The notes under the pieces are model-generated. The model worked only from the letters and a program-made list of their open reading frames with translations, did no database searches and was not told where the DNA came from. 64,000 nt of DNA, from positions 310,001 through 374,000 of the forward strand of contig JADFDI010000004.1 in NCBI GenBank assembly GCA_018262985.1. The letters run 5' to 3'. This DNA comes from Spirochaetota bacterium. GTDB taxonomy: Bacteria > Spirochaetota > Spirochaetia > Treponematales > UBA12059. A program made the position numbers and the translations under genes. Shown piece by piece: positions 1 through 64,000 of this stretch (within the stretch, counting starts at the first letter, position 1; each line of letters starts with the position of its first letter).

Positions 1-1020
1 CCGCGCGGCCCCGAGCCCGGCGCGCACCCGGGCCAGCTCCTCGCGCTCGAGGCGCAAGTAGGCCAGCACCACCCCGACCGTGAAGGGATCGCCGGCAAGC
101 AGCTTCCGCGCCTCGACCAGGCCGAGCTCGCGCAGGGCCCGCTCGATCAGCGCGAGCCGCGAAAGCTCGTTTCCGGCGCCGCCCGCCAGGGCCCTGAGAC
201 CCCGGTCGCCCAGCATGCCGCCTACGGCCTCGGACAGGTTTCCCGCGTCCCAGGCGGCGATCACCGCCTCGGCGTCGAGCGGCGCTCCCCAGGGAATCAG
301 GCGGGACAAGGCCTCTTCGGCGCCCATTCCGCCGTAGGCGCGGAAGCGGACCAGCCAGGCCAGGTTCGTCAGGTCGACCTCGAAGCCGACCTGGCGCTCC
401 GCCACCTTGCGGTCGACGGGGCCGAGGGCCCTCAACGCGTCGAAAAGCAGGCGGAAATGCAGGCGGTCCAGCGCCAGCTCGAGCTCGAAGAGGCTGCCCG
501 CCTCGACGGCCTTCCGCGCCTCCGCGGCCGCCACGGCCTCGTAGGGCGTGCCGGCGAGCGCCGCGACCAGTCCTTCCGCGTCCCCGGCTTCGAGCACCGC
601 GTCCAGATCCAGGGGATGGACCACGGGAGCGCGATGCAGGTAGCCGGAGCGGACGGATACGTCGCCGCCCCGGAAGCGCGCATCGAACCAGAGCCTGAGC
701 GCGTCCTTGAGGTTCGCGGCCTCGAGCCGCTGCGCGAGCGCGTCGACGAAGGACCGGAGCGGCTCCCCGCGGTCGCGGCGGAGCTCGGCGTGCATGTCGA
801 TCTCCATGGAACGGAGGGCGGCCTCGACCGCGCGCAGGTCGCCCGTGGCGTTCCAGGGGACGGCCAGCGCCTCGTACCGCGTCCCCCGGAGCGAGAGGAG
901 GGCTTCGTCGACCGTGGCGGCTTTCGCGATCTCCTCGAGGCGCTCGTCGGGCAGGAGCTTGCCGATCCGCGTCCTGAGCCGGGCGGCCAGGAAGGCGTAG
1001 GTGCCGATCCTCGAGGGCAT
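1..1020 (-). CDS. atpC: V/A-type ATP synthase subunit C (AC39/d family), 3' end cut by window edge
   Basis: The minus-strand frame is open from ATG at 1020 to the left edge (340 codons, no stop seen), close to the full family length of about 340-350 residues. The N-terminus (MPSRIGTYAFLAARLRTRIG) has the start typical of the vATP-synt_AC39 family, followed by an all-helical, Leu/Ala/Glu-rich body. Subunit C caps the membrane rotor and links it to the central stalk of the membrane-bound V/A-ATPase. It lies 4 nt downstream of the coiled-coil stalk gene, so the two are co-transcribed, and more ATPase genes probably follow to the left of the window. Family call is from the pattern of the whole frame, not a search. 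Confidence 0.8.
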   Translation of the reverse strand, partial: MPSRIGTYAFLAARLRTRIGKLLPDERLEEIAKAATVDEALLSLRGTRYEALAVPWNATGDLRAVEAALRSMEIDMHAELRRDRGEPLRSFVDALAQRLEAANLKDALRLWFDARFRGGDVSVRSGYLHRAPVVHPLDLDAVLEAGDAEGLVAALAGTPYEAVAAAEARKAVEAGSLFELELALDRLHFRLLFDALRALGPVDRKVAERQVGFEVDLTNLAWLVRFRAYGGMGAEEALSRLIPWGAPLDAEAVIAAWDAGNLSEAVGGMLGDRGLRALAGGAGNELSRLALIERALRELGLVEARKLLAGDPFTVGVVLAYLRLEREELARVRAGLGAAR

Positions 1021-1024
1021 GCCG

Positions 1025-1351
1025 CTAGTCCGCTTCCAGCCTGGTGGCGAAGAGGAAATCGGCGGCCTCGCGCGCCAGGTTCTCGACCCTGGGCTCCAGG
1101 GCCGTCCGCGCGGCTTCCGCGGCGGCGGCGCGCTCCGCCAGCGAGGCCGCGGCCTTCGCGGCGGCCTCGGCGCGAGCGTCGGAAAGCCGTTCCCGGAGGC
1201 GGGCGCCGGCCCGTTCCCGGGCGGAAGCCACGATGGCCTCGGACCGGGCGGAGGCGTCCCGCGCGAGGCTCTCGGCCTCGCGTCGGCCGTCCTCTACGAC
1301 GCGCCGGGCTTCCGCCTCCGCGGCGAGAATCTTTTCGAGCGTTTCCTGCAT
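1025..1351 (-). CDS. V/A-type ATP synthase peripheral-stalk subunit G/H-like
   Basis: A 108-residue, almost wholly coiled-coil protein rich in Ala, Glu and Arg, beginning MQETLEKILAAEAEARR. This length and composition fit the G/H subunit of bacterial and archaeal V/A-ATPases, which pairs with subunit E to form the peripheral stalk. ATG at 1351 is chosen because the frame upstream is Pro/Arg-rich and not protein-like, and AAGGGAT lies just before it. It is the first gene of a leftward operon with subunit C. The 209 bases between it and the divergent gene at 1561 contain no gene that I can support. A generic coiled-coil protein cannot be excluded, but the neighbour makes the ATPase role likely. 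Confidence 0.72.
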   Translation of the reverse strand: MQETLEKILAAEAEARRVVEDGRREAESLARDASARSEAIVASARERAGARLRERLSDARAEAAAKAAASLAERAAAAEAARTALEPRVENLAREAADFLFATRLEAD

Positions 1352-1560
1352 GGGACCGGATCCCTTCGCGCGGACGTTCCGGCGGGCGCGTCGGGGGCGC
1401 GCCCGGGAGGGGGACGTCCGACGACTCGCGGGCGGACCCGGGCGTCGAACGTCGTCGGCCAGTCTATCCCGCAAGCCGGAACGTGTACAGGGCGCGCGGA
1501 CGCATTCGCCGCGCCCGGGCGAGCTTGCGGCGTTCCGTCCGCCGGGAGTACCATGGAGGG

Positions 1561-2007
1561 ATGCGATGGGACGTCAGCAAGGTCGAGCACGAGGGCGACG
1601 CCTACTTCACGGTGCGCTGGTCCCCCTTCGCCAAGGCGGACAAGTACACGATCCACACGGGCGTCCCCGCGATCGCAGGTATAGCGGAACTCTACTGGAT
1701 GGACGAAGCGAGGAAGCTGAACCTCTTCTGCGTCGCCCGCTCCTGGTACGGCGGCCTCCGCTCCGTCGTGCGCGCCCGCATCGACCCCGAGCTCGAGCGC
1801 GACGAGTACCGCCGCTCCGTCCTGGAAGCCCACCCGAACGACCTTTGGTACCGCTACACCGGCACCGACAGCCACGGCGACATGAGCGACCTCATGTACT
1901 TCTTCATGGAGACCTACGCGCCCGGCGCCGGCCTCGTGGAAAGCTCCGGCCGCTACGGCCGCATCTTCGTCGACGAGATCGACGCGGGCAAGCTCGTCAC
2001 CAGCTGA
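1561..2007 (+). CDS. Conserved-looking hypothetical protein
   Basis: A 148-residue protein starting MRWDVSKVEHEGDAYFTVRW and ending in KLVTS. It is rich in Trp, Tyr and acidic residues, with no signal peptide or membrane segment, so it is probably a soluble cytoplasmic protein. Codon use is normal for the window. GGGAG lies 12 nt before the ATG at 1561, slightly far; no better start is evident. I do not recognise a family. It stands alone between the divergent V-ATPase genes and hicAB, and ends about 110 nt before hicA. Confidence 0.65.
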   Translation: MRWDVSKVEHEGDAYFTVRWSPFAKADKYTIHTGVPAIAGIAELYWMDEARKLNLFCVARSWYGGLRSVVRARIDPELERDEYRRSVLEAHPNDLWYRYTGTDSHGDMSDLMYFFMETYAPGAGLVESSGRYGRIFVDEIDAGKLVTS

Positions 2008-2070
2008 CGACACGCAAGCGCCGGCACGGATGGCGCGCGGTTCCGGAGCATGCCCTATCCTTGCGCGCGC

Positions 2071-2099
2071 TTGTCATTTCACAGGCAGCCAATTATAAT
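2071..2099 (+). promoter_or_regulatory. Sigma-70-type promoter of hicAB
   Basis: TTGTCA (2071-2076), a 17-nt spacer, then a perfect TATAAT (2094-2099) lie 21 nt before the hicA start codon. This is the clearest promoter in the window, and its AT-rich -10 stands out against the GC-rich surroundings. Confidence 0.8.
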
Positions 2100-2103
2100 T
2101 GGC
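2088..2103. promoter_or_regulatory. 16-bp perfect palindrome over the hicAB -10 box, probable operator
   Basis: GCCAATTATAATTGGC is a perfect inverted repeat with the -10 hexamer at its centre. HicB antitoxins with a helix-turn-helix domain, such as the one encoded here, are known to bind operators at their own promoter. Binding here would block RNA polymerase directly. The role is inferred from position. Confidence 0.65.
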
Positions 2104-2120
2104 ATTCTCGGGAATACTCC

Positions 2121-2318
2121 ATGCCCTTAAGCGGCAAAGAGATGCTGGACCGGTACCTTGCGGCCGGCTGGATCCTCGTGAGGATCCGCGGCTCGCATGC
2201 CCGCGTCATGCTCGGAGCGTTCCGCGAGACGATTCCCCTCCATCGCGAGCTCCACAGGGGGATCGAACGCGCCCTCCTCAAGCGATTGGAGAGCGTGCGG
2301 AAGGAGACGAGGTCATGA
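2121..2318 (+). CDS. hicA: HicA-family mRNA-interferase toxin
   Basis: A 65-residue protein of typical HicA size. It has the family layout: an N-terminal helix (GKEMLDRYLAAGW), then RIRGSH with the conserved histidine at residue 26, and a C-terminal HRGIERALLKRL helix. HicA toxins are double-stranded-RNA-binding-fold RNases that cleave mRNA in the cytoplasm and are held inactive by HicB. The stop overlaps the next start by 4 nt (ATGA), the usual sign of coupled toxin-antitoxin translation. Gene order is toxin first. A strong promoter with palindromic operator lies just upstream. Confidence 0.85.
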   Translation: MPLSGKEMLDRYLAAGWILVRIRGSHARVMLGAFRETIPLHRELHRGIERALLKRLESVRKETRS

Positions 2319-2755
2319 CCTACCATTTCAGGGTCCATGAAGATCCCGACGGTCGCTGGGCGGAGTGCCTCGAGCTCGAGGGCTGCGTCACCCAGGAAGG
2401 CATCAGCCAGGACGGCAAGACCCAGTCGCTCCGGGTAGCCATGACCGAAGCGCTCGAACTCTATCTCGACGATCCGCCCGATTCTTCCCGGGCATGCCCG
2501 CTTCCCGACGCGCGACTCGACGAGGATGCTACCCTCGCGCGGGTATCGGTCAACCCGGAGCTCGCCTTCGCGGTAGCCCTGAGGCGCACGCGGGCCGACC
2601 GCCGGCTAACGCAGGCCGCTGCCGCCCGGGAGCTCGGATTCCCGTCGCTCTGGTCCTACCAGCGGCTCGAAGCGCGGCCCAATCCGAGCCTGAAGACGAT
2701 TCGCAGGATCCTTGAAGTGTTCCCGGAATTCCCTGTCGAACTCGCCTTGCGCTGA
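2315..2755 (+). CDS. hicB: HicB-family antitoxin with C-terminal XRE-type helix-turn-helix
   Basis: A 146-residue protein with two parts. Residues 1-60 are a HicB RNase-H-like domain (YHFRVHEDPDGRWAECLELE, then GISQDGKT). Residues about 85-146 form a Cro/XRE-like helix-turn-helix (RLTQAAAARELGFPSLWSYQ, then NPSLKTIRRIL). The first part would neutralise HicA and the second would bind the operator at 2088-2103, giving autoregulation by the complex. Translation is coupled to hicA through the ATGA overlap. It ends 66 nt before flgF, so read-through into the flagellar genes is possible. Confidence 0.85.
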   Translation: MTYHFRVHEDPDGRWAECLELEGCVTQEGISQDGKTQSLRVAMTEALELYLDDPPDSSRACPLPDARLDEDATLARVSVNPELAFAVALRRTRADRRLTQAAAARELGFPSLWSYQRLEARPNPSLKTIRRILEVFPEFPVELALR

Positions 2756-2821
2756 TTCCCCTTTCCCCGTAATCCCCGCGGACGCTCCCGCCGATGATTG
2801 GAAGGCAGGAGGAACCGGAAC

Positions 2822-3670
2822 GTGATCCGCGGTTGGTATACGGGCGCGAGCGGCATGCAGGCACAGCAGGTCCGGCTCGACGCCATCTCGAACAACCTCG
2901 CCAACGTCGACACCGACGGCTACAAGCGCGACACCGCCGTGCACAAGGCCTTCGCCCAGCTCCTCCTCCGGCGCATGGACGACGACGGCGTCTACCTCCA
3001 CCCCCTCGGCTCCGGCGACCTGGCCCCCGTCATCGGCAAGCTCGGCACCGGCGTCGAGACCAACGAGCTCTTCACCGAGTTCGAGCAGGGCCCCCTCAAG
3101 CAGACCGAGAGCGACTTCGACCTGGCGCTCGATGGCAAGGGTTTCATGGCCGTCTCGACCCCCTCGGGCGAGCGCTACACCCGCAACGGCTCCTTCGTGC
3201 TCGGCAAGGAAGGCTACCTCGAGACCAAGGAAGGCTTCCCGGTCATGGGCGAGAACGGCCCCATCCGCGTCAAGGCGAACAACTTCACCGTCGACGCCGA
3301 GGGCCGCGTCTGGGTCAACGCCGAATTCCTTTCCCCCGAGGAACGCCTCGTGGCCCGCGAGGAGAACCAGTGGGACGACACCGTCCTCCTCGACACCATC
3401 AAGCTCGTCGACTTCGAGACCCCGCGCTACCTGGCTAAGCAGGGCTCCAGCCTCTGGCGGAGCACCGAGGAATCGGGCGAAGCCCGCCTCATGGACCGCG
3501 GCGAACGCCCCAAGGTCATCCAGGGCTTCACGGAAGCCTCCAACGTCAATCCGGTGCTCGAGATGGTGCGGATGATCGAGGTCAACCGCGCCTACGAGGC
3601 GAACCAGAAGACCATCCAGTCCGAGGACTCCATGCTCGGCAAGCTCATCAACGAAGTGGTCCGCGTCTAG
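2822..3670 (+). CDS. flgF: Flagellar basal-body rod protein FlgF
   Basis: A 282-residue rod/hook-family protein. SNNLANVDTDGYKR (residues 23-36) is the N-terminal rod motif. The C-terminal helix runs from ASNVNPVLEMVRMIEVNRAY and forms the paired coiled coil with the N-terminus. It builds the proximal rod of the periplasmic flagellum. GTG at 2822 is chosen because AGGAGG (2807-2812) sits 9 nt upstream and the protein then begins at the usual place. It is first in flgF-flgG-flgJ, and the order and the less typical DTDGYKR motif argue for FlgF rather than FlgG. Confidence 0.88.
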   Translation: MIRGWYTGASGMQAQQVRLDAISNNLANVDTDGYKRDTAVHKAFAQLLLRRMDDDGVYLHPLGSGDLAPVIGKLGTGVETNELFTEFEQGPLKQTESDFDLALDGKGFMAVSTPSGERYTRNGSFVLGKEGYLETKEGFPVMGENGPIRVKANNFTVDAEGRVWVNAEFLSPEERLVAREENQWDDTVLLDTIKLVDFETPRYLAKQGSSLWRSTEESGEARLMDRGERPKVIQGFTEASNVNPVLEMVRMIEVNRAYEANQKTIQSEDSMLGKLINEVVRV

Positions 3671-3703
3671 CGGCGCGATCGATAGGGAAAAAGGAAGGCA
3701 GCG

Positions 3704-4498
3704 ATGGTACGGAGCCTTTGGACCGCGGCGAGCGGCATGATCGGCCAGCAGGCCAACATCGACACGATCTCCAACAACCTGGCCAACGTGAACACCTCGG
3801 GCTTCAAGCGCATGCGCGCGGACTTCGAGGACCTGATCTACCAGACCGTCCGCTACGCCGGCACGCCCGCCACCGAGGACACAGTCGTCCCCGTACCCAT
3901 CCAGATGGGCCACGGCTCCAAGCTCTCGGCCACGCAGCGCCAGTTCACCCAGGGCGCGCTCCAGAACACCGAGAACGTCACCGACATGGCCATCCAGGGC
4001 GACGGCTTCTTCCGCATCCTCATGTACGACGGCAGCTACTCGTACACCCGCGACGGCGCCTTCAAGATCGACTCGAACGGCCAGTTCGTCACCTCGAACG
4101 GCTACCGCCTGCTGCCGGAAATCACCATGCCCGAGAACTTCATCCCCGAGACCATCGCCGTCAGCCAGGACGGCCGCGTCACGGTCAAGGTGCCGGGCCA
4201 GGACGAACCCATCCTCGTCGGCCAGCTCGAGCTCTACCGCTTCCCCAACCCCGTCGGCCTCACCGCCATCGGCGAGAACCTCTTCAAGATCTCGAACGCC
4301 TCCGGCGACGCCATAGCGGGCCGCCCCGGCTTCGACGGCATGGGCAAGACCATCCACCGCTTCCTCGAGATGTCCAACGTTTCCGTGGTGCGCGAAATGG
4401 TGAACATGATCGTGGCGCAGCGCGCCTACGAGTTCAATTCGAAGGCCATCCAGACCACGGACAACATGCTCGGCACGGCCACGAGCCTGAAGCGGTAA
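3704..4498 (+). CDS. flgG: Flagellar distal rod protein FlgG
   Basis: A 264-residue protein, the standard FlgG length. It begins MVRSLWTAASGM and carries SNNLANVNTSGFKR at 23-36, with a C-terminal helix containing MVNMIVAQRAYEFNSKAIQT. FlgG polymerises into the distal rod between the rod and hook. AAGGAAGG before the ATG supports the start. It lies 33 nt after flgF and 3 nt before the rod-binding protein gene, so the three form one operon. Confidence 0.93.
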   Translation: MVRSLWTAASGMIGQQANIDTISNNLANVNTSGFKRMRADFEDLIYQTVRYAGTPATEDTVVPVPIQMGHGSKLSATQRQFTQGALQNTENVTDMAIQGDGFFRILMYDGSYSYTRDGAFKIDSNGQFVTSNGYRLLPEITMPENFIPETIAVSQDGRVTVKVPGQDEPILVGQLELYRFPNPVGLTAIGENLFKISNASGDAIAGRPGFDGMGKTIHRFLEMSNVSVVREMVNMIVAQRAYEFNSKAIQTTDNMLGTATSLKR

Positions 4499-4501
4499 GC
4501 C

Positions 4502-4840
4502 ATGACGGGAATCGACCTCGCGACGATGGAACTCCGCTACCGGACTCCGGCGGCTCCGGCGGGAGCGGCCAACACGGGGGCCCGCGTGCTCCCGAACGCG
4601 AAGGACATCGACCGTTCCAGCAAGCTCTACGAGCAGTGCCTCGAGTTCGAGGGCATCTTCGTCAAGATGATGCTCACCGAAATGCGGAAGAGCGTCGACA
4701 AGGCCGGGCTCGTGGACGGCGGCTACGCCGAGGAACTCTTCGAGGACATGCTCTACGACGAGTACGCCAAGGACATGACGAAGAACGCCCGCTTCGGCCT
4801 CTCCGACCAGATCTACCTGCAGCTCTCCGGAAAGCGCTGA
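4502..4840 (+). CDS. flgJ: Rod-binding protein, FlgJ N-terminal domain type
   Basis: A 112-residue protein matching the FlgJ N-terminal rod-capping domain: LYEQCLEFEGIFVKMMLTEM at about 41-60, a MRKSV-(x)n-G segment, and a final helix ending in LSDQIYLQLSGKR. The C-terminal peptidoglycan hydrolase domain of enterobacterial FlgJ is absent, as is known for many spirochaetes and other phyla where a separate hydrolase is used. It probably scaffolds rod assembly in the periplasm. It starts 3 nt after flgG. The nearby GC-rich hairpin at 4887-4916 may separate it from rsmG. Confidence 0.85.
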   Translation: MTGIDLATMELRYRTPAAPAGAANTGARVLPNAKDIDRSSKLYEQCLEFEGIFVKMMLTEMRKSVDKAGLVDGGYAEELFEDMLYDEYAKDMTKNARFGLSDQIYLQLSGKR

Positions 4841-4886
4841 CCCCGCTCCCGCGCGGTCGTTCGCGCGGCCATAGTCTCCCGGCGCG

Positions 4887-4916
4887 GCGGCGCGGAGCCC
4901 TGTCCCTCCGCGCCGC
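4887..4916 (+). other. GC-rich hairpin after flgJ, possible weak terminator
   Basis: Arms GCGGCGCGGA and TCCGCGCCGC pair perfectly over 10 bp around a 10-nt loop. No T-run follows, so it is not a standard Rho-independent terminator. It could end or pause the flagellar transcript, or just reflect base composition. Confidence 0.3.
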
Positions 4917-4924
4917 GTTCCGTT

Positions 4925-5626
4925 ATGCTCGGCGCCATGGCCATCGACCGCGAACTACTGTCTCAGGGAATCGCCGCGCTCGGCATCGAGGTTCCGGACG
5001 GCGCCCTCGTACGCCTCGCGCGCTACGGCGACGAAATCGAACTCTGGAACCCGACCTACGGCCTCGTATCGGCGGAAGGGCGCGAGCTCGTCGTAAAGCA
5101 CCTGCTCGACAGCCTGGCGCCCCTGCCTTCCCTCAAGGCCCTTGGGGAATCGATCGCGGCCGCGCGCGGTCCCGGGAGCGGCGCCGTGCGCCTGGCCGAC
5201 GTCGGCACCGGCGCGGGCTTGCCCGGCATCCCCCTCTCGATCTTCCTGCCGGACTGGCGCTTCAGCCTGGTCGACCGCATGGGCAAGCGCCTGCGCTTCC
5301 TCGAGAACGAGCAGGCCCTGCTCGGCCTCTCCAACGTCGAGCTCGTCGAGTCGGAAGCGGAGCGCGCGAAGGGTCCCTTCGACCTCGTAACGTTCCGCGC
5401 GTTCAGGCCCTTTTCCGAGGCGAAGCTCTTCCGCGCGCTCTCCAAAACCCTGGTTCCGGGCGGCGCGTTCGCGGCGTGGAAGGGTCGCCACGATTCGACC
5501 CGGGAGGAACTCGCCGCGCTCTCGGGCGATCCGGTCCTCGGCTCCGCGGCGGCGGCCGCGGAGATCGTGCCGGTCAAGGTTCCCTTCCTCGACGACGAAC
5601 GCTGCCTCGCCGTCCTCCGTTTCTGA
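4925..5626 (+). CDS. rsmG: 16S rRNA (guanine527-N7)-methyltransferase RsmG
   Basis: A protein of 233 residues, or 229 if the ATG at 4937 is used; neither start has a good ribosome site. Family marks are ELWNPTY (39-45, usually KWNLT), KHLLDSL (58-64), the SAM-binding loop DVGTGAGLPGIPL (92-104) and FDLVTFRAF. RsmG (GidB) methylates N7 of G527 in 16S rRNA with S-adenosylmethionine. It follows the flagellar genes on the same strand and converges with the membrane methyltransferase gene 12 nt later. Here it is not next to mnmG, the common partner in other phyla. Confidence 0.9.
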   Translation: MLGAMAIDRELLSQGIAALGIEVPDGALVRLARYGDEIELWNPTYGLVSAEGRELVVKHLLDSLAPLPSLKALGESIAAARGPGSGAVRLADVGTGAGLPGIPLSIFLPDWRFSLVDRMGKRLRFLENEQALLGLSNVELVESEAERAKGPFDLVTFRAFRPFSEAKLFRALSKTLVPGGAFAAWKGRHDSTREELAALSGDPVLGSAAAAAEIVPVKVPFLDDERCLAVLRF

Positions 5627-5638
5627 GGGACCGCCCGC

Positions 5639-6349
5639 TCACCAGAGGCCGGGGATGATTCTCCAGCGGACCTTCTCCATGTAGGCGAGGTAGCCGGGGA
5701 GCTCCCGGACGAGGGTGCGCTCCTCCGCCACCGCGCGTACGCCGAGTATCACCGGGACGCCGAGCCCGGCCAGGGCCGCCCACCAGGAACCGAGCGCGAC
5801 GCCGGTGGCGAGGTAGAACGCGGACGCTCCCGCGTACATGGGGTGCCTGACGACGGCGTAGGGCCCCGTGTCGACGACCTTCTGGCCCTCGACGACCTTG
5901 ACCGTCCTGCCCGCCCAGCGGTTCCTCAGCATGACCGCGACGATCAGCGCGTACGCGGCCGCGACCGCGAGGTCCGCGACCAAGGAGGCGGTGGGAGGTA
6001 CCTCGGACCACCCGAAGCGCCGGTCGAGCCCCGGCAGCGCGAAGAGGGCGAGAAAGTACCACGCGGCCGCACCGAGGATCCTCCGCTGCGCCTTGTCCCG
6101 TTCCTGGTACTCGACCCGGCGCGCGAGGGCCTCCGGTTCGCGGACCGCGAGCGCGACGAGGGCGACCGTCATGAGGAACGCCAAGGTCCCGAGCCAGATC
6201 CACGCGTTCGGCCACGCGAAGGTCCCGGCGCTCGCGAACAGGATGCATCCCGTCGCGGCCATGCCCAGAAGGAAGGTCGCGGCGGCCCGCGCCGCGACCT
6301 TCGCCCTCGAAACGCCGGCGCCGCCGGCCGCCTTCCAGTCCTCGCCCAT
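5639..6349 (-). CDS. Isoprenylcysteine carboxyl methyltransferase-like membrane protein
   Basis: A 236-residue integral membrane protein with about five hydrophobic helices (near 21-43, 50-68, 92-106, 122-141, 172-196). The family signature GPYAVVRHPMYAG is at 162-174, followed by a C-terminal ERTLVRELPGYLAYMEKVRW. This is the SAM-binding fold shared by ICMT, phospholipid N-methyltransferases (PEMT) and bacterial relatives of unknown substrate. The substrate cannot be told from sequence; a lipid or small hydrophobic molecule is plausible. It stands alone, downstream of a terminator at 6415-6441. Confidence 0.78.
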   Translation of the reverse strand: MGEDWKAAGGAGVSRAKVAARAAATFLLGMAATGCILFASAGTFAWPNAWIWLGTLAFLMTVALVALAVREPEALARRVEYQERDKAQRRILGAAAWYFLALFALPGLDRRFGWSEVPPTASLVADLAVAAAYALIVAVMLRNRWAGRTVKVVEGQKVVDTGPYAVVRHPMYAGASAFYLATGVALGSWWAALAGLGVPVILGVRAVAEERTLVRELPGYLAYMEKVRWRIIPGLW

Positions 6350-6414
6350 GAGCGCCTCCCCGTCGATCGCCTTCGATGATCAGCTTCGGACGCGGGCGAC
6401 CGCAAGCCCTCCGG

Positions 6415-6441
6415 AAAAAACGGAACCCCGCCGGCCCGGGG
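6415..6441 (-). terminator. Rho-independent terminator for the gene at 6482-6934
   Basis: Read on the minus strand, CCCCG-GGCCGG-CGGGG forms a 5-bp GC stem followed by TTCCGTTTTTT. It lies 40 nt past the stop codon of the upstream minus-strand gene and before the methyltransferase gene. The stem is short, which lowers confidence. Confidence 0.55.
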
Positions 6442-6481
6442 ACGGGCGCGACGGGGTCGCGGATCGGCGGGGAAGATCGGA

Positions 6482-6934
6482 TCAATCGGCGGAGGCACCC
6501 TCGCCGTCGGCCGGCTCGAGCACGAAGTCGATCACGGCGACCGGGCTCCGGCCGACCAGTCCGGCGCGCAGCGTCTCCTCGACGGGACGGTAGCCCGCCG
6601 CGCTGGCCTGGATGGGATGGTCCTCGTAGCGGGTGAAGAACGCGAACGAACCGTCCGCGCCGGTGGCCACCGATACGCCCGAGCTTCCGTCCTGCACCAG
6701 CGCGCCGCGGATGGGGGAACCCGTGCTCGCGTCGATCACCCGGCCGGAGACGTGGAAGTCGGACTTCGCGACCCCGGCGCACGCGGCCGTGGCCGCGGAA
6801 AGGACGAGACCGAGGACGGCGAGCGCGACCGGGCCCGGCGTCGGGCGGACCGACGCGACGCGACGCGCCCCGACCCTCGTCGCCGCGGGGAGCCCGCGCG
6901 GGCTCGAAGCCTTTTCGCCACCGATCTTGTTCAT
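6482..6934 (-). CDS. Exported protein with carboxypeptidase-regulatory-like (Ig-fold) domain
   Basis: A 150-residue protein. A basic N-region with a hydrophobic stretch (GPVALAVLGLVLSAATAACA, 34-53) is followed at once by Cys52, so it may be a lipoprotein with a relaxed spirochaete-type lipobox. Residues 60-142 are a single carboxypeptidase-regulatory-like domain (VSGRVIDASTGSPIRGALV, then TGADGSFAFF and IQASAAGYRPVEETL). Such domains are protein- or sugar-binding beta-sandwiches on the cell surface or in the periplasm. No enzymatic part is present. It has its own terminator. Confidence 0.72.
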   Translation of the reverse strand: MNKIGGEKASSPRGLPAATRVGARRVASVRPTPGPVALAVLGLVLSAATAACAGVAKSDFHVSGRVIDASTGSPIRGALVQDGSSGVSVATGADGSFAFFTRYEDHPIQASAAGYRPVEETLRAGLVGRSPVAVIDFVLEPADGEGASAD

Positions 6935-7011
6935 GGTTTGAACGATAGCGCGCGCGGCGCGCGTTTCAAGGGCGGGAATGCGGCTTTTTCGAGGCAAGCG
7001 GGGCGGGCACT

Positions 7012-8400
7012 TCAGTCCTCGACCAGGAGGCCCTTCTGCCGCGCGTCGATGGTGTCGAGCAGGGGCATCAGCTTGGGTTTCTCGATCAGGTCGATCAGGC
7101 GCGCCTCGACGAACTTCTTGGCCTCGTCCGTGAAGCCGCCCGCGGTCAGGCAGTAGCCCTTGCCCGCCTTGAGGTCCTTGATGCGCGCGTGGAAGTCGCG
7201 GACCATCAGCTCGCCCACGGTGCCCGTCGTCCGGAAGAAGCGGAACAGGACGATGTCCGACCAGCGCGAGGTCTCCACCTCGGCCAGGATGTCCGCCCAG
7301 TCGTTCTTGTTGACCTGGATGTCCGTGATCTTGATCTTGGCCTTGGGGAAGAAGGCGAGCGTGATCTTCCGGCAGAGCGTCACGAATTCGCTCGTCGCGG
7401 CCAGCAGGTAGATCTGGAGGTTGCGGTTGGTGTTGAGCTCGCGGTACTTGCCGAGCTGCTGCGCCACGTCCTTGTAGTTCGGGTGGATGGTCTGCACCTC
7501 GGTCAGGATGGCGACCGCCTTGGCTATCTCCTGCTCGCGCAGGTAGGCCGCGGCCAGGCGGTACTTGAGCTCGACCAGGGTCTCGATCTTGACGTCGGGA
7601 TGCTTGAGGCCGATCTCGAAGTCGAGGATGGCCTTCTGGAACTGGCGCTGGTTCAGGTGGATGGAGCCGGCGAAGAGGCTGGCCGAGGGGCCGAGCGCGG
7701 GATCGGCGCGCAGGTGCTGGAAGATCTTGAGCGCCTGCTCGACCTGCTGCAGCTCGAAATAGCACTCGGCGATCGCGTAGAGCGATTCCTTGTCGTCCGG
7801 CGAAAGGTCGACCGCCTTGCGGAGCACGCCGAGGGCCTCGCGGTACTGCTTGTTCTTGAAGAGCGCGTGGCCGAGGTAACGCAACGCCGGCGCGTGCTCG
7901 GGATTCCTGACCAGGGCCTGTTTCATGGCCACGACGGCCTTGTCGTACTGGCGCTTCTGGAACTCGAGGTACCCGATGTTGTAGTTGACCTCGAAGTCGT
8001 CGGGGATGACCGTCCGCGCGATCACGAAGCCCTTGTAGGCGTCCTCGAGCCGGTTCAGCCTGAGGGCGGCGAGCCCGAAGCGCTTGTTCGCGTCGAATTC
8101 GTCGACCTCCGGATTCCCCGCGCTCACCTCGACCAGGGTCTCGTAGGTCTTGAAGGCCTTTTCCCAATCGCCCTCGATGAACTGCGCCTCTCCGACGACG
8201 GCCAGGGCGTCCGGGTCCTTCGGGTTCACGGCGAGCCGGCGATTGGCTTCCTTGAGCGCCTGGTGCCGATCCTTGGCGTGGATTCCGCGACGCTTCTTGC
8301 GCGCGCCTTCCTTGCCCTTCCTCGAGGAAAGGGCTCCCGCCAGCAGCGTGACGAAGCTGAGCGCGACCACGGCCACGAGGATTGGAACGACGATCCCCAT
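7012..8400 (-). CDS. Membrane-anchored TPR protein with Mrr/restriction-endonuclease-fold tail
   Basis: A 462-residue protein. Residues 3-25 are one transmembrane helix (GIVVPILVAVVALSFVTLLA), followed by a basic linker, then at least six tetratricopeptide repeats to about residue 300 (for example APALRYLGHALFKNKQYREA). The last 130 residues resemble the Mrr-like nuclease fold: ADILAEV, then RTTGTVGELMVRDFHARIKD and GYCLTAGGFTDEAKKFVE. The usual QxK catalytic pair appears as FRF, so it may bind rather than cut. I recall TPR proteins of this layout in treponemes, but could not check. ATG at 8400 puts the anchor at the N-terminus. Confidence 0.72.
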   Translation of the reverse strand: MGIVVPILVAVVALSFVTLLAGALSSRKGKEGARKKRRGIHAKDRHQALKEANRRLAVNPKDPDALAVVGEAQFIEGDWEKAFKTYETLVEVSAGNPEVDEFDANKRFGLAALRLNRLEDAYKGFVIARTVIPDDFEVNYNIGYLEFQKRQYDKAVVAMKQALVRNPEHAPALRYLGHALFKNKQYREALGVLRKAVDLSPDDKESLYAIAECYFELQQVEQALKIFQHLRADPALGPSASLFAGSIHLNQRQFQKAILDFEIGLKHPDVKIETLVELKYRLAAAYLREQEIAKAVAILTEVQTIHPNYKDVAQQLGKYRELNTNRNLQIYLLAATSEFVTLCRKITLAFFPKAKIKITDIQVNKNDWADILAEVETSRWSDIVLFRFFRTTGTVGELMVRDFHARIKDLKAGKGYCLTAGGFTDEAKKFVEARLIDLIEKPKLMPLLDTIDARQKGLLVED

Positions 8401-8458
8401 GCCGCCAGTATCGAAGCGGGAGGCGCAGGTGTCAAGTTGGCGCGCCGGCGCGAACGCC

Positions 8459-9217
8459 TCAAGGCACCCTCGCGACGCGGTAGACCTCGCGCGCGAATTC
8501 TCCGAGCACGTCCTCGAGGTCCGCCGGGCCGAAGGTCCGCATGATTCCCGCCTGGCCGGGGAAGCGGGCTTCGACCTCGGTCGAGACCCGGTACCGCACC
8601 AGTGTCCAGGGTCCGTCCGCGGCCTCGATGGCCTCGAACACGTAGCCGCCCGCGCTTTCGCGCAACGAGCCGTCCGAGCGCACCAGGGAGAAGTCCACCT
8701 CGACGCGCCCGGACGCGGGGCGCGCCCGGACATTCCGGAAAACCGCCGTCGAGAGGAAGGAAAGGCCCAGGACCTTCACGCCCGTCTCCTGCTCCGTGAC
8801 GATCTCGTCGGCGGACCGGGAAAGCACGCGGGACCGGAACACGCGCGAAAATACCTCGTGCGATCGCTCGTACGCTTGCCAGTTCGCCGCGGCGACGGCC
8901 TCGAGAGGGGCGCGGAGCACCACTTCGTACGAGGCGTCGAGCGTTATCCATTTGGAACCGTCGGGCGCTTTCGCCGTCTCCACGCCGAAGTCGATCTTGC
9001 GCGGCCGGTCGACGATCGCCCGCCAATCGGAAGGAGCAGAGCCGCTTCCCGCCGCGAGCGCGGCGCCGCTTCCGAAAGCCAGGAAGCAGAGGAGCGCCGC
9101 CAGCGCCCGGATTCGCCGCGGACCCGGTCCGGTCCCGTCCGCCCGCACCGCGCGCCGCCCCGCGCCCGATCCCGCGCCGCCCGCCGGCATCCGGGTCTTG
9201 ATCCTCGCGATCATCAT
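8459..9217 (-). CDS. Secreted START/SRPBCC-like lipid-binding-fold protein, copy 2 of tandem pair
   Basis: A protein of 252 residues, or 251 if the second ATG at 9214 is used. It has a long basic N-region and a signal peptide ending near LAFGSGAALA. The mature part matches its upstream neighbour closely: SDWRAIVDRPRKIDFGVE, then SYEVVLRAPLEAVAAANW, VTEQETGVKVLGLSFLS and RFPGQAGIMRTFGPADLEDV. START-like domains are hydrophobic-ligand pockets; a periplasmic or outer-membrane lipid role is likely but unproven. Its start overlaps the upstream stop by one base (TGATG), showing translational coupling of the two paralogues. Confidence 0.7.
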   Translation of the reverse strand: MMIARIKTRMPAGGAGSGAGRRAVRADGTGPGPRRIRALAALLCFLAFGSGAALAAGSGSAPSDWRAIVDRPRKIDFGVETAKAPDGSKWITLDASYEVVLRAPLEAVAAANWQAYERSHEVFSRVFRSRVLSRSADEIVTEQETGVKVLGLSFLSTAVFRNVRARPASGRVEVDFSLVRSDGSLRESAGGYVFEAIEAADGPWTLVRYRVSTEVEARFPGQAGIMRTFGPADLEDVLGEFAREVYRVARVP

Positions 9218-9894
9218 CAACGCTCCCCGGCGCGCCGGTACGCTTCGCGCGAGAATTCCCCGAGCATGCGCTCGAGGTCGCCCGGGCCGAACGCGCGCAT
9301 GACGCCGGCCTGCCCCGGAAAAAGCCTGAGTATCTCGCTCTCCGTATAATACGCCACGTAGGTGACCGGCTCGGGCATCCCGCGTATCTCCGCGAAGTAC
9401 CACCAGCCTTCGCCGCACCGTATCGATCCGTCGGAATCGAGCAGGCTCCAGCTCACGCGCGCCGCGTCCGCGGCGGGGCGCTCGAGCGTGTTCAGGAAGC
9501 TCGCCCTCGAGAGGAACTCGAAGCCCATCACGCTCACGCCGGCCACCTGCTCGCCGACCGCCGCGTCGTCGGTCCGCTCGAGCACTCGGGACGATTCGAC
9601 TCGGGAAAAAATCCGCGCCGACTCGTCCATCCCGAGCCAGCACGCGTCGAGGACGGCGGAGAAGGGAGCGCGGAGCGCCAGCTCGTAGCGTCCCGAAAGC
9701 CGGATCCACGCCTCCCCGTCCCGTACCGGAAACGCCTTCACCTCGAACGAGAGCGCCCTCGGCTCGTCGACGATCATCCGCCAGTCGGACGGAATTTCCT
9801 GCGCGGCGAGGAGGGGCGGCGGCACCGACGCGATCAAGGCGAGCAGGACGGTCCGGGCGCGGGTTCCCGCGCGCCGCCGAGGATGGGGCTTCAT
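9217..9894 (-). CDS. Secreted START/SRPBCC-like lipid-binding-fold protein, copy 1 of tandem pair
   Basis: A 225-residue protein with signal peptide (TVLLALIASVPPPLLAA, residues 15-31) and a START-like body sharing SDWRMIVDEPRALSFEVK, YELALRAPFSAVLDACW and FPGQAGVMRAFGPGDLE with the gene downstream. The two arose by duplication and probably act together in the periplasm. ATG at 9894 is preceded by a perfect TATAAT only 7 nt away (minus strand 9907 to 9902), so the message may be nearly leaderless. The region 9895-10088 is intergenic to the divergent glycosyltransferase gene and holds no gene that I can see. Confidence 0.72.
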   Translation of the reverse strand: MKPHPRRRAGTRARTVLLALIASVPPPLLAAQEIPSDWRMIVDEPRALSFEVKAFPVRDGEAWIRLSGRYELALRAPFSAVLDACWLGMDESARIFSRVESSRVLERTDDAAVGEQVAGVSVMGFEFLSRASFLNTLERPAADAARVSWSLLDSDGSIRCGEGWWYFAEIRGMPEPVTYVAYYTESEILRLFPGQAGVMRAFGPGDLERMLGEFSREAYRRAGER

Positions 9895-10088
9895 TCCGGC
9901 GATTATAGCGCCGCGCGCCGCGCGGGGACAGAGCTCGACGAAACCCGGCATACGGCCCCTCCCGTCATCGATCGCCGGGCCCAGCCGGGCCCGGGCCCGG
10001 GGCCGCGGCCGCGCGCGCTCTGGCCGCTCCCCCTTCCGACGCGGTATACTCAGCCTCCGCGGCCTCGAGCCGCGTGGAGGTGGGTTTC

Positions 10089-11354
10089 GTGCGGATCGCA
10101 TTCGTGACGGATTGCTTCTGGCCGCGCGTCAACGGCGTCACGGTTTCCATCCAGTCGTTCAAGGACGAGCTCGAGCGCCGCGGCCACGAGGTCGTCGTCC
10201 TCTGCCCCGAATACCCGAAGCGCGACAGATCCATTCCCGAACCCGGCGTCCTCCGCTTCGACTCCATGGGGAACAGCTTCAGCGTGGAGGACCGGCTCGT
10301 GCACCTGCACGCGTTCCCCCGCGTCTTCATGGCGCTCGACCGTTTCCGGCCCGACGCCGTCCACATCAACACCGAATTCGCGCTCCAGATAGCGGCGCGC
10401 CTCTGGTGCAAGGCGCGGGGCTATCCTTTCCTCATCACGGCGCACACGAACTGGGAGCACTACGTCGGCAACTACCTTTCGCGCCTCCCGAAGCGGCCGC
10501 TCAAGACCTTCGCGCGCACCGTCATGCGGCTCCTCTACGGCACCGCGGACATCCTCGTCACGCCGACCGCCGAGATGGCGTCCGTCCTCCGCGGCTACCA
10601 TATCAGGCGCAAGATCAGGATCATCCCGAGCGGCATCGATCCGAACCTGTTCGTCGCGGACCGGACCGAGGCGGCCGCCTGGCGCGCGCGGCTCGAGGAA
10701 AGGCACCCGGTCCTCGCGGGGAAGCGCTGGCTGCTCTTCGTCGGCCGCGTCACAGAGGAGAAGAACGTCGCCTTCCTCGTGCCCGCCCTCGCGCGCGTCG
10801 CGCGGGAAGCGCCCGACGCGGCCCTCGTCCTCGTCGGCGACGGCCCGGGACGCGGACACGTGGAGCGCCTGGCCGCGCGGGCCGGACTCTCGGACCGGGT
10901 CGTGGTGACCGGCTACCTGCCCCGCAACGAACTGCGCCACGCCTACGCGAACGCCGAGGTTTTCGCCTTCGCCTCCAAGACCGAGACGCTCGGACTCGCC
11001 ACCATCGAGGCCATGACCGCCGGGGTCCCCGTCGTGGCCGTCGGCATCATGGGCACGCGCACCGTCATGCGCGGCGACAACGGCGGTTTCATGGTCCGCG
11101 AGGACCTGGCCGAATTCTCCGCCGCCTGCGTCCGCCTGCTCACGGATCCGGCCCTGCGCGCGGCGAAATCCGCCGAGGCCCGGGAATGGTCGAAGCAATT
11201 CTCGATTGCGGCCCAGACCGACCGCATGGAGCGCATCTACGAATTCTCCGCGTCCATCCGCCGCTCGGCCATGAGCGCGCGGCGCCGGATCAAGGTCAAG
11301 CTGAAGTGGGTCTACCGGGCCGTCGAGGGCTACATCCGAAGACTGGCGGAGTGA
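10089..11354 (+). CDS. GT4 glycosyltransferase, diacylglycerol glucosyltransferase-like
   Basis: A 421-residue GT-B protein. The N-terminal half starts MRIAFVTDCFWPRVNGVTVS and includes HINTEFALQ and TAHTNWEHYV, the HT(N/D)xEHY pattern of 1,2-diacylglycerol 3-glucosyltransferases. The C-terminal half has LLFVGRVTEEKNV and the EX7E-type site SKTETLGLATIEAMTAGVP. The tail is basic (SARRRIKVKLKW), as in peripheral membrane glycolipid synthases. GTG at 10089 is chosen because GGAGG (10076-10080) lies 8 nt upstream. It probably makes a membrane glycolipid. It is a single gene, convergent with the next. Confidence 0.82.
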   Translation: MRIAFVTDCFWPRVNGVTVSIQSFKDELERRGHEVVVLCPEYPKRDRSIPEPGVLRFDSMGNSFSVEDRLVHLHAFPRVFMALDRFRPDAVHINTEFALQIAARLWCKARGYPFLITAHTNWEHYVGNYLSRLPKRPLKTFARTVMRLLYGTADILVTPTAEMASVLRGYHIRRKIRIIPSGIDPNLFVADRTEAAAWRARLEERHPVLAGKRWLLFVGRVTEEKNVAFLVPALARVAREAPDAALVLVGDGPGRGHVERLAARAGLSDRVVVTGYLPRNELRHAYANAEVFAFASKTETLGLATIEAMTAGVPVVAVGIMGTRTVMRGDNGGFMVREDLAEFSAACVRLLTDPALRAAKSAEAREWSKQFSIAAQTDRMERIYEFSASIRRSAMSARRRIKVKLKWVYRAVEGYIRRLAE

Positions 11355-11387
11355 ACCGATAGAGCCGGGACCCGATCCGGCCGCTCC

Positions 11388-13172
11388 TCAATTCAGGCGC
11401 CTGACCACCGACGTTGAGAGCTCCACGCCCGATGCCCGCGCGCCTTCGACATGGCCCGCGTTGGCCTCGTGCCGCCACGCCGCGAAGGCCCGCAGCTCCC
11501 AGGGCTCGAAGCGCCACGCGCCGGACAGCGACAGGGTCGTCTCGTAGACGGGAACGCCCGACGGAGTCCTCAGCGCCGCGCTCGCCTCTCCCCCCTCGAG
11601 GGGATTCTCCCACCAGTCGTCCCAACGGGCGCCCGGGTCGAGCGCGTTCTCTCCGCGCGCCGCGAAGCGATACTCCAGCCCGAACGCCCAAGCCCCCGGC
11701 GCGGCGTACGCGGCCTCGAGCCGACCGACCAGCGCGTCACGCCCGTACGGCGAGCCGACCCAGGAGAGGATCTCGTCGTCCCACGCGTACCCGACCGGCG
11801 CGACGAGCTCGTGGCGCATTCCGAGGAAGGACCAGTCCCTGCCGTAGAGCGTCGCCCACCAAGGCGTCGCGTAGTAGCCTTCCAGCTCGAGCGAAAGGAA
11901 GCCGCCCCCGCGCGGCAGCGAATACGAAACGCCGCCGAGCAGCGCGTAGGCATCAGGCTGGATCGAGCCCGCCTCGCTCGGGAAGGGCGTCTTGAACTGG
12001 TTGAGGGCGAGCTGTCCCCAGGCGCGCGTCCCCCGGAACGGAGTCCACGCCAGATCGAGGCCGAGGAGCGAGCCGACCGAGGAATCGCGGTCGCCGTAGT
12101 ACTTCCACGCGGAAAAGGCGTGGAAACTGGCCAGCGGGTTCAGGTAGCGGAGCTCGAGCGGCTGGGCCACCATGACGCCTTCGGTGAACCCGAGTGATAC
12201 CGTCGGCGCGGGCCGCCAGTCGAGGCGGTGCAGGTAGAGGTGGCGCTGGATCGAGGTCTCGTAGTCTGCTCCGCCCGGATCGACGATGACGGGAAGCGAC
12301 TCGAGCTGCATGACGAGCGTGCGCCAGCCGAGCGACGCGGAGAAGAGGGAAAGCAGCGCGAAGTCGACGCGGTCGAGGCCTTCCGACACCGTGAGGGCGC
12401 CGAGCTCCTCCGCCCCGAAGTCGAGTCGGTCGCGGGCGAGCGCGAAATTCCACGAGGTGCCGCCGACCGAAATACCGGCCCGCCGGGGAACATGGATGTC
12501 GAAGTACTCGGGCCCGTCCGGAACGTTGGTCAGGTTCGGGCCGCCGAGGGCGGTCGAGGGGAGCGTCGAAACCCACCAGCCTTCGCGCAGCTCGAGGTCC
12601 AGGAAACCCAGCGCCGCTTCGCCGAGCTCGAGCGAGAACGGAATGGCGACGAGCGAAGGCCGGTCCGCCGGCGTTCCGCTCCAGGGCAGCGTCTCGTCGC
12701 TCCGGTAGCGGAGCTCGAGCCCGGCGCTGACTTCGAGGGTAGCCCGCAGGTCCCCGCCGAGCCCTTCTTCACCGCCGCCCTCCGCGAGCTCCGTCCCCGC
12801 CAGCGCTTCGAGCCTGCGAAACGCCTCGAGACCGGGCCCCGAGAGCGTCGCCGCGTCGATTTCCTCGAGGTACAGCCTGAGCTCGGCGACCGGCATCGGC
12901 GCCACGATCGGGGGCGGCACGAGTCCCGCGTCGAGATGGACCGCGCGGAGCGCCTCGAAAGCCCAGGAACCGGCGGGAATCAAGGTCCGACCGCTTTCGG
13001 CGGCAAGCGGCGTCGCGAGGAGCGCCGCCGCGAACGCGAGCGCGACCGGGAGCGCCGGCCTGGCCCGTCGGCGTCGCGACAGGTCCGCGCGGACAGCAGA
13101 GACAGCGGGGACAGAGCTCGCCGCGTTCGAATCGCGGCGACCCGAGCTTAGGCGGCAGGCTCGCATCGTCAT
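11388..13172 (-). CDS. Outer-membrane beta-barrel protein, possibly capsule-assembly (Wzi)-like
   Basis: A protein of about 594 residues with an unusually long basic N-region before its signal peptide (ALPVALAFAAALLATPLAA), then a short helical segment (LVPPPIVAPMPVAELRLYLE) and some 18-20 alternating strand segments rich in Trp, Tyr and Leu, ending VVRRLN. The helical plug plus barrel plan resembles Wzi-type capsule-anchoring proteins, but this is only a structural impression. ATG at 13172 has GGAG 9 nt upstream. It converges with the glycosyltransferase gene and is separated from the polysaccharide locus by a strong terminator. Confidence 0.65.
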   Translation of the reverse strand: MTMRACRLSSGRRDSNAASSVPAVSAVRADLSRRRRARPALPVALAFAAALLATPLAAESGRTLIPAGSWAFEALRAVHLDAGLVPPPIVAPMPVAELRLYLEEIDAATLSGPGLEAFRRLEALAGTELAEGGGEEGLGGDLRATLEVSAGLELRYRSDETLPWSGTPADRPSLVAIPFSLELGEAALGFLDLELREGWWVSTLPSTALGGPNLTNVPDGPEYFDIHVPRRAGISVGGTSWNFALARDRLDFGAEELGALTVSEGLDRVDFALLSLFSASLGWRTLVMQLESLPVIVDPGGADYETSIQRHLYLHRLDWRPAPTVSLGFTEGVMVAQPLELRYLNPLASFHAFSAWKYYGDRDSSVGSLLGLDLAWTPFRGTRAWGQLALNQFKTPFPSEAGSIQPDAYALLGGVSYSLPRGGGFLSLELEGYYATPWWATLYGRDWSFLGMRHELVAPVGYAWDDEILSWVGSPYGRDALVGRLEAAYAAPGAWAFGLEYRFAARGENALDPGARWDDWWENPLEGGEASAALRTPSGVPVYETTLSLSGAWRFEPWELRAFAAWRHEANAGHVEGARASGVELSTSVVRRLN

Positions 13173-13236
13173 GGCTGGATTCTCCGGCACCGGCGCCGTC
13201 CGGGTCAACGGCCGGCGCGTGTTTCCGCGGGGGATT

Positions 13237-13271
13237 TAAAACGAAACGGGCCCGGCGCGATGCCGGGCCCG
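13237..13271 (-). terminator. Strong Rho-independent terminator at the end of the polysaccharide locus
   Basis: Minus strand CGGGCCCGGC-ATCGC-GCCGGGCCCG is a perfect 10-bp stem with a 5-nt loop, followed by TTTCGTTTT. It lies about 55 nt past the stop of the gene at 13324 and marks the end of the leftward transcript. Confidence 0.85.
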
Positions 13272-13323
13272 CGGGGAGATTTCCAGGTGAACCGGATGCT
13301 TCCGGTCGACGTTCCGTCCGTGG

Positions 13324-14742
13324 CTAGAAATCGAGCGAGTACCGGATCCGGACTCCGAGGTTGCCCAGCAGCTCCAGGCCTGCCGAAGGCCGCCACACCG
13401 GCTCCTGGTTTCCGTCCCCGTTGGAGTCGACCACGGCCGCGAGCTTGAGCCGGTTGGCGACGTAGCCGAAGGCGCCTTCGATGGAGACCTGGATGCTTCC
13501 GAAGGAGCGGACGCCAGCGAAGGTCGCGAGAAGGCGCTGCTCGAGGAGCGCGCCGTCGAGCCAGCGCGTGCCGGTTTCCGACCAATCCTCGCCGTCATGC
13601 CAAGGGTTCGCGGGCGATTTGGCGCCTGAAAGGGTGAACTCGAGTCCAGCGTCGAGGTCGAAGCCGGCGACCGAGTCCGCCCAGGTCGCCATGACGGCGA
13701 AGCTGTTCTCCCCGTGGACGTAGCCGATCATCTGTTCCTCGATCGGGATGCCCACGTAGTAGCTGCCCGAATGGATGGCGGATCCAGGGTAGTAGGTGTA
13801 CGAGTAGAACTCCCCGCCGATCGACGAGAACGTGTACTTTGTTGCCGCGGCGGCGTGGGCCGCGAGCTCTCCCCAAGGCGACTTCCAGGCGACGCCCGCG
13901 GAGAGCGCCATCTTGTCCGGATTCTGGACCCCGGAAGGATCGAGGAACCGGTTCATGTTGATGTCGTCCACGAGCCATTGGCCATAGCCGCTCCAGGTGC
14001 CGTCGTCGTAATCGGCGAATAAGCCCAGGATGGAATTCTGGTTTCCGAGCCTCGACCACGGCCGTCCGCTGGCGGTCGTCACGTACTGGACGAAGAAGCC
14101 CGGGGCCGGGTTCATGAAGTAGAGCGGATCGAAATAGGTTCCGGTATAGACGCTGGCGTCCTCGAAGCCGAACCGGAAGTCGCCGAATTTCAGCCCGTAG
14201 TACTTGAGCGAGGCGCCGCGGTCGGCGTCGAGCCGGGCTCCGTCCGTCGTCACGACCGATTCGTAGATGCCGCCGTCGAGATTCGCGTTCAGGCCGATCC
14301 ATCTGTTGACGAAGAAGAAGCGTTCGCTTTCGTAGGAGAATTCCGCGAGCAGCGCGCTGCGCTCCGCGCCCGAGGCGAACAGGGCATACGGGGAATCCAC
14401 CGCGTCGGTGTTCGGCAAGTATCCGAGAGCCGCTCCGAGGGCGCCGAACTCGAGCCTCATGCCGGCCTCGAGGATTTCCACGGCGGAACCGCCGTAGTAC
14501 CCGCCCAGGAATGGAGCCGGATACCGGCCCTCGTTGCTCAGCTCCAGCAGCCAGGAAATGGACACGCCGTCTCCGGCATGGGAAAGCCCGCCGACGAAGC
14601 TGCCGTATACGCCGTTCGCGGCTTCCGTGGCTTTCATCGCCTCCGAATCGAGGACGAGACCGGCCTCCGCGATGAAATCGAGGGCGGCTAGCGGTAGGCA
14701 CGCCGCTGCGACGAGGGCGAACATGGCAACCAGGCGTTTCAT
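13324..14742 (-). CDS. Outer-membrane beta-barrel protein of unknown function
   Basis: A 472-residue protein with a clean signal peptide (MKRLVAMFALVAAACLPLAA) and a body of amphipathic strands rich in Tyr, Gly and Trp. It ends in RIRYSLDF, the terminal Phe expected of BAM-inserted barrels. I do not recognise the family; porin- or adhesin-type roles are possible. Two ATGs are adjacent; the second (14742) has better spacing from GGAGG. It is the last gene of the long minus-strand train, 19 nt after the sugar transferase gene, which suggests a role in surface glycan attachment or passage. Confidence 0.7.
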   Translation of the reverse strand: MKRLVAMFALVAAACLPLAALDFIAEAGLVLDSEAMKATEAANGVYGSFVGGLSHAGDGVSISWLLELSNEGRYPAPFLGGYYGGSAVEILEAGMRLEFGALGAALGYLPNTDAVDSPYALFASGAERSALLAEFSYESERFFFVNRWIGLNANLDGGIYESVVTTDGARLDADRGASLKYYGLKFGDFRFGFEDASVYTGTYFDPLYFMNPAPGFFVQYVTTASGRPWSRLGNQNSILGLFADYDDGTWSGYGQWLVDDINMNRFLDPSGVQNPDKMALSAGVAWKSPWGELAAHAAAATKYTFSSIGGEFYSYTYYPGSAIHSGSYYVGIPIEEQMIGYVHGENSFAVMATWADSVAGFDLDAGLEFTLSGAKSPANPWHDGEDWSETGTRWLDGALLEQRLLATFAGVRSFGSIQVSIEGAFGYVANRLKLAAVVDSNGDGNQEPVWRPSAGLELLGNLGVRIRYSLDF

Positions 14743-14764
14743 CATTCCTCCGGGCGCGTTGGCG

Positions 14765-16132
14765 CTAACGACCTTCGCGTTGCAGGACAGTCATTATCGT
14801 TTTGAAGAATATCGAGAGATCGACGAACAACGACATGTTCTTGAGATAGTAGAGATCGTACTGGAGCTTCTTGTACGTATCCTCGATCGACGGGGAGTGG
14901 TACTCGCCGGAGACCTGGTCCCACCCGGATATCCCCGGCTTGACCAAGTGTCGCTGCCGGTAGTACGGAATCGCCTTCGCGAGCTCTTCGGCGATGTCCG
15001 GCCGCTCGGGGCGGGGGCCGATGAAGCTCATCTCGCCGCGCAGGATGTTGAGCACCTGCGGAATCTCGTCGATCCGCGTCGACCGCATGAATCCGCCGAA
15101 GGGCGTGATGCGGGCGTCGCCGACCGCGGTCGGCGACTGGTCGTTCCGGTCGGTCCGCATGGTGCGGAATTTGAAGATCCGGAAGGGAACGCCGAAGCGG
15201 CCCACCCTGGTCTGCGTGAAGAACACGGGACCGGGGCTTCCCAGCTTGATGGCCAGCGCGAACAGCGGCCAGAGCGGCGCGGTGACGAGGAGCGCCAGGA
15301 TTGAGAGGACCAGATCGATGGCGCGCTTCGCCACCTCGTAGCCGCGCTTCGACTTGAGGTCGACGTTCTCGAGGAACCAGGCCTCGTTGATGGCGCCGAT
15401 CGGGATTCTCCGGAGGATCATCTCGTAGAAGTCGGGCAGGCGGAAAAACCTGACCCGCAGATCCAGGAGGCCGAACAGTTCCGCCCTGGCTTCGGCCGAG
15501 ATCGCGGATTCGTCGGCGATGACGAGCAGATCGGAATCGGTGTCATCCACCACCCCGCGGATTTCCGAGGGCTTCCTGACCGGCAGCAAGGCTCCGCTCT
15601 CGCGCGAGGAAAGCTTGTCGTCGAAAACGAAGCGGGCGTCGTATCCGAGGTAGGGCCGTACCGCGAGCTCGTCGACCACAGTCCGGACGTCGTCGCTGAA
15701 TCCGATGAAGCCGACCCCCACCCGCTGGAAACTTCCCCGCCTGATTCTCCCGTAGGAGTAGCGCCAGCCCCAGAACAGCACCGCGTACAGCAGGGTGAAG
15801 ATGACGATGACCGTCTTCGGCTCGATCGGCGATTCGGGGATCAGGTAGAAGTAGACGGCGGAACCCAGGCCCGACACCAACACGCTCGTCGCGAGCCGTC
15901 TCGCGAACGCCGCGTCGTCGAAGGGTCGGTCGATGCGGTAAAGCCCGGCGGTGTAGAAAACCAGGATCCAGCCGACGAAGATCAGGGTGAAGTGGCGGAC
16001 ATGGGTCGTGATGCCGAACAAGGAGGGGAGTTCGCCGTTACGCACCACGAGGGCCAGGAACAAGGTGGCATAGAGGAGCAGGATATCCGCGAGGAGGATC
16101 TTGAATTGCCGGTGCCGATGCGTCTTTCTCAT
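14765..16132 (-). CDS. Polyprenyl glycosylphosphotransferase (WbaP/WcaJ-like initiating enzyme)
   Basis: A 455-residue membrane protein. Four N-terminal helices lie before residue 130, then a nucleotide-binding-like middle domain (VGVGFIGFSDDVRTVVDEL), a helix (AIDLVLSILALLVTAPLW) and the bacterial sugar transferase domain: KFRTMRTDRND, STRIDEIPQVLNILRGEMSF with the catalytic Asp-Glu pair, GPRPE and LVKPGISGWDQV. It loads a sugar-1-phosphate on undecaprenyl phosphate at the inner membrane to start a repeat unit. Its start overlaps the GT4 stop by ATGA (16129-16132). It is one of two initiators in the window. Confidence 0.9.
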   Translation of the reverse strand: MRKTHRHRQFKILLADILLLYATLFLALVVRNGELPSLFGITTHVRHFTLIFVGWILVFYTAGLYRIDRPFDDAAFARRLATSVLVSGLGSAVYFYLIPESPIEPKTVIVIFTLLYAVLFWGWRYSYGRIRRGSFQRVGVGFIGFSDDVRTVVDELAVRPYLGYDARFVFDDKLSSRESGALLPVRKPSEIRGVVDDTDSDLLVIADESAISAEARAELFGLLDLRVRFFRLPDFYEMILRRIPIGAINEAWFLENVDLKSKRGYEVAKRAIDLVLSILALLVTAPLWPLFALAIKLGSPGPVFFTQTRVGRFGVPFRIFKFRTMRTDRNDQSPTAVGDARITPFGGFMRSTRIDEIPQVLNILRGEMSFIGPRPERPDIAEELAKAIPYYRQRHLVKPGISGWDQVSGEYHSPSIEDTYKKLQYDLYYLKNMSLFVDLSIFFKTIMTVLQREGR

Positions 16133-17250
16133 CTTTGATTGCCGATTCTAGCGCCGAAAGCCCCGGCAAGTAAACCGGTTCCGGCGAGCGACGCATAAAG
16201 ATCGCGATACGCGGCCCACATCCGTTCGGCGGAAAACCGCGCTTCGAATCTGGCGCGCGCCGCCGCGCCGGCGCGGAGGCGTCCGGCGGGATCGTCGAAC
16301 CATGACCGCAGGGCCCGGGCGGCGTCTTTGACCGAATTGGCCACCACCGCGCCCACCTCTCCGTCGACGGCCTCGGGTATTCCGCCGACCGCCGACGCCA
16401 CGACCGGTTTACCGCAAGAGAGCGCCTCCAGGATCGACATGGGCAACCCCTCGTAGTCCGAGAACAGCACGAAGGCGTCGCACAGGTTCGCGTAGTCGCC
16501 CGCTTCGGGCAGCTCTCCGAGCAGGACCACGTTCGGAGGCAGGGCTCGCGGCACGGCGGAAGGCGGATCGCCGATCCAGAAGAACGCCGTGGCGTCCGGA
16601 TCGAAGGCCGAGGCCGTCTCGAGGAACAGGTCGAAGCGTTTGGGCGGCGCCAGACGGGCGATCGAGAGCACGACGAAACGGCCCTCCGACCGCGCCGCCA
16701 GCATGCGGTCGGCGGCCGCGCCGCCGGCTCGCCTCGCGAGCCGGTCGGTCGCCCCGTTGGGAATCGGGACGTGCGCGCCGGGCACGCCGGCGGCCACGAG
16801 GTTGCGCGCGTCGTACCCGGACACCGGCACGATCGCGCCGCAGCGGCGGGCCAGCAGCCGCTCCAGCGGCAAGAAGACGCGATGCGACTTCAAGATGGTG
16901 TCGAAGCCGTGGATGGTGTACACCACGCGTTTCGCGAGCCGTCCGGCCGCCACCCGACCGAGCACGCCGGCCTTCGAGGAGTGGAGGTGGATAACCTCGG
17001 GCTTCCAGGCGCGGTAGAGCGCCGCCAGTTCCAAGACGGCGAGGAAATCGTCCAGCGGGGAGATTTCCCGTCGGAGCCGCGTGAGCGGCCTTCGCTCGAC
17101 TCCCGGATCGAGCGCGTCCCACATCGGCCCCTCGGGCACCGACGCGACGGCGCACGCGTGCCCGTCCCGGACCGCGCGGTTCGCGAGCTCGACCACCACC
17201 CGCGGAGCGCCGCCCAGGTCCGCGTTCGTGACGACGTGGAGTATCCTCAC
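16129..17250 (-). CDS. GT4 family glycosyltransferase
   Basis: A 373-residue GT-B enzyme. It begins [20 protein letters not shown] (a typical GT4 N-terminus), has VIHLHSSKAGVLGRVA and YTIHGFD in the acceptor half and LSIARLAPPKRFDLFLE with FSDYEGLPMSILEALSCGKP (EX7E) in the donor half. It acts at the cytoplasmic face, adding an early sugar to the lipid-linked unit. GTG at 17250 is chosen because it starts the conserved fold and overlaps the LicD stop by GTGA. Donor and acceptor are unknown. Confidence 0.88.
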   Translation of the reverse strand: MRILHVVTNADLGGAPRVVVELANRAVRDGHACAVASVPEGPMWDALDPGVERRPLTRLRREISPLDDFLAVLELAALYRAWKPEVIHLHSSKAGVLGRVAAGRLAKRVVYTIHGFDTILKSHRVFLPLERLLARRCGAIVPVSGYDARNLVAAGVPGAHVPIPNGATDRLARRAGGAAADRMLAARSEGRFVVLSIARLAPPKRFDLFLETASAFDPDATAFFWIGDPPSAVPRALPPNVVLLGELPEAGDYANLCDAFVLFSDYEGLPMSILEALSCGKPVVASAVGGIPEAVDGEVGAVVANSVKDAARALRSWFDDPAGRLRAGAAARARFEARFSAERMWAAYRDLYASLAGTGLLAGAFGARIGNQR

Positions 17251-18173
17251 TCCCGCCCCCCGGCGGCGGCGCGCTTCTTCGCCTCGTAGTCCTCCCAGCG
17301 GAGAGCGGAAAAATGGGGATTGGGGCCGGTGATGAGGTAGCGGTTCACCGCATGGTCGACCCGCGCCGATTCCGGGGGCGGCGTCATGTAGTCCGGTCCG
17401 TACATCGTCGAGAGGTAGCGGTCCGGATCCGCCGGGCAGAGGAACTCCGCGTCCTCGAAGCGGATGCGCCCGAGGGGGAAGATCGCCTCCTCGGGCCAGG
17501 CTTCGCGCATCCACTCGAGCGGGTAGTCGTTCGCCCACACCGCCCCGCTCCGCTCCCCCCAGCGGAGGAAGGCCCGCGCGACGGGTCCGAGCCGCAGGAT
17601 GGGCCGCAGGAGCGCCTGCAGGAGCGCCCAGGCGCCGCTCCAGAGCTTGTGCTTGAGGGACCAGCCGCGCCGCGGCCAGTCGGGTTCGAGATCGTACGGC
17701 GGCAACAGGGCGAAGAGCTTCCTGAGCCGGTGTCTCCGCGCCGTCATCCTCGCCGCCGGAAAAATGTCGATCGGGATGCCCTGCGAATACGCGAAGGGGC
17801 CGCCGGGATCGTCCATGAAGCTGAAACGGTCGCGCAACTTCGCCCAGGCCACCGGATGCGCGGGGTCGGTTTCCTTCGTCTGGAGGAACACGTCGTACGG
17901 CAAGGCGCTCGGCGCCAGCTCGAGGAAGCGCCGGTAATCGGCGAGCGGCATCTTCACGTCGACGTCGTCGTCCCAGGGAATGAAGCCGCCGTGCCGCACC
18001 GCGCCGAGCAGGGTGCCCGAATCAAGCCAGTAGCGGAGCCCGGCCTCGCGGCAGATCCGGTCAAAGATCTTGAGCAGCCTGAGCATGACGAGCTGGCAGC
18101 TCCGGAGCACGGTATCGCCCTCCGGACGCCGGTCCGGAACGGCCGCGTCGAAATCCGGCGCCGCTCCACTCAT
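17247..18173 (-). CDS. licD: LicD-family phosphotransferase (first of two)
   Basis: A 308-residue protein with the LicD core: an N-terminal helix [20 protein letters not shown], then [17 protein letters not shown] and [11 protein letters not shown]. This is a nucleotidyltransferase-like fold carrying the acidic DDD metal site. LicD enzymes move phosphocholine, or related phospho-groups, from a CDP-carrier onto a glycan. The C-terminal half is lineage-specific, with [11 protein letters not shown]. It overlaps rmlA and the GT4 gene by 4 nt each. Together with the cytidylyltransferase at 45.8 kb it suggests phospho-decoration of the surface polymer. Substrate is inferred. Confidence 0.85.
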
Positions 18174-19039
18174 CCGCGCGCCGCCACGCGGGCGAGGTAG
18201 GCTCCGTACGCGGTTTTTTCGTAGCGTCGCGCCTGGGCGCGGAGCCCCGCCTCGTCGAGCCAGCCTTTGTGGAAGGCGATCTCCTCGAGGCACGCGACGT
18301 AGAGCCCCTGGCGATTCTGGATGGTCTCGATGAAATTCGCCGCCTCGAGCAGGTCGCGCGGATTCCCCGTGTCGAGCCACGCGAAGCCGCGGCCGAGCGT
18401 CTCGACCGAGAGCCGTCCCGCTTCGAGGTAGGCATTGTTCACGCTCGTGATCTCGATCTCGCCACGCGCCGACGGCTTCACCCCGGCGGCGACGCGAACC
18501 ACCTCGTTGTCGTAGAAGTAGAGGCCCGGCACCGCGTAGTTGGATTTCGGCGCCGCGGGCTTCTCCTCGATGGAAAGCGCCTTGCCGCCCGGCCCGATCT
18601 CGACGACGCCGTAGGCGCGCGGGTCTTCCACATAATAACCGAATATGGTGGCGCCCTCGGTCCGGCCCGCGGCTCGCTCCAGCACGGCGCTGAAGCCCTG
18701 TCCGTAGAAAATGTTGTCGCCGAGCACCAGCGCCACGGGGTCCTTGCCGATGAAATCACGTCCCACGATGAAGGCGTCGGCGAGCCCCCGCGGACTTTCC
18801 TGCACCGCGTACGAAACCTCGAGCCCGATCGCGCGTCCGTCGCCGAGCAGCTCGCGGAAGCCCCCGATGTCCCGAGGCGACGAGATGACGAGGATCTCGC
18901 GGATGCCCGCCAGCATCAGGGTCGACAGCGGGTAGTAGATCATGGGCTTGTCGTACACCGGTAGCATCTGCTTCGACACCGCCACCGTCGCGGGGAACAG
19001 GCGCGTCGCCGTTCCGCCGGCGAGAATTATGCCTTTCAT
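18170..19039 (-). CDS. rmlA: Glucose-1-phosphate thymidylyltransferase (first copy)
   Basis: A 290-residue RmlA. It starts [18 protein letters not shown] with [31 protein letters not shown] and [19 protein letters not shown]. It makes dTDP-glucose from glucose-1-phosphate and dTTP, the first step to dTDP-L-rhamnose and other dTDP-deoxysugars. ATG at 19039 has GGGAG 8 nt upstream; the in-frame ATGs further up lack one. The G-T-x-T-R loop (GTATRL) differs slightly from the usual GSGTRL found in the second copy at 62.3 kb. It is coupled to licD by ATGA. Confidence 0.92.
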
Positions 19040-19096
19040 GGTTTCGGCTCCCATCATGAATTTTTACGTCGCCGGCCGCTCGCCGCAGCCCGCCGA

Positions 19097-20317
19097 TCAG
19101 GATCGCTCCATCAGGAAATCCGCGACGCGCGCGCCGGCTTCGCCGCGATGGCTCCACGCCTCGTCGCGCGCTTCCGCGATGGCCGCCGAGACCGTCGCAT
19201 CGCATCGGACCGAGGCGATCAGATCGGCTATTCGCGGGAAGTCGTCGTCGTGGAGCTCCCGCCCGATCCGCTCGACCGTCCGGAATTTCCACGGCCGTCC
19301 TCCGACGTCGCTCGCGTCGTAGGGACGCGGATCGAAATCCCGGACGGCGTACAGCACGGGACGACCGAACAGGAACGCGAAGTCGAAGATGATTCCGGAA
19401 AAGTCCGAGATCATGACGTCCGCCCGCGAGAGGGACCGCAGGTTCTCCCTGTCGAAATCCCACCATACGTTGGGGTAAGGCTCGAGCGACGCCCGCAGCC
19501 CGTCGAGCAGCGGCGCTTCCGATATCGTCGATTGGGGATGCGGACGCACGATGACCCCGACTCCGCTCCGGGCAAGCGGCTCCAGCAGCCTCGTTCCATG
19601 CCGCGCGAGGAGGCCGCTCGGTCCCCACGAGGGCGAAACCAGGACGGTCGTACCGGCGCGCGGCTCCGAACGCGAAGCGGCGAGCTCCGACGCGTAAACG
19701 TCGAGGTAGGTCGAGCCGACCGCGCGCAGCTCCTTGGCGGGCAGGCCGCGCTTGGCTTCGAGCTCCCGGATGGCCTGCGCCTGGTACTCGCCGGACAACA
19801 GGACCGAATCGAAATAGTCGAGTCCGAAAAGCCGGTACGACGTGGCGTCGTCCACGGCGTGCAGGATGTGCGCGTAATGCCCGACCCCTCGCGAGCGCTT
19901 GAACTGGTAAACGTCGAGTCCCGGCGTGGTGGTAAGGCATACCTGGGCCTCGAGCACGCGCATTCGAGCCCACGCGGCGTTTCCGCTTCCGATATACGAG
20001 GCCTTGAGCTTCGAGTAACCCGCGGTCAGACCCGGGTCGGACTCCTCCATCGAAAGGTAGCGCGCTTCGACGCCCCTCCGTTCGAGTTCCTCGACCACCG
20101 GCTTGAAGACGTTCCAGTATCGGGCGCCTTCCGAATGCAGGACTATCCGGGCGCGTTCCGCGCCCGTGACCCGTACGGAAACGGAGGGCGAGCGGGCGAA
20201 GCGCCCCTTCAGCCACACCCAGAAATGCTTGGCGAAGAAGTATACGGTCGTCGCCAATCCGACGGCGATGGAAAACAGGGCGCTGCCCGTGCCCGGGTCG
20301 ACGTAGAGCGGATTCAT
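19097..20317 (-). CDS. CDP-glycerol:polyglycerophosphate glycerophosphotransferase family (TagF/TagB-like)
   Basis: A 406-residue protein. An N-terminal membrane-associated helix (SALFSIAVGLATTVYFFAKH, 12-31) precedes a GT-B-like body. HPQSTI and VMISDFSGIIFDFAFLFGRP are the Glyphos_transf family marks, with the conserved acid site in SDFSGIIFDF. In Gram-positives such enzymes build wall teichoic acids from CDP-glycerol or CDP-ribitol; in Gram-negatives relatives build capsule polyol-phosphate polymers. The start overlaps the stop of the YidC-phosphatase fusion by ATGA. This supports a glycerol- or polyol-phosphate-containing polymer. Confidence 0.85.
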   Translation of the reverse strand: MNPLYVDPGTGSALFSIAVGLATTVYFFAKHFWVWLKGRFARSPSVSVRVTGAERARIVLHSEGARYWNVFKPVVEELERRGVEARYLSMEESDPGLTAGYSKLKASYIGSGNAAWARMRVLEAQVCLTTTPGLDVYQFKRSRGVGHYAHILHAVDDATSYRLFGLDYFDSVLLSGEYQAQAIRELEAKRGLPAKELRAVGSTYLDVYASELAASRSEPRAGTTVLVSPSWGPSGLLARHGTRLLEPLARSGVGVIVRPHPQSTISEAPLLDGLRASLEPYPNVWWDFDRENLRSLSRADVMISDFSGIIFDFAFLFGRPVLYAVRDFDPRPYDASDVGGRPWKFRTVERIGRELHDDDFPRIADLIASVRCDATVSAAIAEARDEAWSHRGEAGARVADFLMERS

Positions 20318-23004
20318 CGCGCGTAGTCCCAGTTCGCCTCGACGAAAATATCGTCCTTCACGACGATCAGGTTTTCGGGGCCGAAATCGAAGATATTCCG
20401 TTTCTGGTCGGACGGATCGTACAGGGGCTTGTCGACGACCGTCACGTTCTCGCCAGGGGCCAGCGTCCGGAACGGCCGTCCCGTGAACGGGTTCGCGGCG
20501 CGTCCGATCGACGCCGTCGCGATGGCCGGGGTGTCCGCGTTGGTCCGGAACGAACGGTCGACGGTGAAATCGGAATCCGAGCCGAAATCCTTGACCATGA
20601 GCAGCGGATTGAAACCGGGAGCGCTGGTCGGATCGCGCTCGAAACCGGCGAACTCCGGCAGCGTAAGGTCCGCCCCGTGGTCGGCCACGACGACGATCCG
20701 GGTGTTGTCGTACACGCCTTCGGCCCGGAGCTTGTCGAGGAAGCGCCCGATCATGCGGAGCGACGCGGCGTTCACCCGATAGGTCCGCTCGGTGAAGTCG
20801 TCGGCGAAGCGCGGCGCGTCGGGTCGCCGCGGGTTCCTCGAGGGCACCCAGCCATCGGCGTCGAGGACCGCCGAGTCGTGCGCCGTGTCGTTGACCATGA
20901 GCGCGAACGAGTCAGCCCCGTCGTCGACCGCGACCAGCTCGGGCAGGTAGTCGAGCGCAGCGTACTTGTCGATGAAATCCGCGTACTCGTCCGGCGCGTA
21001 TCGCGAGTCCCACCATTTCCCTTGATCGTAGATGCCGTAGCGGAGCGGCGTCGGGGCCAGCTTGAGGAGGGAGAAGCGGATCAGGCACCTTTCGACGCGG
21101 GCCGTCGGATCGACGGCCATGTCGTGCTCCTCCAGCCAACGCTGGGTGTGGCGGCCCGTCAGGTTGAAGGCGCTGACTCCGGAATACTGCCGGAATATCG
21201 TATTGTCGGGCACCCAGCTGTAATTGGCCCAGGAAGCGTCGGTGACGACGCTGCGCCATCCCGCCTCGGCGAAAAACCGCGGCATGACCGCCAGCGCCTC
21301 GTTGTGCTTCGACACGAGCGCTTCGTCGGAGCGGGCGTTGATGGCTTCCGGCGTGTACTCGTAGCCTCCGTAAAGGGGTGGGGCGCCCGCGAGCGTGTGC
21401 GGATTGAACGAGAGCGTGTTCGGATACCAGGTGAAGCCGCGGTATTTTTCGGCCAGGACCGGGTCGTCCTCCATGGCGTGGCTCACGAAGGCTCCGATCC
21501 CGCGGTCGAGCATGATGACGAGGACGTTCCGCCCTTTCCTCGTAAGCGTGTACGCGGGTTCGATTTCGCCGGCGCTCGACTCGAACCTGTCCGACGAGCG
21601 GATCTCGCGCAACTCCGCGAGGCCTGTCGATATGGCGTAGGCCTTCGCGCCCGTGGTCGCCGCCAGCCCGACGAGGCACAGGGCCGCGACCGCCGACACG
21701 AGGCGCGGTTTCCGCAAGCGGATCAGCGCCACGACCGCGGCCGCGGCGCCGAGCAGCGCCGCCAGGTTCGCGGCGCTCATCGCCTTCGTTTCGCGGAGCA
21801 CGCCGGCGTTCTGGAAAAGCAGCTGGGGGGAAATCGCCCCGTAGCTCCCGCCGAACGCGAACACGTTCACGAAGGCCCCGGCGGCCAGGACCGCGAACGC
21901 CGCGGCGAGGCCGGCGCGGGCCTTCGCTCCGACCAGTGCGTAGAGCAAGGCAGGCCAGAGGAGGAACAGGCCCGCCGATTCAGCGAAAGCGCGGCCGATG
22001 AAGTCGGCGGGCCCGCGCGTCGCGCCCGCGAAGGAGAATTCCTGCGGGGAGCTGCCTATCAGGGCCGAAGGCACCGCGAGGCCCGCCAAGGCCGTCAGGG
22101 CGAGCGCGGACAGGATGAAGACGCCGAAGGATTCCCTGGCGCTCCGGAATCCCGGCGCGATGATCCGGTCGAGCAGACGGCGGCCCAGCGCCGCGAGCAG
22201 CGGCGCCGCGAGCACGAGGCCCGCGAGCGCGACGACGACGAGCCGCTTGCGGGCGGTGGTGTCGAGGACGAACAAGGCCGCGCCGACTGCCCCCGCCGAG
22301 AGCATCGCCATGACCGCCCAGAACGCGACGAGCGGGCGCTTCAGCCGGTAGAAGACGTTCTTGGCGAGCGAGAACAGGTTGTTCAGCGTCCAGTACAGCA
22401 CCAGGCCCGACGGGGACATGTACAGCAGCGCCAGGAAGATCGCGGCCATGCCGTAGAGCTGGACTTTCTCGCGGACCGGGAGACCGCGCGCGTACACCGC
22501 GGACGCGGCCAGGTTGATCAGGGTCATGACGATCGGCAGGAGGTTGACCGCGACGCTGCCGAAGCTCACAAGCCCGTCCGGCTTCGAAAGATCGCACAGG
22601 AACCAGAAACCGCGACCGGACAGCTCCGGCAGCGACGAAAGGAACGAGTACGCCGCGATGAAGAACGGCACCTGCAGGAACAACCCGAAGCTGCTCCGGA
22701 GCGCGTAGATCGGGTGGTAGTGGTTCTGCCGGTAGTAGGTCGACAGGATCATCAAGCGCTCGTCGCCCCTGAACACCGCCTTGATGTCGTCGACCTTGGG
22801 CTGGAGCCGCTTCCTCGTCTCGCGCTCCAGCGCCTGGAGCCGTTCGGCACGCGCGTACAGCGGCAAGGTCAGGACGTTCACGGCCAAGCTGACGCCCGCG
22901 ATGGCAAGTCCGGTGCTGTGCGTCACTCGCGAGAACAGCAGGTAGACCAGCTCGATGATCCCTTCGATCGGAAAGATGACGAGGTTCTGGAATAGATCAC
23001 CCAC
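20314..23004 (-). CDS. YidC/Oxa1-like domain fused to alkaline-phosphatase-superfamily (sulfatase/LtaS-like) domain
   Basis: An 896-residue membrane protein of unusual architecture. Residues 1-222 are YidC/Oxa1-like: LTLPLY (45-50), LQPKVDDIKAVFRGDERLM (67-85), LFLQVPFFIAAYSFLSSL and PSGLVLYWTLNNLFSL (198-213). The groove arginine of insertases is Asn43 here. About six more helices follow to residue 455. Residues 488-896 are an alkaline-phosphatase-superfamily domain: VIMLD with Asp500, HTLAG with candidate nucleophile Thr537, His709 and ADHGAD with Asp775-His776. LTA synthases and phosphoglycerol or phosphoethanolamine transferases share this fold. I infer a periplasmic phospho-group transferase on a YidC-type scaffold. 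It overlaps both neighbours. Confidence 0.8.
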   Translation of the reverse strand: MGDLFQNLVIFPIEGIIELVYLLFSRVTHSTGLAIAGVSLAVNVLTLPLYARAERLQALERETRKRLQPKVDDIKAVFRGDERLMILSTYYRQNHYHPIYALRSSFGLFLQVPFFIAAYSFLSSLPELSGRGFWFLCDLSKPDGLVSFGSVAVNLLPIVMTLINLAASAVYARGLPVREKVQLYGMAAIFLALLYMSPSGLVLYWTLNNLFSLAKNVFYRLKRPLVAFWAVMAMLSAGAVGAALFVLDTTARKRLVVVALAGLVLAAPLLAALGRRLLDRIIAPGFRSARESFGVFILSALALTALAGLAVPSALIGSSPQEFSFAGATRGPADFIGRAFAESAGLFLLWPALLYALVGAKARAGLAAAFAVLAAGAFVNVFAFGGSYGAISPQLLFQNAGVLRETKAMSAANLAALLGAAAAVVALIRLRKPRLVSAVAALCLVGLAATTGAKAYAISTGLAELREIRSSDRFESSAGEIEPAYTLTRKGRNVLVIMLDRGIGAFVSHAMEDDPVLAEKYRGFTWYPNTLSFNPHTLAGAPPLYGGYEYTPEAINARSDEALVSKHNEALAVMPRFFAEAGWRSVVTDASWANYSWVPDNTIFRQYSGVSAFNLTGRHTQRWLEEHDMAVDPTARVERCLIRFSLLKLAPTPLRYGIYDQGKWWDSRYAPDEYADFIDKYAALDYLPELVAVDDGADSFALMVNDTAHDSAVLDADGWVPSRNPRRPDAPRFADDFTERTYRVNAASLRMIGRFLDKLRAEGVYDNTRIVVVADHGADLTLPEFAGFERDPTSAPGFNPLLMVKDFGSDSDFTVDRSFRTNADTPAIATASIGRAANPFTGRPFRTLAPGENVTVVDKPLYDPSDQKRNIFDFGPENLIVVKDDIFVEANWDYAR

Positions 23005-23851
23005 GGGCTCGACTCCGGTTGGCGAGGACTCTCGAAATGCGATTGACCAACGATTTCGTCCGGAACCGTCTGGCCACGAACCGGAAGCCGATATCGTACG
23101 CGCGCGCGATCGGTCCAGGAGCGCGAAGAACGCGCCCGCGACGGAGCAGGTACATCTCCCTGATGCCGAGGGCGTGGAAGGCGACGGGTCGAGCCGATAC
23201 CGGTCTATCGATGACGTTTCCGATACCGTCGAGATAGGGGTTGCCGGGATACCGGTACGGAGGACATGAGTAGAAGCCGTCGGCGAACGTTACCGCGACG
23301 CCGCGCTCCCGCTTCGCGAGCCGCGCCATCGCGACGTCGCACGCGCCCGCGAGCTCGGGATGCTCGGCCGGCCAGCCGCCGATGATCGCGGGAATCGCGG
23401 GAGCGAGCGCCTCGACCAAGGCGCCCGAGAGCGCGAAGCCGGGCCCGCCGGCCGGAAAGATCAGGCGTTCGCCGTCGATCGCCGTCTGGCCGCAATGCCC
23501 GCCGATCAAGAGCTCCATTCCCGGGTCGAATCCGGCAAGCAGCGCGCGGAGATTGTCGGCGTACACGTAGGCATCGCACCCGGTCAGGAAATACCACGAG
23601 GCGCCCGGAAAGCGCTTTCGCAATTCCAGGAGACCGAGGAACTGTTTCTCGTGGGCCGAGGCGTAATCCTCGCCCACATTCGGCCCGAGGGAGACCATCC
23701 GCAGCTCCGGATCGGATTTCCAGCCGCCGATGAGCAGCGCGTTCGGGAAATCGCGGAGCCAGGTCTCCTGCACCGACAAGGCCCGTTCGCGCAGGTTGAG
23801 GGCCGACGTGAACACGCCGACGGCGATATCCTCGATCGAAAGCTCCTTCAA
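22997..23851 (-). CDS. Fringe/GT31-like glycosyltransferase
   Basis: A protein of about 284 residues with a GT-A layout like Fringe/beta-1,3-galactosyltransferases. It has VGVFTSALNLRERALSVQET at the N-terminus, YFLTGCDAYVYADNL (in place of the usual DDDT metal site), FPAGGPGFALSGALVEALAP (the Gly-rich acceptor loop) and a basic C-terminal tail. Start is uncertain: TTG at 23851 overlaps the LicD stop (TTGA) but the GGGGGAG site is only 2 nt away; GTG at residue 13 is an alternative. It overlaps the YidC fusion by 8 nt. It probably adds a hexose to the glycan. Confidence 0.72.
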   Translation of the reverse strand: MKELSIEDIAVGVFTSALNLRERALSVQETWLRDFPNALLIGGWKSDPELRMVSLGPNVGEDYASAHEKQFLGLLELRKRFPGASWYFLTGCDAYVYADNLRALLAGFDPGMELLIGGHCGQTAIDGERLIFPAGGPGFALSGALVEALAPAIPAIIGGWPAEHPELAGACDVAMARLAKRERGVAVTFADGFYSCPPYRYPGNPYLDGIGNVIDRPVSARPVAFHALGIREMYLLRRGRVLRAPGPIARAYDIGFRFVARRFRTKSLVNRISRVLANRSRARG

Positions 23852-24738
23852 TTCTCCCCCGCCTTTCCGGAGGGGCGCTTCTCCCACTCCAAGCCGCTCC
23901 AGTGCGGATTCGGTCCGATCGGGTAGATGGCACCCACCGCGTGCTCGCTTTTCCGTCGTTCCTCGGGCGGGGGTTTCATGTAGTCGCCGAAGTAATCGGA
24001 GAGGTAGCGGTGCGGATCCGCGGGGCCGCGAAAATCTGCGTCCTCGAAGCGGATATCCTTGAGAGGGAACACCACCTCGTCGGGGAAGCGGTTCCGCCAC
24101 CGGATCGGCGGCTCGTACGCCCAGGCGCTCGCTCCCTTCCCGAACCAGGCGGCGACCGCGCGTCCGACAGGGCCGATCCTCGTCACGGCGATGAAGGCGA
24201 ACTGCGCCGCGGCGATCAGCGCGCGCTTCAAGTTGCTCTTGAGCGGAAGGGATTTTTCCGGGAGTTCCGGGCGCTTCGAGAGCGGCGGCAAGAGCGAATA
24301 GAAACCTCTGAAGGCGTGCTGGCGTTCCGTCTCCTTCACCGCGGGGAAGACGTCGATGAATATCGCCTGCGAATACGGGTAGGGACCGGTTTCCTCGACA
24401 AGGTGGCTGTAGCGGTCGCGGATCTTGACCCAGGGGCAGGAAAACCCGGGATCCGTCTCCGGCGTCTGGAAGAACATGTCGAAGGGAAGCTCGGCCGCCG
24501 CCAATGCGACGAAGCGGTCGTAGTCCTCCTTCGGCATGAGGACGTCCACGTCGTCGTCCCAGGGGATGAAGCCTCCGTGACGCACCGCGCCGAGCAGGGT
24601 GCCGGCGTCGAGCCAATAGCGGAGCCCGTTCCGTTCGCATATGACGTGGAAGGCTTTGAGGAGGCGCAGCATGACGAGCTGCGCCTGCCTGAGCGGAGTG
24701 TCGCCCCGGAGCCGATCTTCGGGTAGGTCCTCAAGCAT
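23848..24738 (-). CDS. licD: LicD-family phosphotransferase (second of two)
   Basis: A 296-residue LicD protein with [37 protein letters not shown] and [11 protein letters not shown], then YSQAIFIDVFP. It is plainly a paralogue of the gene at 17.2 kb; even the end motif IGPNPHWSGL matches GPNPHFSAL there. Two LicDs in one locus usually mean two acceptor sugars or two phospho-substituents. It overlaps the Fringe-like gene by 4 nt and the GT2 gene by 8 nt. Activity and donor are inferred from the family and from the CMP-transferase at 45.8 kb. Confidence 0.85.
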   Translation of the reverse strand: MLEDLPEDRLRGDTPLRQAQLVMLRLLKAFHVICERNGLRYWLDAGTLLGAVRHGGFIPWDDDVDVLMPKEDYDRFVALAAAELPFDMFFQTPETDPGFSCPWVKIRDRYSHLVEETGPYPYSQAIFIDVFPAVKETERQHAFRGFYSLLPPLSKRPELPEKSLPLKSNLKRALIAAAQFAFIAVTRIGPVGRAVAAWFGKGASAWAYEPPIRWRNRFPDEVVFPLKDIRFEDADFRGPADPHRYLSDYFGDYMKPPPEERRKSEHAVGAIYPIGPNPHWSGLEWEKRPSGKAGEN

Positions 24739-25549
24739 CGCGCCTCCCTCCGAAGATCGCCTTGCGGATGTTCTTGTAGAGGGATTTCGGGAAAAGACCG
24801 ACCGCGATCGGCTTGATCACGTAGAGGAGTCCGGCGGGCATCAGCCCGAGACGCCTGAAACCGCGCCATCGGACCCGCGCCTCGGTCAGGGCGAAGCGGA
24901 ATTTCCGCTTCCGGTACGAGTCGATTTCCTCGCGATACTCGAACAGCCTCTCGGGTAGGTTCGCGCCGGGCAGGCCGGCGGCGTGCAGGCGCATGAAAAG
25001 GTCGTAGTCCTCGGAGCGGCCGATGGCGGGGTCCGCGTCATAGCCGCCGACCGCCGCGAGCGAGGCGGCGCGAAAGACGACGGTTGGGTGCGCGTAGGGA
25101 CTCCGGAGCAGGAAATCACGGGCCGCCGGACGTTCCGGATAGTCGATGCCGCCCCAGATTCCCGAGCCGTCGAAAAGCGCGATCGAGCAGCCGCAGAAGG
25201 CGTACTCCGGATGGGCGTCAAGGAACGCGATCTGCTTCCCGAGCCGGTCCGGTCGCGAAACATCGTCGCCGTCCATCCGCGCGAGGTATCCGCCGCGCGC
25301 GGCGGAGCGGCAGCGGTCGAGGGTCGCCGACAAGCCCGAGTTCCGCCCGTTCCGCAGCACGACGACCCGCGGATCGGCCCGAGCCAGACGCTCGAGCGCC
25401 GCAAACGTTCCGTCGCTCGACCCATCGTCGCAGACGACGAGCTCCAGGTCCTCGAAATCCTGCGCGAGCATCGATTCGACGGCGGCGGCGACGGTGCCTT
25501 CGCAGTTGTAGGCGCCCATTATCACCGATACGCGCGGAGCCGGGTTCAT
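24731..25549 (-). CDS. GT2 family glycosyltransferase
   Basis: A 272-residue GT-A enzyme. RVSVIMGAYNCEGTVAAAVE opens the nucleotide-binding fold, DDGSSDGT follows, and ARMDGDDVSRPDRLGKQI carries the DxD metal site; SEDYDLFMRL holds the likely catalytic base region. Such GT2 proteins transfer Glc, GlcNAc or Rha in O-antigen or capsule synthesis at the cytoplasmic face. The start (ATG 25549) overlaps the fucosyltransferase stop by ATGA. The basic C-terminal tail may touch the membrane. Confidence 0.9.
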   Translation of the reverse strand: MNPAPRVSVIMGAYNCEGTVAAAVESMLAQDFEDLELVVCDDGSSDGTFAALERLARADPRVVVLRNGRNSGLSATLDRCRSAARGGYLARMDGDDVSRPDRLGKQIAFLDAHPEYAFCGCSIALFDGSGIWGGIDYPERPAARDFLLRSPYAHPTVVFRAASLAAVGGYDADPAIGRSEDYDLFMRLHAAGLPGANLPERLFEYREEIDSYRKRKFRFALTEARVRWRGFRRLGLMPAGLLYVIKPIAVGLFPKSLYKNIRKAIFGGRRDA

Positions 25550-26427
25550 ATGGTGATCCTTTCCCAGGACTCCGGCACGACATCGCCGAAGCGGTACGAG
25601 TAGTAGCGGTCGCGGTCCTCGATCTCGCGGCGGTTCCAGACCGCGGGAGCGATGACGCGCTTCGCGGGCGACGGATCGAGCCAGGCGCCCCACCAGCTGA
25701 ACGAGGAATTCGCCACGACGTGGTGATCGCAGGCCGACATCATGGCCATGTCCTGCCAGCTCAAGGCGCCGCGGTTCCAGTCCACGAAGGTGGCCGGCGT
25801 CGACCCGAGGTCGAGCGCGTTCCGGCAATATTCGAGGTCGTCGGAAAACACGAGGAACGAAGCGGCGCCGGCGGCGCGCATCGACTCGGCCGCCCGGCGG
25901 TAATAGCCGGGCGTGCAGATATCGAGGTTCGGGTGCTCGAGGTAATCGCCGCGCCGGACGTGCACGCTGGCGACCGGGCGACGGACGGATTCGAGAAGCC
26001 TGCGGTTGCGGTCGGAAAGCGGCGGCTTGAAGGCGAACTCGCTTCTCAGCGCCTCTTCGATTCCCGCGAAGTACTTTTCGCTCTGCCAGTATCCTTCGAA
26101 GTAGCGGTCGCCCGTCAAGGAAAGGATCTCCGGCTGCCACCCGAATTTCCGGTCGATGAAGTGGGTGCCCTTGGTGAAGTACTTCCGCCGGAAGCGTCCG
26201 AGCGCGCCCCGGGGCCGCGTGGAAAGGCGGTCGACGTCCCGGGCGTCCGCGAGCGGCAACGCCACCGGGAACAGGATGTCGAGCTCGAAGCCGTTGTGCG
26301 CCGGGTCGTCGCCGAACGCCGACGCGTCGATGAACACCTCGTCGCCCGTCGCCTTCTCGAGCGCGCGCGCGAAGGCGTACTGGAACATCTGGTTCCCGAG
26401 CCCGCCGTGTACCTTGACGATCTTCAC
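25546..26427 (-). CDS. GT11 alpha-1,2-fucosyltransferase-like protein (first)
   Basis: A 293-residue GT11 member. It starts IVKVHGGLGNQMFQYAFARA, the family hallmark, with SVHVRRGDYL (the HxRRxD donor-binding motif) and VVANSSFSWWGAWL near the C-terminus. GT11 enzymes move L-fucose, or another 6-deoxyhexose, from a GDP-sugar to the 2-position of a hexose. gmd and fcl for GDP-fucose are in the same locus. GTG at 26427 is chosen because it overlaps the upstream stop (GTGA) and starts the conserved fold. Confidence 0.9.
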   Translation of the reverse strand: MKIVKVHGGLGNQMFQYAFARALEKATGDEVFIDASAFGDDPAHNGFELDILFPVALPLADARDVDRLSTRPRGALGRFRRKYFTKGTHFIDRKFGWQPEILSLTGDRYFEGYWQSEKYFAGIEEALRSEFAFKPPLSDRNRRLLESVRRPVASVHVRRGDYLEHPNLDICTPGYYRRAAESMRAAGAASFLVFSDDLEYCRNALDLGSTPATFVDWNRGALSWQDMAMMSACDHHVVANSSFSWWGAWLDPSPAKRVIAPAVWNRREIEDRDRYYSYRFGDVVPESWERITI

Positions 26428-27266
26428 GGCTTGCTCTCTATCGCATGCTTCCAATAATCGATGAATAGCGCTTCTGCAGAGAATCCAGTTCGGTGGGTAT
26501 CGTACCAATCATCGAGTTTCGCTTCGTCGAACGATCCTAGCTCATCCCACGAATCTACCGCGAGCATCGGAATGCCGAGAGCGACGAAATGATCGCTCCA
26601 GGCGGATTTCTTGACGATCGGCACCGTGCCGAGATAGAGCGCTTCCCAGGTGCGATGGCAGTCGAAGCCATTGCCGGGGGGTGAAAGCGTAAACTTGCAG
26701 GAAGCCATCATAGTTTGGAATTCTTCGACGCCGATCCTTTTCTTGTTGCCCACTCCGAGTGGATGCGTGGATGCGGCGGCAAGCGCGGGCTCGCGCTCCG
26801 CCCGGTTCGTGGCCACATTGAAGGAGTAGAAGATCCGAGTACGCTTCTCGGTCACGACTCTCTTGATGCGCTCGATCCGCTCGACGTTTCCCGAATTGCC
26901 GTAGTACCGATTCTCCAGTCCGATCGGCAATGGCGAGACGCGCGGATCTTTAAAAAGAATGTTCTGGCCATACCAACGACGAAGCGAGGAAGGCAACAGC
27001 TGACGAATTCCATCGGGGAAGTTGATGTCGCTGTTTCCCGAGACCAGGACGAATTCCCGTCCTGCCCTCTTCCCTTCTGCGCGAAGAAACTTTTCGACAT
27101 GGTCGCCTTCGCAGAACACGACATCCGCGCCCGCGCGGCTGAACAAGGGACGCTTCCCTTCCACGCGTCGACGGATCAGGGCTCGAATGCCATCTCCGGA
27201 TACGTATGGCGCGCTCGAGCGGCGAAAGATGTAGAATTCCCTGCAGAGCCTTGTGTATGCGCTCAT
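26424..27266 (-). CDS. Exostosin-family glycosyltransferase-like protein (first)
   Basis: A 280-residue protein. FTLSPPGNGFDCHRTWEALY followed by LGTVPIVKKSAWSD is the conserved C-terminal block of exostosin-like (GT47-type) proteins. The N-terminal half has VVFCEGDHVEKF and VSGNSDINFPDG. Bacterial members sit in capsule and O-antigen loci but most have no proven substrate; transfer of a UDP-sugar is likely. The base composition is a little lower in GC than the flanking rml and wzm genes. It overlaps both neighbours by 4 nt. Confidence 0.75.
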   Translation of the reverse strand: MSAYTRLCREFYIFRRSSAPYVSGDGIRALIRRRVEGKRPLFSRAGADVVFCEGDHVEKFLRAEGKRAGREFVLVSGNSDINFPDGIRQLLPSSLRRWYGQNILFKDPRVSPLPIGLENRYYGNSGNVERIERIKRVVTEKRTRIFYSFNVATNRAEREPALAAASTHPLGVGNKKRIGVEEFQTMMASCKFTLSPPGNGFDCHRTWEALYLGTVPIVKKSAWSDHFVALGIPMLAVDSWDELGSFDEAKLDDWYDTHRTGFSAEALFIDYWKHAIESKP

Positions 27267-28213
27267 CTTCCTTCGACGCTCCGATCGGACCTGAATGCGT
27301 GCAAGGCCTTGGAATGTATGTGCAGATTGAAAATCGGAAATCGGCGCCCACCGAAATCGGCGATCGGAACAAGGCGGCCTTCCGGGTCATGCTCCCAGCG
27401 GACGGGCATCTCGGCGGGCGAGTACATCGCCGTCTCGTTGACGAAGCCCGGACCGAGCGCCGCGTCGTTCCGCGGATCCACGCCGCCGAGGTACTGTCCG
27501 AACGCCGCCGCGTCGAACACGCCGCCGAACGCGTCGTAGTCGCGGTCGAGCAGGCCCAGGTCCTTCGTGACCAGCCCGGATGTCGACCGCAGCTCGGTCC
27601 GGCCATCCTTGTACCATGCGGGAACGACCGGCAGGAAGGAGCAACGATCTTTCCGCCGACGGGCGTAGCGCGAGAAGGCGTTCATGTCGTTCATCTTGCG
27701 GATCAGGTAGCGGAGATTATACGTACGGCAAAAATCACCGAGCGCTTCCGCGTCACGGACGTAGACGACCGAGGGAATGCAGCGCACCGTCGAATCGGAC
27801 GGCAGGCTGAGCCCGTTCGAGGTGGCGCGGAAAACGCCTTCCAGCTTCGAAACGTCGAAGTACACCATGTTGTCGTATTCGAAATGCAGGACCGGACCGA
27901 GCCCTTTCGCGGCCATCAGATCTTCCAGCACGAAGAAACGCTCGATGGCGAAGCGCCAGAAACCGCCGCGGAACGTGGAGTTCATCAGATTCCACCGGGA
28001 AAAGAACCGGTGGTGCCTCGTAGGCTTGAGTTCAGCGGCCGACACGCTTCGGCAGTCCGGATGGCGCCGGCACAGTTCATCGACCTCAGGAAACCGCGCG
28101 TCGGTCACGAGCCAGAGGGGATTGCCTCGGTTGAACAGGTAGAACTGGTCCACGAAATCCGCGATGCACGCCGGAAATTCCTTACCGCGGTGGATTATTA
28201 CGGAATCGGTCAT
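27263..28213 (-). CDS. Unknown protein, possibly a GT-A-type glycosyltransferase
   Basis: A 316-residue soluble protein. It has a Rossmann-like N-terminus (DSVIIHRGKEFPACIADFVD, then PLWLVTDARF) and VLHFEYDNMVYFDVSKL in the middle, which could hold a metal-binding acidic site. PIFNLHIHSKALHAF is near the end. I do not recognise a family with certainty. Its tight packing between two glycosyltransferase genes (4-nt overlaps on both sides) argues for a sugar transferase. It contains no signal peptide or membrane helix. Confidence 0.55.
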   Translation of the reverse strand: MTDSVIIHRGKEFPACIADFVDQFYLFNRGNPLWLVTDARFPEVDELCRRHPDCRSVSAAELKPTRHHRFFSRWNLMNSTFRGGFWRFAIERFFVLEDLMAAKGLGPVLHFEYDNMVYFDVSKLEGVFRATSNGLSLPSDSTVRCIPSVVYVRDAEALGDFCRTYNLRYLIRKMNDMNAFSRYARRRKDRCSFLPVVPAWYKDGRTELRSTSGLVTKDLGLLDRDYDAFGGVFDAAAFGQYLGGVDPRNDAALGPGFVNETAMYSPAEMPVRWEHDPEGRLVPIADFGGRRFPIFNLHIHSKALHAFRSDRSVEGR

Positions 28214-29022
28214 CGATTGTCCTTTTTGCTTCGTTTTTCACCCAGGCGGTCGCCCGCGGGCGCGCGGATCCATTCGGGCGGAACAAGTCCGTCCAATTCC
28301 ACGGAACCGTCGTTCGTCCACTTGTCGGGGCAGACCGTGACGCCGCCTCGCGTCGCCCCGAGGAACGCGCCCCACCACGAGAACGTCGAATTGGCGATTA
28401 CATGGTTACCGCACGTCCGCATGACCCAAAGGTCGAAGCCGGGATCTCCGTCGAATGATTCATCCCGAACGAAGCGATATTCTCGCTCCGCGTTTTGAAG
28501 CACCCGAGCAGCGTAGTCCCGATCGTCCGTTAGCACGAGGAACTCAGCGTCTGGAACCCTCTCCGAGACCAAGGCCAACGAGCGTCGGTAATATTCAGGA
28601 CCGCAGACCGACCCGTAGACGCCTTCTGTCCCTTCCGTCAGGTAATCCCCTCCGCGAACGTGCACCGAGACCGCGTTCGCGCGTCCGGCCGCATCGGCCC
28701 AAGGCGATCGGGCATAGTGCGCCTCTCTCCGAAAATCGAAATGCCCGCTTTCGCGAGCGATTTCTGCGTATTCGCGTTTTTGGTGGAATCCGACCTCGTA
28801 TCCGCGTTCGACGTACCGGGCCCAGACCTTAGTCAGGGCCAAAGCGACCGGGTTGCCGAGCTCGAGTATTGACGGATCCCCGAGTTCGAACACGTCCGCG
28901 ATGCAGCCCGGACTCGGAGAAAGGACAAACCGAACCCGCTCGCCGTGCGCGCGCAACCACAGTCCGTACGAATACTGGAACAGCTGGTTGCCGAGCCCGG
29001 CGAAGAGTTTGACGTAACGCAT
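28210..29022 (-). CDS. GT11 alpha-1,2-fucosyltransferase-like protein (second)
   Basis: A 270-residue GT11 protein: YVKLFAGLGNQLFQYSYGLW at the N-terminus, AVSVHVRGGDYLTEGTEG (HVRGGDY in place of HxRRxD) and HVIANSTFSWWGAFL. It is divergent from the GT11 at 25.5 kb, so the two probably fucosylate different acceptors. The start sits one base after the DUF6492-like gene's stop. The C-terminal tail is basic (GEKRSKKDNR). Confidence 0.88.
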   Translation of the reverse strand: MRYVKLFAGLGNQLFQYSYGLWLRAHGERVRFVLSPSPGCIADVFELGDPSILELGNPVALALTKVWARYVERGYEVGFHQKREYAEIARESGHFDFRREAHYARSPWADAAGRANAVSVHVRGGDYLTEGTEGVYGSVCGPEYYRRSLALVSERVPDAEFLVLTDDRDYAARVLQNAEREYRFVRDESFDGDPGFDLWVMRTCGNHVIANSTFSWWGAFLGATRGGVTVCPDKWTNDGSVELDGLVPPEWIRAPAGDRLGEKRSKKDNR

Positions 29023-29937
29023 TCAGTACACATTCCAGGAGTGGAACGATATGGTGTTGTACAGTCGAGAGTATCTCGCCTTCAAATTATCGAGCCGTGG
29101 AAGGTGCTTTCTCCCGAGGCTTTTGTTCGCCCAGTACCTGACGACTATCCTCTCCGGATGCCGCTCGGCCACGTACTGGCCGTAATTGTCGTAATCGGAA
29201 ATCGAGGACATTTCCGAGGCGTCCACTGCGCCTACCACGGCCCGGTACCAAGGCATGGAATGACGTTTCTCCAGGTACTCCATGAGCTCACTCATGATTT
29301 CGGTGTCTATAAGGCTGTGATGACTCGTGAATGATATCGAAGAACGCGGTGTGATGCCGAAGAGGCGTTCGAAAGCTCGAAAATACGGCCGGTGGAACTC
29401 GTCGCAGAAGTCGAATACCATCCTGCCTTCGAGCTCGAAAGCCTGGGGCCGGATGAAAACGGTGTCGGAATCGATCACAAGATAGTGTCGGTTGGAGCAG
29501 AACCTGCCGCCGCTCCACTTGAGAAGCTGCTGGTACGCCCACCCCGCGCGGCTCTTTCCCTCGTGCACGTAGTCGATGTCGCGGGGGGATATCTCGACGA
29601 GGCCGGCCTCGTCGATCATCGTGCATCCTTTCTCCGCGGCGATCGCCTTGATGATCGGGCTTTCCTTCGGCGAGACGAGATAGACCCCTCCGATAGGATG
29701 GGCTATATGCTCGCGCGCGGAATCGATCACCAAGGGGAGTGTTCCCGCGTCCTTGTCTATAACTGGAATGACAATGTCGATTGGGAGAGAACTACGTTGC
29801 GGCGACCGGGGGCTGATGACCGGGATTCCCAGTTCTGACGAAAAGGCCCGCTGGCGCCGTCGCGCCTGGAGTCGATACCATGCGTAATCGAGATCGAGCG
29901 CCTTCAGCGGTGTCTTGATGATCGAGGGCATCCTCAT
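29023..29937 (-). CDS. DUF6492-like putative glycosyltransferase
   Basis: A 304-residue protein. PIDIVIPVIDKDAGTLPLVI gives a GT-A-like opening and YLVIDSDTVFIRPQAF provides a DSD metal-type motif. SFTSHHSLIDTEIM and VVGAVDASEMSSISDYDNYG follow, as I recall for DUF6492 proteins. These occur in polysaccharide loci and are assumed to be sugar transferases. ATG at 29937 is chosen because it makes an ATGA overlap with the reductase gene upstream. Substrate unknown. Confidence 0.65.
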   Translation of the reverse strand: MRMPSIIKTPLKALDLDYAWYRLQARRRQRAFSSELGIPVISPRSPQRSSLPIDIVIPVIDKDAGTLPLVIDSAREHIAHPIGGVYLVSPKESPIIKAIAAEKGCTMIDEAGLVEISPRDIDYVHEGKSRAGWAYQQLLKWSGGRFCSNRHYLVIDSDTVFIRPQAFELEGRMVFDFCDEFHRPYFRAFERLFGITPRSSISFTSHHSLIDTEIMSELMEYLEKRHSMPWYRAVVGAVDASEMSSISDYDNYGQYVAERHPERIVVRYWANKSLGRKHLPRLDNLKARYSRLYNTISFHSWNVY

Positions 29938-30875
29938 CGATCGCGTCCTTCCATAAAACTGCGGTAAATATCCCTCAGGCTTTCTTCCAGCCCGATCTCT
30001 GGTTTCCAACCCGTGCGGATGCGGATCTTGTCGTAGGATCCCACAATGTCATGATTGTCGTTGGGTCTGATGCGCCCCTGATCGATCACCTCCCGATAGT
30101 CTTTTTCCGCGATACGGCCGATCATGCGGATAATCTCGGCGATGCTGTGCCCGGCGCCTCCGCACACGTTATAGACTTCTCCGGACTCGCCGTGTTTGAG
30201 CAGAAGATAATAGGCGCGCGCCACGTCCCTCACGTCCAGGAAATCCCTGACGATGGACGTGTCGCCCACCAGAAGCTCGAGCGGCCCGGCCCCCCTCCAA
30301 TCCGCGAACTGCTTGACCAGCGAAGGTATGGCGAAGATCGGCTCCTGCCCGACGCCTACATGATTGAACGAGCGGGTTATGACGACATCGAGGTCGTACG
30401 ACCGTGCGTAGAGCCGCGAAAGCTGCTCTTGCGCCACGCGTGCTACGGCGTATGGGCTGATCGGATTCAGCGGGTCCCCTTCCCCGAGCGGAAGGTCGGA
30501 CAGCTCGACGGGACCGTATTCCTCGGAAGAACCCACTGAAAGCACGCGCACAGGCATTCCGAGCGCGCGCACGGCTTCCATAAGGTTGAGGAAGATGCTC
30601 GTGTTGTTCGCGAAGCTCTCTCGCGGACGTTCCCAACTCTTGGCCACGCTGCTGAACGAGGCGAGATGGACAATGTAATCGGGACCGAACGGCTTGATTT
30701 CTCTTTCGAGGGCCGAGGTATCCAACAAATTCACTTCCGCGAACCGGTGTTTGTAACGGTATAGGGGTTGCCTCATGTCGAGTCCGAGAAATGAAGCTCC
30801 CGGATCTACCGAGGATGCAAAATCGATGAAATGCCGAGCTACGAAACCGGAGACACCGGTGATCAAGTATTTCAA
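29934..30875 (-). CDS. NAD(P)-dependent GDP-6-deoxyhexose reductase/epimerase-like protein (Rmd-like) with YxxxR site
   Basis: A 313-residue extended SDR. GVSGFVARHFIDF is the nucleotide loop, IVHLASFSSVAKSWE and VGSSEEYGPVE follow, and the end motif IRPNDNHDIVGSYDKIR resembles Gmd and Rmd proteins that act on GDP-4-keto-6-deoxymannose. The catalytic motif reads SPYAVARVAQE, with Arg where SDRs have Lys. It may make GDP-D-rhamnose, or another GDP-6-deoxyhexose, from the Gmd product. It is followed on its upstream side by an 81-nt AT-rich gap before the foreign-looking exostosin gene. Confidence 0.75.
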   Translation of the reverse strand: MKYLITGVSGFVARHFIDFASSVDPGASFLGLDMRQPLYRYKHRFAEVNLLDTSALEREIKPFGPDYIVHLASFSSVAKSWERPRESFANNTSIFLNLMEAVRALGMPVRVLSVGSSEEYGPVELSDLPLGEGDPLNPISPYAVARVAQEQLSRLYARSYDLDVVITRSFNHVGVGQEPIFAIPSLVKQFADWRGAGPLELLVGDTSIVRDFLDVRDVARAYYLLLKHGESGEVYNVCGGAGHSIAEIIRMIGRIAEKDYREVIDQGRIRPNDNHDIVGSYDKIRIRTGWKPEIGLEESLRDIYRSFMEGRDR

Positions 30876-30956
30876 GTTTCTGGTTCTCCCGTACCCATAA
30901 GGCAGGCTGATGCCGGTGTGGTTTATTTAAACTAAAGACATCACAATAATTCACGG

Positions 30957-31718
30957 TCAGAATACATGGTAATTATCAATTATTTTGTAATTGTGTAGCA
31001 CGACCCCCTCATCAAAAACATGCGGGAACTTGCCGGCAAGCAGATACTTGTAGGTTAGGCAGGATTCTTCCTTGGCTCTATAGGTGTCATGCCAAGAGTG
31101 GACGATCGGAATGGCACCACACAGAATTGTTTCATAGAACCTGAAGGACCACGAAGCATCTCCTCGAGGGCAAAGGACAAATCGACTCTCTGATAATACT
31201 TTGAAGTATTGTTCGTTTGGAGACCGTAGCTGGGCCTCGCGAGACTGATCATTGACATAGGATTTTGGTTTGTTTCTCGAGAATGCTTCGAAATCGTTTG
31301 TCCGGTCAAAAGCGCCTAGTGGCACATAGTTGTCCTCAAGGCTCCGAATGTCGGTATTAATAAATACCGAATTTTCCGTGAAATGCTTTCGAGCAAAATC
31401 AAGCACCCATGCTCGATGCCTTGGAGCTGAATCAATGCTACCGATAAAGCAGTAGTCAATTTTCTTTTTCTTTTCAAGAAACCTCAACGCGCTTACATAA
31501 GAATGCGGAAACAGTGCGTAAGGCGGCGACGGACTTACAGGAAGATTAACTCCGCTTTCTTTGCATGCATCTTCCATATGATATTGCAAAGCCATGTAGC
31601 CAGTACACCAACCGATATCCAGGAACATCCTCTTACTGCGCGTCAGCTTATCTTGTTTTATTGGTGGTAACGGTTTCGCCAAATCACACTCAAGGTTAAG
31701 CTTTGATTGCATAATCAC
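30957..31718 (-). CDS. Exostosin-family glycosyltransferase-like protein (second), AT-rich
   Basis: A 253-residue protein. [20 protein letters not shown] followed by [14 protein letters not shown] is the exostosin C-terminal block; [17 protein letters not shown] lies in the N-terminal half. The gene is conspicuously AT-rich against its neighbours (for example [10 protein letters not shown] is coded by A-rich codons), so it looks recently acquired. GTG at 31718 overlaps the UXS stop by GTGA and has AAAGG 6 nt upstream; ATG at 31712 is possible. It probably transfers a sugar specific to this strain's glycan. Confidence 0.75.
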
Positions 31719-32659
31719 CTAATACCTTTAAAGAACTCGATCGTCCGCTTGAGGCCTTCATCAAGAACCACTTCCGGTTCCCAACCGAGCAGCGATGAGG
31801 CTTTCGAAATGTCCGGTTTCCGTTGCCTCGGGTCATCCTGCGGCAACGGTCGGTGCACGATCTTCGACGCGCTTCCGGTCTGCTTGATGACCTTTTCGGC
31901 CAGTTCGAGCATGGTGAACTCGCCGGGATTCCCGAGGTTCACCGGTCCTGTAACCTCATCAGGCGTATCCATCATCCCAATGAAGCCCCTAACCAAATCA
32001 TCCACATAGCAGAATGATCGCGTCTGGGTGCCATCGCCATAAATCGTGATATCCTCGCCACGTAGCGCCTGAACGATGAAGTTGCTGATCACGCGCCCGT
32101 CCGCCGGGTTCATGTTCGGGCCGTAGGTGTTGAAGATGCGGACGACCTTGATGCGAGCTCCGCGCGTTCGCCGGTAGTCGAAAAACAGGGTCTCGGCGCC
32201 GCGCTTGCCTTCGTCGTAGCAACTGCGGATCCCGATCGGGTTGACGTGGCCCCAGTAGCTCTCGGGTTGTGGATGGACGTGCGGATCGCCGTACACCTCG
32301 GAGGTGGACGCCTGGAACACTTTCGCGCCCCATTTGTCCGCAAGTTCCAGCGCGTGCAGCGCACCGAAAACGCTCGTCTTGTAGGTCGCGACCGGATCGC
32401 GCTGGTAATGCACGGGGCTCGCAGGACAAGCCAGGTTGAAGATTTCGTCGACGTACATCGAATAGGGCAGGCACACGTCGTGACGGACCACCTGGAACCG
32501 CGGATTCCCGAGCTGGCTTTCGACGTTCCGCATGGAGCCTGTGAAGAAATTGTCCATGCAGACGACGTCGTCGCCCCGCTCCAGAAGCCGCGCACAGAGA
32601 TGCGAACCGATGAATCCGGCTCCGCCGGTGACGAGAATGATCTTTCCGCTGCCGTTCAA
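31715..32659 (-). CDS. uxs: UDP-glucuronate decarboxylase (UDP-xylose synthase)
   Basis: A 314-residue SDR. It opens [20 protein letters not shown], then [26 protein letters not shown] (hallmark of UXS), [19 protein letters not shown] and the catalytic YDEGKRGAE, with [17 protein letters not shown]. It converts UDP-glucuronate to UDP-xylose in the cytoplasm. UDP-glucuronate would come from Ugd two genes upstream. The surface glycan is therefore expected to hold xylose or glucuronic acid. It overlaps the next gene on each side by 4 nt. Confidence 0.92.
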
Positions 32660-33447
32660 ATCCGTCGCTCCTTTTCGCTTGCAGTAATCCCGATCACGTC
32701 ACGTTCCCACCCCGTAATTCCCTTTATCTCCGCGATCCGGTTCCAGATCGACTTGTCGAACAGCTCGCGATCGGCGTTGTTCCTGACGCGGACCAGCGGA
32801 TACTTGCGCAGCGCCTCTTCAAGCTCGCCCAACTGTCCCGGGTCGTCGCGGACGAACATGGCCATGGGCAGTTCCCGCATCCCGACAAGGCGGCGGCGCA
32901 TCATTCTTGAAATCCCTATGTCGTCATGACAGTTCAGGTAACCCGAAATCTTCGCCCGCGAAAACCATTCGGCAACATCTCTGGAAATGATGATGCAGGT
33001 TCCGGAAATGAACCGGCGATCGACTATGCTGCCGGCATAGCATCGGCGGCGCGGCAATCTGTCGAGCTCCAGTTCAAATTCCTCGATATTCACGAAAGTA
33101 GATGAATTAGTCCTGACGAAGTAGTCGACATCGTTCCAAGACGGATCGGCGAGGAGGGCGCGGAGCGCCCATTGGAATTTTTCGAGCATTACCGGTATCC
33201 CGGATGGGTGCCAGCAGTCCGACACGTAGAGCATCTCGTGGGTTTCCGTAGCGCGGAGTTCCGGTTCGTTCAGAACGTCCACGAAGCGCACGCCGCGGGA
33301 GCGATAATAGCTATGCTTTATCCGGTCAAAATGGATGTACGGTTCATCCCTAACCGTGAGGACGATGATTCCATACGAAGGCTTGACGCGAGCGCTCACG
33401 CTTTCACCGCGGTTCACGGATGCTTCCTTCTTGACGGTCCAATCCAT
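32656..33447 (-). CDS. Unknown glycosyltransferase-like protein
   Basis: A 263-residue protein from ATG 33447, chosen because GAGGAG lies 10 nt upstream; a longer form from GTG at 33543 (295 residues) is possible. [40 protein letters not shown] and [19 protein letters not shown] recall GT31/Fringe-like folds in which YFVRTNSST stands in the DxD position. No firm family. It sits between uxs (4-nt overlap) and ugd and probably transfers a UDP-sugar. Confidence 0.6.
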
Positions 33448-33566
33448 GACAGGATATCTCCTCAAGGCAGGATCGCCGGCATCTGAATTCCACGAAACCG
33501 AACCGGAACCGCGGGTATCTTGATTTAGAGGCCAGGTCCGCACTAAGCCTCTATCGGCCGATACTT

Positions 33567-34895
33567 TTAGGCGCTTCGTCCGATGCAGTGGTACTCGAAG
33601 CCAAGCTCGCGCATGCGCTTCGGATCGTACTGGTTCCGGCCGTCGAACACCAGCGGCGTCTTAAGCCGCTTGGCCATATCATGGAACTCCGGCTGGCGGA
33701 ACTGCTTCCATTCAGTGGCCAGTATGAGAGCGTCGGCGCCGTCGAGCGCCTGATACTGGTCTTCGACGTATTCGATTACGCCTTCGATATCGGCGAAAAG
33801 CCCCTTGGCCTGCCCGATCGCCTCCGGGTCGAAAGCCCTTATCCGGGCGCCGCGGCGAACCAGCTCGCGGACGATGACGAGCGAAGGCGCTTCGCGCATG
33901 TCGTCGGTCTGCGGCTTGAACGCCAGCCCCCAGAGCGCGAAGGTCCTGTCTTTCAGGTCGGCGCCGAGCCGGCCTTCGATCATCGTAACGAGGACATTCT
34001 TCTGCCGCTCGTTGACGCCGTGCACGGCTTTGGCGATCTTCATGTCGATGCCGTTGCGTTCGCCGACCGCGATTAGTTCTTTGACGTCCTTCGGAAAGCA
34101 CGAGCCGCCATAGCCGGTGCCGGCGTAGAGGAACGACATACCGATCCGCGCGTCCGAGCCGATGCCGAGCCGCACGTTGTTGACGTCGCCGCCGACCGCG
34201 GAGCAGAGCGCGGCAATCTCGTTCATGAACGAGATCCGCGTCGCGAGCATGGCGTTGGCCGCGTACTTCGATATCTCGGCCGACTTGATGTCCATGAAGA
34301 TTATGGGGTGCTGATTGCGCGTGAAAGGCTCGTAGAGCTCTCGCATGACCGCCTCGGCGCGCGGGGACTCGCAGCCCACCACGACACGGTCGGGCTTCAT
34401 GAAATCCTCGATGGCCATGCCTTCCTTGAGGAATTCCGGGTTCGAGATCACGTCGAATTCGGCGGAAATGCCGCGCTCGGCCAACTCAGCCATAGCCGCC
34501 GCCCGGACTTTTTCGGAAGTCCCGACCGGTACCGTTGATTTGTCCACGATGACGGCGTAACCGTTCAGGTGCGCGGCGATCTGCTTGGCGGCCTGCAATA
34601 CGTACTTCGTGTCCGCCGAGCCGTCCTCGCCGGGCGGCGTACCCACCGCGATGAATACGACGTCCGACCCGGGAACCGCCTTCGCGTAATCGGAGGTGAA
34701 ATGAAGCCGACCTTCCTTGACGTTCCGATGGACCATCTCCTCGAGCCCCGGCTCATAGATCGGGATCTCGCCCCGTCCGAGCCGCTCGATCTTCCGTACA
34801 TCCACGTCGACGCACCAGACTGTGTTGCCCATCTCGGCGAAGCAGGTGCCGCTCACCAAGCCTACGTATCCGGTTCCGATCATCGTTACGTGCAT
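33567..34895 (-). CDS. ugd: UDP-glucose 6-dehydrogenase
   Basis: A 442-residue enzyme with the full family pattern: MHVTMIGTGYVGLVSGTCFA, VDVRKIERLGRGEIPIYEPG, VDKSTVPVGTSEKVR, NPEFLKEGMAIEDFMKPDRV, and the catalytic Cys in GYGGSCFPKDVKEL. It oxidises UDP-glucose to UDP-glucuronate with two NAD+. It supplies the UXS gene in the same operon. The GC content is typical of the window and the gene is a probable conserved backbone member of the locus. Confidence 0.95.
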   Translation of the reverse strand: MHVTMIGTGYVGLVSGTCFAEMGNTVWCVDVDVRKIERLGRGEIPIYEPGLEEMVHRNVKEGRLHFTSDYAKAVPGSDVVFIAVGTPPGEDGSADTKYVLQAAKQIAAHLNGYAVIVDKSTVPVGTSEKVRAAAMAELAERGISAEFDVISNPEFLKEGMAIEDFMKPDRVVVGCESPRAEAVMRELYEPFTRNQHPIIFMDIKSAEISKYAANAMLATRISFMNEIAALCSAVGGDVNNVRLGIGSDARIGMSFLYAGTGYGGSCFPKDVKELIAVGERNGIDMKIAKAVHGVNERQKNVLVTMIEGRLGADLKDRTFALWGLAFKPQTDDMREAPSLVIVRELVRRGARIRAFDPEAIGQAKGLFADIEGVIEYVEDQYQALDGADALILATEWKQFRQPEFHDMAKRLKTPLVFDGRNQYDPKRMRELGFEYHCIGRSA

Positions 34896-34910
34896 GCTTC
34901 TCCCCTCCGT

Positions 34911-35747
34911 TCACAACGCCGGATATTTCCGTTCCGACCGGAGGAACGGCAATCGTCTGGCCAGGTATCTGTAGCTCCGTAAAATGAAATCGAGCGTCTT
35001 CGTATAACCGAACAAGCCCACAGTATTTCCGAAGACAGAGTGCTTGTAGTCGTAGAATTCCTGCATCGATGGGGCCAGATCGCCGAAGACATCCTTAAAG
35101 GCATCCGCGATTTCGGCGAGCCGCCTGGCCTCGTGCCGACCCTGAGAGCTTATGCCTCCGCCTTCGTAAAAGGCTATCGGATCTCCGAGGAATTCGGAGG
35201 AAATGCCAGCGAACTTGAACGCCTTCAGGAAGAAGTGCCAGTCGCCGACGATCCGAAAGCGTTCGTCGTAGCCGCCCGAACGGACGAGCAGGTCGCGTCG
35301 TATCAGGCAATTTTGGTGGTTGATGCAACCGTTGGCGAAGAAGTTGACGTCGAGCGTTTTCGGAAAATCCGTCGCCGGCAGGCTCCGGTCCTCGACCTGG
35401 ACGAGGTTCGAGTAATAGACGTCCTTTCCGGTTTCCACGGCGCGGCGCAACCTGCCGACCACGGCATCGTCCACGAGCCAGTCGCCGGAATTCAGGAACA
35501 GCAGGTATTCGCCTATCGCGGCCGATGTGCCCTTGTTCATCGCGGCGTATACGCCGGAATCGGGCTCCGAGACCCACCACGAAATCGCCGCCGCGTTGGC
35601 CCTGATTACGTCCGTGCTACCGTCGGTGGATCCTCCGTCCACCACCACGAACTCGAAGGCGCGGTCCTTCTGCGCCATGACGCTCCGGAAGGTCCTTTCC
35701 AGACCCGCGCGATTATTCAGGTTGACGGTTATTATGCTCAGGTTCAC
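34911..35747 (-). CDS. GT2 family glycosyltransferase (WcaA/colanic-acid type)
   Basis: A 278-residue GT-A protein: LSIITVNLNNRAGLERTFRS, VVVDGGSTDGSTDVIRA (here DGGSTDGS), SEPDSGVYAAMNKGTSAAIG, LFLNSGDWLVDD as the acidic metal region and GCINHQNCLIRRDLL. This set is typical of the GT2 subgroup seen in colanic acid and O-antigen loci. It starts 15 nt from the ugd region and overlaps the GT4 gene by 4 nt. Donor sugar unknown. Confidence 0.88.
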   Translation of the reverse strand: MNLSIITVNLNNRAGLERTFRSVMAQKDRAFEFVVVDGGSTDGSTDVIRANAAAISWWVSEPDSGVYAAMNKGTSAAIGEYLLFLNSGDWLVDDAVVGRLRRAVETGKDVYYSNLVQVEDRSLPATDFPKTLDVNFFANGCINHQNCLIRRDLLVRSGGYDERFRIVGDWHFFLKAFKFAGISSEFLGDPIAFYEGGGISSQGRHEARRLAEIADAFKDVFGDLAPSMQEFYDYKHSVFGNTVGLFGYTKTLDFILRSYRYLARRLPFLRSERKYPAL

Positions 35748-36928
35748 GCGCGCGCCGCCCGGTCGCCCGTCCTGCTTCCAGCACCGTCACCGACGGCTTT
35801 GGCATACACCCGCATTGTACCCTCGACGGTGCTAGACCAGCTGAATTCCAGGCCTCGCTCGCTCCCTTTTCCGACCATGTCCGCCGCGAGCTTCGCGTCG
35901 TCGAGCAGGGAGCGGACGCTTCGCCGGAGACCTTCCCCGCTTTTCGGTGCGAAATACAGAGCCGCGTCGCCGGCCACTTCGCGAAAGCAACTTGCGTCGG
36001 ATAGAACCACCGGACATCCGCATCCGAAAGCCTCGAGGATCGGTATCCCAAACCCTTCGTAATATGAAGGGAAAACGAAGCACGCGGCGTTGCCGTAGAG
36101 GTCGGCGAGCTCCGAATCGCGAACGAAGCGATGCTTCACCGCTTGAAGGATGCCCAGCTCCTTGATATAAGCCACTTCTTCGCCGGAAAAAGCCGGACCG
36201 GTGCATACGAGCGATAGATCCTGGTGTTCCCTGAGCAAAGGCGCCAGCGCCGCCACCATAAAATGGAAATTCTTGTACGCCGTCCGGGTTCCCGTATACA
36301 GGATGTATCGCCCTTCGACCACTCGAGGCGCGAGCCGATCCAAGGTCGTCTTGAGGTCCGAGCCATGATAGATCACATCTATCCGAGAGTCCGGTATTCC
36401 GAAAACTTCTACGATATCCTGCTTCGTCCTCTCGGAAACGGCTATTATACGATCGGCTCGCTCGGCGAGGATGCGCTTGTTACGACTCGTCGGCTCAGAC
36501 AAGGAGAAGAATTCGGGGAATATCTCATGGATCATGTCATGTATGGTGAGCACAAACGGTTTGCCGCCCAAGTACGGCAGGAAATAGGGGTCATAGTACG
36601 TCGGATGAAAAACATCGAAATCGCCGGACTTGAGGGCCTTGATCGACGCGTCCAAATTCGCGTCGGCGATACGCCCCCACAGCCTGTTCCAGTTTCGATA
36701 CAGCCTGCGCTTGCCGCGGAATCTAAGCCCGAAGGCGAATCCGGCGAACTCGGCATCTCTGGATTCGAGCGTCACCTTGAACCGTTCCAAAGCCCTGACG
36801 TGGATATTGTCCGTATACTTCAGGGAAAGCGAAGCGCCCGGAATTCCCTCCAGGAGGGCGGTGAAATACCGAGACACTCCGCCGACATGCTGCATCTGAA
36901 AGGCCTGGTGGTCGAACAGGACTTTCAT
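35744..36928 (-). CDS. GT4 family glycosyltransferase (mannosyl/rhamnosyl type)
   Basis: A 394-residue GT-B protein. MKVLFDHQAFQMQHVGGVSR is a common start for GT4 mannosyltransferases of the WbpY/WbaZ kind; FVLTIHDMIHEIFPEFF and RIIAVSERTKQDIVEVFG are in the acceptor half, YILYTGTRTAYKNF and FPSYYEGFGIPILEAFGCGC (EX7E) in the donor half. It would use a GDP- or UDP-hexose. It overlaps its neighbours by 4 nt. The tail is Gly/Ala/Arg-rich and probably unstructured. Confidence 0.88.
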   Translation of the reverse strand: MKVLFDHQAFQMQHVGGVSRYFTALLEGIPGASLSLKYTDNIHVRALERFKVTLESRDAEFAGFAFGLRFRGKRRLYRNWNRLWGRIADANLDASIKALKSGDFDVFHPTYYDPYFLPYLGGKPFVLTIHDMIHEIFPEFFSLSEPTSRNKRILAERADRIIAVSERTKQDIVEVFGIPDSRIDVIYHGSDLKTTLDRLAPRVVEGRYILYTGTRTAYKNFHFMVAALAPLLREHQDLSLVCTGPAFSGEEVAYIKELGILQAVKHRFVRDSELADLYGNAACFVFPSYYEGFGIPILEAFGCGCPVVLSDASCFREVAGDAALYFAPKSGEGLRRSVRSLLDDAKLAADMVGKGSERGLEFSWSSTVEGTMRVYAKAVGDGAGSRTGDRAARA

Positions 36929-37857
36929 CTGTCGTATCCGATCAGTTTTTTTACGACATTTTTTATCGGCCGCAGCATTTTCCCGATCGGATCATTCCTC
37001 AAGCCGAAAGCCACCCTGTTGATCCGCTCCACCAGCCGAATATCGGGCACCATGCTCTTCGGGTGCCGCAGCGGCCCGATTTCGTTACGCTTCTGGTTGG
37101 AGAATGGGGAATCGACATCGAAAGTATGCGTACCGCCTCCGCCGAACCCGATGTTGCTGACCAGGTTCCTGGTCGGATTCACGCACAATCCGTCGCTTTT
37201 CATGATCGAGTAGACCCACTGGTAGTCCCAGGTGTCAATTTCGTGACGCTCCATCCGCTCGAAGATGCCTTGCCAGTAATCCCTCGAGATCTTCCGACTG
37301 AAAATCGACTCAAGACGCCTCTCGGCCTTGAAGCGATCAAGCCCTTCGATATTGAACGAATAATGTTTCCACGCGCGACGCCAGCTGGCCCAACCCCAGC
37401 AGTGCTGGACTCGGGCGAAGTAGTAGCTCGCTCCTCCGGCGCGGTTGGAGTGAAGCGGGTTGTGTCCCGCGATATGCATGACACGATCGTCATCGTGGTA
37501 TCGTTCGAGAAGTTCATCGCAGTAGGAAAAGAAGCTTCGAGCCGGCACACAGTCGTCCTCGAGTATGATTCCTTCCTCCACCTCGGAGAAAAACCACGTG
37601 ATCGCGCTCGAAACCGCCTTGCCGCAACCCAGGTTGCCCTCATTGAACCTGGTTTTTACCTCGCACGGCCAGTCAATGTTTGATAGCACGTACTCGCGAA
37701 CCTGGTCGCATTTTTCCTTTTCGCCAGGACGATTAGCCCTCGGCCCATCCGCCGCCACGAACAGCCGTGGAGGATGAACGTCACGGATCGCCGACAGGAC
37801 AGGCGCCAGCGTGTCGAGACGGTTGAAGACTATCAACAGGATCGGAGAGTTCACCAT
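36925..37857 (-). CDS. HlpA-like/GNT-I-like nucleotide-diphospho-sugar transferase
   Basis: A 310-residue protein. SPILLIVFNRLDTLAPVLSA, LFVAADGPRANRPGEKEKC, RFNEGNLGCGKAVSSAITWF and IILEDDCVPARSFFSYCDEL make up a GT-A fold like GlcNAc-transferase I and the bacterial proteins annotated hemolytic protein HlpA-like. EDDC is the likely metal-binding site. WGWASWRRAWKHY is a further family mark. Role: side-branch sugar transfer in the locus. It starts 12 nt after the GT2 gene's stop. Confidence 0.78.
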   Translation of the reverse strand: MVNSPILLIVFNRLDTLAPVLSAIRDVHPPRLFVAADGPRANRPGEKEKCDQVREYVLSNIDWPCEVKTRFNEGNLGCGKAVSSAITWFFSEVEEGIILEDDCVPARSFFSYCDELLERYHDDDRVMHIAGHNPLHSNRAGGASYYFARVQHCWGWASWRRAWKHYSFNIEGLDRFKAERRLESIFSRKISRDYWQGIFERMERHEIDTWDYQWVYSIMKSDGLCVNPTRNLVSNIGFGGGGTHTFDVDSPFSNQKRNEIGPLRHPKSMVPDIRLVERINRVAFGLRNDPIGKMLRPIKNVVKKLIGYDR

Positions 37858-37869
37858 CCCGAGTTTCCT

Positions 37870-39138
37870 TTATTCATCCCACGAAATCCCGAGCATCTCT
37901 TCGATCAGTTCCTGCGCGGCTTCCAGCGAAATATCGGGAAACTCCGACCGTCTCCGGTGGATCGTGACCTCGCCGACACTCGACCAACCGACAGCCGCCG
38001 GATCTATCCGCGGAGCCCACATCGACCGCAGCCTTATGAGCGAGCGAAGAATGGCTCTGGCCAACCGAAGGAAGACTCGGCCGGTCCTGGAAAGCCCGAT
38101 TTGGCTAAACGCATTGCCGGCGGCCGTTTCAAGGAAAACACTCATTCGCCGATCGCCAGCGGTGTCGGCAGCATGCGAGAGCTCCGAGTAGGCCGCGGAA
38201 AAAACAAGGCGCTTTGCCGTGCGGGACGACAGGAAGCCGCATGATCGGCCCTTCCGCAGTTTATCCGTTTCCAACAAGGCCCCAAAATAATACAGGACGG
38301 TCGAGCCGATCGAGAACGGACCGATGGTATCCGAACATTTAAGCGCGGACCTGTCCACGGATTTCAAGTATGAATCCTTGAGTTCTTCGAGTCCATCCAT
38401 TCCTGATGCCGTGACCGCCAAACCCGCGCTCCTCGGCGACGAGCCTACCCAGCCCAGCGGAATGTCAGAATATAGGTAGCGAGACTCCAGCGAATACGCG
38501 ATCGCGGCGAGATTCGCGTCCTGCGGATGCGTCACGAACACCCGGCCGCCCTGAAGCTTCCGGGCCCTCTCGATCACCGATCGGTGGAACAAGGATGTCG
38601 TGTACATCTGCGGAAGATCGAAATAGTCTCGCATACCGAGCAACGCCGTCCAGCCAATCAAGCGCGTCGGCAAAATGGAGATCTTCCCCGACGCCCCGTA
38701 AGAAAGCGCAACGTCACCGTATGAAGTCTCGCATCCGGGCCAGAACCAGTAGGCTCTCCTCGAGGAGATCACCTTCAGATCGTGCTCCTCGGCGATGCGC
38801 ACCAGCCTGTCGGCCAAGGTGAAGAAATATGACTGCAGCCCATCATCCTGACCTACGAATATCAACCACTCGCCGCGCGCTTGCCCGAGCACCCATTCCC
38901 AGTGCTCGGCCATGCTCAAGTCCGCCGGAGGATGCAGCACCCCAAGCCGTTCGTCAACCTGGGCGGCGAGATATTCCTGCGTCGTATCTGTTGAATAGTC
39001 ATCACTAACCAAGAGCTCCATATCCGCACCTTCCTGCCTTGTCACGCTATCAACGCAAGCAGGAAGATATAAACCGCCGTTCTTGGCAGGGATTAATACG
39101 GAATATCTGGGATTTTTAACCTCAGCTTTCATCTGCAA
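37870..39138 (-). CDS. GT2 family glycosyltransferase with long C-terminal extension
   Basis: A 422-residue protein. Residues 10-110 are a GT2 domain: YSVLIPAKNGGLYLPACVDS, LLVSDDYSTDTTQEYL, EWLIFVGQDDGLQSYFF (QDDG metal site). The C-terminal 250 residues have no clear match and end EEMLGISWDE. Start may be 39138 or the ATG at 39132. The 5' end overlaps the acetyltransferase gene by 17 nt. From about here towards 42.2 kb the DNA becomes progressively AT-richer. Confidence 0.82.
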   Translation of the reverse strand: MQMKAEVKNPRYSVLIPAKNGGLYLPACVDSVTRQEGADMELLVSDDYSTDTTQEYLAAQVDERLGVLHPPADLSMAEHWEWVLGQARGEWLIFVGQDDGLQSYFFTLADRLVRIAEEHDLKVISSRRAYWFWPGCETSYGDVALSYGASGKISILPTRLIGWTALLGMRDYFDLPQMYTTSLFHRSVIERARKLQGGRVFVTHPQDANLAAIAYSLESRYLYSDIPLGWVGSSPRSAGLAVTASGMDGLEELKDSYLKSVDRSALKCSDTIGPFSIGSTVLYYFGALLETDKLRKGRSCGFLSSRTAKRLVFSAAYSELSHAADTAGDRRMSVFLETAAGNAFSQIGLSRTGRVFLRLARAILRSLIRLRSMWAPRIDPAAVGWSSVGEVTIHRRRSEFPDISLEAAQELIEEMLGISWDE

Positions 39139-39781
39139 GCTCCCTTACCAGCCTGGCGGGCGCCCCTGCAATAACGCTTCCCGGTCCAAAGCTTCGTGTC
39201 ACTACGGAATTCGCGCCAATGATACAATTGTCTCCTATGCTCACCCCAGGTAAAACCACTACCCCTGATCCGATCCAGACCCTATTTCCTATGGAAACGG
39301 GACCTTTCGAATACAGCTTCCTCCTTATTGGAGGTAAGGAAATGGCGCCTGATTCGATCGCGCCATGTGAATGATCAGTTATCAAGACACGGCTACCGAA
39401 CAATACCTCATCACCGATTTCCACCTTACAGACAGCAGTAATCTGACAATCGTAATTCACGATAACATCATTGCCGATGACGATCTGTGGATCTCCGGTC
39501 GCATCTCCGTAAGCCCCGAGAAACAATCCTGTATTTGCATGAAAGCGATCGCCTATGTGAATTCGATCAACCCCGACAATGCAGTTCCACGGCTGCGAGA
39601 TAGTGCTTCCGGATCCGAAATGGGCGAAGGCGCCGAGACGAGAGAATCGGTCTTGAGCCATTGCGTCCAATAAGATTTGAAAGAGGCCTTTGGTGACTCT
39701 ATTGGCCACAATTCTTGTTAGGAATGCCTTGCCTTTCAAAATAATCCCCTGCGGATCCTGGCGTTTTTCAGTTATCGCCAC
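39122..39781 (-). CDS. Hexapeptide-repeat O-acetyltransferase (WcaF/maltose-acetyltransferase type)
   Basis: A 219-residue left-handed beta-helix protein. The repeats begin near TISQPWNCIVGVDRIHIGDR and end with VVVLPGVSIGDNCIIGANSV; VLITDHSHGAI carries the catalytic-type His found in LbH_MAT and WcaF enzymes. It would acetylate a sugar hydroxyl of the polymer using acetyl-CoA, in the cytoplasm as a trimer. The gene is AT-rich and overlaps the GT8 gene by 10 nt. O-acetylation is a common serotype-specific change. Confidence 0.87.
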   Translation of the reverse strand: MAITEKRQDPQGIILKGKAFLTRIVANRVTKGLFQILLDAMAQDRFSRLGAFAHFGSGSTISQPWNCIVGVDRIHIGDRFHANTGLFLGAYGDATGDPQIVIGNDVIVNYDCQITAVCKVEIGDEVLFGSRVLITDHSHGAIESGAISLPPIRRKLYSKGPVSIGNRVWIGSGVVVLPGVSIGDNCIIGANSVVTRSFGPGSVIAGAPARLVRELADES

Positions 39782-40728
39782 AAATTGCCAGCGACAGCTC
39801 GCTTGACTGCTTTCAAGACCATTCGAAAGCTACCCTTCACAATTGATACCAGAGGGTCAAGACGCTTTTTTATAACATTCGCGATTGTTTTATCCAATGG
39901 AACGTATCCTTTCCAAGGTGTCAGTTCCAGATAGCTCCAATAGAGCTTGCCAAGCGAGTTTACATCCATATAGTTCCACGGCTTGGTTTTATATCCGGCA
40001 AAATGCACAAGCGCCGGCTTCTCCTTTGCATTATCAATGGCAACTTTGTCGTAAAACTTGAACCTAGGTTCCGCGCTGTCTTTCAAGAGATAGGTCACGT
40101 TCCACTTCAAATCCAGCGGCTTCCAATTTCCGTTCAGAAGGCCGTTGAAGACATCCTGGTCCACATACTTAATGAGATCTACGTGTTCGTTGGCCCAGGC
40201 AAACAAGGCTTTCGAGATATCCGCCTGCCGCCACTCATCCAAATCCAAGACAAGAACACCGGAGTTGAAGTAAGAATTTTCCGGCGGGATGCCCAGACGC
40301 TCACAATTGTTCAGGTATCCGTATGGCTCTTCGATCGCCCCTATCGGCAACCCGCCAAGATCTGAATCGAAAAGATCCTGAACATCGCCCAAAACAACCA
40401 GATCACCATCAAGATAGATGCAACGATCGACTCCTTTCAGAAGCCGAGGCAACTCAAAGCGGAAATAATTCTCTGCCCGATAATGCATGCCCAATGGCAA
40501 AGATTTATAACTATCGATCGAATCTATCGGATGGAATACAAGACTCCCCGACACACATATAGTGGCATAAGGAGGCTCGCAAGCCTGAATAACACCAGGG
40601 CGTCCGATTATGTGAAAGATCAGACGCCCTCGCCCATGGTCATGGTTTTTGATTACCGAAGCCATGGCAACGCCGGTATGCTGAATGTAATTCTCGTCAG
40701 TCACGAATGCGACATGTACTTCTTTCAT
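39772..40728 (-). CDS. GT8 family glycosyltransferase (LPS hexosyltransferase type)
   Basis: A 318-residue GT8 enzyme: VHVAFVTDENYIQHTGVAMA opening, YFRFELPRLLKGVDRCIYLD-GD with the DxD site (LDGDLVV), YFNSGVLVLDLDEWR and YVDQDVFNGLLNGNWKPLD, and PALVHFAGYKTKPW at the C-terminal donor site. GT8 retaining enzymes add alpha-Glc or alpha-Gal from UDP-sugars to LPS core or O-antigen. The gene is AT-rich and overlaps neighbours on both sides. Confidence 0.9.
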   Translation of the reverse strand: MKEVHVAFVTDENYIQHTGVAMASVIKNHDHGRGRLIFHIIGRPGVIQACEPPYATICVSGSLVFHPIDSIDSYKSLPLGMHYRAENYFRFELPRLLKGVDRCIYLDGDLVVLGDVQDLFDSDLGGLPIGAIEEPYGYLNNCERLGIPPENSYFNSGVLVLDLDEWRQADISKALFAWANEHVDLIKYVDQDVFNGLLNGNWKPLDLKWNVTYLLKDSAEPRFKFYDKVAIDNAKEKPALVHFAGYKTKPWNYMDVNSLGKLYWSYLELTPWKGYVPLDKTIANVIKKRLDPLVSIVKGSFRMVLKAVKRAVAGNLWR

Positions 40729-41596
40729 GTCACCGTTCTTCCTCTTGAACCTAGGATCTTCCTGTAAGCATTTTTTAGAATGCGCAGAAACCGGGATACC
40801 AGGCGCATGCTGTCATACCCTGATCCACCCTGGCGTCGCCAAGCGCGGTAGTGACTAAGCCAATCAGTATTTTTCAACCCATTCCAGAACTTCGGCTGTC
40901 CGTAGGCATGAAGAATTTTCACGTTCTCCGTCACATTTCCATTTCTCGGATGCACACAGTATATATCACCCGGAATCGTATCTACAGGCATGCCAAAATC
41001 CTGGATCATCAGCTCAAAAATGCCTTGCTCTGGTAAAAACAGATGCTCCCAGAGCTCTTCGGTCTTTGTGATGCAATACTTATATAGCTCTTTGTGGTTC
41101 TTTAACCTTCGTGAAACAACAACTATAGGAGCCGAATAAGACTGTACATCAAGATCGTATGCCCCCTGTAGGGCTTGTACGATCGATTGTTTAAAATTAT
41201 CACGTACAGAAACACCAGGACTTGGAATCAACCCGAATCCGCCAAGACACAGGGATGGAAGCTCGCTGATTTCCCCCAATAGGACAACATCATAATCAGT
41301 CCAGATCACGACTTCGAATTCGTCCAGCAGCCGCAAGCATTCATATTTGGAAAAAACCATTGTTGAAAAGTGCGCCGATATCGTCTCATTGAAAGTTTTT
41401 TCTTCACCTGGGAAAACATAAGGGTAAAAGCGGGCTGGTAGAATTCCCTGAATCGCTTCTTGGTCTTTCAGCGAGATTCCATCATGAAAAACCACGAACT
41501 CCGCGTTCAGCTTTTTCGCAGTTTCCTTTAGGTTGTGTGCAAGCGTTCCGATTGCCGGAGCATCATTGCATGTGCCTCCGGTCACGATGGCAGTCT

Positions 41597-41600
<4 letters not shown>
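40725..41600 (-). CDS. GT8-like putative glycosyltransferase, AT-rich
   Basis: A 291-residue protein. TAIVTGGTCNDAPAIGTLAH is followed by FVVFHDGISLKDQ, YECLRLLDEFEVVIWTDYDV with a D-Y-D metal-type motif, and a C-terminal ILHAYGQPKFWNGLKNTDW that matches the GT8 H-x-x-G-x-x-K-P-W pattern. It is a GT8-like enzyme with divergent middle. It overlaps wzt by 4 nt and lies wholly within the AT-rich segment, so it is probably a serotype gene. Confidence 0.72.
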
Positions 41601-42883
<1,283 letters not shown>

Positions 42884-42903
42884 CGATGCTTCTCCCGCTT
42901 CCG

Positions 42904-43767
42904 TTAGATCATGTCGACGAAGGTGCGCTCGTTGCGGTTGAACAGCACCAGGCCCAGGAAGAACACGACCGCGGTCGTCGCGAGACTGCCTATCGTCATG
43001 GAGGCGGGTACGTTGCCCGCCCCGTAGAACCAGACGCGGAAGAGCTCCACGGGCGCGCTCATGGGGTTCACGTAGAAAACCCAGAGGAAGTCCCTGGGCG
43101 CCTCCGACAGCGGATAGACGATGGGCGTGGCGTACATGGCCAGCGAAAGCCCGAACCCCACGAGCTGCTTCAAGTCCTTGTACTTCGTGGTCACCGCCGA
43201 GATGACCATGCCGATGCCCATGCCGAGCATGGCTATCCACGCCAGGAGCAGCGGGAACGCGAGCACGGCCCACGAAGGCCGGATCGGAGCGCCGCGGAAC
43301 AGGAAGTAGGCGAAGAAGACCATCAGCGTGGCGAACTGGATGGCCGTGGTGATCAGGTTGGAAAAAACGCGGCTCACGGGCACGGCGAGCCGGGGGAAGT
43401 ACACCTTGCCGAAGAGTCCCGCGTTCCCCGAGAACACGTTGGCGCCGTCGTTCAGGCAGCCGGTGAAGTAGGTCCACAGCATCGTGCCGCCGTAGTAGAA
43501 GAGCAGGCCCGGCACGCCGTCGGTGCCGATCTTGGCAAGGTTGCCGAACACGAAGTTGTACATGATGGTCGAGACGAGCGGGTTCAATATGAACCAGAGC
43601 GGCCCGAGGATGGTCTGCGTGTACACCGTGGTGAAGTCGCGCTTGATGAACAGCCACACGAGGTCCCGGTAGCGCACGAGCTCCCGCAGCCTGAGATTGA
43701 GAAGCTTGTCGTGGGGCTTGAGGACGAGGTCCCAGTTCCCGTCCTCGTCGCGGATCGTATCGCTCAT
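42904..43767 (-). CDS. wzm: O-antigen/polysaccharide ABC exporter permease
   Basis: A 287-residue ABC-2 type permease with six transmembrane helices. RYRDLVWLFIKRDFTTVYTQ and TILGPLWFILNPLVSTIMYN are the family's first cytoplasmic and membrane blocks; NAGLFGKVYFPRLAVPVSR and YATPIVYPLSEAP are further marks. With Wzt it moves the lipid-linked glycan across the inner membrane. ATG at 43767 has GGGAG 9 nt upstream. It ends with the family-typical FNRNERTFVDMI. Confidence 0.94.
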   Translation of the reverse strand: MSDTIRDEDGNWDLVLKPHDKLLNLRLRELVRYRDLVWLFIKRDFTTVYTQTILGPLWFILNPLVSTIMYNFVFGNLAKIGTDGVPGLLFYYGGTMLWTYFTGCLNDGANVFSGNAGLFGKVYFPRLAVPVSRVFSNLITTAIQFATLMVFFAYFLFRGAPIRPSWAVLAFPLLLAWIAMLGMGIGMVISAVTTKYKDLKQLVGFGLSLAMYATPIVYPLSEAPRDFLWVFYVNPMSAPVELFRVWFYGAGNVPASMTIGSLATTAVVFFLGLVLFNRNERTFVDMI

Positions 43768-43808
43768 TGGTGCTGGCTCCCGGCGCCCGCGCGCCTCGGA
43801 TGCTGGTT

Positions 43809-44756
43809 TCAGCGCGCTGCGGCGCCGTATCGTGCCTTGAAATCCTCGTAGGCCGCGGCGATGCCCGCGTCGAGCCCGACGCGCGGCTTCCAGCCGAGGG
43901 CGAAAAGCCGCGAGCTGTCCATGAGCTTGCGCGGCGTGCCGTTCGGCCTCGACGCGTCCCACTTCACCTCGCCCTCGAATCCGACGACCTTCGCCACCTT
44001 GGCGGCCAGCTCGCGTATGGTCAGTTCGCTGCCAGATCCCAGGTTGACGAACTCGCCGATATCTTTGGCGTCGTGCTTTTCCATCAGCAGGAGCACCGCC
44101 TCGGCCAGATCGTCCGCGTGCAGGAACTCGCGGTAGGGGCTCCCGTCGCCCCAGAGCGTGACGCTCGCGCCCGCCAGCTTGGCCTCGTGGAACTTGCGGA
44201 TCATGGCGGGCAGGACGTGCGAGCCCTCGAGGTCGTAGTTGTCGCCGGGCCCGTAGAGGTTGGTCGGCATGGCCGAGAGGAAGTTCGTGCCGTACTGCTG
44301 GTTGTAGTGCTTGCAGAGCCGGATGGCCGCGATCTTGGCGATGGCGTACGCCTCGTTCGTCGGCTCGAGCGGGCCGGTCAGGAGCGCCTCTTCCTTCATG
44401 GGCTGGCTGGCCATTTTGGGGAAGATGCACGACGAGCCCAGGTTGAGCAGCTTCGTCGTCCCGTACTTCCAGGCCGCGTGGATGACGTTGAGCGCGATGG
44501 CCAGGTTGTCGTGGATGAACTCCGCGGGCAGGCTCGAGTTGGCGCCGATGCCGCCCACCTTGGCCGCGGCCAGGAAGACGTACGCGGGCCGCTCGGCCTC
44601 GAAGAACGCCTCGACCTCCGCCTGCCGCGTCAGGTCGAGCTCGGCGTGCGTCCGCGTGACGATAGTACCGTAACCCTTCTCGGCGAGCTTTCGCATGATC
44701 GCGGAACCGACGAGGCCGCGGTGCCCCGCCACGTAGATCTTGTCGCGCTTTTCCAT
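43809..44756 (-). CDS. fcl: GDP-L-fucose synthase
   Basis: A 315-residue SDR. KIYVAGHRGLVGSAIMRKLA, VFLAAAKVGGIGANSSLPA, LGSSCIFPKMASQPMKEEAL, the catalytic YAIAKIAAIRLC and YGPGDNYDLEGSHVLPAMIR define GDP-4-keto-6-deoxymannose 3,5-epimerase/4-reductase. It completes GDP-L-fucose from the Gmd product with NADPH. It lies 9 nt after gmd. GDP-fucose would feed the two GT11 genes. Confidence 0.96.
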   Translation of the reverse strand: MEKRDKIYVAGHRGLVGSAIMRKLAEKGYGTIVTRTHAELDLTRQAEVEAFFEAERPAYVFLAAAKVGGIGANSSLPAEFIHDNLAIALNVIHAAWKYGTTKLLNLGSSCIFPKMASQPMKEEALLTGPLEPTNEAYAIAKIAAIRLCKHYNQQYGTNFLSAMPTNLYGPGDNYDLEGSHVLPAMIRKFHEAKLAGASVTLWGDGSPYREFLHADDLAEAVLLLMEKHDAKDIGEFVNLGSGSELTIRELAAKVAKVVGFEGEVKWDASRPNGTPRKLMDSSRLFALGWKPRVGLDAGIAAAYEDFKARYGAAAR

Positions 44757-44765
44757 GCCTCGGGC

Positions 44766-45851
44766 CTATTCCTTGAAATCGTGGATCTGGTAGCCGGACT
44801 GCTTCATGTGCGCGTCGCGCTCGGCCTCGGCCAGGTCGTGGGTCATCATGTCCTTGACGAGCTCTTCCAGCGTGTGGCTCGGAACCCAGCCGAGCTTCTC
44901 GCGGGCCTTGGTCGGGTCGCCGAGCAGCAGCTCCACCTCGGTGGGCCGGAAGTAGCGCGGGTCGACCTCGACGAGGACCTTGCCGGTCTTCGCGTCGTGG
45001 CCCTTCTCGTGGACGCCGGAACCCTTCCACTCGATCTCGATGCCCGCCTCGCGGAAGGCCATGACGACGAAGTCGCGGATGGTAGTGGTGCGGCCGGTGG
45101 CCAGCACGTAGTCGTCGGGCTTGTCCTGCTGGAGGATGCGCCACATGCCTTCGACGTAGTCCTTGGCGTGGCCCCAGTCGCGCTTCGAATCCATGTTGCC
45201 GAGGTAGAGCCGCTCCTCGAGGCCGTGCCGGATGCGGGCGGCGGCGCGCGTGATCTTGCGGGTCACGAAGGTCTCGCCGCGCACGGGCGATTCGTGGTTG
45301 AAGAGGATGCCGTTGCAGGCGTAGATGCCGTAGGCTTCGCGGTAGTTCACCGTGATCCAGTAGGCGTAGAGCTTGGCCACCGCGTAGGGGCTCCGCGGGT
45401 AGAAGGGCGTGGTCTCCTTCTGCGGCGTCTCCTGCACGAGCCCGTAGAGCTCCGAGGTCGACGCCTGGTAGATGCGCGTCTTTTTCTCCAGCTTGAGTAT
45501 GCGGATGGCCTCGAGGAGGCGGAGCGTGCCGATGCCGTCCGCGTTGGCGGTGTACTCGGGTTCGTCGAAACTGACCTTGACGTGGCTCTGCGCCGCCAGG
45601 TTGTAGATCTCGTCGGGCTGGACTTCCTGGATGATGCGGATCAGGTTGCTCGAGTCCGTCATGTCGCCGTAATGCAGGTGGAAGCGCGAGCCCTTGGCGT
45701 GCGGGTCGCGGTAGAGGTGGTCGATGCGCTGGGTGTTGAAGCTCGAGGCGCGCCGCTTGATGCCGTGCACCTCGTAGCCTTTATCGAGGAGCAGCTCCGC
45801 GAGGTACGAACCGTCCTGTCCCGTGATGCCGGTTATCAGCGCCTTTTTCAT
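44766..45851 (-). CDS. gmd: GDP-mannose 4,6-dehydratase
   Basis: A 361-residue SDR with [70 protein letters not shown] and catalytic [20 protein letters not shown]. It turns GDP-mannose into GDP-4-keto-6-deoxymannose. The starting GDP-mannose must come from genes outside the window, since no manB or manC is seen. It overlaps the cytidylyltransferase-aminotransferase gene by ATGA and precedes fcl. Confidence 0.97.
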
Positions 45852-47692
45852 GCAGTCTCTCCCTTGGTTCCCGCCCCGGCGAGGCCGAGGACCTCGCGGA
45901 AGCTCTTGATGAAGTAATCGTCGTCCTCGCGGTCGCGCACCGCGAGGCGCACGAACTGGCCTTCCGGGAAGCCGCGCTTTCCGCTCAGATCCTTGATGAT
46001 GATGCGTTTCTCGTCCAGGAGGCGCTCGGCGAGCGAGCGGGCCGACACGCCGTTCCGCAGGCGGCACATCAGGTAGTTCGCCGCGGAGGGGTACAGGTCG
46101 AGCGCGCCGGTATCCGCGAGCAGGGCGGCGAAGCGCGCCCGCTCGGCCGCGATCAGGTCGCACGCGTGCCGGTAGTCCGCCTTGTACTTGTCGACCACCT
46201 GGAGGAAGAACTCGCCGAACGAGTTGACGTTCCACACGGGCAGGTCGCGGCGGATCTTCTCGACCAGCTCGAGGTCGCCGCTCGCGAGGACGCCGAGCCG
46301 GAAGCCCGGCACGCCGTAGCTCTTCGAGACGCTCTTGATGACGACGAGCCGCGGATTGTCGCGCAGGTACGCCTCGTCCAGGAGCGTGAAGCGCGCGTCG
46401 CGGTCGGCGAAGTCGACGAACGACTCGTCGACGACCAGCCGCTTGCCGCGCCGGCCCGCCTCGGCGACGAGCCTCAGGACCTCGGCTTCCGGCATGAAGC
46501 GGCCGGACGGGTTGTCGGGATTCACGAGCACGGCGGCGTCCGCCCCCGCGTCGAGGGCGGCGAGGATGTTGTCGGCCCCGTAGGCGAAATCGCGCCCGCC
46601 CGTCGGTATCTCGACGAAGCGATCCGCTCCGACGCGCGCGGGGTACTCGTTGAAGGCGGGAATGGTGCCCGCCACCCGACCCGGCAGGAAGCGGAAGAGC
46701 CGGTCGATCAGCTCGGCGGCGCCGTTCCCCACGACGATCTGCGACTCCGCGGTGCCGAACGCCTTGGCCGCGAGCTGGCCCTGCACGGCCGCGCCCGAAG
46801 GATAGTGCGACAGGAGGTCGCCGAAGCTTGACTTGATCTCGTGCGAAAGCCGTTCGGTCGGGAAGTACGGGTTCACGAGGTAGCAGTAGTCGCGCACCGC
46901 GGGAAAGCGCCAGAAGCCGCCGTAGCGCGCGTTCATGAGGTCGAGCTTCTCGGCCGCCGAGGAGAAGATCGTCTCGGCCACGCGGAGGTCGTGCGGGTCG
47001 TCGATCTCGTACCAGCGGCTGCCCTTTACGCGGTGGCCCTTGAGGTCGATGTCCTCGAGAAAGGCCAGGACTTTCAGCACCTGCTCGTAGTAGACGTTGT
47101 CGCCGAAGGCGGCCAGCCAGGCGTCCAGGAAGGGCAGGTAGTAGCGCTTCGAGAAATCCTTCGAGAATTTGTAGATGTTGACCGTCTTGTAGTAGTGGCC
47201 GATGTCGGTCCAGCGGAAATGGTCCTTGTCGATCACGCTGACTATGCTGCCGTCCTCGTCGAGCAGGGTCACCGTGCCGTCCATCCAGCTTTCGAAGCGC
47301 GAGACGACGGCGAGGTTCGGCGACGGATCGGCGAGCACCTCGCGCAACAGGGACGGTTCGAAGATCAGGTCGCTCTCGAGGAGCAGGACGTCGTCGTCGG
47401 CCATCCGTTCGCGGGCCAGCCAGAGGGAGTAGATGTTGTTGGTCTTGTCGTAGACGTCGTTCGCGACGTACTCGATGCGCAGGCCCGGATAGCGGTCGGC
47501 GATGTGCCCGATCAGCCGCTCCTTCCGGTAGCCCACCACGATGGTGACGTCGCGGACGCCCGCCGCCTCGATCGCTTCGAGCGCGTGGTCCACCAGGGCC
47601 TTGCCGTTCACCTGGACCATGCACTTGGTGCCGTCGCGCGTATACGCGCCGAGCCGCTTGCCCATGCCCGCCGCGAGTATGATCGCCCTCAT
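45848..47692 (-). CDS. Bifunctional cytidylyltransferase (LicC/PntC-like) - class I aminotransferase fusion
   Basis: A 614-residue two-domain protein. Residues 1-245 are a nucleotidyltransferase: [31 protein letters not shown] (89-93 region), LLESD (104-108) and [10 protein letters not shown] (227-236), as in LicC choline-phosphate and PntC aminoethylphosphonate cytidylyltransferases. Residues about 280-600 are a fold-type I PLP aminotransferase: NPDNPSG (391-397), Asp422, and SVSKSYG with Lys457 as the PLP lysine, most like HisC/CobD. Together they could make an amino-phosphonate or amino-alcohol phosphate and load it on CMP for the two LicDs. No PEP mutase gene is in the window, so the substrate is open. 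Confidence 0.85.
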
Positions 47693-47737
47693 CGTCCGAT
47701 ACCGCCTTTGTCTTTCGCGTGCTCGCCGGGAGCCGGC

Positions 47738-49192
47738 TCAGTAATGCGTGTCGAGGCCGATGAAGATCTCGTAGGCCTTCGCGCCGTCCCGCGGCGACGG
47801 CGCCGTGAGCGAGCGGTTTTCGATCACCGAAACCGGGTCGACGCCGACGCTGACGCGCCCGATCAGCGAACGCGCCGCGCGCGGGAAAACGAGCAGTTCC
47901 ATTCCGGTCCCGAGCCAGGCCCCCGACAGGTCGGTCAGCGCGGCGTCGAGGAAGGGCGAGGCCTGCAACTCGAAGCCGAAGAAGCGCATCCACGGTTTCC
48001 CGAACCAGGCCGCGGGGTCGAACTCGAGCGCGCGCAGCGGAAGGTCCAGGTTCAGGAACGCCGCGGCGTCGGCGGAGACGCGGGCGTTGAGGATGCCGCG
48101 GACGTCGCCGCCCGCCGCGGCATCGCTCGCGCCGGTCAGTATGGTGAAGGCCCGGACGCGGCCGGACGGTCCGATGACGCCGACGGGTAGGTAAGCGTTG
48201 GCGGAAACCTCCAGCCTCCCCGACCAGGCTCCGCTCCAGAGATTGTACGACCACGGGGTCGAGAGCGACGCCGTTACTCCCTTCCGGAAATTCCCGATCC
48301 AGTCCGAACCGCCGCCGGACAAGCCCGCACCGAGGTTCCAGGTCGGGCCCCGGCGCTCGTCGCCCACGTCGCCGCCCGGACGCCAGCTGCCGCCGAGTCC
48401 CGAATACGCGTTCCAGGAGACGGTCCGCAGGAGACCGAGGTCCTTGAGCAAGGCGGCTCCGAGCGATGCGTTGAACGAGTTGCGCAGGTACCAGAAATCG
48501 TCGAAGCGCGTCCCGTCGGAATCGAGCTCGTTGAGGCTGACGCCCTGGGCCGTCGACAGGCCGAGCGACAGCTCGCCGAGCGGGATGGAGACGCCCAGGC
48601 CGAGCTCGGCGGAATACGCGGAACCGCTCGCGTCGCCCAGCACCCAGCCGAGCGACTGCGTGAACGAGGCGTTCCAGACCAGGCCCGCCGCCATGAAGGG
48701 CACCGTGACGTTCGAGTACAGTTCGACGGTACGGGTTCCCGCGAGGTCGTCCTCATATATGACGTCGACGGAGAGCTTCTGGAAGGTGCCGAGGAAGTTG
48801 TAGTCGCGCGCCTTGACGTTGAGCTGCAGGCCGGAGTTGGAATCGTACTTGGGCTGCGGCAGGGCGATGATGTTCCAGGAATCCTTGACGCGGATCAGGA
48901 AGGACGCGGAAGCCGGCGACCCGGACTCGTCGACGCTCACTTCCACCGCGACGGATTCGAGCTGCCGCTGGTTCGCGAGGCGTTGGCGGATCTCCTCGGC
49001 GTAGGCGTCGAGCTCTTCGCGCGTCTCGAAGGTCCGGCCGATCTCCGCGTCGGCGGCCAGCTCGAGGGCGAAAAGCCGCGTCATGCCCTCGATTTCGTAA
49101 TCCACGGCGTCCAGCCTGAAGCCCGACGCCTGGGCGTTCAGGAGGAAGGCGGAGCACGCGAGGGCGAGAAAGAGCGGAGTTCGTTTATTCAT
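47738..49192 (-). CDS. Outer-membrane Omp85-like protein with one POTRA-like domain
   Basis: A 484-residue protein. Signal peptide [20 protein letters not shown] is followed by a POTRA-like module to about residue 105 ([20 protein letters not shown], then [16 protein letters not shown] and [11 protein letters not shown]). The rest is beta-strand-rich with [18 protein letters not shown], resembling the start of BamA/TamA-type barrels, and ends [10 protein letters not shown] with a terminal aromatic. ATG at 49192 has GGAG 6 nt upstream. It may place lipoprotein or glycan components in the outer membrane. One POTRA is fewer than in BamA, so it is a specialised relative. Confidence 0.7.
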
Positions 49193-49220
49193 CCTGTTCT
49201 CCAATCATGAGCGGCTTGAA

Positions 49221-49973
49221 TCACCGAAGCGGCGCGATGGTGCGATCGAACATGTAGCCGAAGTACGATTTGACGCGGCCGACCAACGAAGACTCGAGGC
49301 GGTCGCGGAAGGCGCCGAACAGGTCGAACGCCTTGACGCCGCCCGCCGCGTAGCAATACAGGCGCCCGTCGCGCTGAAAGGCGTAGAGGGCCCAGACCAG
49401 GTCGCCCGGGCCCGCGGCCTTGAAATCGCGGTAGGTGTAGACGAGCGGTCCCTCGCTCACGTAGCGGAACGCGATCGTCGTCTGAGTCCGCTCCAGCTCG
49501 ATCGTCGCCTCGTAGTCGTCGAAGGGCTCCATCGCCACGAGGATCCTGATGCGCCGCTTGCCTCCCGCGTTGACGTCCGAGAGGACCTTCACGTAATCGA
49601 AAAGGTCGTAGTGGGTCTGCTGCCGCTCCGACCAGTACCGGATGCCCGGGTACGAGGCGAAGTCGAGCAGGGCCGCTTCGAGCGCCGGCAGGAGCGCGTC
49701 GCGCGACGGCACGGAAAGCATCAGCTCCGCGAGGTAGTTCGGCTTGAGCTTCCCCATGGCGGCGACGAGATCTCCGCCCCGCGCGTCGCCGGACGCGAGC
49801 GACAGTTCGCGGTACGACCCGAGCGATCGCACCACGGGCTTTCCGCCTGCGAGCGCGCGGAACTCGTCGGCCGACAGCTTCGCGAACGGCAAGGTCTGCC
49901 CGGCGGGCGCCGCCGCGGACAGGAGAACGAGAATCGCGCCCAGGATCGAGCGCGCGGCCGGTTTTCCGATCAT
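49221..49973 (-). CDS. Exported hypothetical protein (possibly DUF6675)
   Basis: A 250-residue protein with a signal peptide (SILGAILVLLSAAAPAGQ) and a soluble alpha/beta body: YLAELMLSVPSRDALLPALE, GIRYWSERQQTHYDLFDY, ARG-less core, then VKSYFGYMFDRTIAPLR at the end. I recall proteins of this kind, filed as DUF6675, in treponemes next to polysaccharide genes, but could not confirm. ATG at 49973 follows AGGTGG by 8 nt; GTG at 49985 is an alternative. It lies between the regulator and the Omp85-like gene, so a role in surface assembly in the periplasm is plausible. Confidence 0.6.
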   Translation of the reverse strand: MIGKPAARSILGAILVLLSAAAPAGQTLPFAKLSADEFRALAGGKPVVRSLGSYRELSLASGDARGGDLVAAMGKLKPNYLAELMLSVPSRDALLPALEAALLDFASYPGIRYWSERQQTHYDLFDYVKVLSDVNAGGKRRIRILVAMEPFDDYEATIELERTQTTIAFRYVSEGPLVYTYRDFKAAGPGDLVWALYAFQRDGRLYCYAAGGVKAFDLFGAFRDRLESSLVGRVKSYFGYMFDRTIAPLR

Positions 49974-50010
49974 GGCGTAGCCCACCTCGTACGTGAAACC
50001 GTCGGGGGTC

Positions 50011-50619
50011 TCATCCGGATACCGATTTCGGCAACAAAACGTCCCGAAGGGACAGCGCGTCGGCGGCCGCTCGCCCGTCCGCCCGGGGCGGCTCGGTCAG
50101 CCGTTCTCCCCACACCACGCAGACGTCGCTCGAAGCGGCCATGCGCGCCGCGCGCTCGAGGTCGCCGGTGCGGGCGTAGAGGAGCCCGTGGCGTCCGCAG
50201 GCGTACTCGAGCAGGAAGTCGAGGTCGCTCGGGCCCGCGAGGACGATCCGGGCGAAGCCGCGCCGCTTGCGCTCCATCACGAAGCCCTCGATCAGGTCGC
50301 GGTAGAGCGACACGGAGCGCGAGGCCCGGCGGAAGTAGCGGTAGGCGCGTCGCGCGATCTCGTTGATCCCGTCGCCCGTCATGGCGTAGTGGAGCTTGCG
50401 GGCGTTCACCCGCTTGATGAGGATCCAGCCCTTCTCGACGCAGCGCCGGAGCATGGCGTTGGTCAAGCCCAGCGAAAGGCCCGCGTCCTCCGCGAGCCGC
50501 CGCTGCGTCACGGGACCGCCGCCGGAGCGTTCCGCTTCCCAGATGCCTTCGAGCAAAATGAGCTCGGAGTCGGCCTCCGGGACGGAGCCGGCCTGGGGAT
50601 CGAATGCGATGTCGTTCAT
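50011..50619 (-). CDS. Winged-helix transcriptional regulator
   Basis: A 202-residue protein. Residues about 20-85 form a winged helix: ELILLEGIWEAERSGGGPVT, RRLAEDAGLSLGLTNAMLRR as the helix-turn-helix and LIKRVNARKLHYAMT as the wing. The C-terminal part (RIVLAGPSDLDFLLEYACGR, then SDVCVVWGERL) looks like a small Rossmann-like sensor or interaction domain. It is the first gene of the leftward glycan train and probably regulates it. Its own promoter region holds an inverted repeat at 50784-50804. No NusG/RfaH-type antiterminator is present in the window. Confidence 0.75.
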   Translation of the reverse strand: MNDIAFDPQAGSVPEADSELILLEGIWEAERSGGGPVTQRRLAEDAGLSLGLTNAMLRRCVEKGWILIKRVNARKLHYAMTGDGINEIARRAYRYFRRASRSVSLYRDLIEGFVMERKRRGFARIVLAGPSDLDFLLEYACGRHGLLYARTGDLERAARMAASSDVCVVWGERLTEPPRADGRAAADALSLRDVLLPKSVSG

Positions 50620-50783
50620 GGGTTTGGCTTCTGGATACGGGCATCCGGAGGAAGGCCTTGAGCCTGCCTCCGGCGCGATCGGATGGACGCCCCGTCAACT
50701 CGGCGCGCGGCCGAAACACGCGCGTCGCGCCCCGTGGCGCTGTCGTCGCGGACCGTCCGGACTGGTCGGATGGATCACGCGAG

Positions 50784-50832
50784 CTTGTTCAAAACGTGAA
50801 CAAGTCTAGCGCGATTTTATGCAGGAACACAA
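50784..50832 (-). promoter_or_regulatory. Inverted repeat and candidate promoter upstream of the winged-helix gene
   Basis: CTTGTTCA-N5-TGAACAAG (50784-50804) is an 8-bp-arm inverted repeat. On the minus strand TTGTGT (50832-50827), an 18-nt spacer and TAGACT (50808-50803) form a plausible sigma-70 promoter whose -10 overlaps the repeat. Binding of the regulator here would give autoregulation. The 255-bp gap 50620-50874 holds nothing else I can support; the leader would be about 180 nt. Confidence 0.5.
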
Positions 50833-50874
50833 GGGAGTGGAGTTTTTTGATGACCTACGTAGCGTATCGGATAG

Positions 50875-51954
50875 CTATTCCTCGCCGTCCTTCGGACGCA
50901 CGAGGACCACCGCGCTTTCCTTCATGTAATGGAAGAGGATGAAGATGGCGCCGACGACGATCCACGAGGCGTACATCACGGTCACGGCGACGCCTTCGCT
51001 CAGGTAGGTGACCGAAATGGCGGCCATGGCCAGCGCGAGCGACATGGTGTAGATGACCGCCAGGATCTGCCTTCCGTTGAGCCCGAAGCCGAGCAACTTG
51101 TGGTGGAGGTGCAGCCGGTCGGGGGTATAGAACGGTACCCGATTCTTGGCGCGCCTGATGATGGCGGAAACGGTGTCGAGGATGGGGATGAGGGCGATGG
51201 TGATCGCCATGGGCAGGTTCGGGGCCGTCGAGCCGTTCCGGGCCTGGGAGAGCGGCAGGACGGCGACCGCGAAGCCGAGGAAGAGGCTGCCCGCGTCGCC
51301 CATGAAGATGCTGGCCGGGGGGAAGTTGTAGAAGAGGAAGCCGATGCCGGCGCCGAGCACGGCGCTCGCCATGATGCCCGTCGCCACGTCGCCGTTGCGG
51401 TAGGCCATGTAGGTGTAGGCCCCCGCGGCGATGACCGAGATGCCGCCGGCCAGGCCGTCGAGGCCGTCGATCAGGTTCACCGCGTTCATGACGCCGACCA
51501 GCCACACGAAGGTGACGACGGGACCGGCGTAACCGAGTTGGATGACGGGCAGGCCGAAAGGCAGGGCGATGCGCTTGAACGAGAATCCGGCCGCGACGAC
51601 GACGAGCGCCACGAGCACCTGCACCAGCAGCTTCCAGCGCGCCTTGAGGTTCAGGAAGTCGTCGGCGAGGCCGAGGCCCGCCATCGCCGCGAACCCCGCG
51701 ACGACCGCGAGGGACGGAAGGTCGAAGGGGAAGGCCTGCCGGGCCGAAGGGGCTATCCACGCCACCGCCGCGACGAAGGCCGCGGCCGCCGAGAACGTGA
51801 TGCCGATCCCTCCGAGCCGCGGGATGTTTCCCGAGTGGATCTTCCTTTCATCCGCCCGGTCGAACCAGCCGCGGCGATGCGCCACGGCCAGCACGAGCGG
51901 AATGGCGAAGATGTTGATGATGCCCGCGATCACTGCCGTCGTTGCGAATATCAC
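50875..51954 (-). CDS. Undecaprenyl-phosphate GlcNAc/HexNAc-1-phosphate transferase (WecA/TagO family)
   Basis: A 359-residue polytopic protein with about ten helices. Family sites: ADDFLNLKARWK (97-108) with Asp98-Asp99 for Mg, VNLIDGLDGLAGG (159-171), FMGDAGSLFLG (217-227) and DRLHLHHKLLGFGL (the HIHH-type loop). It transfers an N-acetylhexosamine-1-phosphate to undecaprenyl phosphate at the inner membrane. It is the second initiating enzyme in the window, next to the export proteins. It lies 56 nt after the SLBB protein gene. Confidence 0.93.
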   Translation of the reverse strand: MIFATTAVIAGIINIFAIPLVLAVAHRRGWFDRADERKIHSGNIPRLGGIGITFSAAAAFVAAVAWIAPSARQAFPFDLPSLAVVAGFAAMAGLGLADDFLNLKARWKLLVQVLVALVVVAAGFSFKRIALPFGLPVIQLGYAGPVVTFVWLVGVMNAVNLIDGLDGLAGGISVIAAGAYTYMAYRNGDVATGIMASAVLGAGIGFLFYNFPPASIFMGDAGSLFLGFAVAVLPLSQARNGSTAPNLPMAITIALIPILDTVSAIIRRAKNRVPFYTPDRLHLHHKLLGFGLNGRQILAVIYTMSLALAMAAISVTYLSEGVAVTVMYASWIVVGAIFILFHYMKESAVVLVRPKDGEE

Positions 51955-52010
51955 GTTTCACCTCTCGAAGTCTCGCGGTCCATTTTGAATGGGAACCCGA
52001 CGCGCCGGAC

Positions 52011-54338
52011 TCAGCGCGTGAATTGTATGATGCCGAGCACGAGGCTCGCCACCGAGATGACCGTGCCGATGATCCCGGAGATCCGGCCGAAGGTATAGAC
52101 GAAGGAGTTGGACCTCACCACGATGGAATCCTCGGGCTCGATGATCGAACCCTTGGCGCGGCGCGTGCCTTCCTTCGTCACGATGTCGAGGGCGTCCCCC
52201 GAGTTCCGTTCGCGGTCGATGCCGCCCGCCAGGTTGACGTAGTACTCCCAGTCGCGCTCGGGGATGTATGGGTAGCGCCCCGGCAGCTCGACGGCCCCGG
52301 ACACGCTGACGAAGAACTGGCGGAACGGCACTATGACCACGTCGCCGGGCTCGAGCGAAATATCGTCGGTAAAGTCCTTGTCGTACAGATATTTGCCGAG
52401 ATCCACGGGTATCAGGGTGGTTCCGCGCCGCAGGAAGGCCGATTGGAGGTCGGAGGAGGGCGAAAACTGTCCGCGCAGGGCCTTGGCCGCCGAGGAGAGG
52501 CGTTCGCCGGGCACGAAAGTGTAGGGCACCCGATTAGAGGAATCGAGCCGGTCCTTGTCGGAGCCAGCGCCGACCGCGCCTTCGAACCAGCACACCGGCA
52601 AGAGCTCCTCGAGGCCGGCCACCGACACCGAGTCGCGGTCCGTCAGGGCGAAGTCGCGCGATTCGGACCACTTCAAGTAAAGCTTCTCGCCGGTCGGCGA
52701 CACCGGGCTCAAGGGTCGCACCAAGGTGAGCCGCTCGAGGTCGGCCCGCTCGGTGAAGCCGAGCGCGTAGGCTTCCACCAGGTCGGAAAGATCCTCGCCG
52801 GGGAGCAGCTGGTAGGTGCCGGGCCGGCGCACCGAGCCCGCCACCGTGACGATGCGCTCGGCGCGCTTGACCACGATCGTGTCGCCGGGCACCAGGTAGG
52901 GGTCCTGCGCGATCTCGCCGTAGCGCTCCGCGCGGAAGAGGTCGTAGACGCGCTCGTCGCCGGAGGCGGAGCGCACCACGATGTCCCGGAAGGACGAATA
53001 GCGCGTGAAGAACGGATGCGCCGCACTCGAGAGCCGGGTCAGGCCGGAGGCGTTGATCCACGCCGACTTCGTCACCTCGCCCGTGACGAAGATGTCGAGC
53101 GAGCCGAAGGGGATGACCAGGCGGTCTTCGGGCTCGAGCTCGAGGTCGATGGAAGGCTCGTAGGCGAAGAGGATGCGTTCGAGGTCGACCGCGATCCGTT
53201 CGGCTCCGTCCCCGCGCGTCACGAAGGCGCGACGGAGGTCGGCCCCGGGCAGAATGCGCGCACCGAGAGCGCGGACCACCCGCGAGAGCCGGTCGCCGGG
53301 CTTCCAGGGAATGCGATCCGTGCCGTACTGCGCGGCGGCCTCGGCGCCGGTCCGGACGGCGCCTTCGACGTAGATCACGGGGAGGTAGGACGAACGGTCC
53401 GGCACGCTCAACGCGTCGCCGTCGCGGAGGCCGACGCCCGCGGCCTCGCCGATCGAGACGAAGACCATGGAGCCCTCGGGCATGGCGGCGTCGGGGCGCC
53501 GGCTCAGGACGGCGAGGTCGGGCCGCGCCACGGGAGTCAGGCCGTCGGCGTAGTACTCGACGAGCTCATTGGCGCCCTCGCCCGGCAGCAGCTGGTAGGC
53601 GCCCGGACGCCGAACCGCCCCCGCGATGGAAACCTGGCGCTCGTAGCGCGAGAACTCCACCGTGTCGAAGGGCCGGAGGTAGGGATCCTGCGTCAGGTCG
53701 CCGTGGCGGCGTGCCTTGAACAGGTCGTAGGTCCGCCGCGTCCCGTCGGCGGAGACCACGGCGAGCGCGCGGTCCGACGCGTACGCCGTCCCTTCGCCGA
53801 GCAGGGATGACAGCCTCGAAAGTCCCCACGCGTAGCGGATGCCCGAGCTCTTCGCCTCGCCCTTGACGAACACCTGGAAGACGCTCACCGCCTTGATGTA
53901 GACGCGCGGCGAGGAGCCCGGGTAAGCCGCGAGCACGCGCTTCTCGGCCTGGTCCCTGAACTGCGGGAAGGTGAGACCCTTGAGGTTCAGCGGAGCCAGG
54001 TTCGGCAGGGCGAAGCGGTAATCGGCCTCGACCGGCGCCTCGATGGTCACCGTGCCGCCTGCGGTCAGGAAGACCACCGAGTACACGTCGCCGATGGTCA
54101 CCGGATAGTCCGGGGTCGACATGGCGAGGGCCGCGCGGCCGGCCGGGGAAGTCACCGTGGCGTCGAGGGAGGACGCCGCCTTGTCGACCGTGTCGGAGCC
54201 GGACAGCCCCGCGGCGGCCCCCTGGCTGGCGGCGTCGGCGGTGGCGCCCGCGGCGTCCTCCGCGCTCAGGAAAATCTGGGCCCGGGCGCCGGTCGCGAGC
54301 AGGAAGAGGACGAGGCTTGCAAGTACGACGCGCTTCAA
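52011..54338 (-). CDS. Polysaccharide export outer-membrane protein with multiple SLBB domains (OPX/Wza family)
   Basis: A 775-residue protein, large for the family. Signal peptide MKRVVLASLVLFLLATGARA, then a Poly_export domain (YPVTIGDVYSVVFLTAG, PRVYIKAVSVFQVFVKGEA) and about five SLBB-type repeats with the recurrent pattern GAVRRPGAYQLLPGEG, TGEVTKSAWINASGLTRLSS, AGSVRRPGTYQLLPGED and SGAVELPGRYPYIPERD. The C-terminus has a membrane helix (GIIGTVISVASLVLGIIQF), like the Wza barrel helix. TTG at 54338 has GGAGG 7 nt upstream and overlaps the PCP stop (TTGA). It would form the periplasm-to-surface channel. Confidence 0.9.
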   Translation of the reverse strand: MKRVVLASLVLFLLATGARAQIFLSAEDAAGATADAASQGAAAGLSGSDTVDKAASSLDATVTSPAGRAALAMSTPDYPVTIGDVYSVVFLTAGGTVTIEAPVEADYRFALPNLAPLNLKGLTFPQFRDQAEKRVLAAYPGSSPRVYIKAVSVFQVFVKGEAKSSGIRYAWGLSRLSSLLGEGTAYASDRALAVVSADGTRRTYDLFKARRHGDLTQDPYLRPFDTVEFSRYERQVSIAGAVRRPGAYQLLPGEGANELVEYYADGLTPVARPDLAVLSRRPDAAMPEGSMVFVSIGEAAGVGLRDGDALSVPDRSSYLPVIYVEGAVRTGAEAAAQYGTDRIPWKPGDRLSRVVRALGARILPGADLRRAFVTRGDGAERIAVDLERILFAYEPSIDLELEPEDRLVIPFGSLDIFVTGEVTKSAWINASGLTRLSSAAHPFFTRYSSFRDIVVRSASGDERVYDLFRAERYGEIAQDPYLVPGDTIVVKRAERIVTVAGSVRRPGTYQLLPGEDLSDLVEAYALGFTERADLERLTLVRPLSPVSPTGEKLYLKWSESRDFALTDRDSVSVAGLEELLPVCWFEGAVGAGSDKDRLDSSNRVPYTFVPGERLSSAAKALRGQFSPSSDLQSAFLRRGTTLIPVDLGKYLYDKDFTDDISLEPGDVVIVPFRQFFVSVSGAVELPGRYPYIPERDWEYYVNLAGGIDRERNSGDALDIVTKEGTRRAKGSIIEPEDSIVVRSNSFVYTFGRISGIIGTVISVASLVLGIIQFTR

Positions 54339-55552
54339 GAACGGACCTCCCCGCGGAGCTTGGCCATGGCCTCCGGATCCTTGCGGATGTTGCCGACGGC
54401 TTCGAGCACGAACGCGGCCAGCACGCTCAGGAAGAAGCCGGCCATGGTGACGACGACGCAGAGCATGCCGCGGCTCGGGCCCGATTTCTTGTCGGGGGCC
54501 TCGGCCAGCTCGATGACCTGGAAACTCGGGCCCGAGCCTTCCTCGTCGAGGCGGGCCAGCTCGTACTGCTGGGTCAGCAGCTTGAAGATCTCGCCCTGCA
54601 CCAGGAGGTCGCGCTGGAGGGCCGCGTACTCGAAGGTTATGCCCGTGATGTCCTGCCCCCCGGGCAGGATGCTCGAACGGCCGCTCTCGAGCTCGGCGAT
54701 CTTCGAGGCGATGCTGCTCCGCTCCGTGCGGAGGCGGCGGATCACCGGATCGTCCACCCGGGAGAACTCGAGGTAGTTCTCGATCTCCATGTCCTTCATG
54801 ATGAGCTCGGAGCGCAGGCGGGCCAGGACGGTCACCTGCTCGGTGGCCAGGGCGTCGACGCTCAGGATGCCGTACTTCGAGGTGAACACGGAAATCTGGG
54901 CCTGTATGCGGTCGATCTCGACCTGCACGTCGGCCAGCTTGCCCTCGAGCAGGCCCTTCTGTTCGCTGGCGCGCTTGCCGCTCAGGGCCGCGAAGCGCCG
55001 GTCGAGGATCTCGACGGAACGGTTGACCACCCTGGCCGCGTACTCGGGGTCGATGTCCTCGAAGGAAAGGGAGACGGTTCCCGACTTCTCGTCGAGCGCG
55101 GCGGAGAAATGCTCCAGGAAGGCGGCCCGCGTCTCGCTCTTGACGTTCTTCTTGATTTCGTAGCGGCCGGTGAAGTCGAACTCGGCGTTGAGCTCGTCGA
55201 CGGCCGTGTTGGACTTGGCCAGCAGGATGGCCAGCTCCGCCTTGGAACCGCCGCCCGTCGAAACCCCGGCCAGCGAGGCCAGGCTGCCTAGTCCGCTCGA
55301 GGCCAGCATGCCCGCGATGCCGCCGCCCGAATCCTCGGACACCAGCACCACCGCCTTGGGCGTGTAGAGGTTGGGCAGGTAGCTCTTGTCGGCCGGAAGG
55401 ACGAGCGAGCCGATGGCGAATAGCAGCACGGCGACGGCGGCGCCCGCCGTGCCGAACATGATCAGCTTCCTGTGCCTGAGCAGGGTGGCCAGGAGGTCGA
55501 TGAGGGAAATCTCGTCCTCGGCCGGATTGACGGGAACAACTTCGTTTTCCAT
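54335..55552 (-). CDS. Polysaccharide chain-length/co-polymerase protein (Wzz/GumC family)
   Basis: A 405-residue inner-membrane protein. EISLIDLLATLLRHRKLIMF leads into helix 1 (about 29-52), a large periplasmic coiled-coil region follows (SELIMKDMEIENYLEFSRVD), and helix 2 lies near 372-395 (GMLCVVVTMAGFFLSVLAAF). A Gly/Ser-rich insert (GGGIAGMLASSGLGSLASLA) lies after helix 1. No C-terminal BY-kinase domain is fused. It sets chain length and couples export to the SLBB protein downstream, with which it overlaps by 4 nt. Confidence 0.9.
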   Translation of the reverse strand: MENEVVPVNPAEDEISLIDLLATLLRHRKLIMFGTAGAAVAVLLFAIGSLVLPADKSYLPNLYTPKAVVLVSEDSGGGIAGMLASSGLGSLASLAGVSTGGGSKAELAILLAKSNTAVDELNAEFDFTGRYEIKKNVKSETRAAFLEHFSAALDEKSGTVSLSFEDIDPEYAARVVNRSVEILDRRFAALSGKRASEQKGLLEGKLADVQVEIDRIQAQISVFTSKYGILSVDALATEQVTVLARLRSELIMKDMEIENYLEFSRVDDPVIRRLRTERSSIASKIAELESGRSSILPGGQDITGITFEYAALQRDLLVQGEIFKLLTQQYELARLDEEGSGPSFQVIELAEAPDKKSGPSRGMLCVVVTMAGFFLSVLAAFVLEAVGNIRKDPEAMAKLRGEVRS

Positions 55553-55627
55553 GGGACGTCCTGAGTCGGGATTCGGTGAAAGAGTATAGCGGAACGGTCC
55601 GGGAAGGTGAACCGACCCGGAGCGCCG

Positions 55628-56695
55628 CTAGCGCTCCGAGTAGTTGCGCTCCATCCAGGTCCGGTACTCGCCGGAGCGCACCCGTTCGATCCAGCGCGGG
55701 TTGTCGAGGTACCAGCGCACCGTGCGGCGGAGGCCCTCGTCGAAGTCCACCGACTGCGTCCACCCGAGCTCGCGCTTCAGCTTGGAGCAGTCGATGGCGT
55801 AGCGGCGGTCGTGGCCCGGGCGGTCCTTGACGAAGGCGATGAGCGAGCGGAGCGATTCGACGTTCCTCCCCGACTCCTCGGCGACCAGCTCGACCAGGCG
55901 GTTCACGAGGCGGAGGTTTTCCCACTCGTTCTCGCCGCCGATGTTGTAGGTCTCGCCGAGGCGCCCCTTCGTCATGACCGCCCAAACGGCGGCGTTGTGG
56001 TCCTCGACGTAAAGCCAGTCGCGCACGTTCCTGCCGTCGCCGTATACGGGAAGGCTCTTCCCTTCCAGCATGTTGAGGATCATCACGGGGATCAGCTTCT
56101 CGGGGAACTGGAAGGGACCGTAGTTGTTCGAACAGTTGGTCATCGTGACCGGGAGGCCGTAGGTGTGGCTGTACGCCATGACCAGGTGGTCGCTCGAAGC
56201 CTTGCTGGCGGAATAGGGGGAGCGGGGGTCGTAGGGCGTCGTCTCGGTGAACTTGCCCGTCTCGCCGAGCGAGCCGAAGACCTCGTCGGTGGAGACGTGG
56301 TGGAAGAGGACGCCCTCGCGGCCCTTCCAGGCGTTCCGCGCCACGTCGAGCAGGGTGAAGGTGCCCATGACGTTGGTGCGCACGAACGTCTCGGGGCCGT
56401 GGATGGACCTGTCGACGTGGCTTTCCGCGGCGAAGTGGACGACGGCGTCGACGTCGAATTCCGTGAAGGCCTTCTCCACCGCGGCGCGGTCCGTGATGTC
56501 GCCCTTGACGAAGGCATAGCGCTTCCCGGCTGCCGCCGCCACGTCGTCGAGGCTCTCGGGGTTCCCCGCGTAGGTCAGGACGTCGAAGTTGACGACGCGG
56601 CCTGAAAACCCAGGGTTCGAAAGCAGCCAGCGGATGAAGTTCGACCCGATGAAGCCCGCCCCGCCCGTGACGAGGATGTTCTTGAAATTTCTCAT
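55628..56695 (-). CDS. rmlB: dTDP-glucose 4,6-dehydratase
   Basis: A 355-residue [63 protein letters not shown] and catalytic YSASKASSDHLVMAYSHTYG, plus CSNNYGPFQFPEKLIPVMI. It converts dTDP-glucose into dTDP-4-keto-6-deoxyglucose using tightly bound NAD+. It begins the rml group, which continues to 63.1 kb with unrelated small genes in between. The stop lies 75 nt upstream of the PCP gene. Confidence 0.97.
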   Translation of the reverse strand: MRNFKNILVTGGAGFIGSNFIRWLLSNPGFSGRVVNFDVLTYAGNPESLDDVAAAAGKRYAFVKGDITDRAAVEKAFTEFDVDAVVHFAAESHVDRSIHGPETFVRTNVMGTFTLLDVARNAWKGREGVLFHHVSTDEVFGSLGETGKFTETTPYDPRSPYSASKASSDHLVMAYSHTYGLPVTMTNCSNNYGPFQFPEKLIPVMILNMLEGKSLPVYGDGRNVRDWLYVEDHNAAVWAVMTKGRLGETYNIGGENEWENLRLVNRLVELVAEESGRNVESLRSLIAFVKDRPGHDRRYAIDCSKLKRELGWTQSVDFDEGLRRTVRWYLDNPRWIERVRSGEYRTWMERNYSER

Positions 56696-56748
56696 GATTT
56701 CTCCCTCTCATGCCTACTCGTGGATGGTACGAATAATCGCCGGCTCGT

Positions 56749-57066
56749 TCAGGCTATCTTTATACCTTTTTCCTTGATGTCGTAAACGATCGATTTTCTT
56801 GCGCCATCAAAATAGGCTTTCGAAAAGACATGCGTTTCAATCCGAACGTTGAAGTCCTGGGCATCGCTGAAGATGGCGGATTCGTCTAGCGGCGATACTT
56901 CGCCTTCGAGTACAAGCCCCACATCGATATCGCTTGCCGAATCCGGACTACCGTACGCCCAGGAGCCGAACAGGTACGCTTCCGCCACCGGGAAGGCTTT
57001 GCGTTCAGCCTCGACGAAACGCTTTACAAGGTCGAGAACACCGGATGCCTGCGCAGTTTCGAGCAT
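56749..57066 (-). CDS. MNT-type nucleotidyltransferase-domain protein, without a HEPN partner beside it
   Basis: A 105-residue minimal nucleotidyltransferase. AYLFGSWAYGSPDSASDIDV carries the GSxxxGxxxxxSDxDV signature. In known HEPN-MNT pairs this protein AMPylates and silences a HEPN RNase toxin. GAGGG precedes the ATG at 57066. No HEPN gene is adjacent: upstream is rmlD and downstream rmlB. It may be a relic of a lost pair or act alone. GC content is lower than in the rml genes. Confidence 0.78.
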   Translation of the reverse strand: MLETAQASGVLDLVKRFVEAERKAFPVAEAYLFGSWAYGSPDSASDIDVGLVLEGEVSPLDESAIFSDAQDFNVRIETHVFSKAYFDGARKSIVYDIKEKGIKIA

Positions 57067-57136
57067 AATTCCCTCGTTCTCCCATACAGGTTTTCAGCCG
57101 TCCCCTTGTCCATTCGCGCAAACGGCATCGCATATT

Positions 57137-58018
57137 TCATCGACTGGTCCCCACATTCCGATATGTCACAGAAAAGTATTCGGACAGGCTCCGCTTCCAG
57201 TCGGGGACTTCCACGGCGTAGTCGGCCTTGATTTTTTCCTTGGAGAGGACCGAGTAGGCGGGACGTCGCGCCTTGGTGGGATACTCGTCGGTGCGGAGGG
57301 GTTTTACTTCGCAGTCGCGCTCGATGATGCCGTACTCGCGGCCGAGGCGGTGGATTTCGGTCGCGAAGCCGTGCCAGGTGGTTTCGCCGGAATTCGTGAA
57401 GTGGTAGACGCCGTAGCGCTTCCTTCCTGAGCGGGCGATGGCCAGGATGGCGCGGGCGAGGTCGGCGGCCCAGGTGGGGGTGCCCTTCTGGTCGGCCACG
57501 ACGCCGATCGAGGGTCGTTCCTTCATGAGCCTGAGCATGGTGGCCACGAAGTTCGGGCCGTGCGCGCCGTAGAGCCAAGCGGTGCGCAGCACGGCGCTTT
57601 TCGCGCAATTTTCGAGCACCTGCCTTTCGCCGTCCGCCTTGGTCATTCCGTAGACGCCCGTTGGAGCGACCGGATCGCTTTCGAGGTAGGGCCTGTCCCC
57701 GGTTCCGTCGAAGACGTAGTCGGTGGAGATATGGAGGATCCACGCGCCGACATTCTTCGCGAGCCGCGCCAGATTGGCGGGCCCGTCGACGTTGAGGGCG
57801 CGGCAGAGCTCCGGCTCGTCCTCGGCTTTGTCCACCGCGGTGTAGGCGGCGCAGTTGACGATGCCCGAGATACCCTTACCCGCGGCGAAGGCCTCCAGGG
57901 CGGCGGGGTCGAGAATGCTCACCTCGCGGTCGGTGCCGACGAACTCGACGCCCTCGCGTTCGAAGAGGAGCGACAGCTCGGTGCCGAGCATGCCGCGATT
58001 TCCGACGAGCCAGATCAT
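57137..58018 (-). CDS. rmlD: dTDP-4-dehydrorhamnose reductase
   Basis: A 293-residue SDR: IWLVGNRGMLGTELSLLFER, VNCAAYTAVDKAEDEPELCR, ISTDYVFDGTGDRPYLESD, catalytic YGMTKADGE, RTAWLYGAHGPNFVATML and VVADQKGTPTWAADLARAIL. It performs the last step to dTDP-L-rhamnose with NADPH. The start overlaps the HEPN gene's stop by ATGA (58015-58018), so toxin-type and sugar genes share a transcript here. Confidence 0.95.
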   Translation of the reverse strand: MIWLVGNRGMLGTELSLLFEREGVEFVGTDREVSILDPAALEAFAAGKGISGIVNCAAYTAVDKAEDEPELCRALNVDGPANLARLAKNVGAWILHISTDYVFDGTGDRPYLESDPVAPTGVYGMTKADGERQVLENCAKSAVLRTAWLYGAHGPNFVATMLRLMKERPSIGVVADQKGTPTWAADLARAILAIARSGRKRYGVYHFTNSGETTWHGFATEIHRLGREYGIIERDCEVKPLRTDEYPTKARRPAYSVLSKEKIKADYAVEVPDWKRSLSEYFSVTYRNVGTSR

Positions 58019-58428
58019 GCGGTTTCCATCATTCCTTTGGCGGTTTGGGAGAATACCCCGCGATACCCGAGAATCTCGGCGTGCAGGGTCTGGAAGGTTT
58101 CCTTGCGATAGACGTGGCTGAGCGAATTCCGGATCTCGAAGGCGCGGAGCATGCGGTCGAGCGCCGCATAGTCCAGATTCCCGAGCTCGAAGTACTTCTT
58201 GATGATCGGTTTAGGGCTGGCCAGATCGAAGCCATGGATCCGGTCAAGGAACGCCTTGGCGGTTTTCCAGAACAGCCCGACCACGAATTCGAATTTCTGC
58301 GCCTGCCCCGCCCTTACGGCGTCGGCGACGACCTCATCCAAAGTCCCGGTATCGATATCGAGGGAACACTCGAAATCCGCGATCGCCTCGGATAGTTGAT
58401 CGAGCTGGAGCTTCAGTCGTTCTTCCAT
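58015..58428 (-). CDS. HEPN-domain protein (HI0074-type nucleotidyltransferase partner, likely RNase toxin)
   Basis: A 137-residue all-helical protein. EERLKLQLDQLSEAIADFEC starts a HI0074-like four-helix bundle and IRNSLSHVY near the C-terminus is the HEPN R-x4-H catalytic motif. HEPN proteins of this family pair with an MNT protein; in characterised pairs the HEPN is the RNase toxin and the MNT is the AMPylating antitoxin. It overlaps the MNT gene by 16 nt and rmlD by 4 nt. Confidence 0.88.
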   Translation of the reverse strand: MEERLKLQLDQLSEAIADFECSLDIDTGTLDEVVADAVRAGQAQKFEFVVGLFWKTAKAFLDRIHGFDLASPKPIIKKYFELGNLDYAALDRMLRAFEIRNSLSHVYRKETFQTLHAEILGYRGVFSQTAKGMMETA

Positions 58429-58754
58429 ACTACTCCGGGTCCAGCAAGAACCATGGTGCGGAAAGGTTCGGCGGCGCGGTCGAGGTCAACCACGTCGACG
58501 TCATGGGGTATGCGGCTCTCCTCGACGGCGTCCTCGATGGCCCGACTCACCGTGAGGAAAGCGCCTTCATCGAGGCCGGAGAGCGCCAGGTCGAAGTCCG
58601 AGCGCCTAGTGGCCCGACCCGACGCCCGCGAGCCGAAGAGCGTCACCCGGCACGACAAGCCGTGGCACGCGGCCATCACGATGCGCTTTAGTTCGTCCTC
58701 GTATTCCGCTTCGCGGACGGGGTCGAAGTAAGCGGCGGTGGTTTCTTCAGGCAT
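58413..58754 (-). CDS. MNT-type nucleotidyltransferase (antitoxin of the HEPN pair)
   Basis: A 113-residue protein from ATG 58754, with LFGSRASGRATRRSDFDLAL (GSxxxGxxxxxSDxDL) and IPHDVDVVDLDRA as the second acidic site. It would AMPylate the HEPN partner. The frame is open further upstream to 59000, and ATG at 58772 is another candidate; neither has a strong ribosome site. The 16-nt overlap with the HEPN gene is typical of the pair. Confidence 0.83.
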   Translation of the reverse strand: MPEETTAAYFDPVREAEYEDELKRIVMAACHGLSCRVTLFGSRASGRATRRSDFDLALSGLDEGAFLTVSRAIEDAVEESRIPHDVDVVDLDRAAEPFRTMVLAGPGVVWKND

Positions 58755-58928
58755 GGGCAGATCGTACCCCATAAGCTCGATCAGGGTCAAAAGACCGTGT
58801 TCCAACGTTTCCTGGCGTTTTTCATGGCCGATGTTGAAAAACCGACATTTTCGACATGCGATTGATCCTTGCAGACCAGATTCCGGCTTTATGTTCCAAT
58901 TCTCGGCAAGAAGATCGCGAAGCCGTTC

Positions 58929-59287
58929 ATCCACACGCCATTCGGCGCGCGACAGACGGGCAAGTCCACGCTGATCGGGGCATCGCGCCGAATCCAGCAA
59001 CCATCCTCAACTTGTACGATTCGTCCCGGCGTCCGGAACGCGACCGCCGGGATTCCGCTCGTCGAGGCGACGGAGCGGAGGTCGACTTCATCGTGGAACG
59101 GGGCGACGAGCTGCTTCCGATCGAGGTGAAGTGGACCGAGAACCCGAGCCTCAAGGACGCCCGGCACCTCACATCGTTCATGGCGCGCAACCCAGGGCGC
59201 TGCCCGCGGGGCCTTATCGTCTCGCGCTGTCCCTATGTCCTCTCCTTGAGCGACACGATCACCGCGCTGTCCTGGTGGGCGCTGTAG
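58929..59287 (+). pseudogene. Decayed DUF4143-type AAA ATPase
   Basis: Two pieces of one family are visible in different frames. FGARQTGKSTLI (near 58940-58980) is the Walker A loop, in one frame. GAEVDFIVERGDELLPIEVK and the C-terminal PYVLSLSDTITALSWWAL (about 59070-59287) are the nuclease-like tail, in another frame. The middle 250-300 residues are missing, so this is a deleted and frameshifted remnant. An intact member of the same family is at 60084. It explains the otherwise geneless stretch 58755-59361. Confidence 0.7.
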
Positions 59288-59292
59288 GAAGC
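59244..59292 (+). repeat. 49-nt direct repeat, left copy
   Basis: The sequence starting CCTTGAGCGACACG and ending AGGAAGC matches 59912-59960 at 42 of 49 positions without gaps. This copy is the native one: it codes for the end of the decayed ATPase (LSLSDTITALSWWAL). Confidence 0.85.
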
Positions 59293-59361
59293 GAATGGTC
59301 TTATCGAGCCTTTCCGGGCTCCGTATTCAGCGCTATTATCGTATCCGTGGAGGACTATCGA

Positions 59362-59613
59362 ATGGATGCGATATTGACTGAGCTGACGGTGAGCATGTCC
59401 GATTTCAAGAAAAATCCGGCCAAGGTGCTCCGCGAGGCGGGGCGTGAGCCGGTGGCCGTGCTCAATCGGAACAAGACGGCCTTTTATGTAGTCGAGCCGG
59501 AGGTCTACGAGGCGATGCTCGAGGACGCCTGGGAGCGAAGCATCACGACTACCGTTCGTGAACGCCTCGGCAAGGTCGAGAGCGCGGTCGAGGTCGACCT
59601 TGAGCGGCTCTGA
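59362..59613 (+). CDS. Phd/YefM-family antitoxin (StbD-like)
   Basis: An 83-residue protein. TELTVSMSDFKKNPAKVLRE is the Phd N-terminal DNA-binding and dimer motif, then EPVAVLNRNKTAFYVVEPEV, with a C-terminal helix ERLGKVESAVEVDLERL that would wrap the toxin. Phd antitoxins bind their promoter and neutralise RelE-type toxins. GGAGG lies 8 nt before the ATG; TATTAT at 59334-59339 is a candidate -10 box. The toxin gene overlaps by 14 nt. Confidence 0.88.
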   Translation: MDAILTELTVSMSDFKKNPAKVLREAGREPVAVLNRNKTAFYVVEPEVYEAMLEDAWERSITTTVRERLGKVESAVEVDLERL

Positions 59614-59917
59614 CAGATCTTCGGGCACACACCGGCTCAAATTCCTGCCAGAAGCGCTCGATGAATGGAACGGCCTCGACGGATCGGTACGATCGATCTT
59701 GAAGAACCAGCTCGCGCGTCGTCTCGAGAACCCAGTCGTCCCGAGCGCGCGGCTCAAAGGCGAGCTGTCCGACTGCTACAAGATCAAGCTCCGCCAACAA
59801 GGAATCCGCTTGGTCTACACGGTCATCGAAAGCGAGGTCGTAGTGCTCGTGCTGGCCATCGGGCGGAGGGACAGGAACGCGGCGTACCGCTCGGCGACGG
59901 GGCGAAGCCGTCCTTGA
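59600..59917 (+). CDS. RelE/StbE-family toxin
   Basis: A 105-residue protein. LKFLPEALDEWNGLDGSVRS, CYKIKLRQQGIRLVYTVIES and VVVLVLAIGRRDRNAAYRSA are the RelE/ParE pattern, with the basic C-terminal strand that in RelE cuts mRNA on the ribosome. TTG at 59600 is chosen because GAGG lies 6 nt upstream and it gives the usual overlap with the antitoxin. Its 3' end runs into the right copy of the 49-nt repeat, which supplies the stop codon. Confidence 0.85.
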   Translation: MSGSDRSSGTHRLKFLPEALDEWNGLDGSVRSILKNQLARRLENPVVPSARLKGELSDCYKIKLRQQGIRLVYTVIESEVVVLVLAIGRRDRNAAYRSATGRSRP

Positions 59918-59960
59918 GCGACACGTTCACCGCGTTGCCCTGATAGGCGCCGCAGGAAGC
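59912..59960 (+). repeat. 49-nt direct repeat, right copy
   Basis: Matches 59244-59292 at 42 of 49 positions with no gaps. Read in the ATPase frame it encodes LSDTFTALP and a stop, so it derives from the 3' end of a DUF4143 ATPase gene. It overlaps the last codons and stop of the RelE-like gene. Confidence 0.85.
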
Positions 59961-59988
59961 AAGGAGCGGACAGAGATCGCCAGCCCGA

Positions 59989-60027
59989 CTTCGGCAGATT
60001 GAAAGTTGAACTTTCAATCTGCCGAAG
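59989..60027. repeat. 39-nt perfect palindrome upstream of the DUF4143 ATPase gene
   Basis: Arms CTTCGGCAGATTGAAAGTT and AACTTTCAATCTGCCGAAG flank a single central G at 60008. All 19 pairs match. Its core AAGTTGAACTT recurs at 60060-60070. It could be a regulator site, a cruciform or transcript hairpin, or a mobile-element mark. Confidence 0.85.
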
Positions 60028-60029
60028 GC

Positions 60030-60057
60030 TTGCATTCATAGAAATACAGCGTAAAAT
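60030..60057 (+). promoter_or_regulatory. Candidate promoter of the DUF4143 ATPase gene
   Basis: TTGCAT (60030-60035), a 16-nt spacer and TAAAAT (60052-60057) lie between the large palindrome and a second palindrome GAAGTTGAACTTC (60059-60071), just before the ATG at 60084. A repressor bound to both palindromes would flank the polymerase site. Confidence 0.55.
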
Positions 60058-60083
60058 AGAAGTTGAACTTCCAAGGAGCGGGC

Positions 60084-61262
60084 ATGACGTACATTCCCCG
60101 GGCGTTGGCCGGCGAACTCGAACAGGCCTTGAAGGAGTATCCCGTCGTCACCGTGCTCGGGCCGCGACAGTCGGGCAAGACGACCTTCGTCGTCAACGAA
60201 AAGCCCGAGTGGGCGTACGTCAACCTCGAAGACCCGGATCAGCGCCTTCTGGCCGCGAACGACCCCAGAGGATTCCTCGCGTCGCTCGGACGCCCGCTCA
60301 TCATCGACGAAATCCAGCGGGTCCCGAACCTGCTTTCCTACATCCAGGTCGAGACGGACCGTTCAAACGATACAGGCCGCTTCATCCTGACGGGCAGCCA
60401 CCAACTCGAGCTCGGGGCGGCAATCAGCCAGTCGCTCGCGGGACGAACCGCCGTTCTGACGCTCCTGCCGCTCAGCCTCGAAGAACTCGGCGACTCGATC
60501 CGGAACGAAAGCCGGGAACAAACGCTGGTGACCGGATTCCTGCCGCGCGTCAGGAGCCATGGCCAGACTCCGGGCAAAGCCTATGCCAACTACTTCCAGA
60601 CTTACGTGGAACGGGACCTGCGCTCGCTGATCATGGTAAAGGAGCTCGACCGCTTCGAAACCTTCCTCCGCTTGCTGGCGGGCAGGACCGGGCAACTCTT
60701 CGTGGCCAGCTCGCTGGCCGCCGACGTCGGGGTTTCCTACAAGACCATCCAGGCGTGGGTATCGATCCTCGAGGCATCCTACCTCGTCTTCAAGCTGCCG
60801 CCGTTCCACGGAAATTACGGGAAGCGCCTGACCAAGTCGCCCAAGCTCTACTTTACGGAACCGGGCCTCGCAACCTGGCTCTTGGGCATCGAGACGCCAG
60901 CGCAAGCGTCGCGCGACCCGCTCTTCGGAAACCTCTTCGAAAACCTGGTGGTCGTGGAAGCCCTGAAAACGCGCCTGAACGCCGGGCGGAACCCCAGTCT
61001 CTACTTTTATCGGGACGAACGCGGTCTGGAAGTCGACCTCGTGCTCGACCGAAAACCCGACGCGTACCCGATAGAGATCAAGGCCTCCATGAGCTTCCAT
61101 CCGGAACTGCTCAAAGGGCTCGAAGCCTTCCCCGCCAGGCCCGCGGAAGCGCCTTTCGGAACCTTGTTGTACTCCGGCGACATGGCGGCCCCGGAAGGGA
61201 AGTTCGCGATCCGCAATTACCGCGAAACCGGAGCCGTCGTCCGCGAAGCCTTCGCGGTTTAA
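60084..61262 (+). CDS. AAA-type ATPase with DUF4143 nuclease-like domain
   Basis: A 392-residue protein. Walker A GPRQSGKTT (26-34), Walker B PLIIDEIQRVP (71-81) and sensor FILTGSHQL are intact. A middle winged-helix-like region (SSLAADVGVSYKTIQAWVSI) precedes the C-terminal DUF4143 domain with LFGNLFENLVV, GLEVDLVLD and YPIEIKAS, a PD-(D/E)xK-like arrangement. These proteins are widespread and of unknown function; they are often near toxin-antitoxin or defence genes. AAGGAG lies 6 nt before ATG 60084. It is convergent with rmlC, whose stop is 2 nt away. Confidence 0.87.
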   Translation: MTYIPRALAGELEQALKEYPVVTVLGPRQSGKTTFVVNEKPEWAYVNLEDPDQRLLAANDPRGFLASLGRPLIIDEIQRVPNLLSYIQVETDRSNDTGRFILTGSHQLELGAAISQSLAGRTAVLTLLPLSLEELGDSIRNESREQTLVTGFLPRVRSHGQTPGKAYANYFQTYVERDLRSLIMVKELDRFETFLRLLAGRTGQLFVASSLAADVGVSYKTIQAWVSILEASYLVFKLPPFHGNYGKRLTKSPKLYFTEPGLATWLLGIETPAQASRDPLFGNLFENLVVVEALKTRLNAGRNPSLYFYRDERGLEVDLVLDRKPDAYPIEIKASMSFHPELLKGLEAFPARPAEAPFGTLLYSGDMAAPEGKFAIRNYRETGAVVREAFAV

Positions 61263-61263
61263 T

Positions 61264-61812
61264 TCAGAAGTACCGTACCTCTGGGTCGAACTCGGGCAGG
61301 GCGGCGTCCTTGGGCGAGACGAGGACGTCGCGGAGCGGCCAGTCTATGGCCAGCGCGGGCGAGTCCCAGCGGATGCCGCCGTCCGAAGGCCCGTGGTATT
61401 CCGCCGTGCACTTGTACTGGAGCTCGGAACCGTCCTCGAGCGCGACGAAGCCGTGGGCAAAGCCCGCGGGAATCCAGAACATCAGGCGATTCTCCGCCGA
61501 CAGCTCGATTCCGTGCCAGCGCCCGAACGTGGGCGAGCCTGCGCGCAGATCGACCGCCACGTCCCAGACGCGCCCCGCGCTCACACGCACCAGCTTGCCC
61601 TGGGCGTGCGGCGCGCGCTGGAAGTGCAGGCCCCGCAGTACGCCGCGAGCGGAAGCGGAGTGGTTGTCCTGCACGAAGGGCCCCGTCACGCCGGCGGCCG
61701 CGAACTCCGAGGCCTTGAAGGTTTCCATGAAAAAGCCCCGTTCGTCCGGAAACGCGCGGGGCTCGACGACGAGAAGGCCGGGAATGGGGGTTTCCGTGAA
61801 AGAAAAGGGCAT
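61264..61812 (-). CDS. rmlC: dTDP-4-dehydrorhamnose 3,5-epimerase
   Basis: A 182-residue cupin enzyme: IPGLLVVEPRAFPDERGFFM, FVQDNHSASARGVLRGLHFQ (with the catalytic His), QGKLVRVSAGRVWDVAVDLR, and FWIPAGFAHGFVALEDGSEL. It epimerises C3 and C5 of dTDP-4-keto-6-deoxyglucose. It lies between the DUF4143 ATPase gene, with which it converges, and hicBA. Confidence 0.96.
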   Translation of the reverse strand: MPFSFTETPIPGLLVVEPRAFPDERGFFMETFKASEFAAAGVTGPFVQDNHSASARGVLRGLHFQRAPHAQGKLVRVSAGRVWDVAVDLRAGSPTFGRWHGIELSAENRLMFWIPAGFAHGFVALEDGSELQYKCTAEYHGPSDGGIRWDSPALAIDWPLRDVLVSPKDAALPEFDPEVRYF

Positions 61813-61828
61813 GAGGTCCCCTCAGGTT

Positions 61829-62017
61829 CTAGTAGAGATATGGAATCTTGAAATCTTTGCAGATTTTCCTGCACAGGCCGTCCGAGATCTCCGCATGACG
61901 CGGAACCGCCTCCATTACGCCATTCGCCGGATTCATCCACAGGGAATGCGAGGCGCCTTCGCGCTTCAGGAAACAACGATGCTTCCTCAAGTGCCGCAGG
62001 AAGGTCTCGCGCTTCAT
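61829..62017 (-). CDS. hicA: HicA-like toxin (second hic system)
   Basis: A 62-residue protein. KRETFLRHLRKHRCFLKREG is the N-terminal helix and strand, ASHSLW carries the conserved His, and VPRHAEISDGLCRKICKDFK the final strand and helix. It is a YcfA/HicA-type mRNA interferase candidate. The start overlaps the hicB stop by ATGA. Order here is antitoxin first, the reverse of the hicAB at 2.1 kb. Its stop lies 16 nt upstream of rmlC. Confidence 0.82.
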   Translation of the reverse strand: MKRETFLRHLRKHRCFLKREGASHSLWMNPANGVMEAVPRHAEISDGLCRKICKDFKIPYLY

Positions 62018-62223
62018 GCGTTCACGGTTGCCCGGATCGCGTCCTCGGGAAGTCCCCTCGCCACGTCGGCACGAAGGTCCTCGAGAATAAACTCGATAGC
62101 CTGGGCCAGGTTCTGCTTGCACTCTTCGACGCTATGACCCTGACCGTTCGCGCCCGGGACTTCCGGTGAATAGCCGAAGTACCAGTCGCCGTCGCGTTCG
62201 ATGATCGCCGTGTACGTATTCAT
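62014..62223 (-). CDS. hicB: HicB-like antitoxin (second hic system)
   Basis: A 69-residue protein: YTAIIERDGDWYFGYSPEVP, GANGQGHSVEECKQNLAQAI form the short HicB beta-alpha-beta domain. It has no helix-turn-helix, unlike the HicB at 2.3 kb, so autoregulation would need another factor or a ribbon-helix-helix not visible here. It couples to hicA by ATGA. Confidence 0.85.
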   Translation of the reverse strand: MNTYTAIIERDGDWYFGYSPEVPGANGQGHSVEECKQNLAQAIEFILEDLRADVARGLPEDAIRATVNA

Positions 62224-62237
62224 AGTGCCCCCTGCTG

Positions 62238-62266
62238 AATTTACTATCAGGGATGCGTTCTATCAA
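62238..62266 (-). promoter_or_regulatory. Candidate promoter of hicBA
   Basis: On the minus strand TTGATA (62266-62261), a 17-nt spacer and TAAATT (62243-62238) lie between the rmlA stop and hicB. The leader would be short (about 8 nt), with GGGGG as ribosome site. Confidence 0.5.
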
Positions 62267-62282
62267 CCATGGCGTTTACTTA

Positions 62283-63146
62283 TCAGTTCTCCGCGACGTA
62301 GCGCAGGTAGGCGCCGTACTCGGTCTTGAGGCCATCGGCGATGGAAAGGAGCCGCGCGCGGTCGATCCAGCCGTTGCGATAGGAGATCTCCTCGACGCAG
62401 GATACATAGAGTCCCTGGCGCTTCTGGATGGCTTCGACGAAGTTGCCTGCCTCGAGGAGCCCGTCGTAGGTGCCGGTGTCGAGCCAAGCCATGCCGCGAC
62501 CGAGCAGCTCCACCTTGAGCTTGCCCCGCGCGAGGTACTCGTTGTTCACCGAGGTGATCTCGATCTCGCCGCGGGCCGAGGGCTTCATGTGCCTGGCGAT
62601 GTCGATGACCTGGTTGTCGTAGAAGTAGAGACCCGGCACCGCGTAGTGCGATTTGGGCTTCGCGGGTTTTTCCTCGATCGAGAGCACCCGCCCCGTCCCG
62701 TCGAACTCGACCACGCCGTACGAGGTCGGATCCTTGACGTAGTAACCGAAAATGATGGCTCCGTCATCGTTGGCGACCGCCGCCTTCAAGGTCCTGGTGA
62801 AACTCTGCCCGTAGAAAATATTGTCACCCAGGACCAGCGCCACTCGGTCGTTCCCGATGAACTTCTCGCCCACCAGGAAGGCGTCCGCGAGGCCTCTCGG
62901 CTTCTCCTGCACCGCGTACTCGAAGTGCATGCCGAGCCTCGAACCGTCTCCAAAGAGATCCCGGAACACCGGAACGTCGCGCGGCGTCGAGATGATCAGG
63001 ACTTCACGTATCCCCGCCAACATGAGCACGGAGAGGGGATAGTAGATCATGGGCTTGTCGTACACGGGCAGGATCTGCTTCGAGACCGCGTAGGTGATGG
63101 GAAAGAGGCGGGTGCCGGAACCGCCGGCGAGGATGATTGCTTTCAT
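62283..63146 (-). CDS. rmlA: Glucose-1-phosphate thymidylyltransferase (second copy)
   Basis: A 287-residue Rml[21 protein letters not shown] with the standard GSGTRL loop, [31 protein letters not shown] and [20 protein letters not shown]. It makes dTDP-glucose. ATG at 63146 follows GGGAG by 4 nt; the GTG one codon up is too close. It belongs to the rml set of this region. The copy at 18.2 kb is clearly diverged from it. Confidence 0.95.
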
Positions 63147-63209
63147 CACGCTCCCTTAAATAAATAGTAAAGTATTAGATGTGCGGGATGATGAAATCAT
63201 GCATCGTCA

Positions 63210-64000
63210 TTACATTTTACCATCAAGGAACTTGCCGGTTTCTTTATGGTTGAATTCGGGGATAGTCTCGTTGAACAGATCCACCAGCTCCGCGCGGGAC
63301 CACGAGCCTCTCGCCTTCATCGCAGAGATCGTCTGCTCGAAATTCCTGACCCGGGCATCATCCCACACCGGGGCGTTCTTGATGACCCCGATTGAAGCGA
63401 AGCGTTCCATATCGAGGGTTTCGCCATGCGTAAAAAACTCTTCGAAATCTTTCTCTCCTGTCGTGTCGCTCTTGAAGAAATATACCGGCCACTTGCGCAT
63501 GGCTTTCAGCTCTCCCACACGGGCTCGGGCCTCTTCTTCCGTTGCGCATTCAACCGGCTCGTATCCCAGGCGCTGCAGGTAACGTTCCGCTATCTGGCTG
63601 AAGGTAATGAGGTTCTCGCCTGCATCAAGCTTCGGGAAGAACAGGTCTCGGTTCTCCCCCAAGAGACACGACATCAAGCAGAGCTCACCGGACTCCTGGG
63701 GCGTCACGAAGTAGCGGCGAACGTCATTCGGGGCAGACAACGGCTGCTCCTTCTCCATGCGCCGGATAAAGCCATAGAGCAAACTGCCGTCAGAGAAGGC
63801 GACGTTTGCGAAGCGCGCGGTGGACACGGGGAGCTCCAGGCTGCGCCGCATCAGGAACATTTCCATAATGCGTTTAGAAGCGCCCATCATGTTGACGGGG
63901 TTTGCCGCCTTGTCCGTTGAGACGCAGAAATACTTGCCGGCGCCCTTGGCCTTGGCCTGCCGCATGGTTTTGTCGGTGTTGAAGACATTGACGTCCACCA
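63210..64000 (-). CDS. UDP-N-acetylglucosamine 4,6-dehydratase/CapD-like, 5' end beyond window
   Basis: The C-terminal 263 codons of an SDR: FCVSTDKAANPVNMMGASKR holds the active-site Ser-Thr-Asp-Lys pattern of FlaA1/PglF/CapD-type UDP-HexNAc dehydratases, followed by VSTARFANVAFSDGSLLYGF and VRRYFVTPQESGEL. The Rossmann N-terminus lies beyond 64000. It would make a UDP-4-keto-6-deoxy-HexNAc for the glycan. The C-terminal 120 residues (from VECATEEEARARVGELK) are an unusual extension. It ends 63 nt upstream of rmlA. Confidence 0.85.
   Translation of the reverse strand, partial: VDVNVFNTDKTMRQAKAKGAGKYFCVSTDKAANPVNMMGASKRIMEMFLMRRSLELPVSTARFANVAFSDGSLLYGFIRRMEKEQPLSAPNDVRRYFVTPQESGELCLMSCLLGENRDLFFPKLDAGENLITFSQIAERYLQRLGYEPVECATEEEARARVGELKAMRKWPVYFFKSDTTGEKDFEEFFTHGETLDMERFASIGVIKNAPVWDDARVRNFEQTISAMKARGSWSRAELVDLFNETIPEFNHKETGKFLDGKM

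Follow-up and report, generated by a model that had tools for sequence, protein, structure and literature searches.

A YidC-like module fused to an alkaline-phosphatase-fold domain in Spirochaetota probably points to a so far undescribed role of the YidC fold

In the window, a 64,000-nucleotide stretch of spirochaete DNA, a single open frame without stop or frameshift encodes a fusion of a YidC-like module with an alkaline-phosphatase (AP)-fold domain (Table 1). An earlier note on this DNA had given the correct coordinates and a single frame, leaving the minus strand unsaid. The modules follow one another as YidC/Oxa1 core, hairpin, five more membrane helices and AP domain, and a 12-helix membrane protein is predicted. 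The AlphaFold2 (AF2) model of the 896-aa fusion had a mean pLDDT of 90.6 and a pTM of 0.83. The stop of the fusion is overlapped by 4 nt by the start of a gene for a TagF-like partner, and the 4-nt overlap is frequent across loci.

Table 1. Positions of the fusion gene, its parts and the genes around it in the window
Feature	Residues	Positions	Strand	Remarks
YidC-like/AP-fold fusion gene	1-896	20314..23004	minus	896 aa, GTG start; full-length homologue L003 86% identical
Amphipathic helix resembling YidC EH1	1-30	22915..23004	minus	AF2 helix 2-28; few K/R; no signal peptide
YidC/Oxa1 core with cytoplasmic C1 hairpin	31-222	22339..22914	minus	PF02096, Foldseek 6al2; best-conserved module
N43, groove position	43	22876..22878	minus	S/T/N in fusion family, K/R in canonical YidC
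R103, nearly invariant	103	22696..22698	minus	within 3-residue insertion missing from canonical YidC
Variable two-helix hairpin	223-286	22147..22338	minus	shorter in some relatives
Five membrane helices preceding AP domain	287-472	21589..22146	minus	LtaS/EptA/PbgA-like layout; fold match by itself weak
AP-superfamily domain, predicted periplasmic	485-896	20317..21552	minus	AF2 model, fold matches
D500, metal-ligand position	500	21505..21507	minus	99/100 and one X
T537, nucleophile position	537	21394..21396	minus	Thr in 100/100
H709, active-site His	709	20878..20880	minus	100/100
D775-H776, metal-ligand pair	775-776	20677..20682	minus	kept in essentially all 100 aligned proteins
TagF-like partner, 406 aa		19097..20317	minus	N-terminal membrane helix with DPGTGS motif, PF04464 region
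Fringe-like glycosyltransferase (PF02434)		22997..23884	minus	directly upstream, overlaps fusion start by 8 nt; own start not fixed
LicD family gene (PF04991)		23848..24738	minus	local neighbour, not general
Second LicD family gene		17247..18311	minus	start approximate; local neighbour
Cytidylyltransferase-like (LicC/PntC type) and CobD-like PLP domain fusion		45848..47692	minus	same locus as YidC-AP fusion

The fusion was carried by approximately 105 of 393 Spirochaetota genomes, tandem copies were common among the carriers, and a few Elusimicrobiota also had it; the contig scan reached close relatives, and the distribution may extend beyond these two phyla. The contig of one match (L029), labelled 'Dysgonamonadaceae', probably belongs to a spirochaete and sits in a mixed bin. 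A search of a plasmid collection returned canonical YidC matches only and no fusion. The earlier note had named two findings that would speak against it, a split between the two domains and the loss of T537, D500 or D775/H776 in homologues. Neither was seen, as the approximately 100 aligned homologues were full-length and essentially all of them conserve these residues. That the gene is an assembly artefact, or two genes adjacent in frame by chance, is ruled out for practical purposes by the 74 loci, the approximately 105 genomes, the complete closed contigs and the 86% identical homologue in the sister genome. A literature search outside subscription papers found no description of a YidC and AP fusion.

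The YidC/Oxa1 core claimed earlier was confirmed by a PF02096 (60KD_IMP) match of 76.3 bits at residues 32-219 (cut-off 35), a profile match to 4utq (E 1e-9) and a Foldseek alignment of the model with YidC 6al2 (216 columns, E 2.5e-5); NCBIfam TIGR03592 (yidC_oxa1_cterm) gave 74 bits and failed its cut-off of 84.3. The AF2 model and Foldseek both place a five-helix YidC core fold with the C1 hairpin in this region. It is the module under the strongest constraint, with a mean pairwise identity in the family alignment of 61%, against 39% for the AP domain and 30% for the five helices, and a dN/dS of 0.10. F78, G80, Q93, Y96 and P98 are among its well-conserved residues, the membrane-helix residues N154, N164, N208, N209, Y204 and W205 are near-invariant, and R103 has one exception among the aligned homologues, a Leu in the divergent L087. 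A positive groove residue is described as strictly conserved in YidC insertases (PMC8920935). At this position (43), 97 of 100 aligned fusion proteins have S, T or N and none has K or R, whereas K or R was found in eight of the nine canonical YidC proteins used as controls. The absence of the charge at N43 was described correctly; the canonical residue is R or K, and not R only as had been claimed.

The phosphatase/sulfatase-type domain of the earlier note was recovered as an AP fold over residues ~490-896 of the AF2 model, although Pfam Sulfatase and Phosphodiest match at 751-780 only and under the cut-off (Sulfatase PF00884, 20.6 bits against 25). The VIA Z scores against sulfatases, phosphonate monoester hydrolase and LtaS/LtaP were 19-21.5, with 19.8 to LtaS (4uoo/2w5q) over ~300 residues. 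N43, T537, D500 and D775/H776 had been placed correctly, and the active site has one more invariant His, H709. A Thr nucleophile is typical of LtaS, EptA and nucleotide phosphodiesterases. The first metal ligand, Asp (D500) in the fusion, is Glu in LtaS and EptA, a difference that speaks against an LtaS/EptA-type reading. The five-helix region folded alone gave no confident PDB match, with weak matches to YejM and MCR-1 (VIA Z 3.8-4.3). In the predicted topology, the distribution of K and R together with the helix count puts the AP domain outside, and relatives with a shortened 223-286 hairpin retain helix parity. We consider the topology and the catalytic residues of the fusion well supported, and fold, residues and topology all favor the outward LtaS/EptA-like catalytic domain proposed before. 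In a PF00884 search, no other AP-family enzyme able to explain the context was found in the source genome.

Neighborhood counts were drawn from 74 fusion loci. The genes linked to the fusion are for glycans and not for exported proteins, and are biosynthetic and not catabolic. Across the 393 genomes, the fusion and the TagF-like gene occurred together in 102, the fusion only in 3, the TagF-like gene only in 1 and neither in 287, with p-values that ignore shared ancestry. The TagF-like, Fringe-like and LicD genes of the earlier note are all in the window; TagF-like is the general partner, whereas LicD was found at 3 of the 74 loci and was rejected as a defining partner. Cytidylyltransferase-PLP fusions were present at 33 of the 74 loci; the PLP partner is an AEP transaminase, CobD-like or HisC-like, and these three types almost exclude one another. 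These recurring fusions suggest CDP/CMP-activated aminoalkyl phosphates or phosphonates, and the protein in the window may supply the activated head group. The identity of this head group is uncertain. PEP mutase, taken as the mark of the phosphonyl tailoring (Pnt) pathway, was present in 45 of the 105 fusion-bearing genomes, and 39 of the 105 lacked both it and the CobD-type fusion. Phosphonate (AEP) as a universal substrate was rejected, as PEP mutase was not found in the source genome, and CDP-glycerol was rejected because no glycerol-3-phosphate cytidylyltransferase (TagD) exceeded the cut-off there.

On our preferred reading, to which we give an even chance, the fusion modifies envelope glycoconjugates as an LtaS/EptA-type phosphotransferase, carries its own membrane module derived from YidC and works with the TagF-like partner. 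On the cytoplasmic side, the membrane-anchored TagF-like enzyme would load a lipid or glycolipid with a small head group that arrives activated by CDP or CMP and is probably an aminoalkyl phosphate or phosphonate. The YidC-like module would then hold the lipid head group in a polar groove, from which the insertase charge has gone and in which R103 has appeared towards the cytoplasmic end, and would let it reach the outer leaflet or hand it on. Finally, T537 would take the phosphoryl head group and transfer it to a surface glycan, the metal being held by D500, D775 and H776 in the outward AP domain; here residues and topology are supported and the reaction is proposed from them. In tandem pairs, the YidC module is up to 81% identical and the other parts 36% and 41% (L008), a pattern that would fit a single handling module shared by enzymes of differing specificity. 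We believe that the fusion probably decorates surface sugars; lipid flipping by the YidC module and the substrate are what we infer, and the YidC scaffold would present a lipid or polymer. On a tentative and less probable proposal, a bacterial Oxa1-superfamily domain left protein insertion and now specializes in flipping or presenting a lipid-linked aminoalkyl phosphate or phosphonate, is hard-wired to the periplasmic transferase for this substrate, and forms with the TagF-like and cytidylyltransferase-PLP fusion proteins an undescribed spirochaete surface-decoration pathway.

The YidC module might instead move no lipid and serve as a platform in the membrane, where the TagF-like enzyme or a growing polymer would dock beside an ordinary LtaS/EptA-type transferase. 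The very strong pairing with the TagF-like gene and the conservation of the module, cytoplasmic C1 hairpin included, suit a protein docking surface, but the near-invariant Asn, Tyr and Trp residues of its helices suggest a working groove and not a surface alone, and we hold this reading to be rather unlikely. Less likely still is that the module remains an insertase or chaperone, dedicated to the 12-helix fusion itself, its partner or a surface protein. The YidC core fold is complete, and E. coli YidC can do without its groove Arg when a polar or aromatic residue stands at position 517 (PMC8920935); in the fusion, W205 is aromatic. Charge loss alone is therefore no proof of lost insertion, and the doubt over insertase work voiced in the earlier note stands on a non-canonical groove without being settled by it. 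However, in S. mutans YidC2 the Arg is essential despite a Trp at the 517 position, none of the fusion proteins has the positive residue, and the linked genes are for glycans and not exported proteins. Moreover, the source genome keeps a separate canonical YidC, by which the copy in the fusion would be freed.

Alternatively, the AP domain could trim envelope polymers by hydrolysis, acting as a phosphodiesterase, sulfatase or phosphonate monoester hydrolase, which we find very unlikely. The top VIA Z scores were 21.5 for choline sulfatase and 21.2 for phosphonate monoester hydrolase, with LtaS within ~2 units. However, sulfatases and phosphonate monoester hydrolases use a formylglycine nucleophile made from Cys or Ser, whereas the fusion proteins invariably have Thr, and their neighbors are biosynthetic, not catabolic.

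Compared with YidC/Oxa1/Alb3 insertases (E. coli YidC 4utq/6al2, B. halodurans YidC2 3wo6), the fusion shares EH1, the five-helix core, the C1 hairpin and the Y-W/N-N motifs, but it is without the P1 domain and has S/T/N for the groove K/R, the three-residue R103 insertion and an attached five-helix AP enzyme. With LtaS/LtaP lipoteichoic acid synthases it has in common, on the predicted topology, an order of five helices followed by an outward-facing AP domain, as well as the Thr nucleophile and the Asp-His metal pair, while adding the N-terminal YidC module and hairpin, at an identity of 10-15%. EptA/MCR phosphoethanolamine transferases and PbgA/YejM gave the top whole-length Foldseek matches (6xlp, 3.6e-8; 5fgn, 1.2e-6) and, unlike the fusion, are without a YidC module; taken by itself, the five-helix bundle gives weak matches. 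MprF combines lipid head-group chemistry and flipping in one protein, with synthesis on the cytoplasmic side, and is like the proposed fusion in this pairing, the folds being unrelated. Tde1415, the PntC-AEPT of T. denticola, synthesizes CMP-AEP (PMC6697681), and in some spirochaetes (L096, L098) a gene of its two-domain layout adjoins the fusion. It is an upstream supplier and not a relative of the fusion, and the source genome has the CobD-like version.

Lipid scrambling in vitro has been shown for E. coli YidC in proteoliposomes, Oxa1 and Get1 (PMC10491306). This activity of YidC proteins is non-specific in vitro and is not necessarily the function that was selected. Here the YidC fold is split from the housekeeping insertase and tied to a head-group transferase, which makes the scrambling question addressable on one protein. 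Insertases are now suspected to be lipid scramblases, and we know of no settled physiological case. The fusion family also offers candidates for the missing transfer that would follow CMP-AEP in spirochaetes decorated with phosphonate. Many spirochaete 'YidC' annotations may be non-insertases, and we believe that the fusion probably represents a role of the YidC fold that has not been described before.

The single frame claimed in the earlier note for the YidC-like/alkaline-phosphatase (AP) fusion was borne out; it shares 8 nt with the upstream Fringe-like gene at its start and 4 nt with the downstream TagF-like gene at its end. Pfam 60KD_IMP (YidC core) matched residues 32-219 with 76.3 bits, and the Sulfatase/Phosphodiest matches were weak and confined to around residues 750-780. 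The AlphaFold2 model, computed from 97 homologues, was confident (mean pLDDT 90.6, pTM 0.83). The comparison with YidC and LtaS/EptA proposed earlier recovered both kinds: Foldseek matched the model to PbgA/YejM, LtaP, EptA, MCR-1, LtaS, and phosphonate monoester hydrolases and also aligned E. coli YidC over 216 columns, and in VIA the AP domain scored Z of 19-21.5 with sulfatases, PMH, and LtaS. The five transmembrane helices had no confident structural match. By K+R count, the predicted inner loops are rich (9.0, 2.0, 3.1, 2.9, 1.3, and 2.8) and the outer loops poor (0-2.0), which puts the AP domain on the predicted outer side. Relatives with a shortened 223-286 hairpin appear to drop an even number of helices, leaving the topology unchanged.

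Features of the fusion gene, its predicted protein and two window genes
Feature	Position	Strand	Remark
YidC-like/AP fusion gene	20314-23004	-	one frame, 896 aa, GTG start
EH1-like helix	residues 2-28		AlphaFold2 model
YidC core incl. C1 hairpin	residues 31-219		AlphaFold2 model
Helix pair	residues 224-245, 251-285		AlphaFold2 model
Five helices	residues 289-318, 332-357, 360-383, 407-429, 433-470		AlphaFold2 model
AP-superfamily domain	about residues 485-896		AlphaFold2 model
TagF-like gene	19097-20317	-	N-terminal helix with LYIDPGTGS, C-terminal PF04464 match
LicC/PntC-like nucleotidyltransferase + CobD-like PLP domain	45848-47692	-	window locus; TIGR01140 165 bits, below cut-off

In a scan of GTDB genomes, relatives turned up at 74 loci, nearly all in Spirochaetota and three in Elusimicrobiota, where the AP profile occurred in only 4 of 199 genomes. 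These relatives carry the fusion at full length; most share 31-42% identity with the query, and the copy in the sister genome shares 86%. Strong matches (E<1e-60) were present in about 105 of the 393 genomes of the phylum, including distant families with versions of about 1000 aa. Where a stretch had matched only from residues 255-280, inspection located the YidC core in frame with it; therefore, among those checked, the YidC/AP pair was never split, a few frameshifted copies aside. Such broken copies lie beside or in place of intact ones at loci L065, L069, L070, and L071 and may be tandem paralogues in decay or errors of assembly. Two to four fusion copies occur in 33 loci. At L007, L017, L024, L035, and L046, three or four fusion genes stand in tandem, their YidC modules conserved and their AP modules diverged. 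The Brachyspira-like fusions (L084, L087) have ~1008 aa, with roughly 90 additional residues separating the YidC core from the five helices.

Across an alignment of 100 proteins, T537, H709, and H776 were invariant, and D500 and D775 were invariant save one X; the catalytic residues named earlier (T537, D500, D775/H776) were thus kept in homologues. The AP fold and nucleophile are shared with LtaS/EptA-type enzymes. Position 43 of the groove was S/T/N in 97 of the 100 and K/R in none, which upholds the reported absence of the groove arginine; of nine canonical YidC proteins, drawn from this and other phyla, eight have K/R there and one, an Elusimicrobial protein, has Q. Ahead of core helix 3, the family carries a three-residue insertion bearing R103, which is missing in one Brachyspira-like copy. 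A FastTree built on the YidC region separated the fusion domains, on a long branch, from canonical YidC; support was modest (0.58). Mean pairwise identity was highest in the YidC core (61%), followed by AP (39%) and the five helices (30%), and dN/dS between window and sister was 0.10 for YidC, 0.28 for the middle, and 0.14 for AP. In tandem pairs the contrast in identity can be sharper (Breznakiella, L008: 81% for YidC, 36% for the middle, and 41% for AP). From these sequence comparisons, we read YidC as a constant handling module and the catalytic modules as variable.

The link to TagF raised in the earlier note held around homologues: the TagF-like gene was present in 34 of the 38 loci flanked on each side by 3 kb or more, and lay directly downstream of the fusion in 36 cases, mostly with a 4-nt overlap. 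Among the 393 genomes, 102 had both and 287 neither; the fusion occurred alone in three drafts (85-91% complete) and the TagF-like gene alone in one genome (66% complete), giving p = 8e-90 in a calculation that ignores shared ancestry. Co-occurrence persists at distance, one fusion copy of a Spirochaetota genome (G080) being 1.3 Mb from the TagF-like gene. Because presence and absence are joint within families, the two very likely form a functional pair. The TagF-like family has an invariant DPGTGS motif, slight Pfam coverage, and no NCBIfam match, and is probably a separate transferase family.

Clues to the substrate come from nucleotidyltransferase-PLP fusions of three types, almost mutually exclusive; 33 of the 74 loci have one or another of them (AEP transaminase 10, CobD-like 13, HisC-like 11). 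The HisC-like type lies beside Treponema YidC-AP genes (L048:11797-13785, L018:12987-14954, L038:15665-17647). The CobD-like type is conserved in other spirochaetes (64% mean column identity). CobD-like enzymes decarboxylate O-phosphothreonine, so the matching head group for the window's type would be P-aminopropanol or P-ethanolamine. The AEPT type shares the layout of Tde1415, whose PntC-AEPT arrangement leads to CMP-AEP (PMC6697681), and the CobD-like fusion is apparently its undescribed counterpart. PEP mutase, Ppd, PntC-AEPT, two fusions, TagF-like, and LicD form a single run at L096. PEP mutase was enriched alongside the fusion (45/105 genomes with vs 29/288 without), as was the CobD type (27/105 vs 12/288); 39 of the 105 had neither. 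The count for the HisC type covers the 74 loci. In the window's own genome, we found no PEP mutase, no TagD match over cut-off, and no further PF00884 protein; it has no LicD genes beyond the window's two. A small protein in the window (30960-31718, minus strand) matches the RXYLT1 C-terminal domain over the Pfam cut-off (31.9 vs 27 bits), and together with the LicD genes it resembles the human dystroglycan RXYLT1/fukutin pairing. Genes in 26427-43657 have GC3 of about 0.46-0.83 vs 0.85-0.95 beyond, suggesting an imported glycosyltransferase block.

The YidC fold is present but the conserved positive groove charge is absent and the score falls below the TIGR03592 cut-off, so the fusion is not filed as a YidC insertase. 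This does not make loss of insertase work certain: E. coli YidC can do without its groove Arg if residue 517 is polar or aromatic, but in S. mutans YidC2, with Trp at that position, the Arg is essential (PMC8920935). Since W205 of the fusion is near-invariant at about the 517 place, the fusion may have retained insertion activity. Sequence or model supports the domain order, the predicted topology, the catalytic residues, the lost groove charge, the new Arg, and the gene pair. Beyond these, we infer that the TagF-like protein would charge a lipid, the YidC module would handle it, and the AP domain would form a Thr-phosphoryl intermediate before transfer to glycan. Lipid handling has external support, as lipid scrambling in vitro has been shown for E. 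coli YidC and other Oxa1 proteins, with the insertion groove as the lipid path in simulation (PMC10491306). The more radical reading, that the module is a bacterial Oxa1-family flippase, seems to us rather unlikely. Our literature search found no paper describing the YidC-AP fusion. Each part is separately of a known kind, and what appears new is their combination, the near-obligate partner, and the phylum-wide spread.

Follow-up and report, generated by a model that had tools for sequence, protein, structure and literature searches.

The palindrome that stands before a DUF4143 gene in the 64,000-nt stretch of DNA analyzed here (the window: Spirochaetota bacterium GCA_018262985.1, contig JADFDI010000004.1, positions 310,001 to 374,000 of the forward strand) is probably the operator of the gene 3′ of it, bound by a dimer of the encoded protein that most likely acts as an autorepressor (probability roughly 0.78). 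The comparisons below make it very likely that the protein reads its own palindrome, and autorepression is a likely outcome of that binding. The observation with which the analysis began is real and more interesting than was first claimed: as judged from aligned upstream regions, the window palindrome is one case of a family-wide feature of AAA_14/DUF4143 genes in the many bacterial phyla sampled.

The first-pass annotation had described a 39-nt perfect palindrome, a smaller related one and a promoter between them. A repeat search bore out the first, with two 19-nt arms (59989 to 60007 and 60009 to 60027) that are 100% complementary around a 1-nt center. This main palindromic operator, O1 (59989 to 60027; center, 60008; half-sites, 59990 to 60007 and 60009 to 60026), can be aligned gap-free with 110 operators from homologous genes. 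The repeat said to be shared by both palindromes, AAGTTGAACTT, is indeed present twice, starting at 60003 and 60060, 57 nt apart; with up to one mismatch allowed, it has four matches (two sites) in the 64 kb, where 0.26 are expected. The smaller palindrome, GAAGTTGAACTTC, was likewise found at 60059 to 60071, with its center (60065) at −19 from the ATG. Since its profile score of 4.6 exceeded that of 20/20 flank shuffles, it is probably a weak, proximal second operator that retains the inner core only. Within the 3.44-Mb genome, the core AAGTTNAACTT is confined to two places, both at the window locus, and the 31-nt operator pattern occurs once when up to three mismatches are allowed. The promoter stood only in part. 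TTGCAT (60030 to 60035) and TAAAAT (60052 to 60057) are present on the forward strand with 16 nt between them, but the pair is weak and falls below the threshold of the consensus scan, which returned no promoter. We therefore treat 60030 to 60057 (forward strand), between both operators, as a candidate weak promoter; a Shine-Dalgarno-like AAGGAG follows at 60073 to 60078 on the same strand.

We surveyed 179 genes, which comprised loci and regions of the window's phylum, 80 loci from a scan of genome contigs (phyla from Bacteroidota to Proteobacteria, Chlamydiae, Planctomycetes, and Spirochaetes) and a few viral, phage, and plasmid records; the archaeal branch and distant DUF4143 subfamilies lay outside this survey. 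Odd-centered palindromes with a score of at least 8 were found in 93 of the 179 upstream regions, compared with 9/179 for even-centered palindromes, 1.3% of shuffles and 6/179 downstream regions. Among 56 further, held-out genes, the odd-centered and even-centered counts were 28 and 3, respectively. The promoter palindrome of the family spans 31 to 45 nt around a 1-nt center, and its arms vary between genes, whereas the layout stays the same. Of 115 genes with an odd-centered score of at least 7, L050 and L106 (both with an internal stop) and three with duplicate operators were removed to leave 110, whose operators align on their centers without gaps as T-n-T-R-C-A-A-A-T-T-K-n-A-A-R-T-T (position 17 to position 1), followed by any base. 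Symmetry statistics within these 110 are biased by the selection and were excluded as evidence. Five more genes whose palindrome was off the layout (L063, L186, L132, L032, and L096) were removed by eye, and the remaining 105 were the basis for the covariation, code-table, pair, leave-one-out, shuffle, half-site, and profile tests. The half-site profile built from these 105 operators exceeded the 95% shuffle level in 49/56 held-out genes (44 at the 99% level) and in 60/74 first-set genes outside its training; in downstream regions, the 95% level was exceeded in 4/56 and 2/73, respectively. Thus, as expected of an autoregulatory operator, the site lies in the gene's own promoter and is conserved over the family.

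What is conserved is the layout and not the letters. The first-pass annotation had proposed looking for literal copies of its repeat before other DUF4143 genes, and this check mostly failed: GAAAGTTNAACTTTC occurs in 8 of 296 genomes of the phylum, and, besides the window's own copy, none of the seven places lies before such a gene as judged by eye. Literal conservation of AAGTTGAACTT was therefore ruled out. Matches to operator patterns were confined to the own gene in G000 and, among seven further genomes searched with two types of pattern, in G273, G282, G268, and G111; of the other three, G230 has a second copy 3′ of the gene, G293 has an orphan copy, and G324, where the gene has a different operator, gave no match. 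We considered whether distinct operators insulate paralogues from each other but found no support for the idea: 0/39 within-genome pairs differ at two or fewer of 14 half-site positions, but between-genome pairs this close are also few (1.4%). Two loci carry additional copies. L068 has a second, near-duplicate operator ~510 nt before the gene, and L300/L018 (G230:C71:22789-22819) has, directly 3′ of the gene, a further palindrome whose outer half-sites are the same.

The gene itself (60084 to 61262, forward strand) is the sole full DUF4143 gene of the genome. Its 392-amino-acid product combines a STAND-like AAA_14 ATPase, a winged helix and a DUF4143 domain of the PD-(D/E)XK type, as assigned from domain, PADLOC, and structure matches. 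It scores as a member of Pfam DUF4143 (157.4 bits; cutoff, 28.1) and AAA_14 (87.1 bits; cutoff, 27) and matches the PADLOC model PDC-S01, a phage defense candidate defined by AAA_14 plus DUF4143, with an E value of 1.3e-98; the window gene and PDC-S01 are thus the same gene family. The residues of the PD-(D/E)XK signature, D318 and E331-x-K333 (codons 318 to 333, 61035 to 61082, forward strand), are each invariant in 179/179 homologues. Walker A K32 and E76 are also conserved in 179/179, and D75 and E286 are conserved in 178. PDB sequence searches gave no useful match, and structural comparison was based on an AlphaFold model (mean pLDDT, 94.8). In this model, a P-loop NTPase is followed by a winged helix in a STAND-like fold, and residues 1 to 268 match the STAND NTPases 2qen (Z = 15.3; 3.2 Å over 245 aligned residues) and 2fna (Z = 14.4; 3.5 Å over 248). 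The C-terminal part, modeled alone (pLDDT, 91.1), matches the PD-(D/E)XK nucleases Can2 (Z = 9.2; 4.3 Å over 142 aligned residues) and McrC (Z = 7.4), as well as restriction enzymes, including Bse634I and BpuSI (Z = 5 to 7), so that both the fold and the D...(D/E)xK residues of this superfamily are present.

For the 105 genes, we computed mutual information, with average product correction (APC), linking 381 protein columns to half-site positions. The strongest pairs were R313 with position 16 (z = 16.0), Y219 with position 7 (15.5), K220 with position 6 (13.2), E312 with position 15 (8.8), and S218 with position 5 (8.0); further top pairs were K220 with position 5, E312 with position 14, and A224 with position 4. 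These residues fall in two places. Codons 218 to 224 (60735 to 60755, forward strand) encode the start of the helix-turn-helix recognition helix, in which residues 218, 219, 220, and 224 covary with positions 4 to 7; residue 219 begins helix 219-231 in the model. Codons 312 and 313 (61017 to 61022, forward strand) encode the turn of a hairpin in the nuclease-like domain, placed by the model between strands 306-310 and 316-323, and covary with positions 14 to 17. For the six pairs tested (313-16, 312-15, 312-14, 219-7, 220-6, and 220-5), the residue ranked first of the 381 columns and 0/300 shuffles reached its value, also when operators were shuffled within protein clusters. In the flank outside the site (positions 19 to 24), the top z was just 3.2. 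Position 13 covaries with scattered columns, a pattern that looks like ancestry.

The pairs can be read as a code. At residue 313, lysine goes with G in 16/16 genes, asparagine with A in 18/21, and threonine with T in 13/16; at residue 312, asparagine goes with T at position 15 in 24/24; and at residue 219, histidine goes with G in 27/30 and serine with T in 19/21. Lysine, arginine, or histidine is found with G, and asparagine is found with A, which is the pairing expected of base reading. Such specificity bears on the proposal that the palindrome is a structural element, a cruciform or an RNA hairpin that no protein reads base by base, or that it serves a cruciform sensor, as the first-pass annotation had considered. 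Near-perfect arms in several genes would suit a structural element. However, the inner positions are often mismatched, the protein's residues predict the bases of the arms, and the site of the −39 class described below precedes the presumed transcript start. Recognition of cruciforms or Holliday junctions goes by shape without base specificity, and here the bases at positions 5 to 7 and 14 to 16 depend on particular residues. Because recognition appears to be base specific, the cruciform sensor is disfavored, and we regard a purely structural role as highly improbable.

In leave-one-out prediction, residue 313 gave the right base at position 16 in 66 of 91 genes, compared with 58 for the nearest protein and 46 for the next best residue, and residue 312 gave position 14 in 88 of 102 (versus 75). 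The residue was no better than the nearest protein at position 15 (76 versus 76 of 99) or at position 5 (64 versus 66 of 85). Held-out prediction was scored for the 31 of the 56 genes whose palindrome reached score 7, with asymmetric positions and residues with fewer than three training occurrences left out. In this set, which includes paralogues from training genomes (e.g., L240, with an operator that closely resembles the one of training gene L090) and the near-identical pair L272 and L273, residue 313 predicted position 16 in 17/22 genes (majority base, 7/22), and residue 312 predicted position 14 in 25/28 and position 15 in 26/29 (commonest base, 11 and 22). Against the same commonest-base baseline, residue 219 predicted position 7 in 16/21 (versus 9), and residue 220 predicted position 6 in 14/22 (versus 6) and position 5 in 15/18 (versus 6). 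Position 17 was predicted from residue 313 in 15/18, with no gain over the majority base (16/18).

Since related proteins have related operators, the covariation could in principle reflect shared ancestry, with a separate host regulator binding the site. When the test was tightened to 52 disjoint close pairs, the outcome was mixed in this respect: Y219 ranked highest for position 7 (P = 8e-7), R313 was second for position 16 behind A166, and E312 was outside the top four for positions 14 and 15. Nevertheless, the signal is concentrated at the helix-turn-helix start and one hairpin (residues 218 to 220, 224, 312, and 313) of 381 columns, survives within-cluster shuffles, and allows residue 313 to predict its base better than the nearest protein does, which together leave very little room for a host regulator. 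The pair test aside, the operator thus coevolves with putative DNA-contacting residues, as an autoregulatory operator should. The first-pass annotation had offered a dedicated dimeric regulator and self-recognition by the DUF4143 protein as separate ideas. Given that residues of the protein itself covary with the palindrome and that the code predicts held-out operators, these data support both, and the two appear to be the same thing.

The position of the site relative to the promoter speaks to the outcome of binding. In the class with centers at −35 to −43 (n = 39), a TATAAT-like hexamer with at most two mismatches stands at center +27 in 18 genes, 21 genes have none at exactly +27, and a Shine-Dalgarno-like motif was found in 0/39. 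In the genes with the hexamer, the right half-site supplies a TTGnnA −35 element with a 17-nt spacer, and the ATG lies near center +39, where transcription should start. The mRNA of this large class looks leaderless, with the site overlapping the −35 element at a fixed geometry. Another 43 genes have centers from −16 to −34, with sites that extend towards the start codon; 23 genes, the window's among them, have a more distal center. The window departs from the canonical geometry in having its operator center at −76, with TTCATA at +27, and pairs this strong distal site with the weak one at −19, the region where many homologues carry their sole site. Such distal and proximal pairing is also found in L012 and L084, but a second operator was rejected as a general feature, since only 3 of the 23 distal-site genes, the window counted, beat all flank shuffles.

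Sequence comparison thus gives the palindrome, its geometry, the protein-DNA covariation and the held-out prediction, from which we infer binding, the dimer, repression and its signal as follows. A dimer of the ATPase-nuclease would bind the palindrome before its own gene. In each subunit, the winged-helix recognition helix (218 to 224) would read the inner half-site, at positions 4 to 7 from the center, and the PD-(D/E)XK hairpin (312 and 313) would read the outer half-site, at positions 14 to 17, approximately one turn of the DNA helix from the inner one. Binding would most likely repress transcription of the gene, since the site covers its −35 element or start region, and relief would come from a nucleotide state or an infection signal. 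In the window, the half-degenerate site at −19 probably adds to repression. The protein could instead act as an auto-activator or as a nucleotide-dependent switch between activation and repression. Many centers lie at −39 relative to the leaderless start, and a center near −39 is close to the class II activator position. However, the site covers the −35 element and the spacer, and in other genes it spans the start, at −20, or is located beyond −44. Covering the promoter at such various places suits autorepression better, and we consider activation unlikely.

Autorepression by this protein would differ from the action of its structural relatives. Unlike in the STAND NTPases (2qen, 2fna, NLR/CED-4, and Avs), the winged helix would read a specific operator and is fused to a PD-(D/E)XK domain, and unlike in Can2, McrC, Bse634I, and BpuSI, the nuclease hairpin would read the outer arms of its own promoter rather than a restriction or junction target. 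A plain repressor would not be expected to keep an intact nuclease, which counts against the autorepressor reading. One could suppose that the palindrome is foremost a nuclease substrate and that the dimer, once bound, cuts or nicks it, either as a switch or to let the gene move. The invariance of D318, E331, and K333 and the location of the base-reading candidates, residues 312 and 313, five residues before D318 would fit such a role, as would a 1,302-bp palindrome-and-gene block found in two contexts on Thermus plasmids. On the other hand, palindromes outlast deleted genes, downstream copies are rare, and neither a target duplication nor a clean empty site was found when looked for; a substrate role is thus no likelier, in our estimate, than activation. 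A further, speculative and rather unlikely reading is that the STAND ATPase-nuclease, its catalytic residues intact, is parked on the perfect palindrome of its own promoter and reads it with the nuclease domain; the operator would serve the armed nuclease as a silent dock and as a self/non-self reference. Upon nucleotide exchange or an infection signal, the nuclease would then be released or fired and the gene derepressed, possibly because the nuclease cuts its own operator. If so, many paralogues would each have an address of their own, which could be read off a few residues.

Several loci illustrate the gain and loss of these genes. The segment 58015 to 61264 is missing from the same-genus genome G270, where the flanking neighbors lie 47 nt apart, and no homologue of the gene at an E value of ≤1e-20 was found in G270 or in the same-family genome G165. 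Within it, 58015 to 59917 is an inserted islet, absent from G270, with a nucleotidyltransferase pair (MntA-like and HI0074-like), a decayed DUF4143 gene, and a toxin-antitoxin pair (Phd/YefM and ParE/RelE-like). The decayed gene (58856 to 59287, forward strand) joins a Walker A piece to a C-terminal PD-(D/E)XK piece, directly behind an imperfect palindrome, ATGTTGAAAAACCGACATTTTCGACAT. We rejected a mobile element with terminal palindromes, given that downstream palindromes scoring at least 8 occur in just 6/179 and that extra half-sites near genes numbered 19, versus 15 in the control. In G273 (L014), the DUF4143 gene immediately follows an open frame, taken here to be the end of cas9; at the same place in G293, the palindrome and the last codons are kept and the gene is gone, which reflects gene deletion instead of an empty site. 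The resulting orphan operator (L296:1501-1533; G293:C3:276007-276039) may now act in trans, via another DUF4143 protein of G293 with a similar operator (L009). Apparent empty sites in Thermus likewise proved to be internal gene deletions with the palindrome kept. The Thermus block mentioned above (L200:3939-5240), which is 95 to 96% identical in its second context, is a small transfer unit with no transposase inside. One of three places in T. thermophilus HB27 is TT_P0211 (AAA 14, DUF4143), for which the expression data in PMC4406477 give a 6.6-fold increase only when both the plasmid and Argonaute are present. A homologue on the Wolbachia plasmid pWALBA2 (L199:1-6905) lies near a RelE/ParE-type toxin gene and Rpn-family genes.

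PDC-S01, an ATPase fused to the PD-(D/E)-X-K superfamily, is listed as the fourth most common defense candidate across prokaryotes, with 29,494 bacterial and 9,986 archaeal systems (PMC12988326); the passages of that paper on PDC-S01 describe no DNA site, regulation, or recognition code. In PMC full text, which puts subscription papers, preprints, and the original PDC paper beyond scope, no mention was found of a promoter palindrome of DUF4143, COG1373, or PDC-S01 genes. The RptR-type repressors of defense islands, as presented in PMC12255303, likewise repress a defense promoter through palindromic DNA, but there the regulator, RptR, is small and separate and its palindrome has 6 bp, whereas here the effector itself would regulate, through sites of 31 to 45 nt. 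If our reading is right, the PDC-S01 family gains a DNA ligand, a residue-to-base code and a regulatory logic, and a "domain of unknown function" gains likely contact surfaces. An abundant candidate antivirus protein, very common yet uncharacterized, appears to control its own gene, which raises the question of why a catalytically intact nuclease would read its own promoter.
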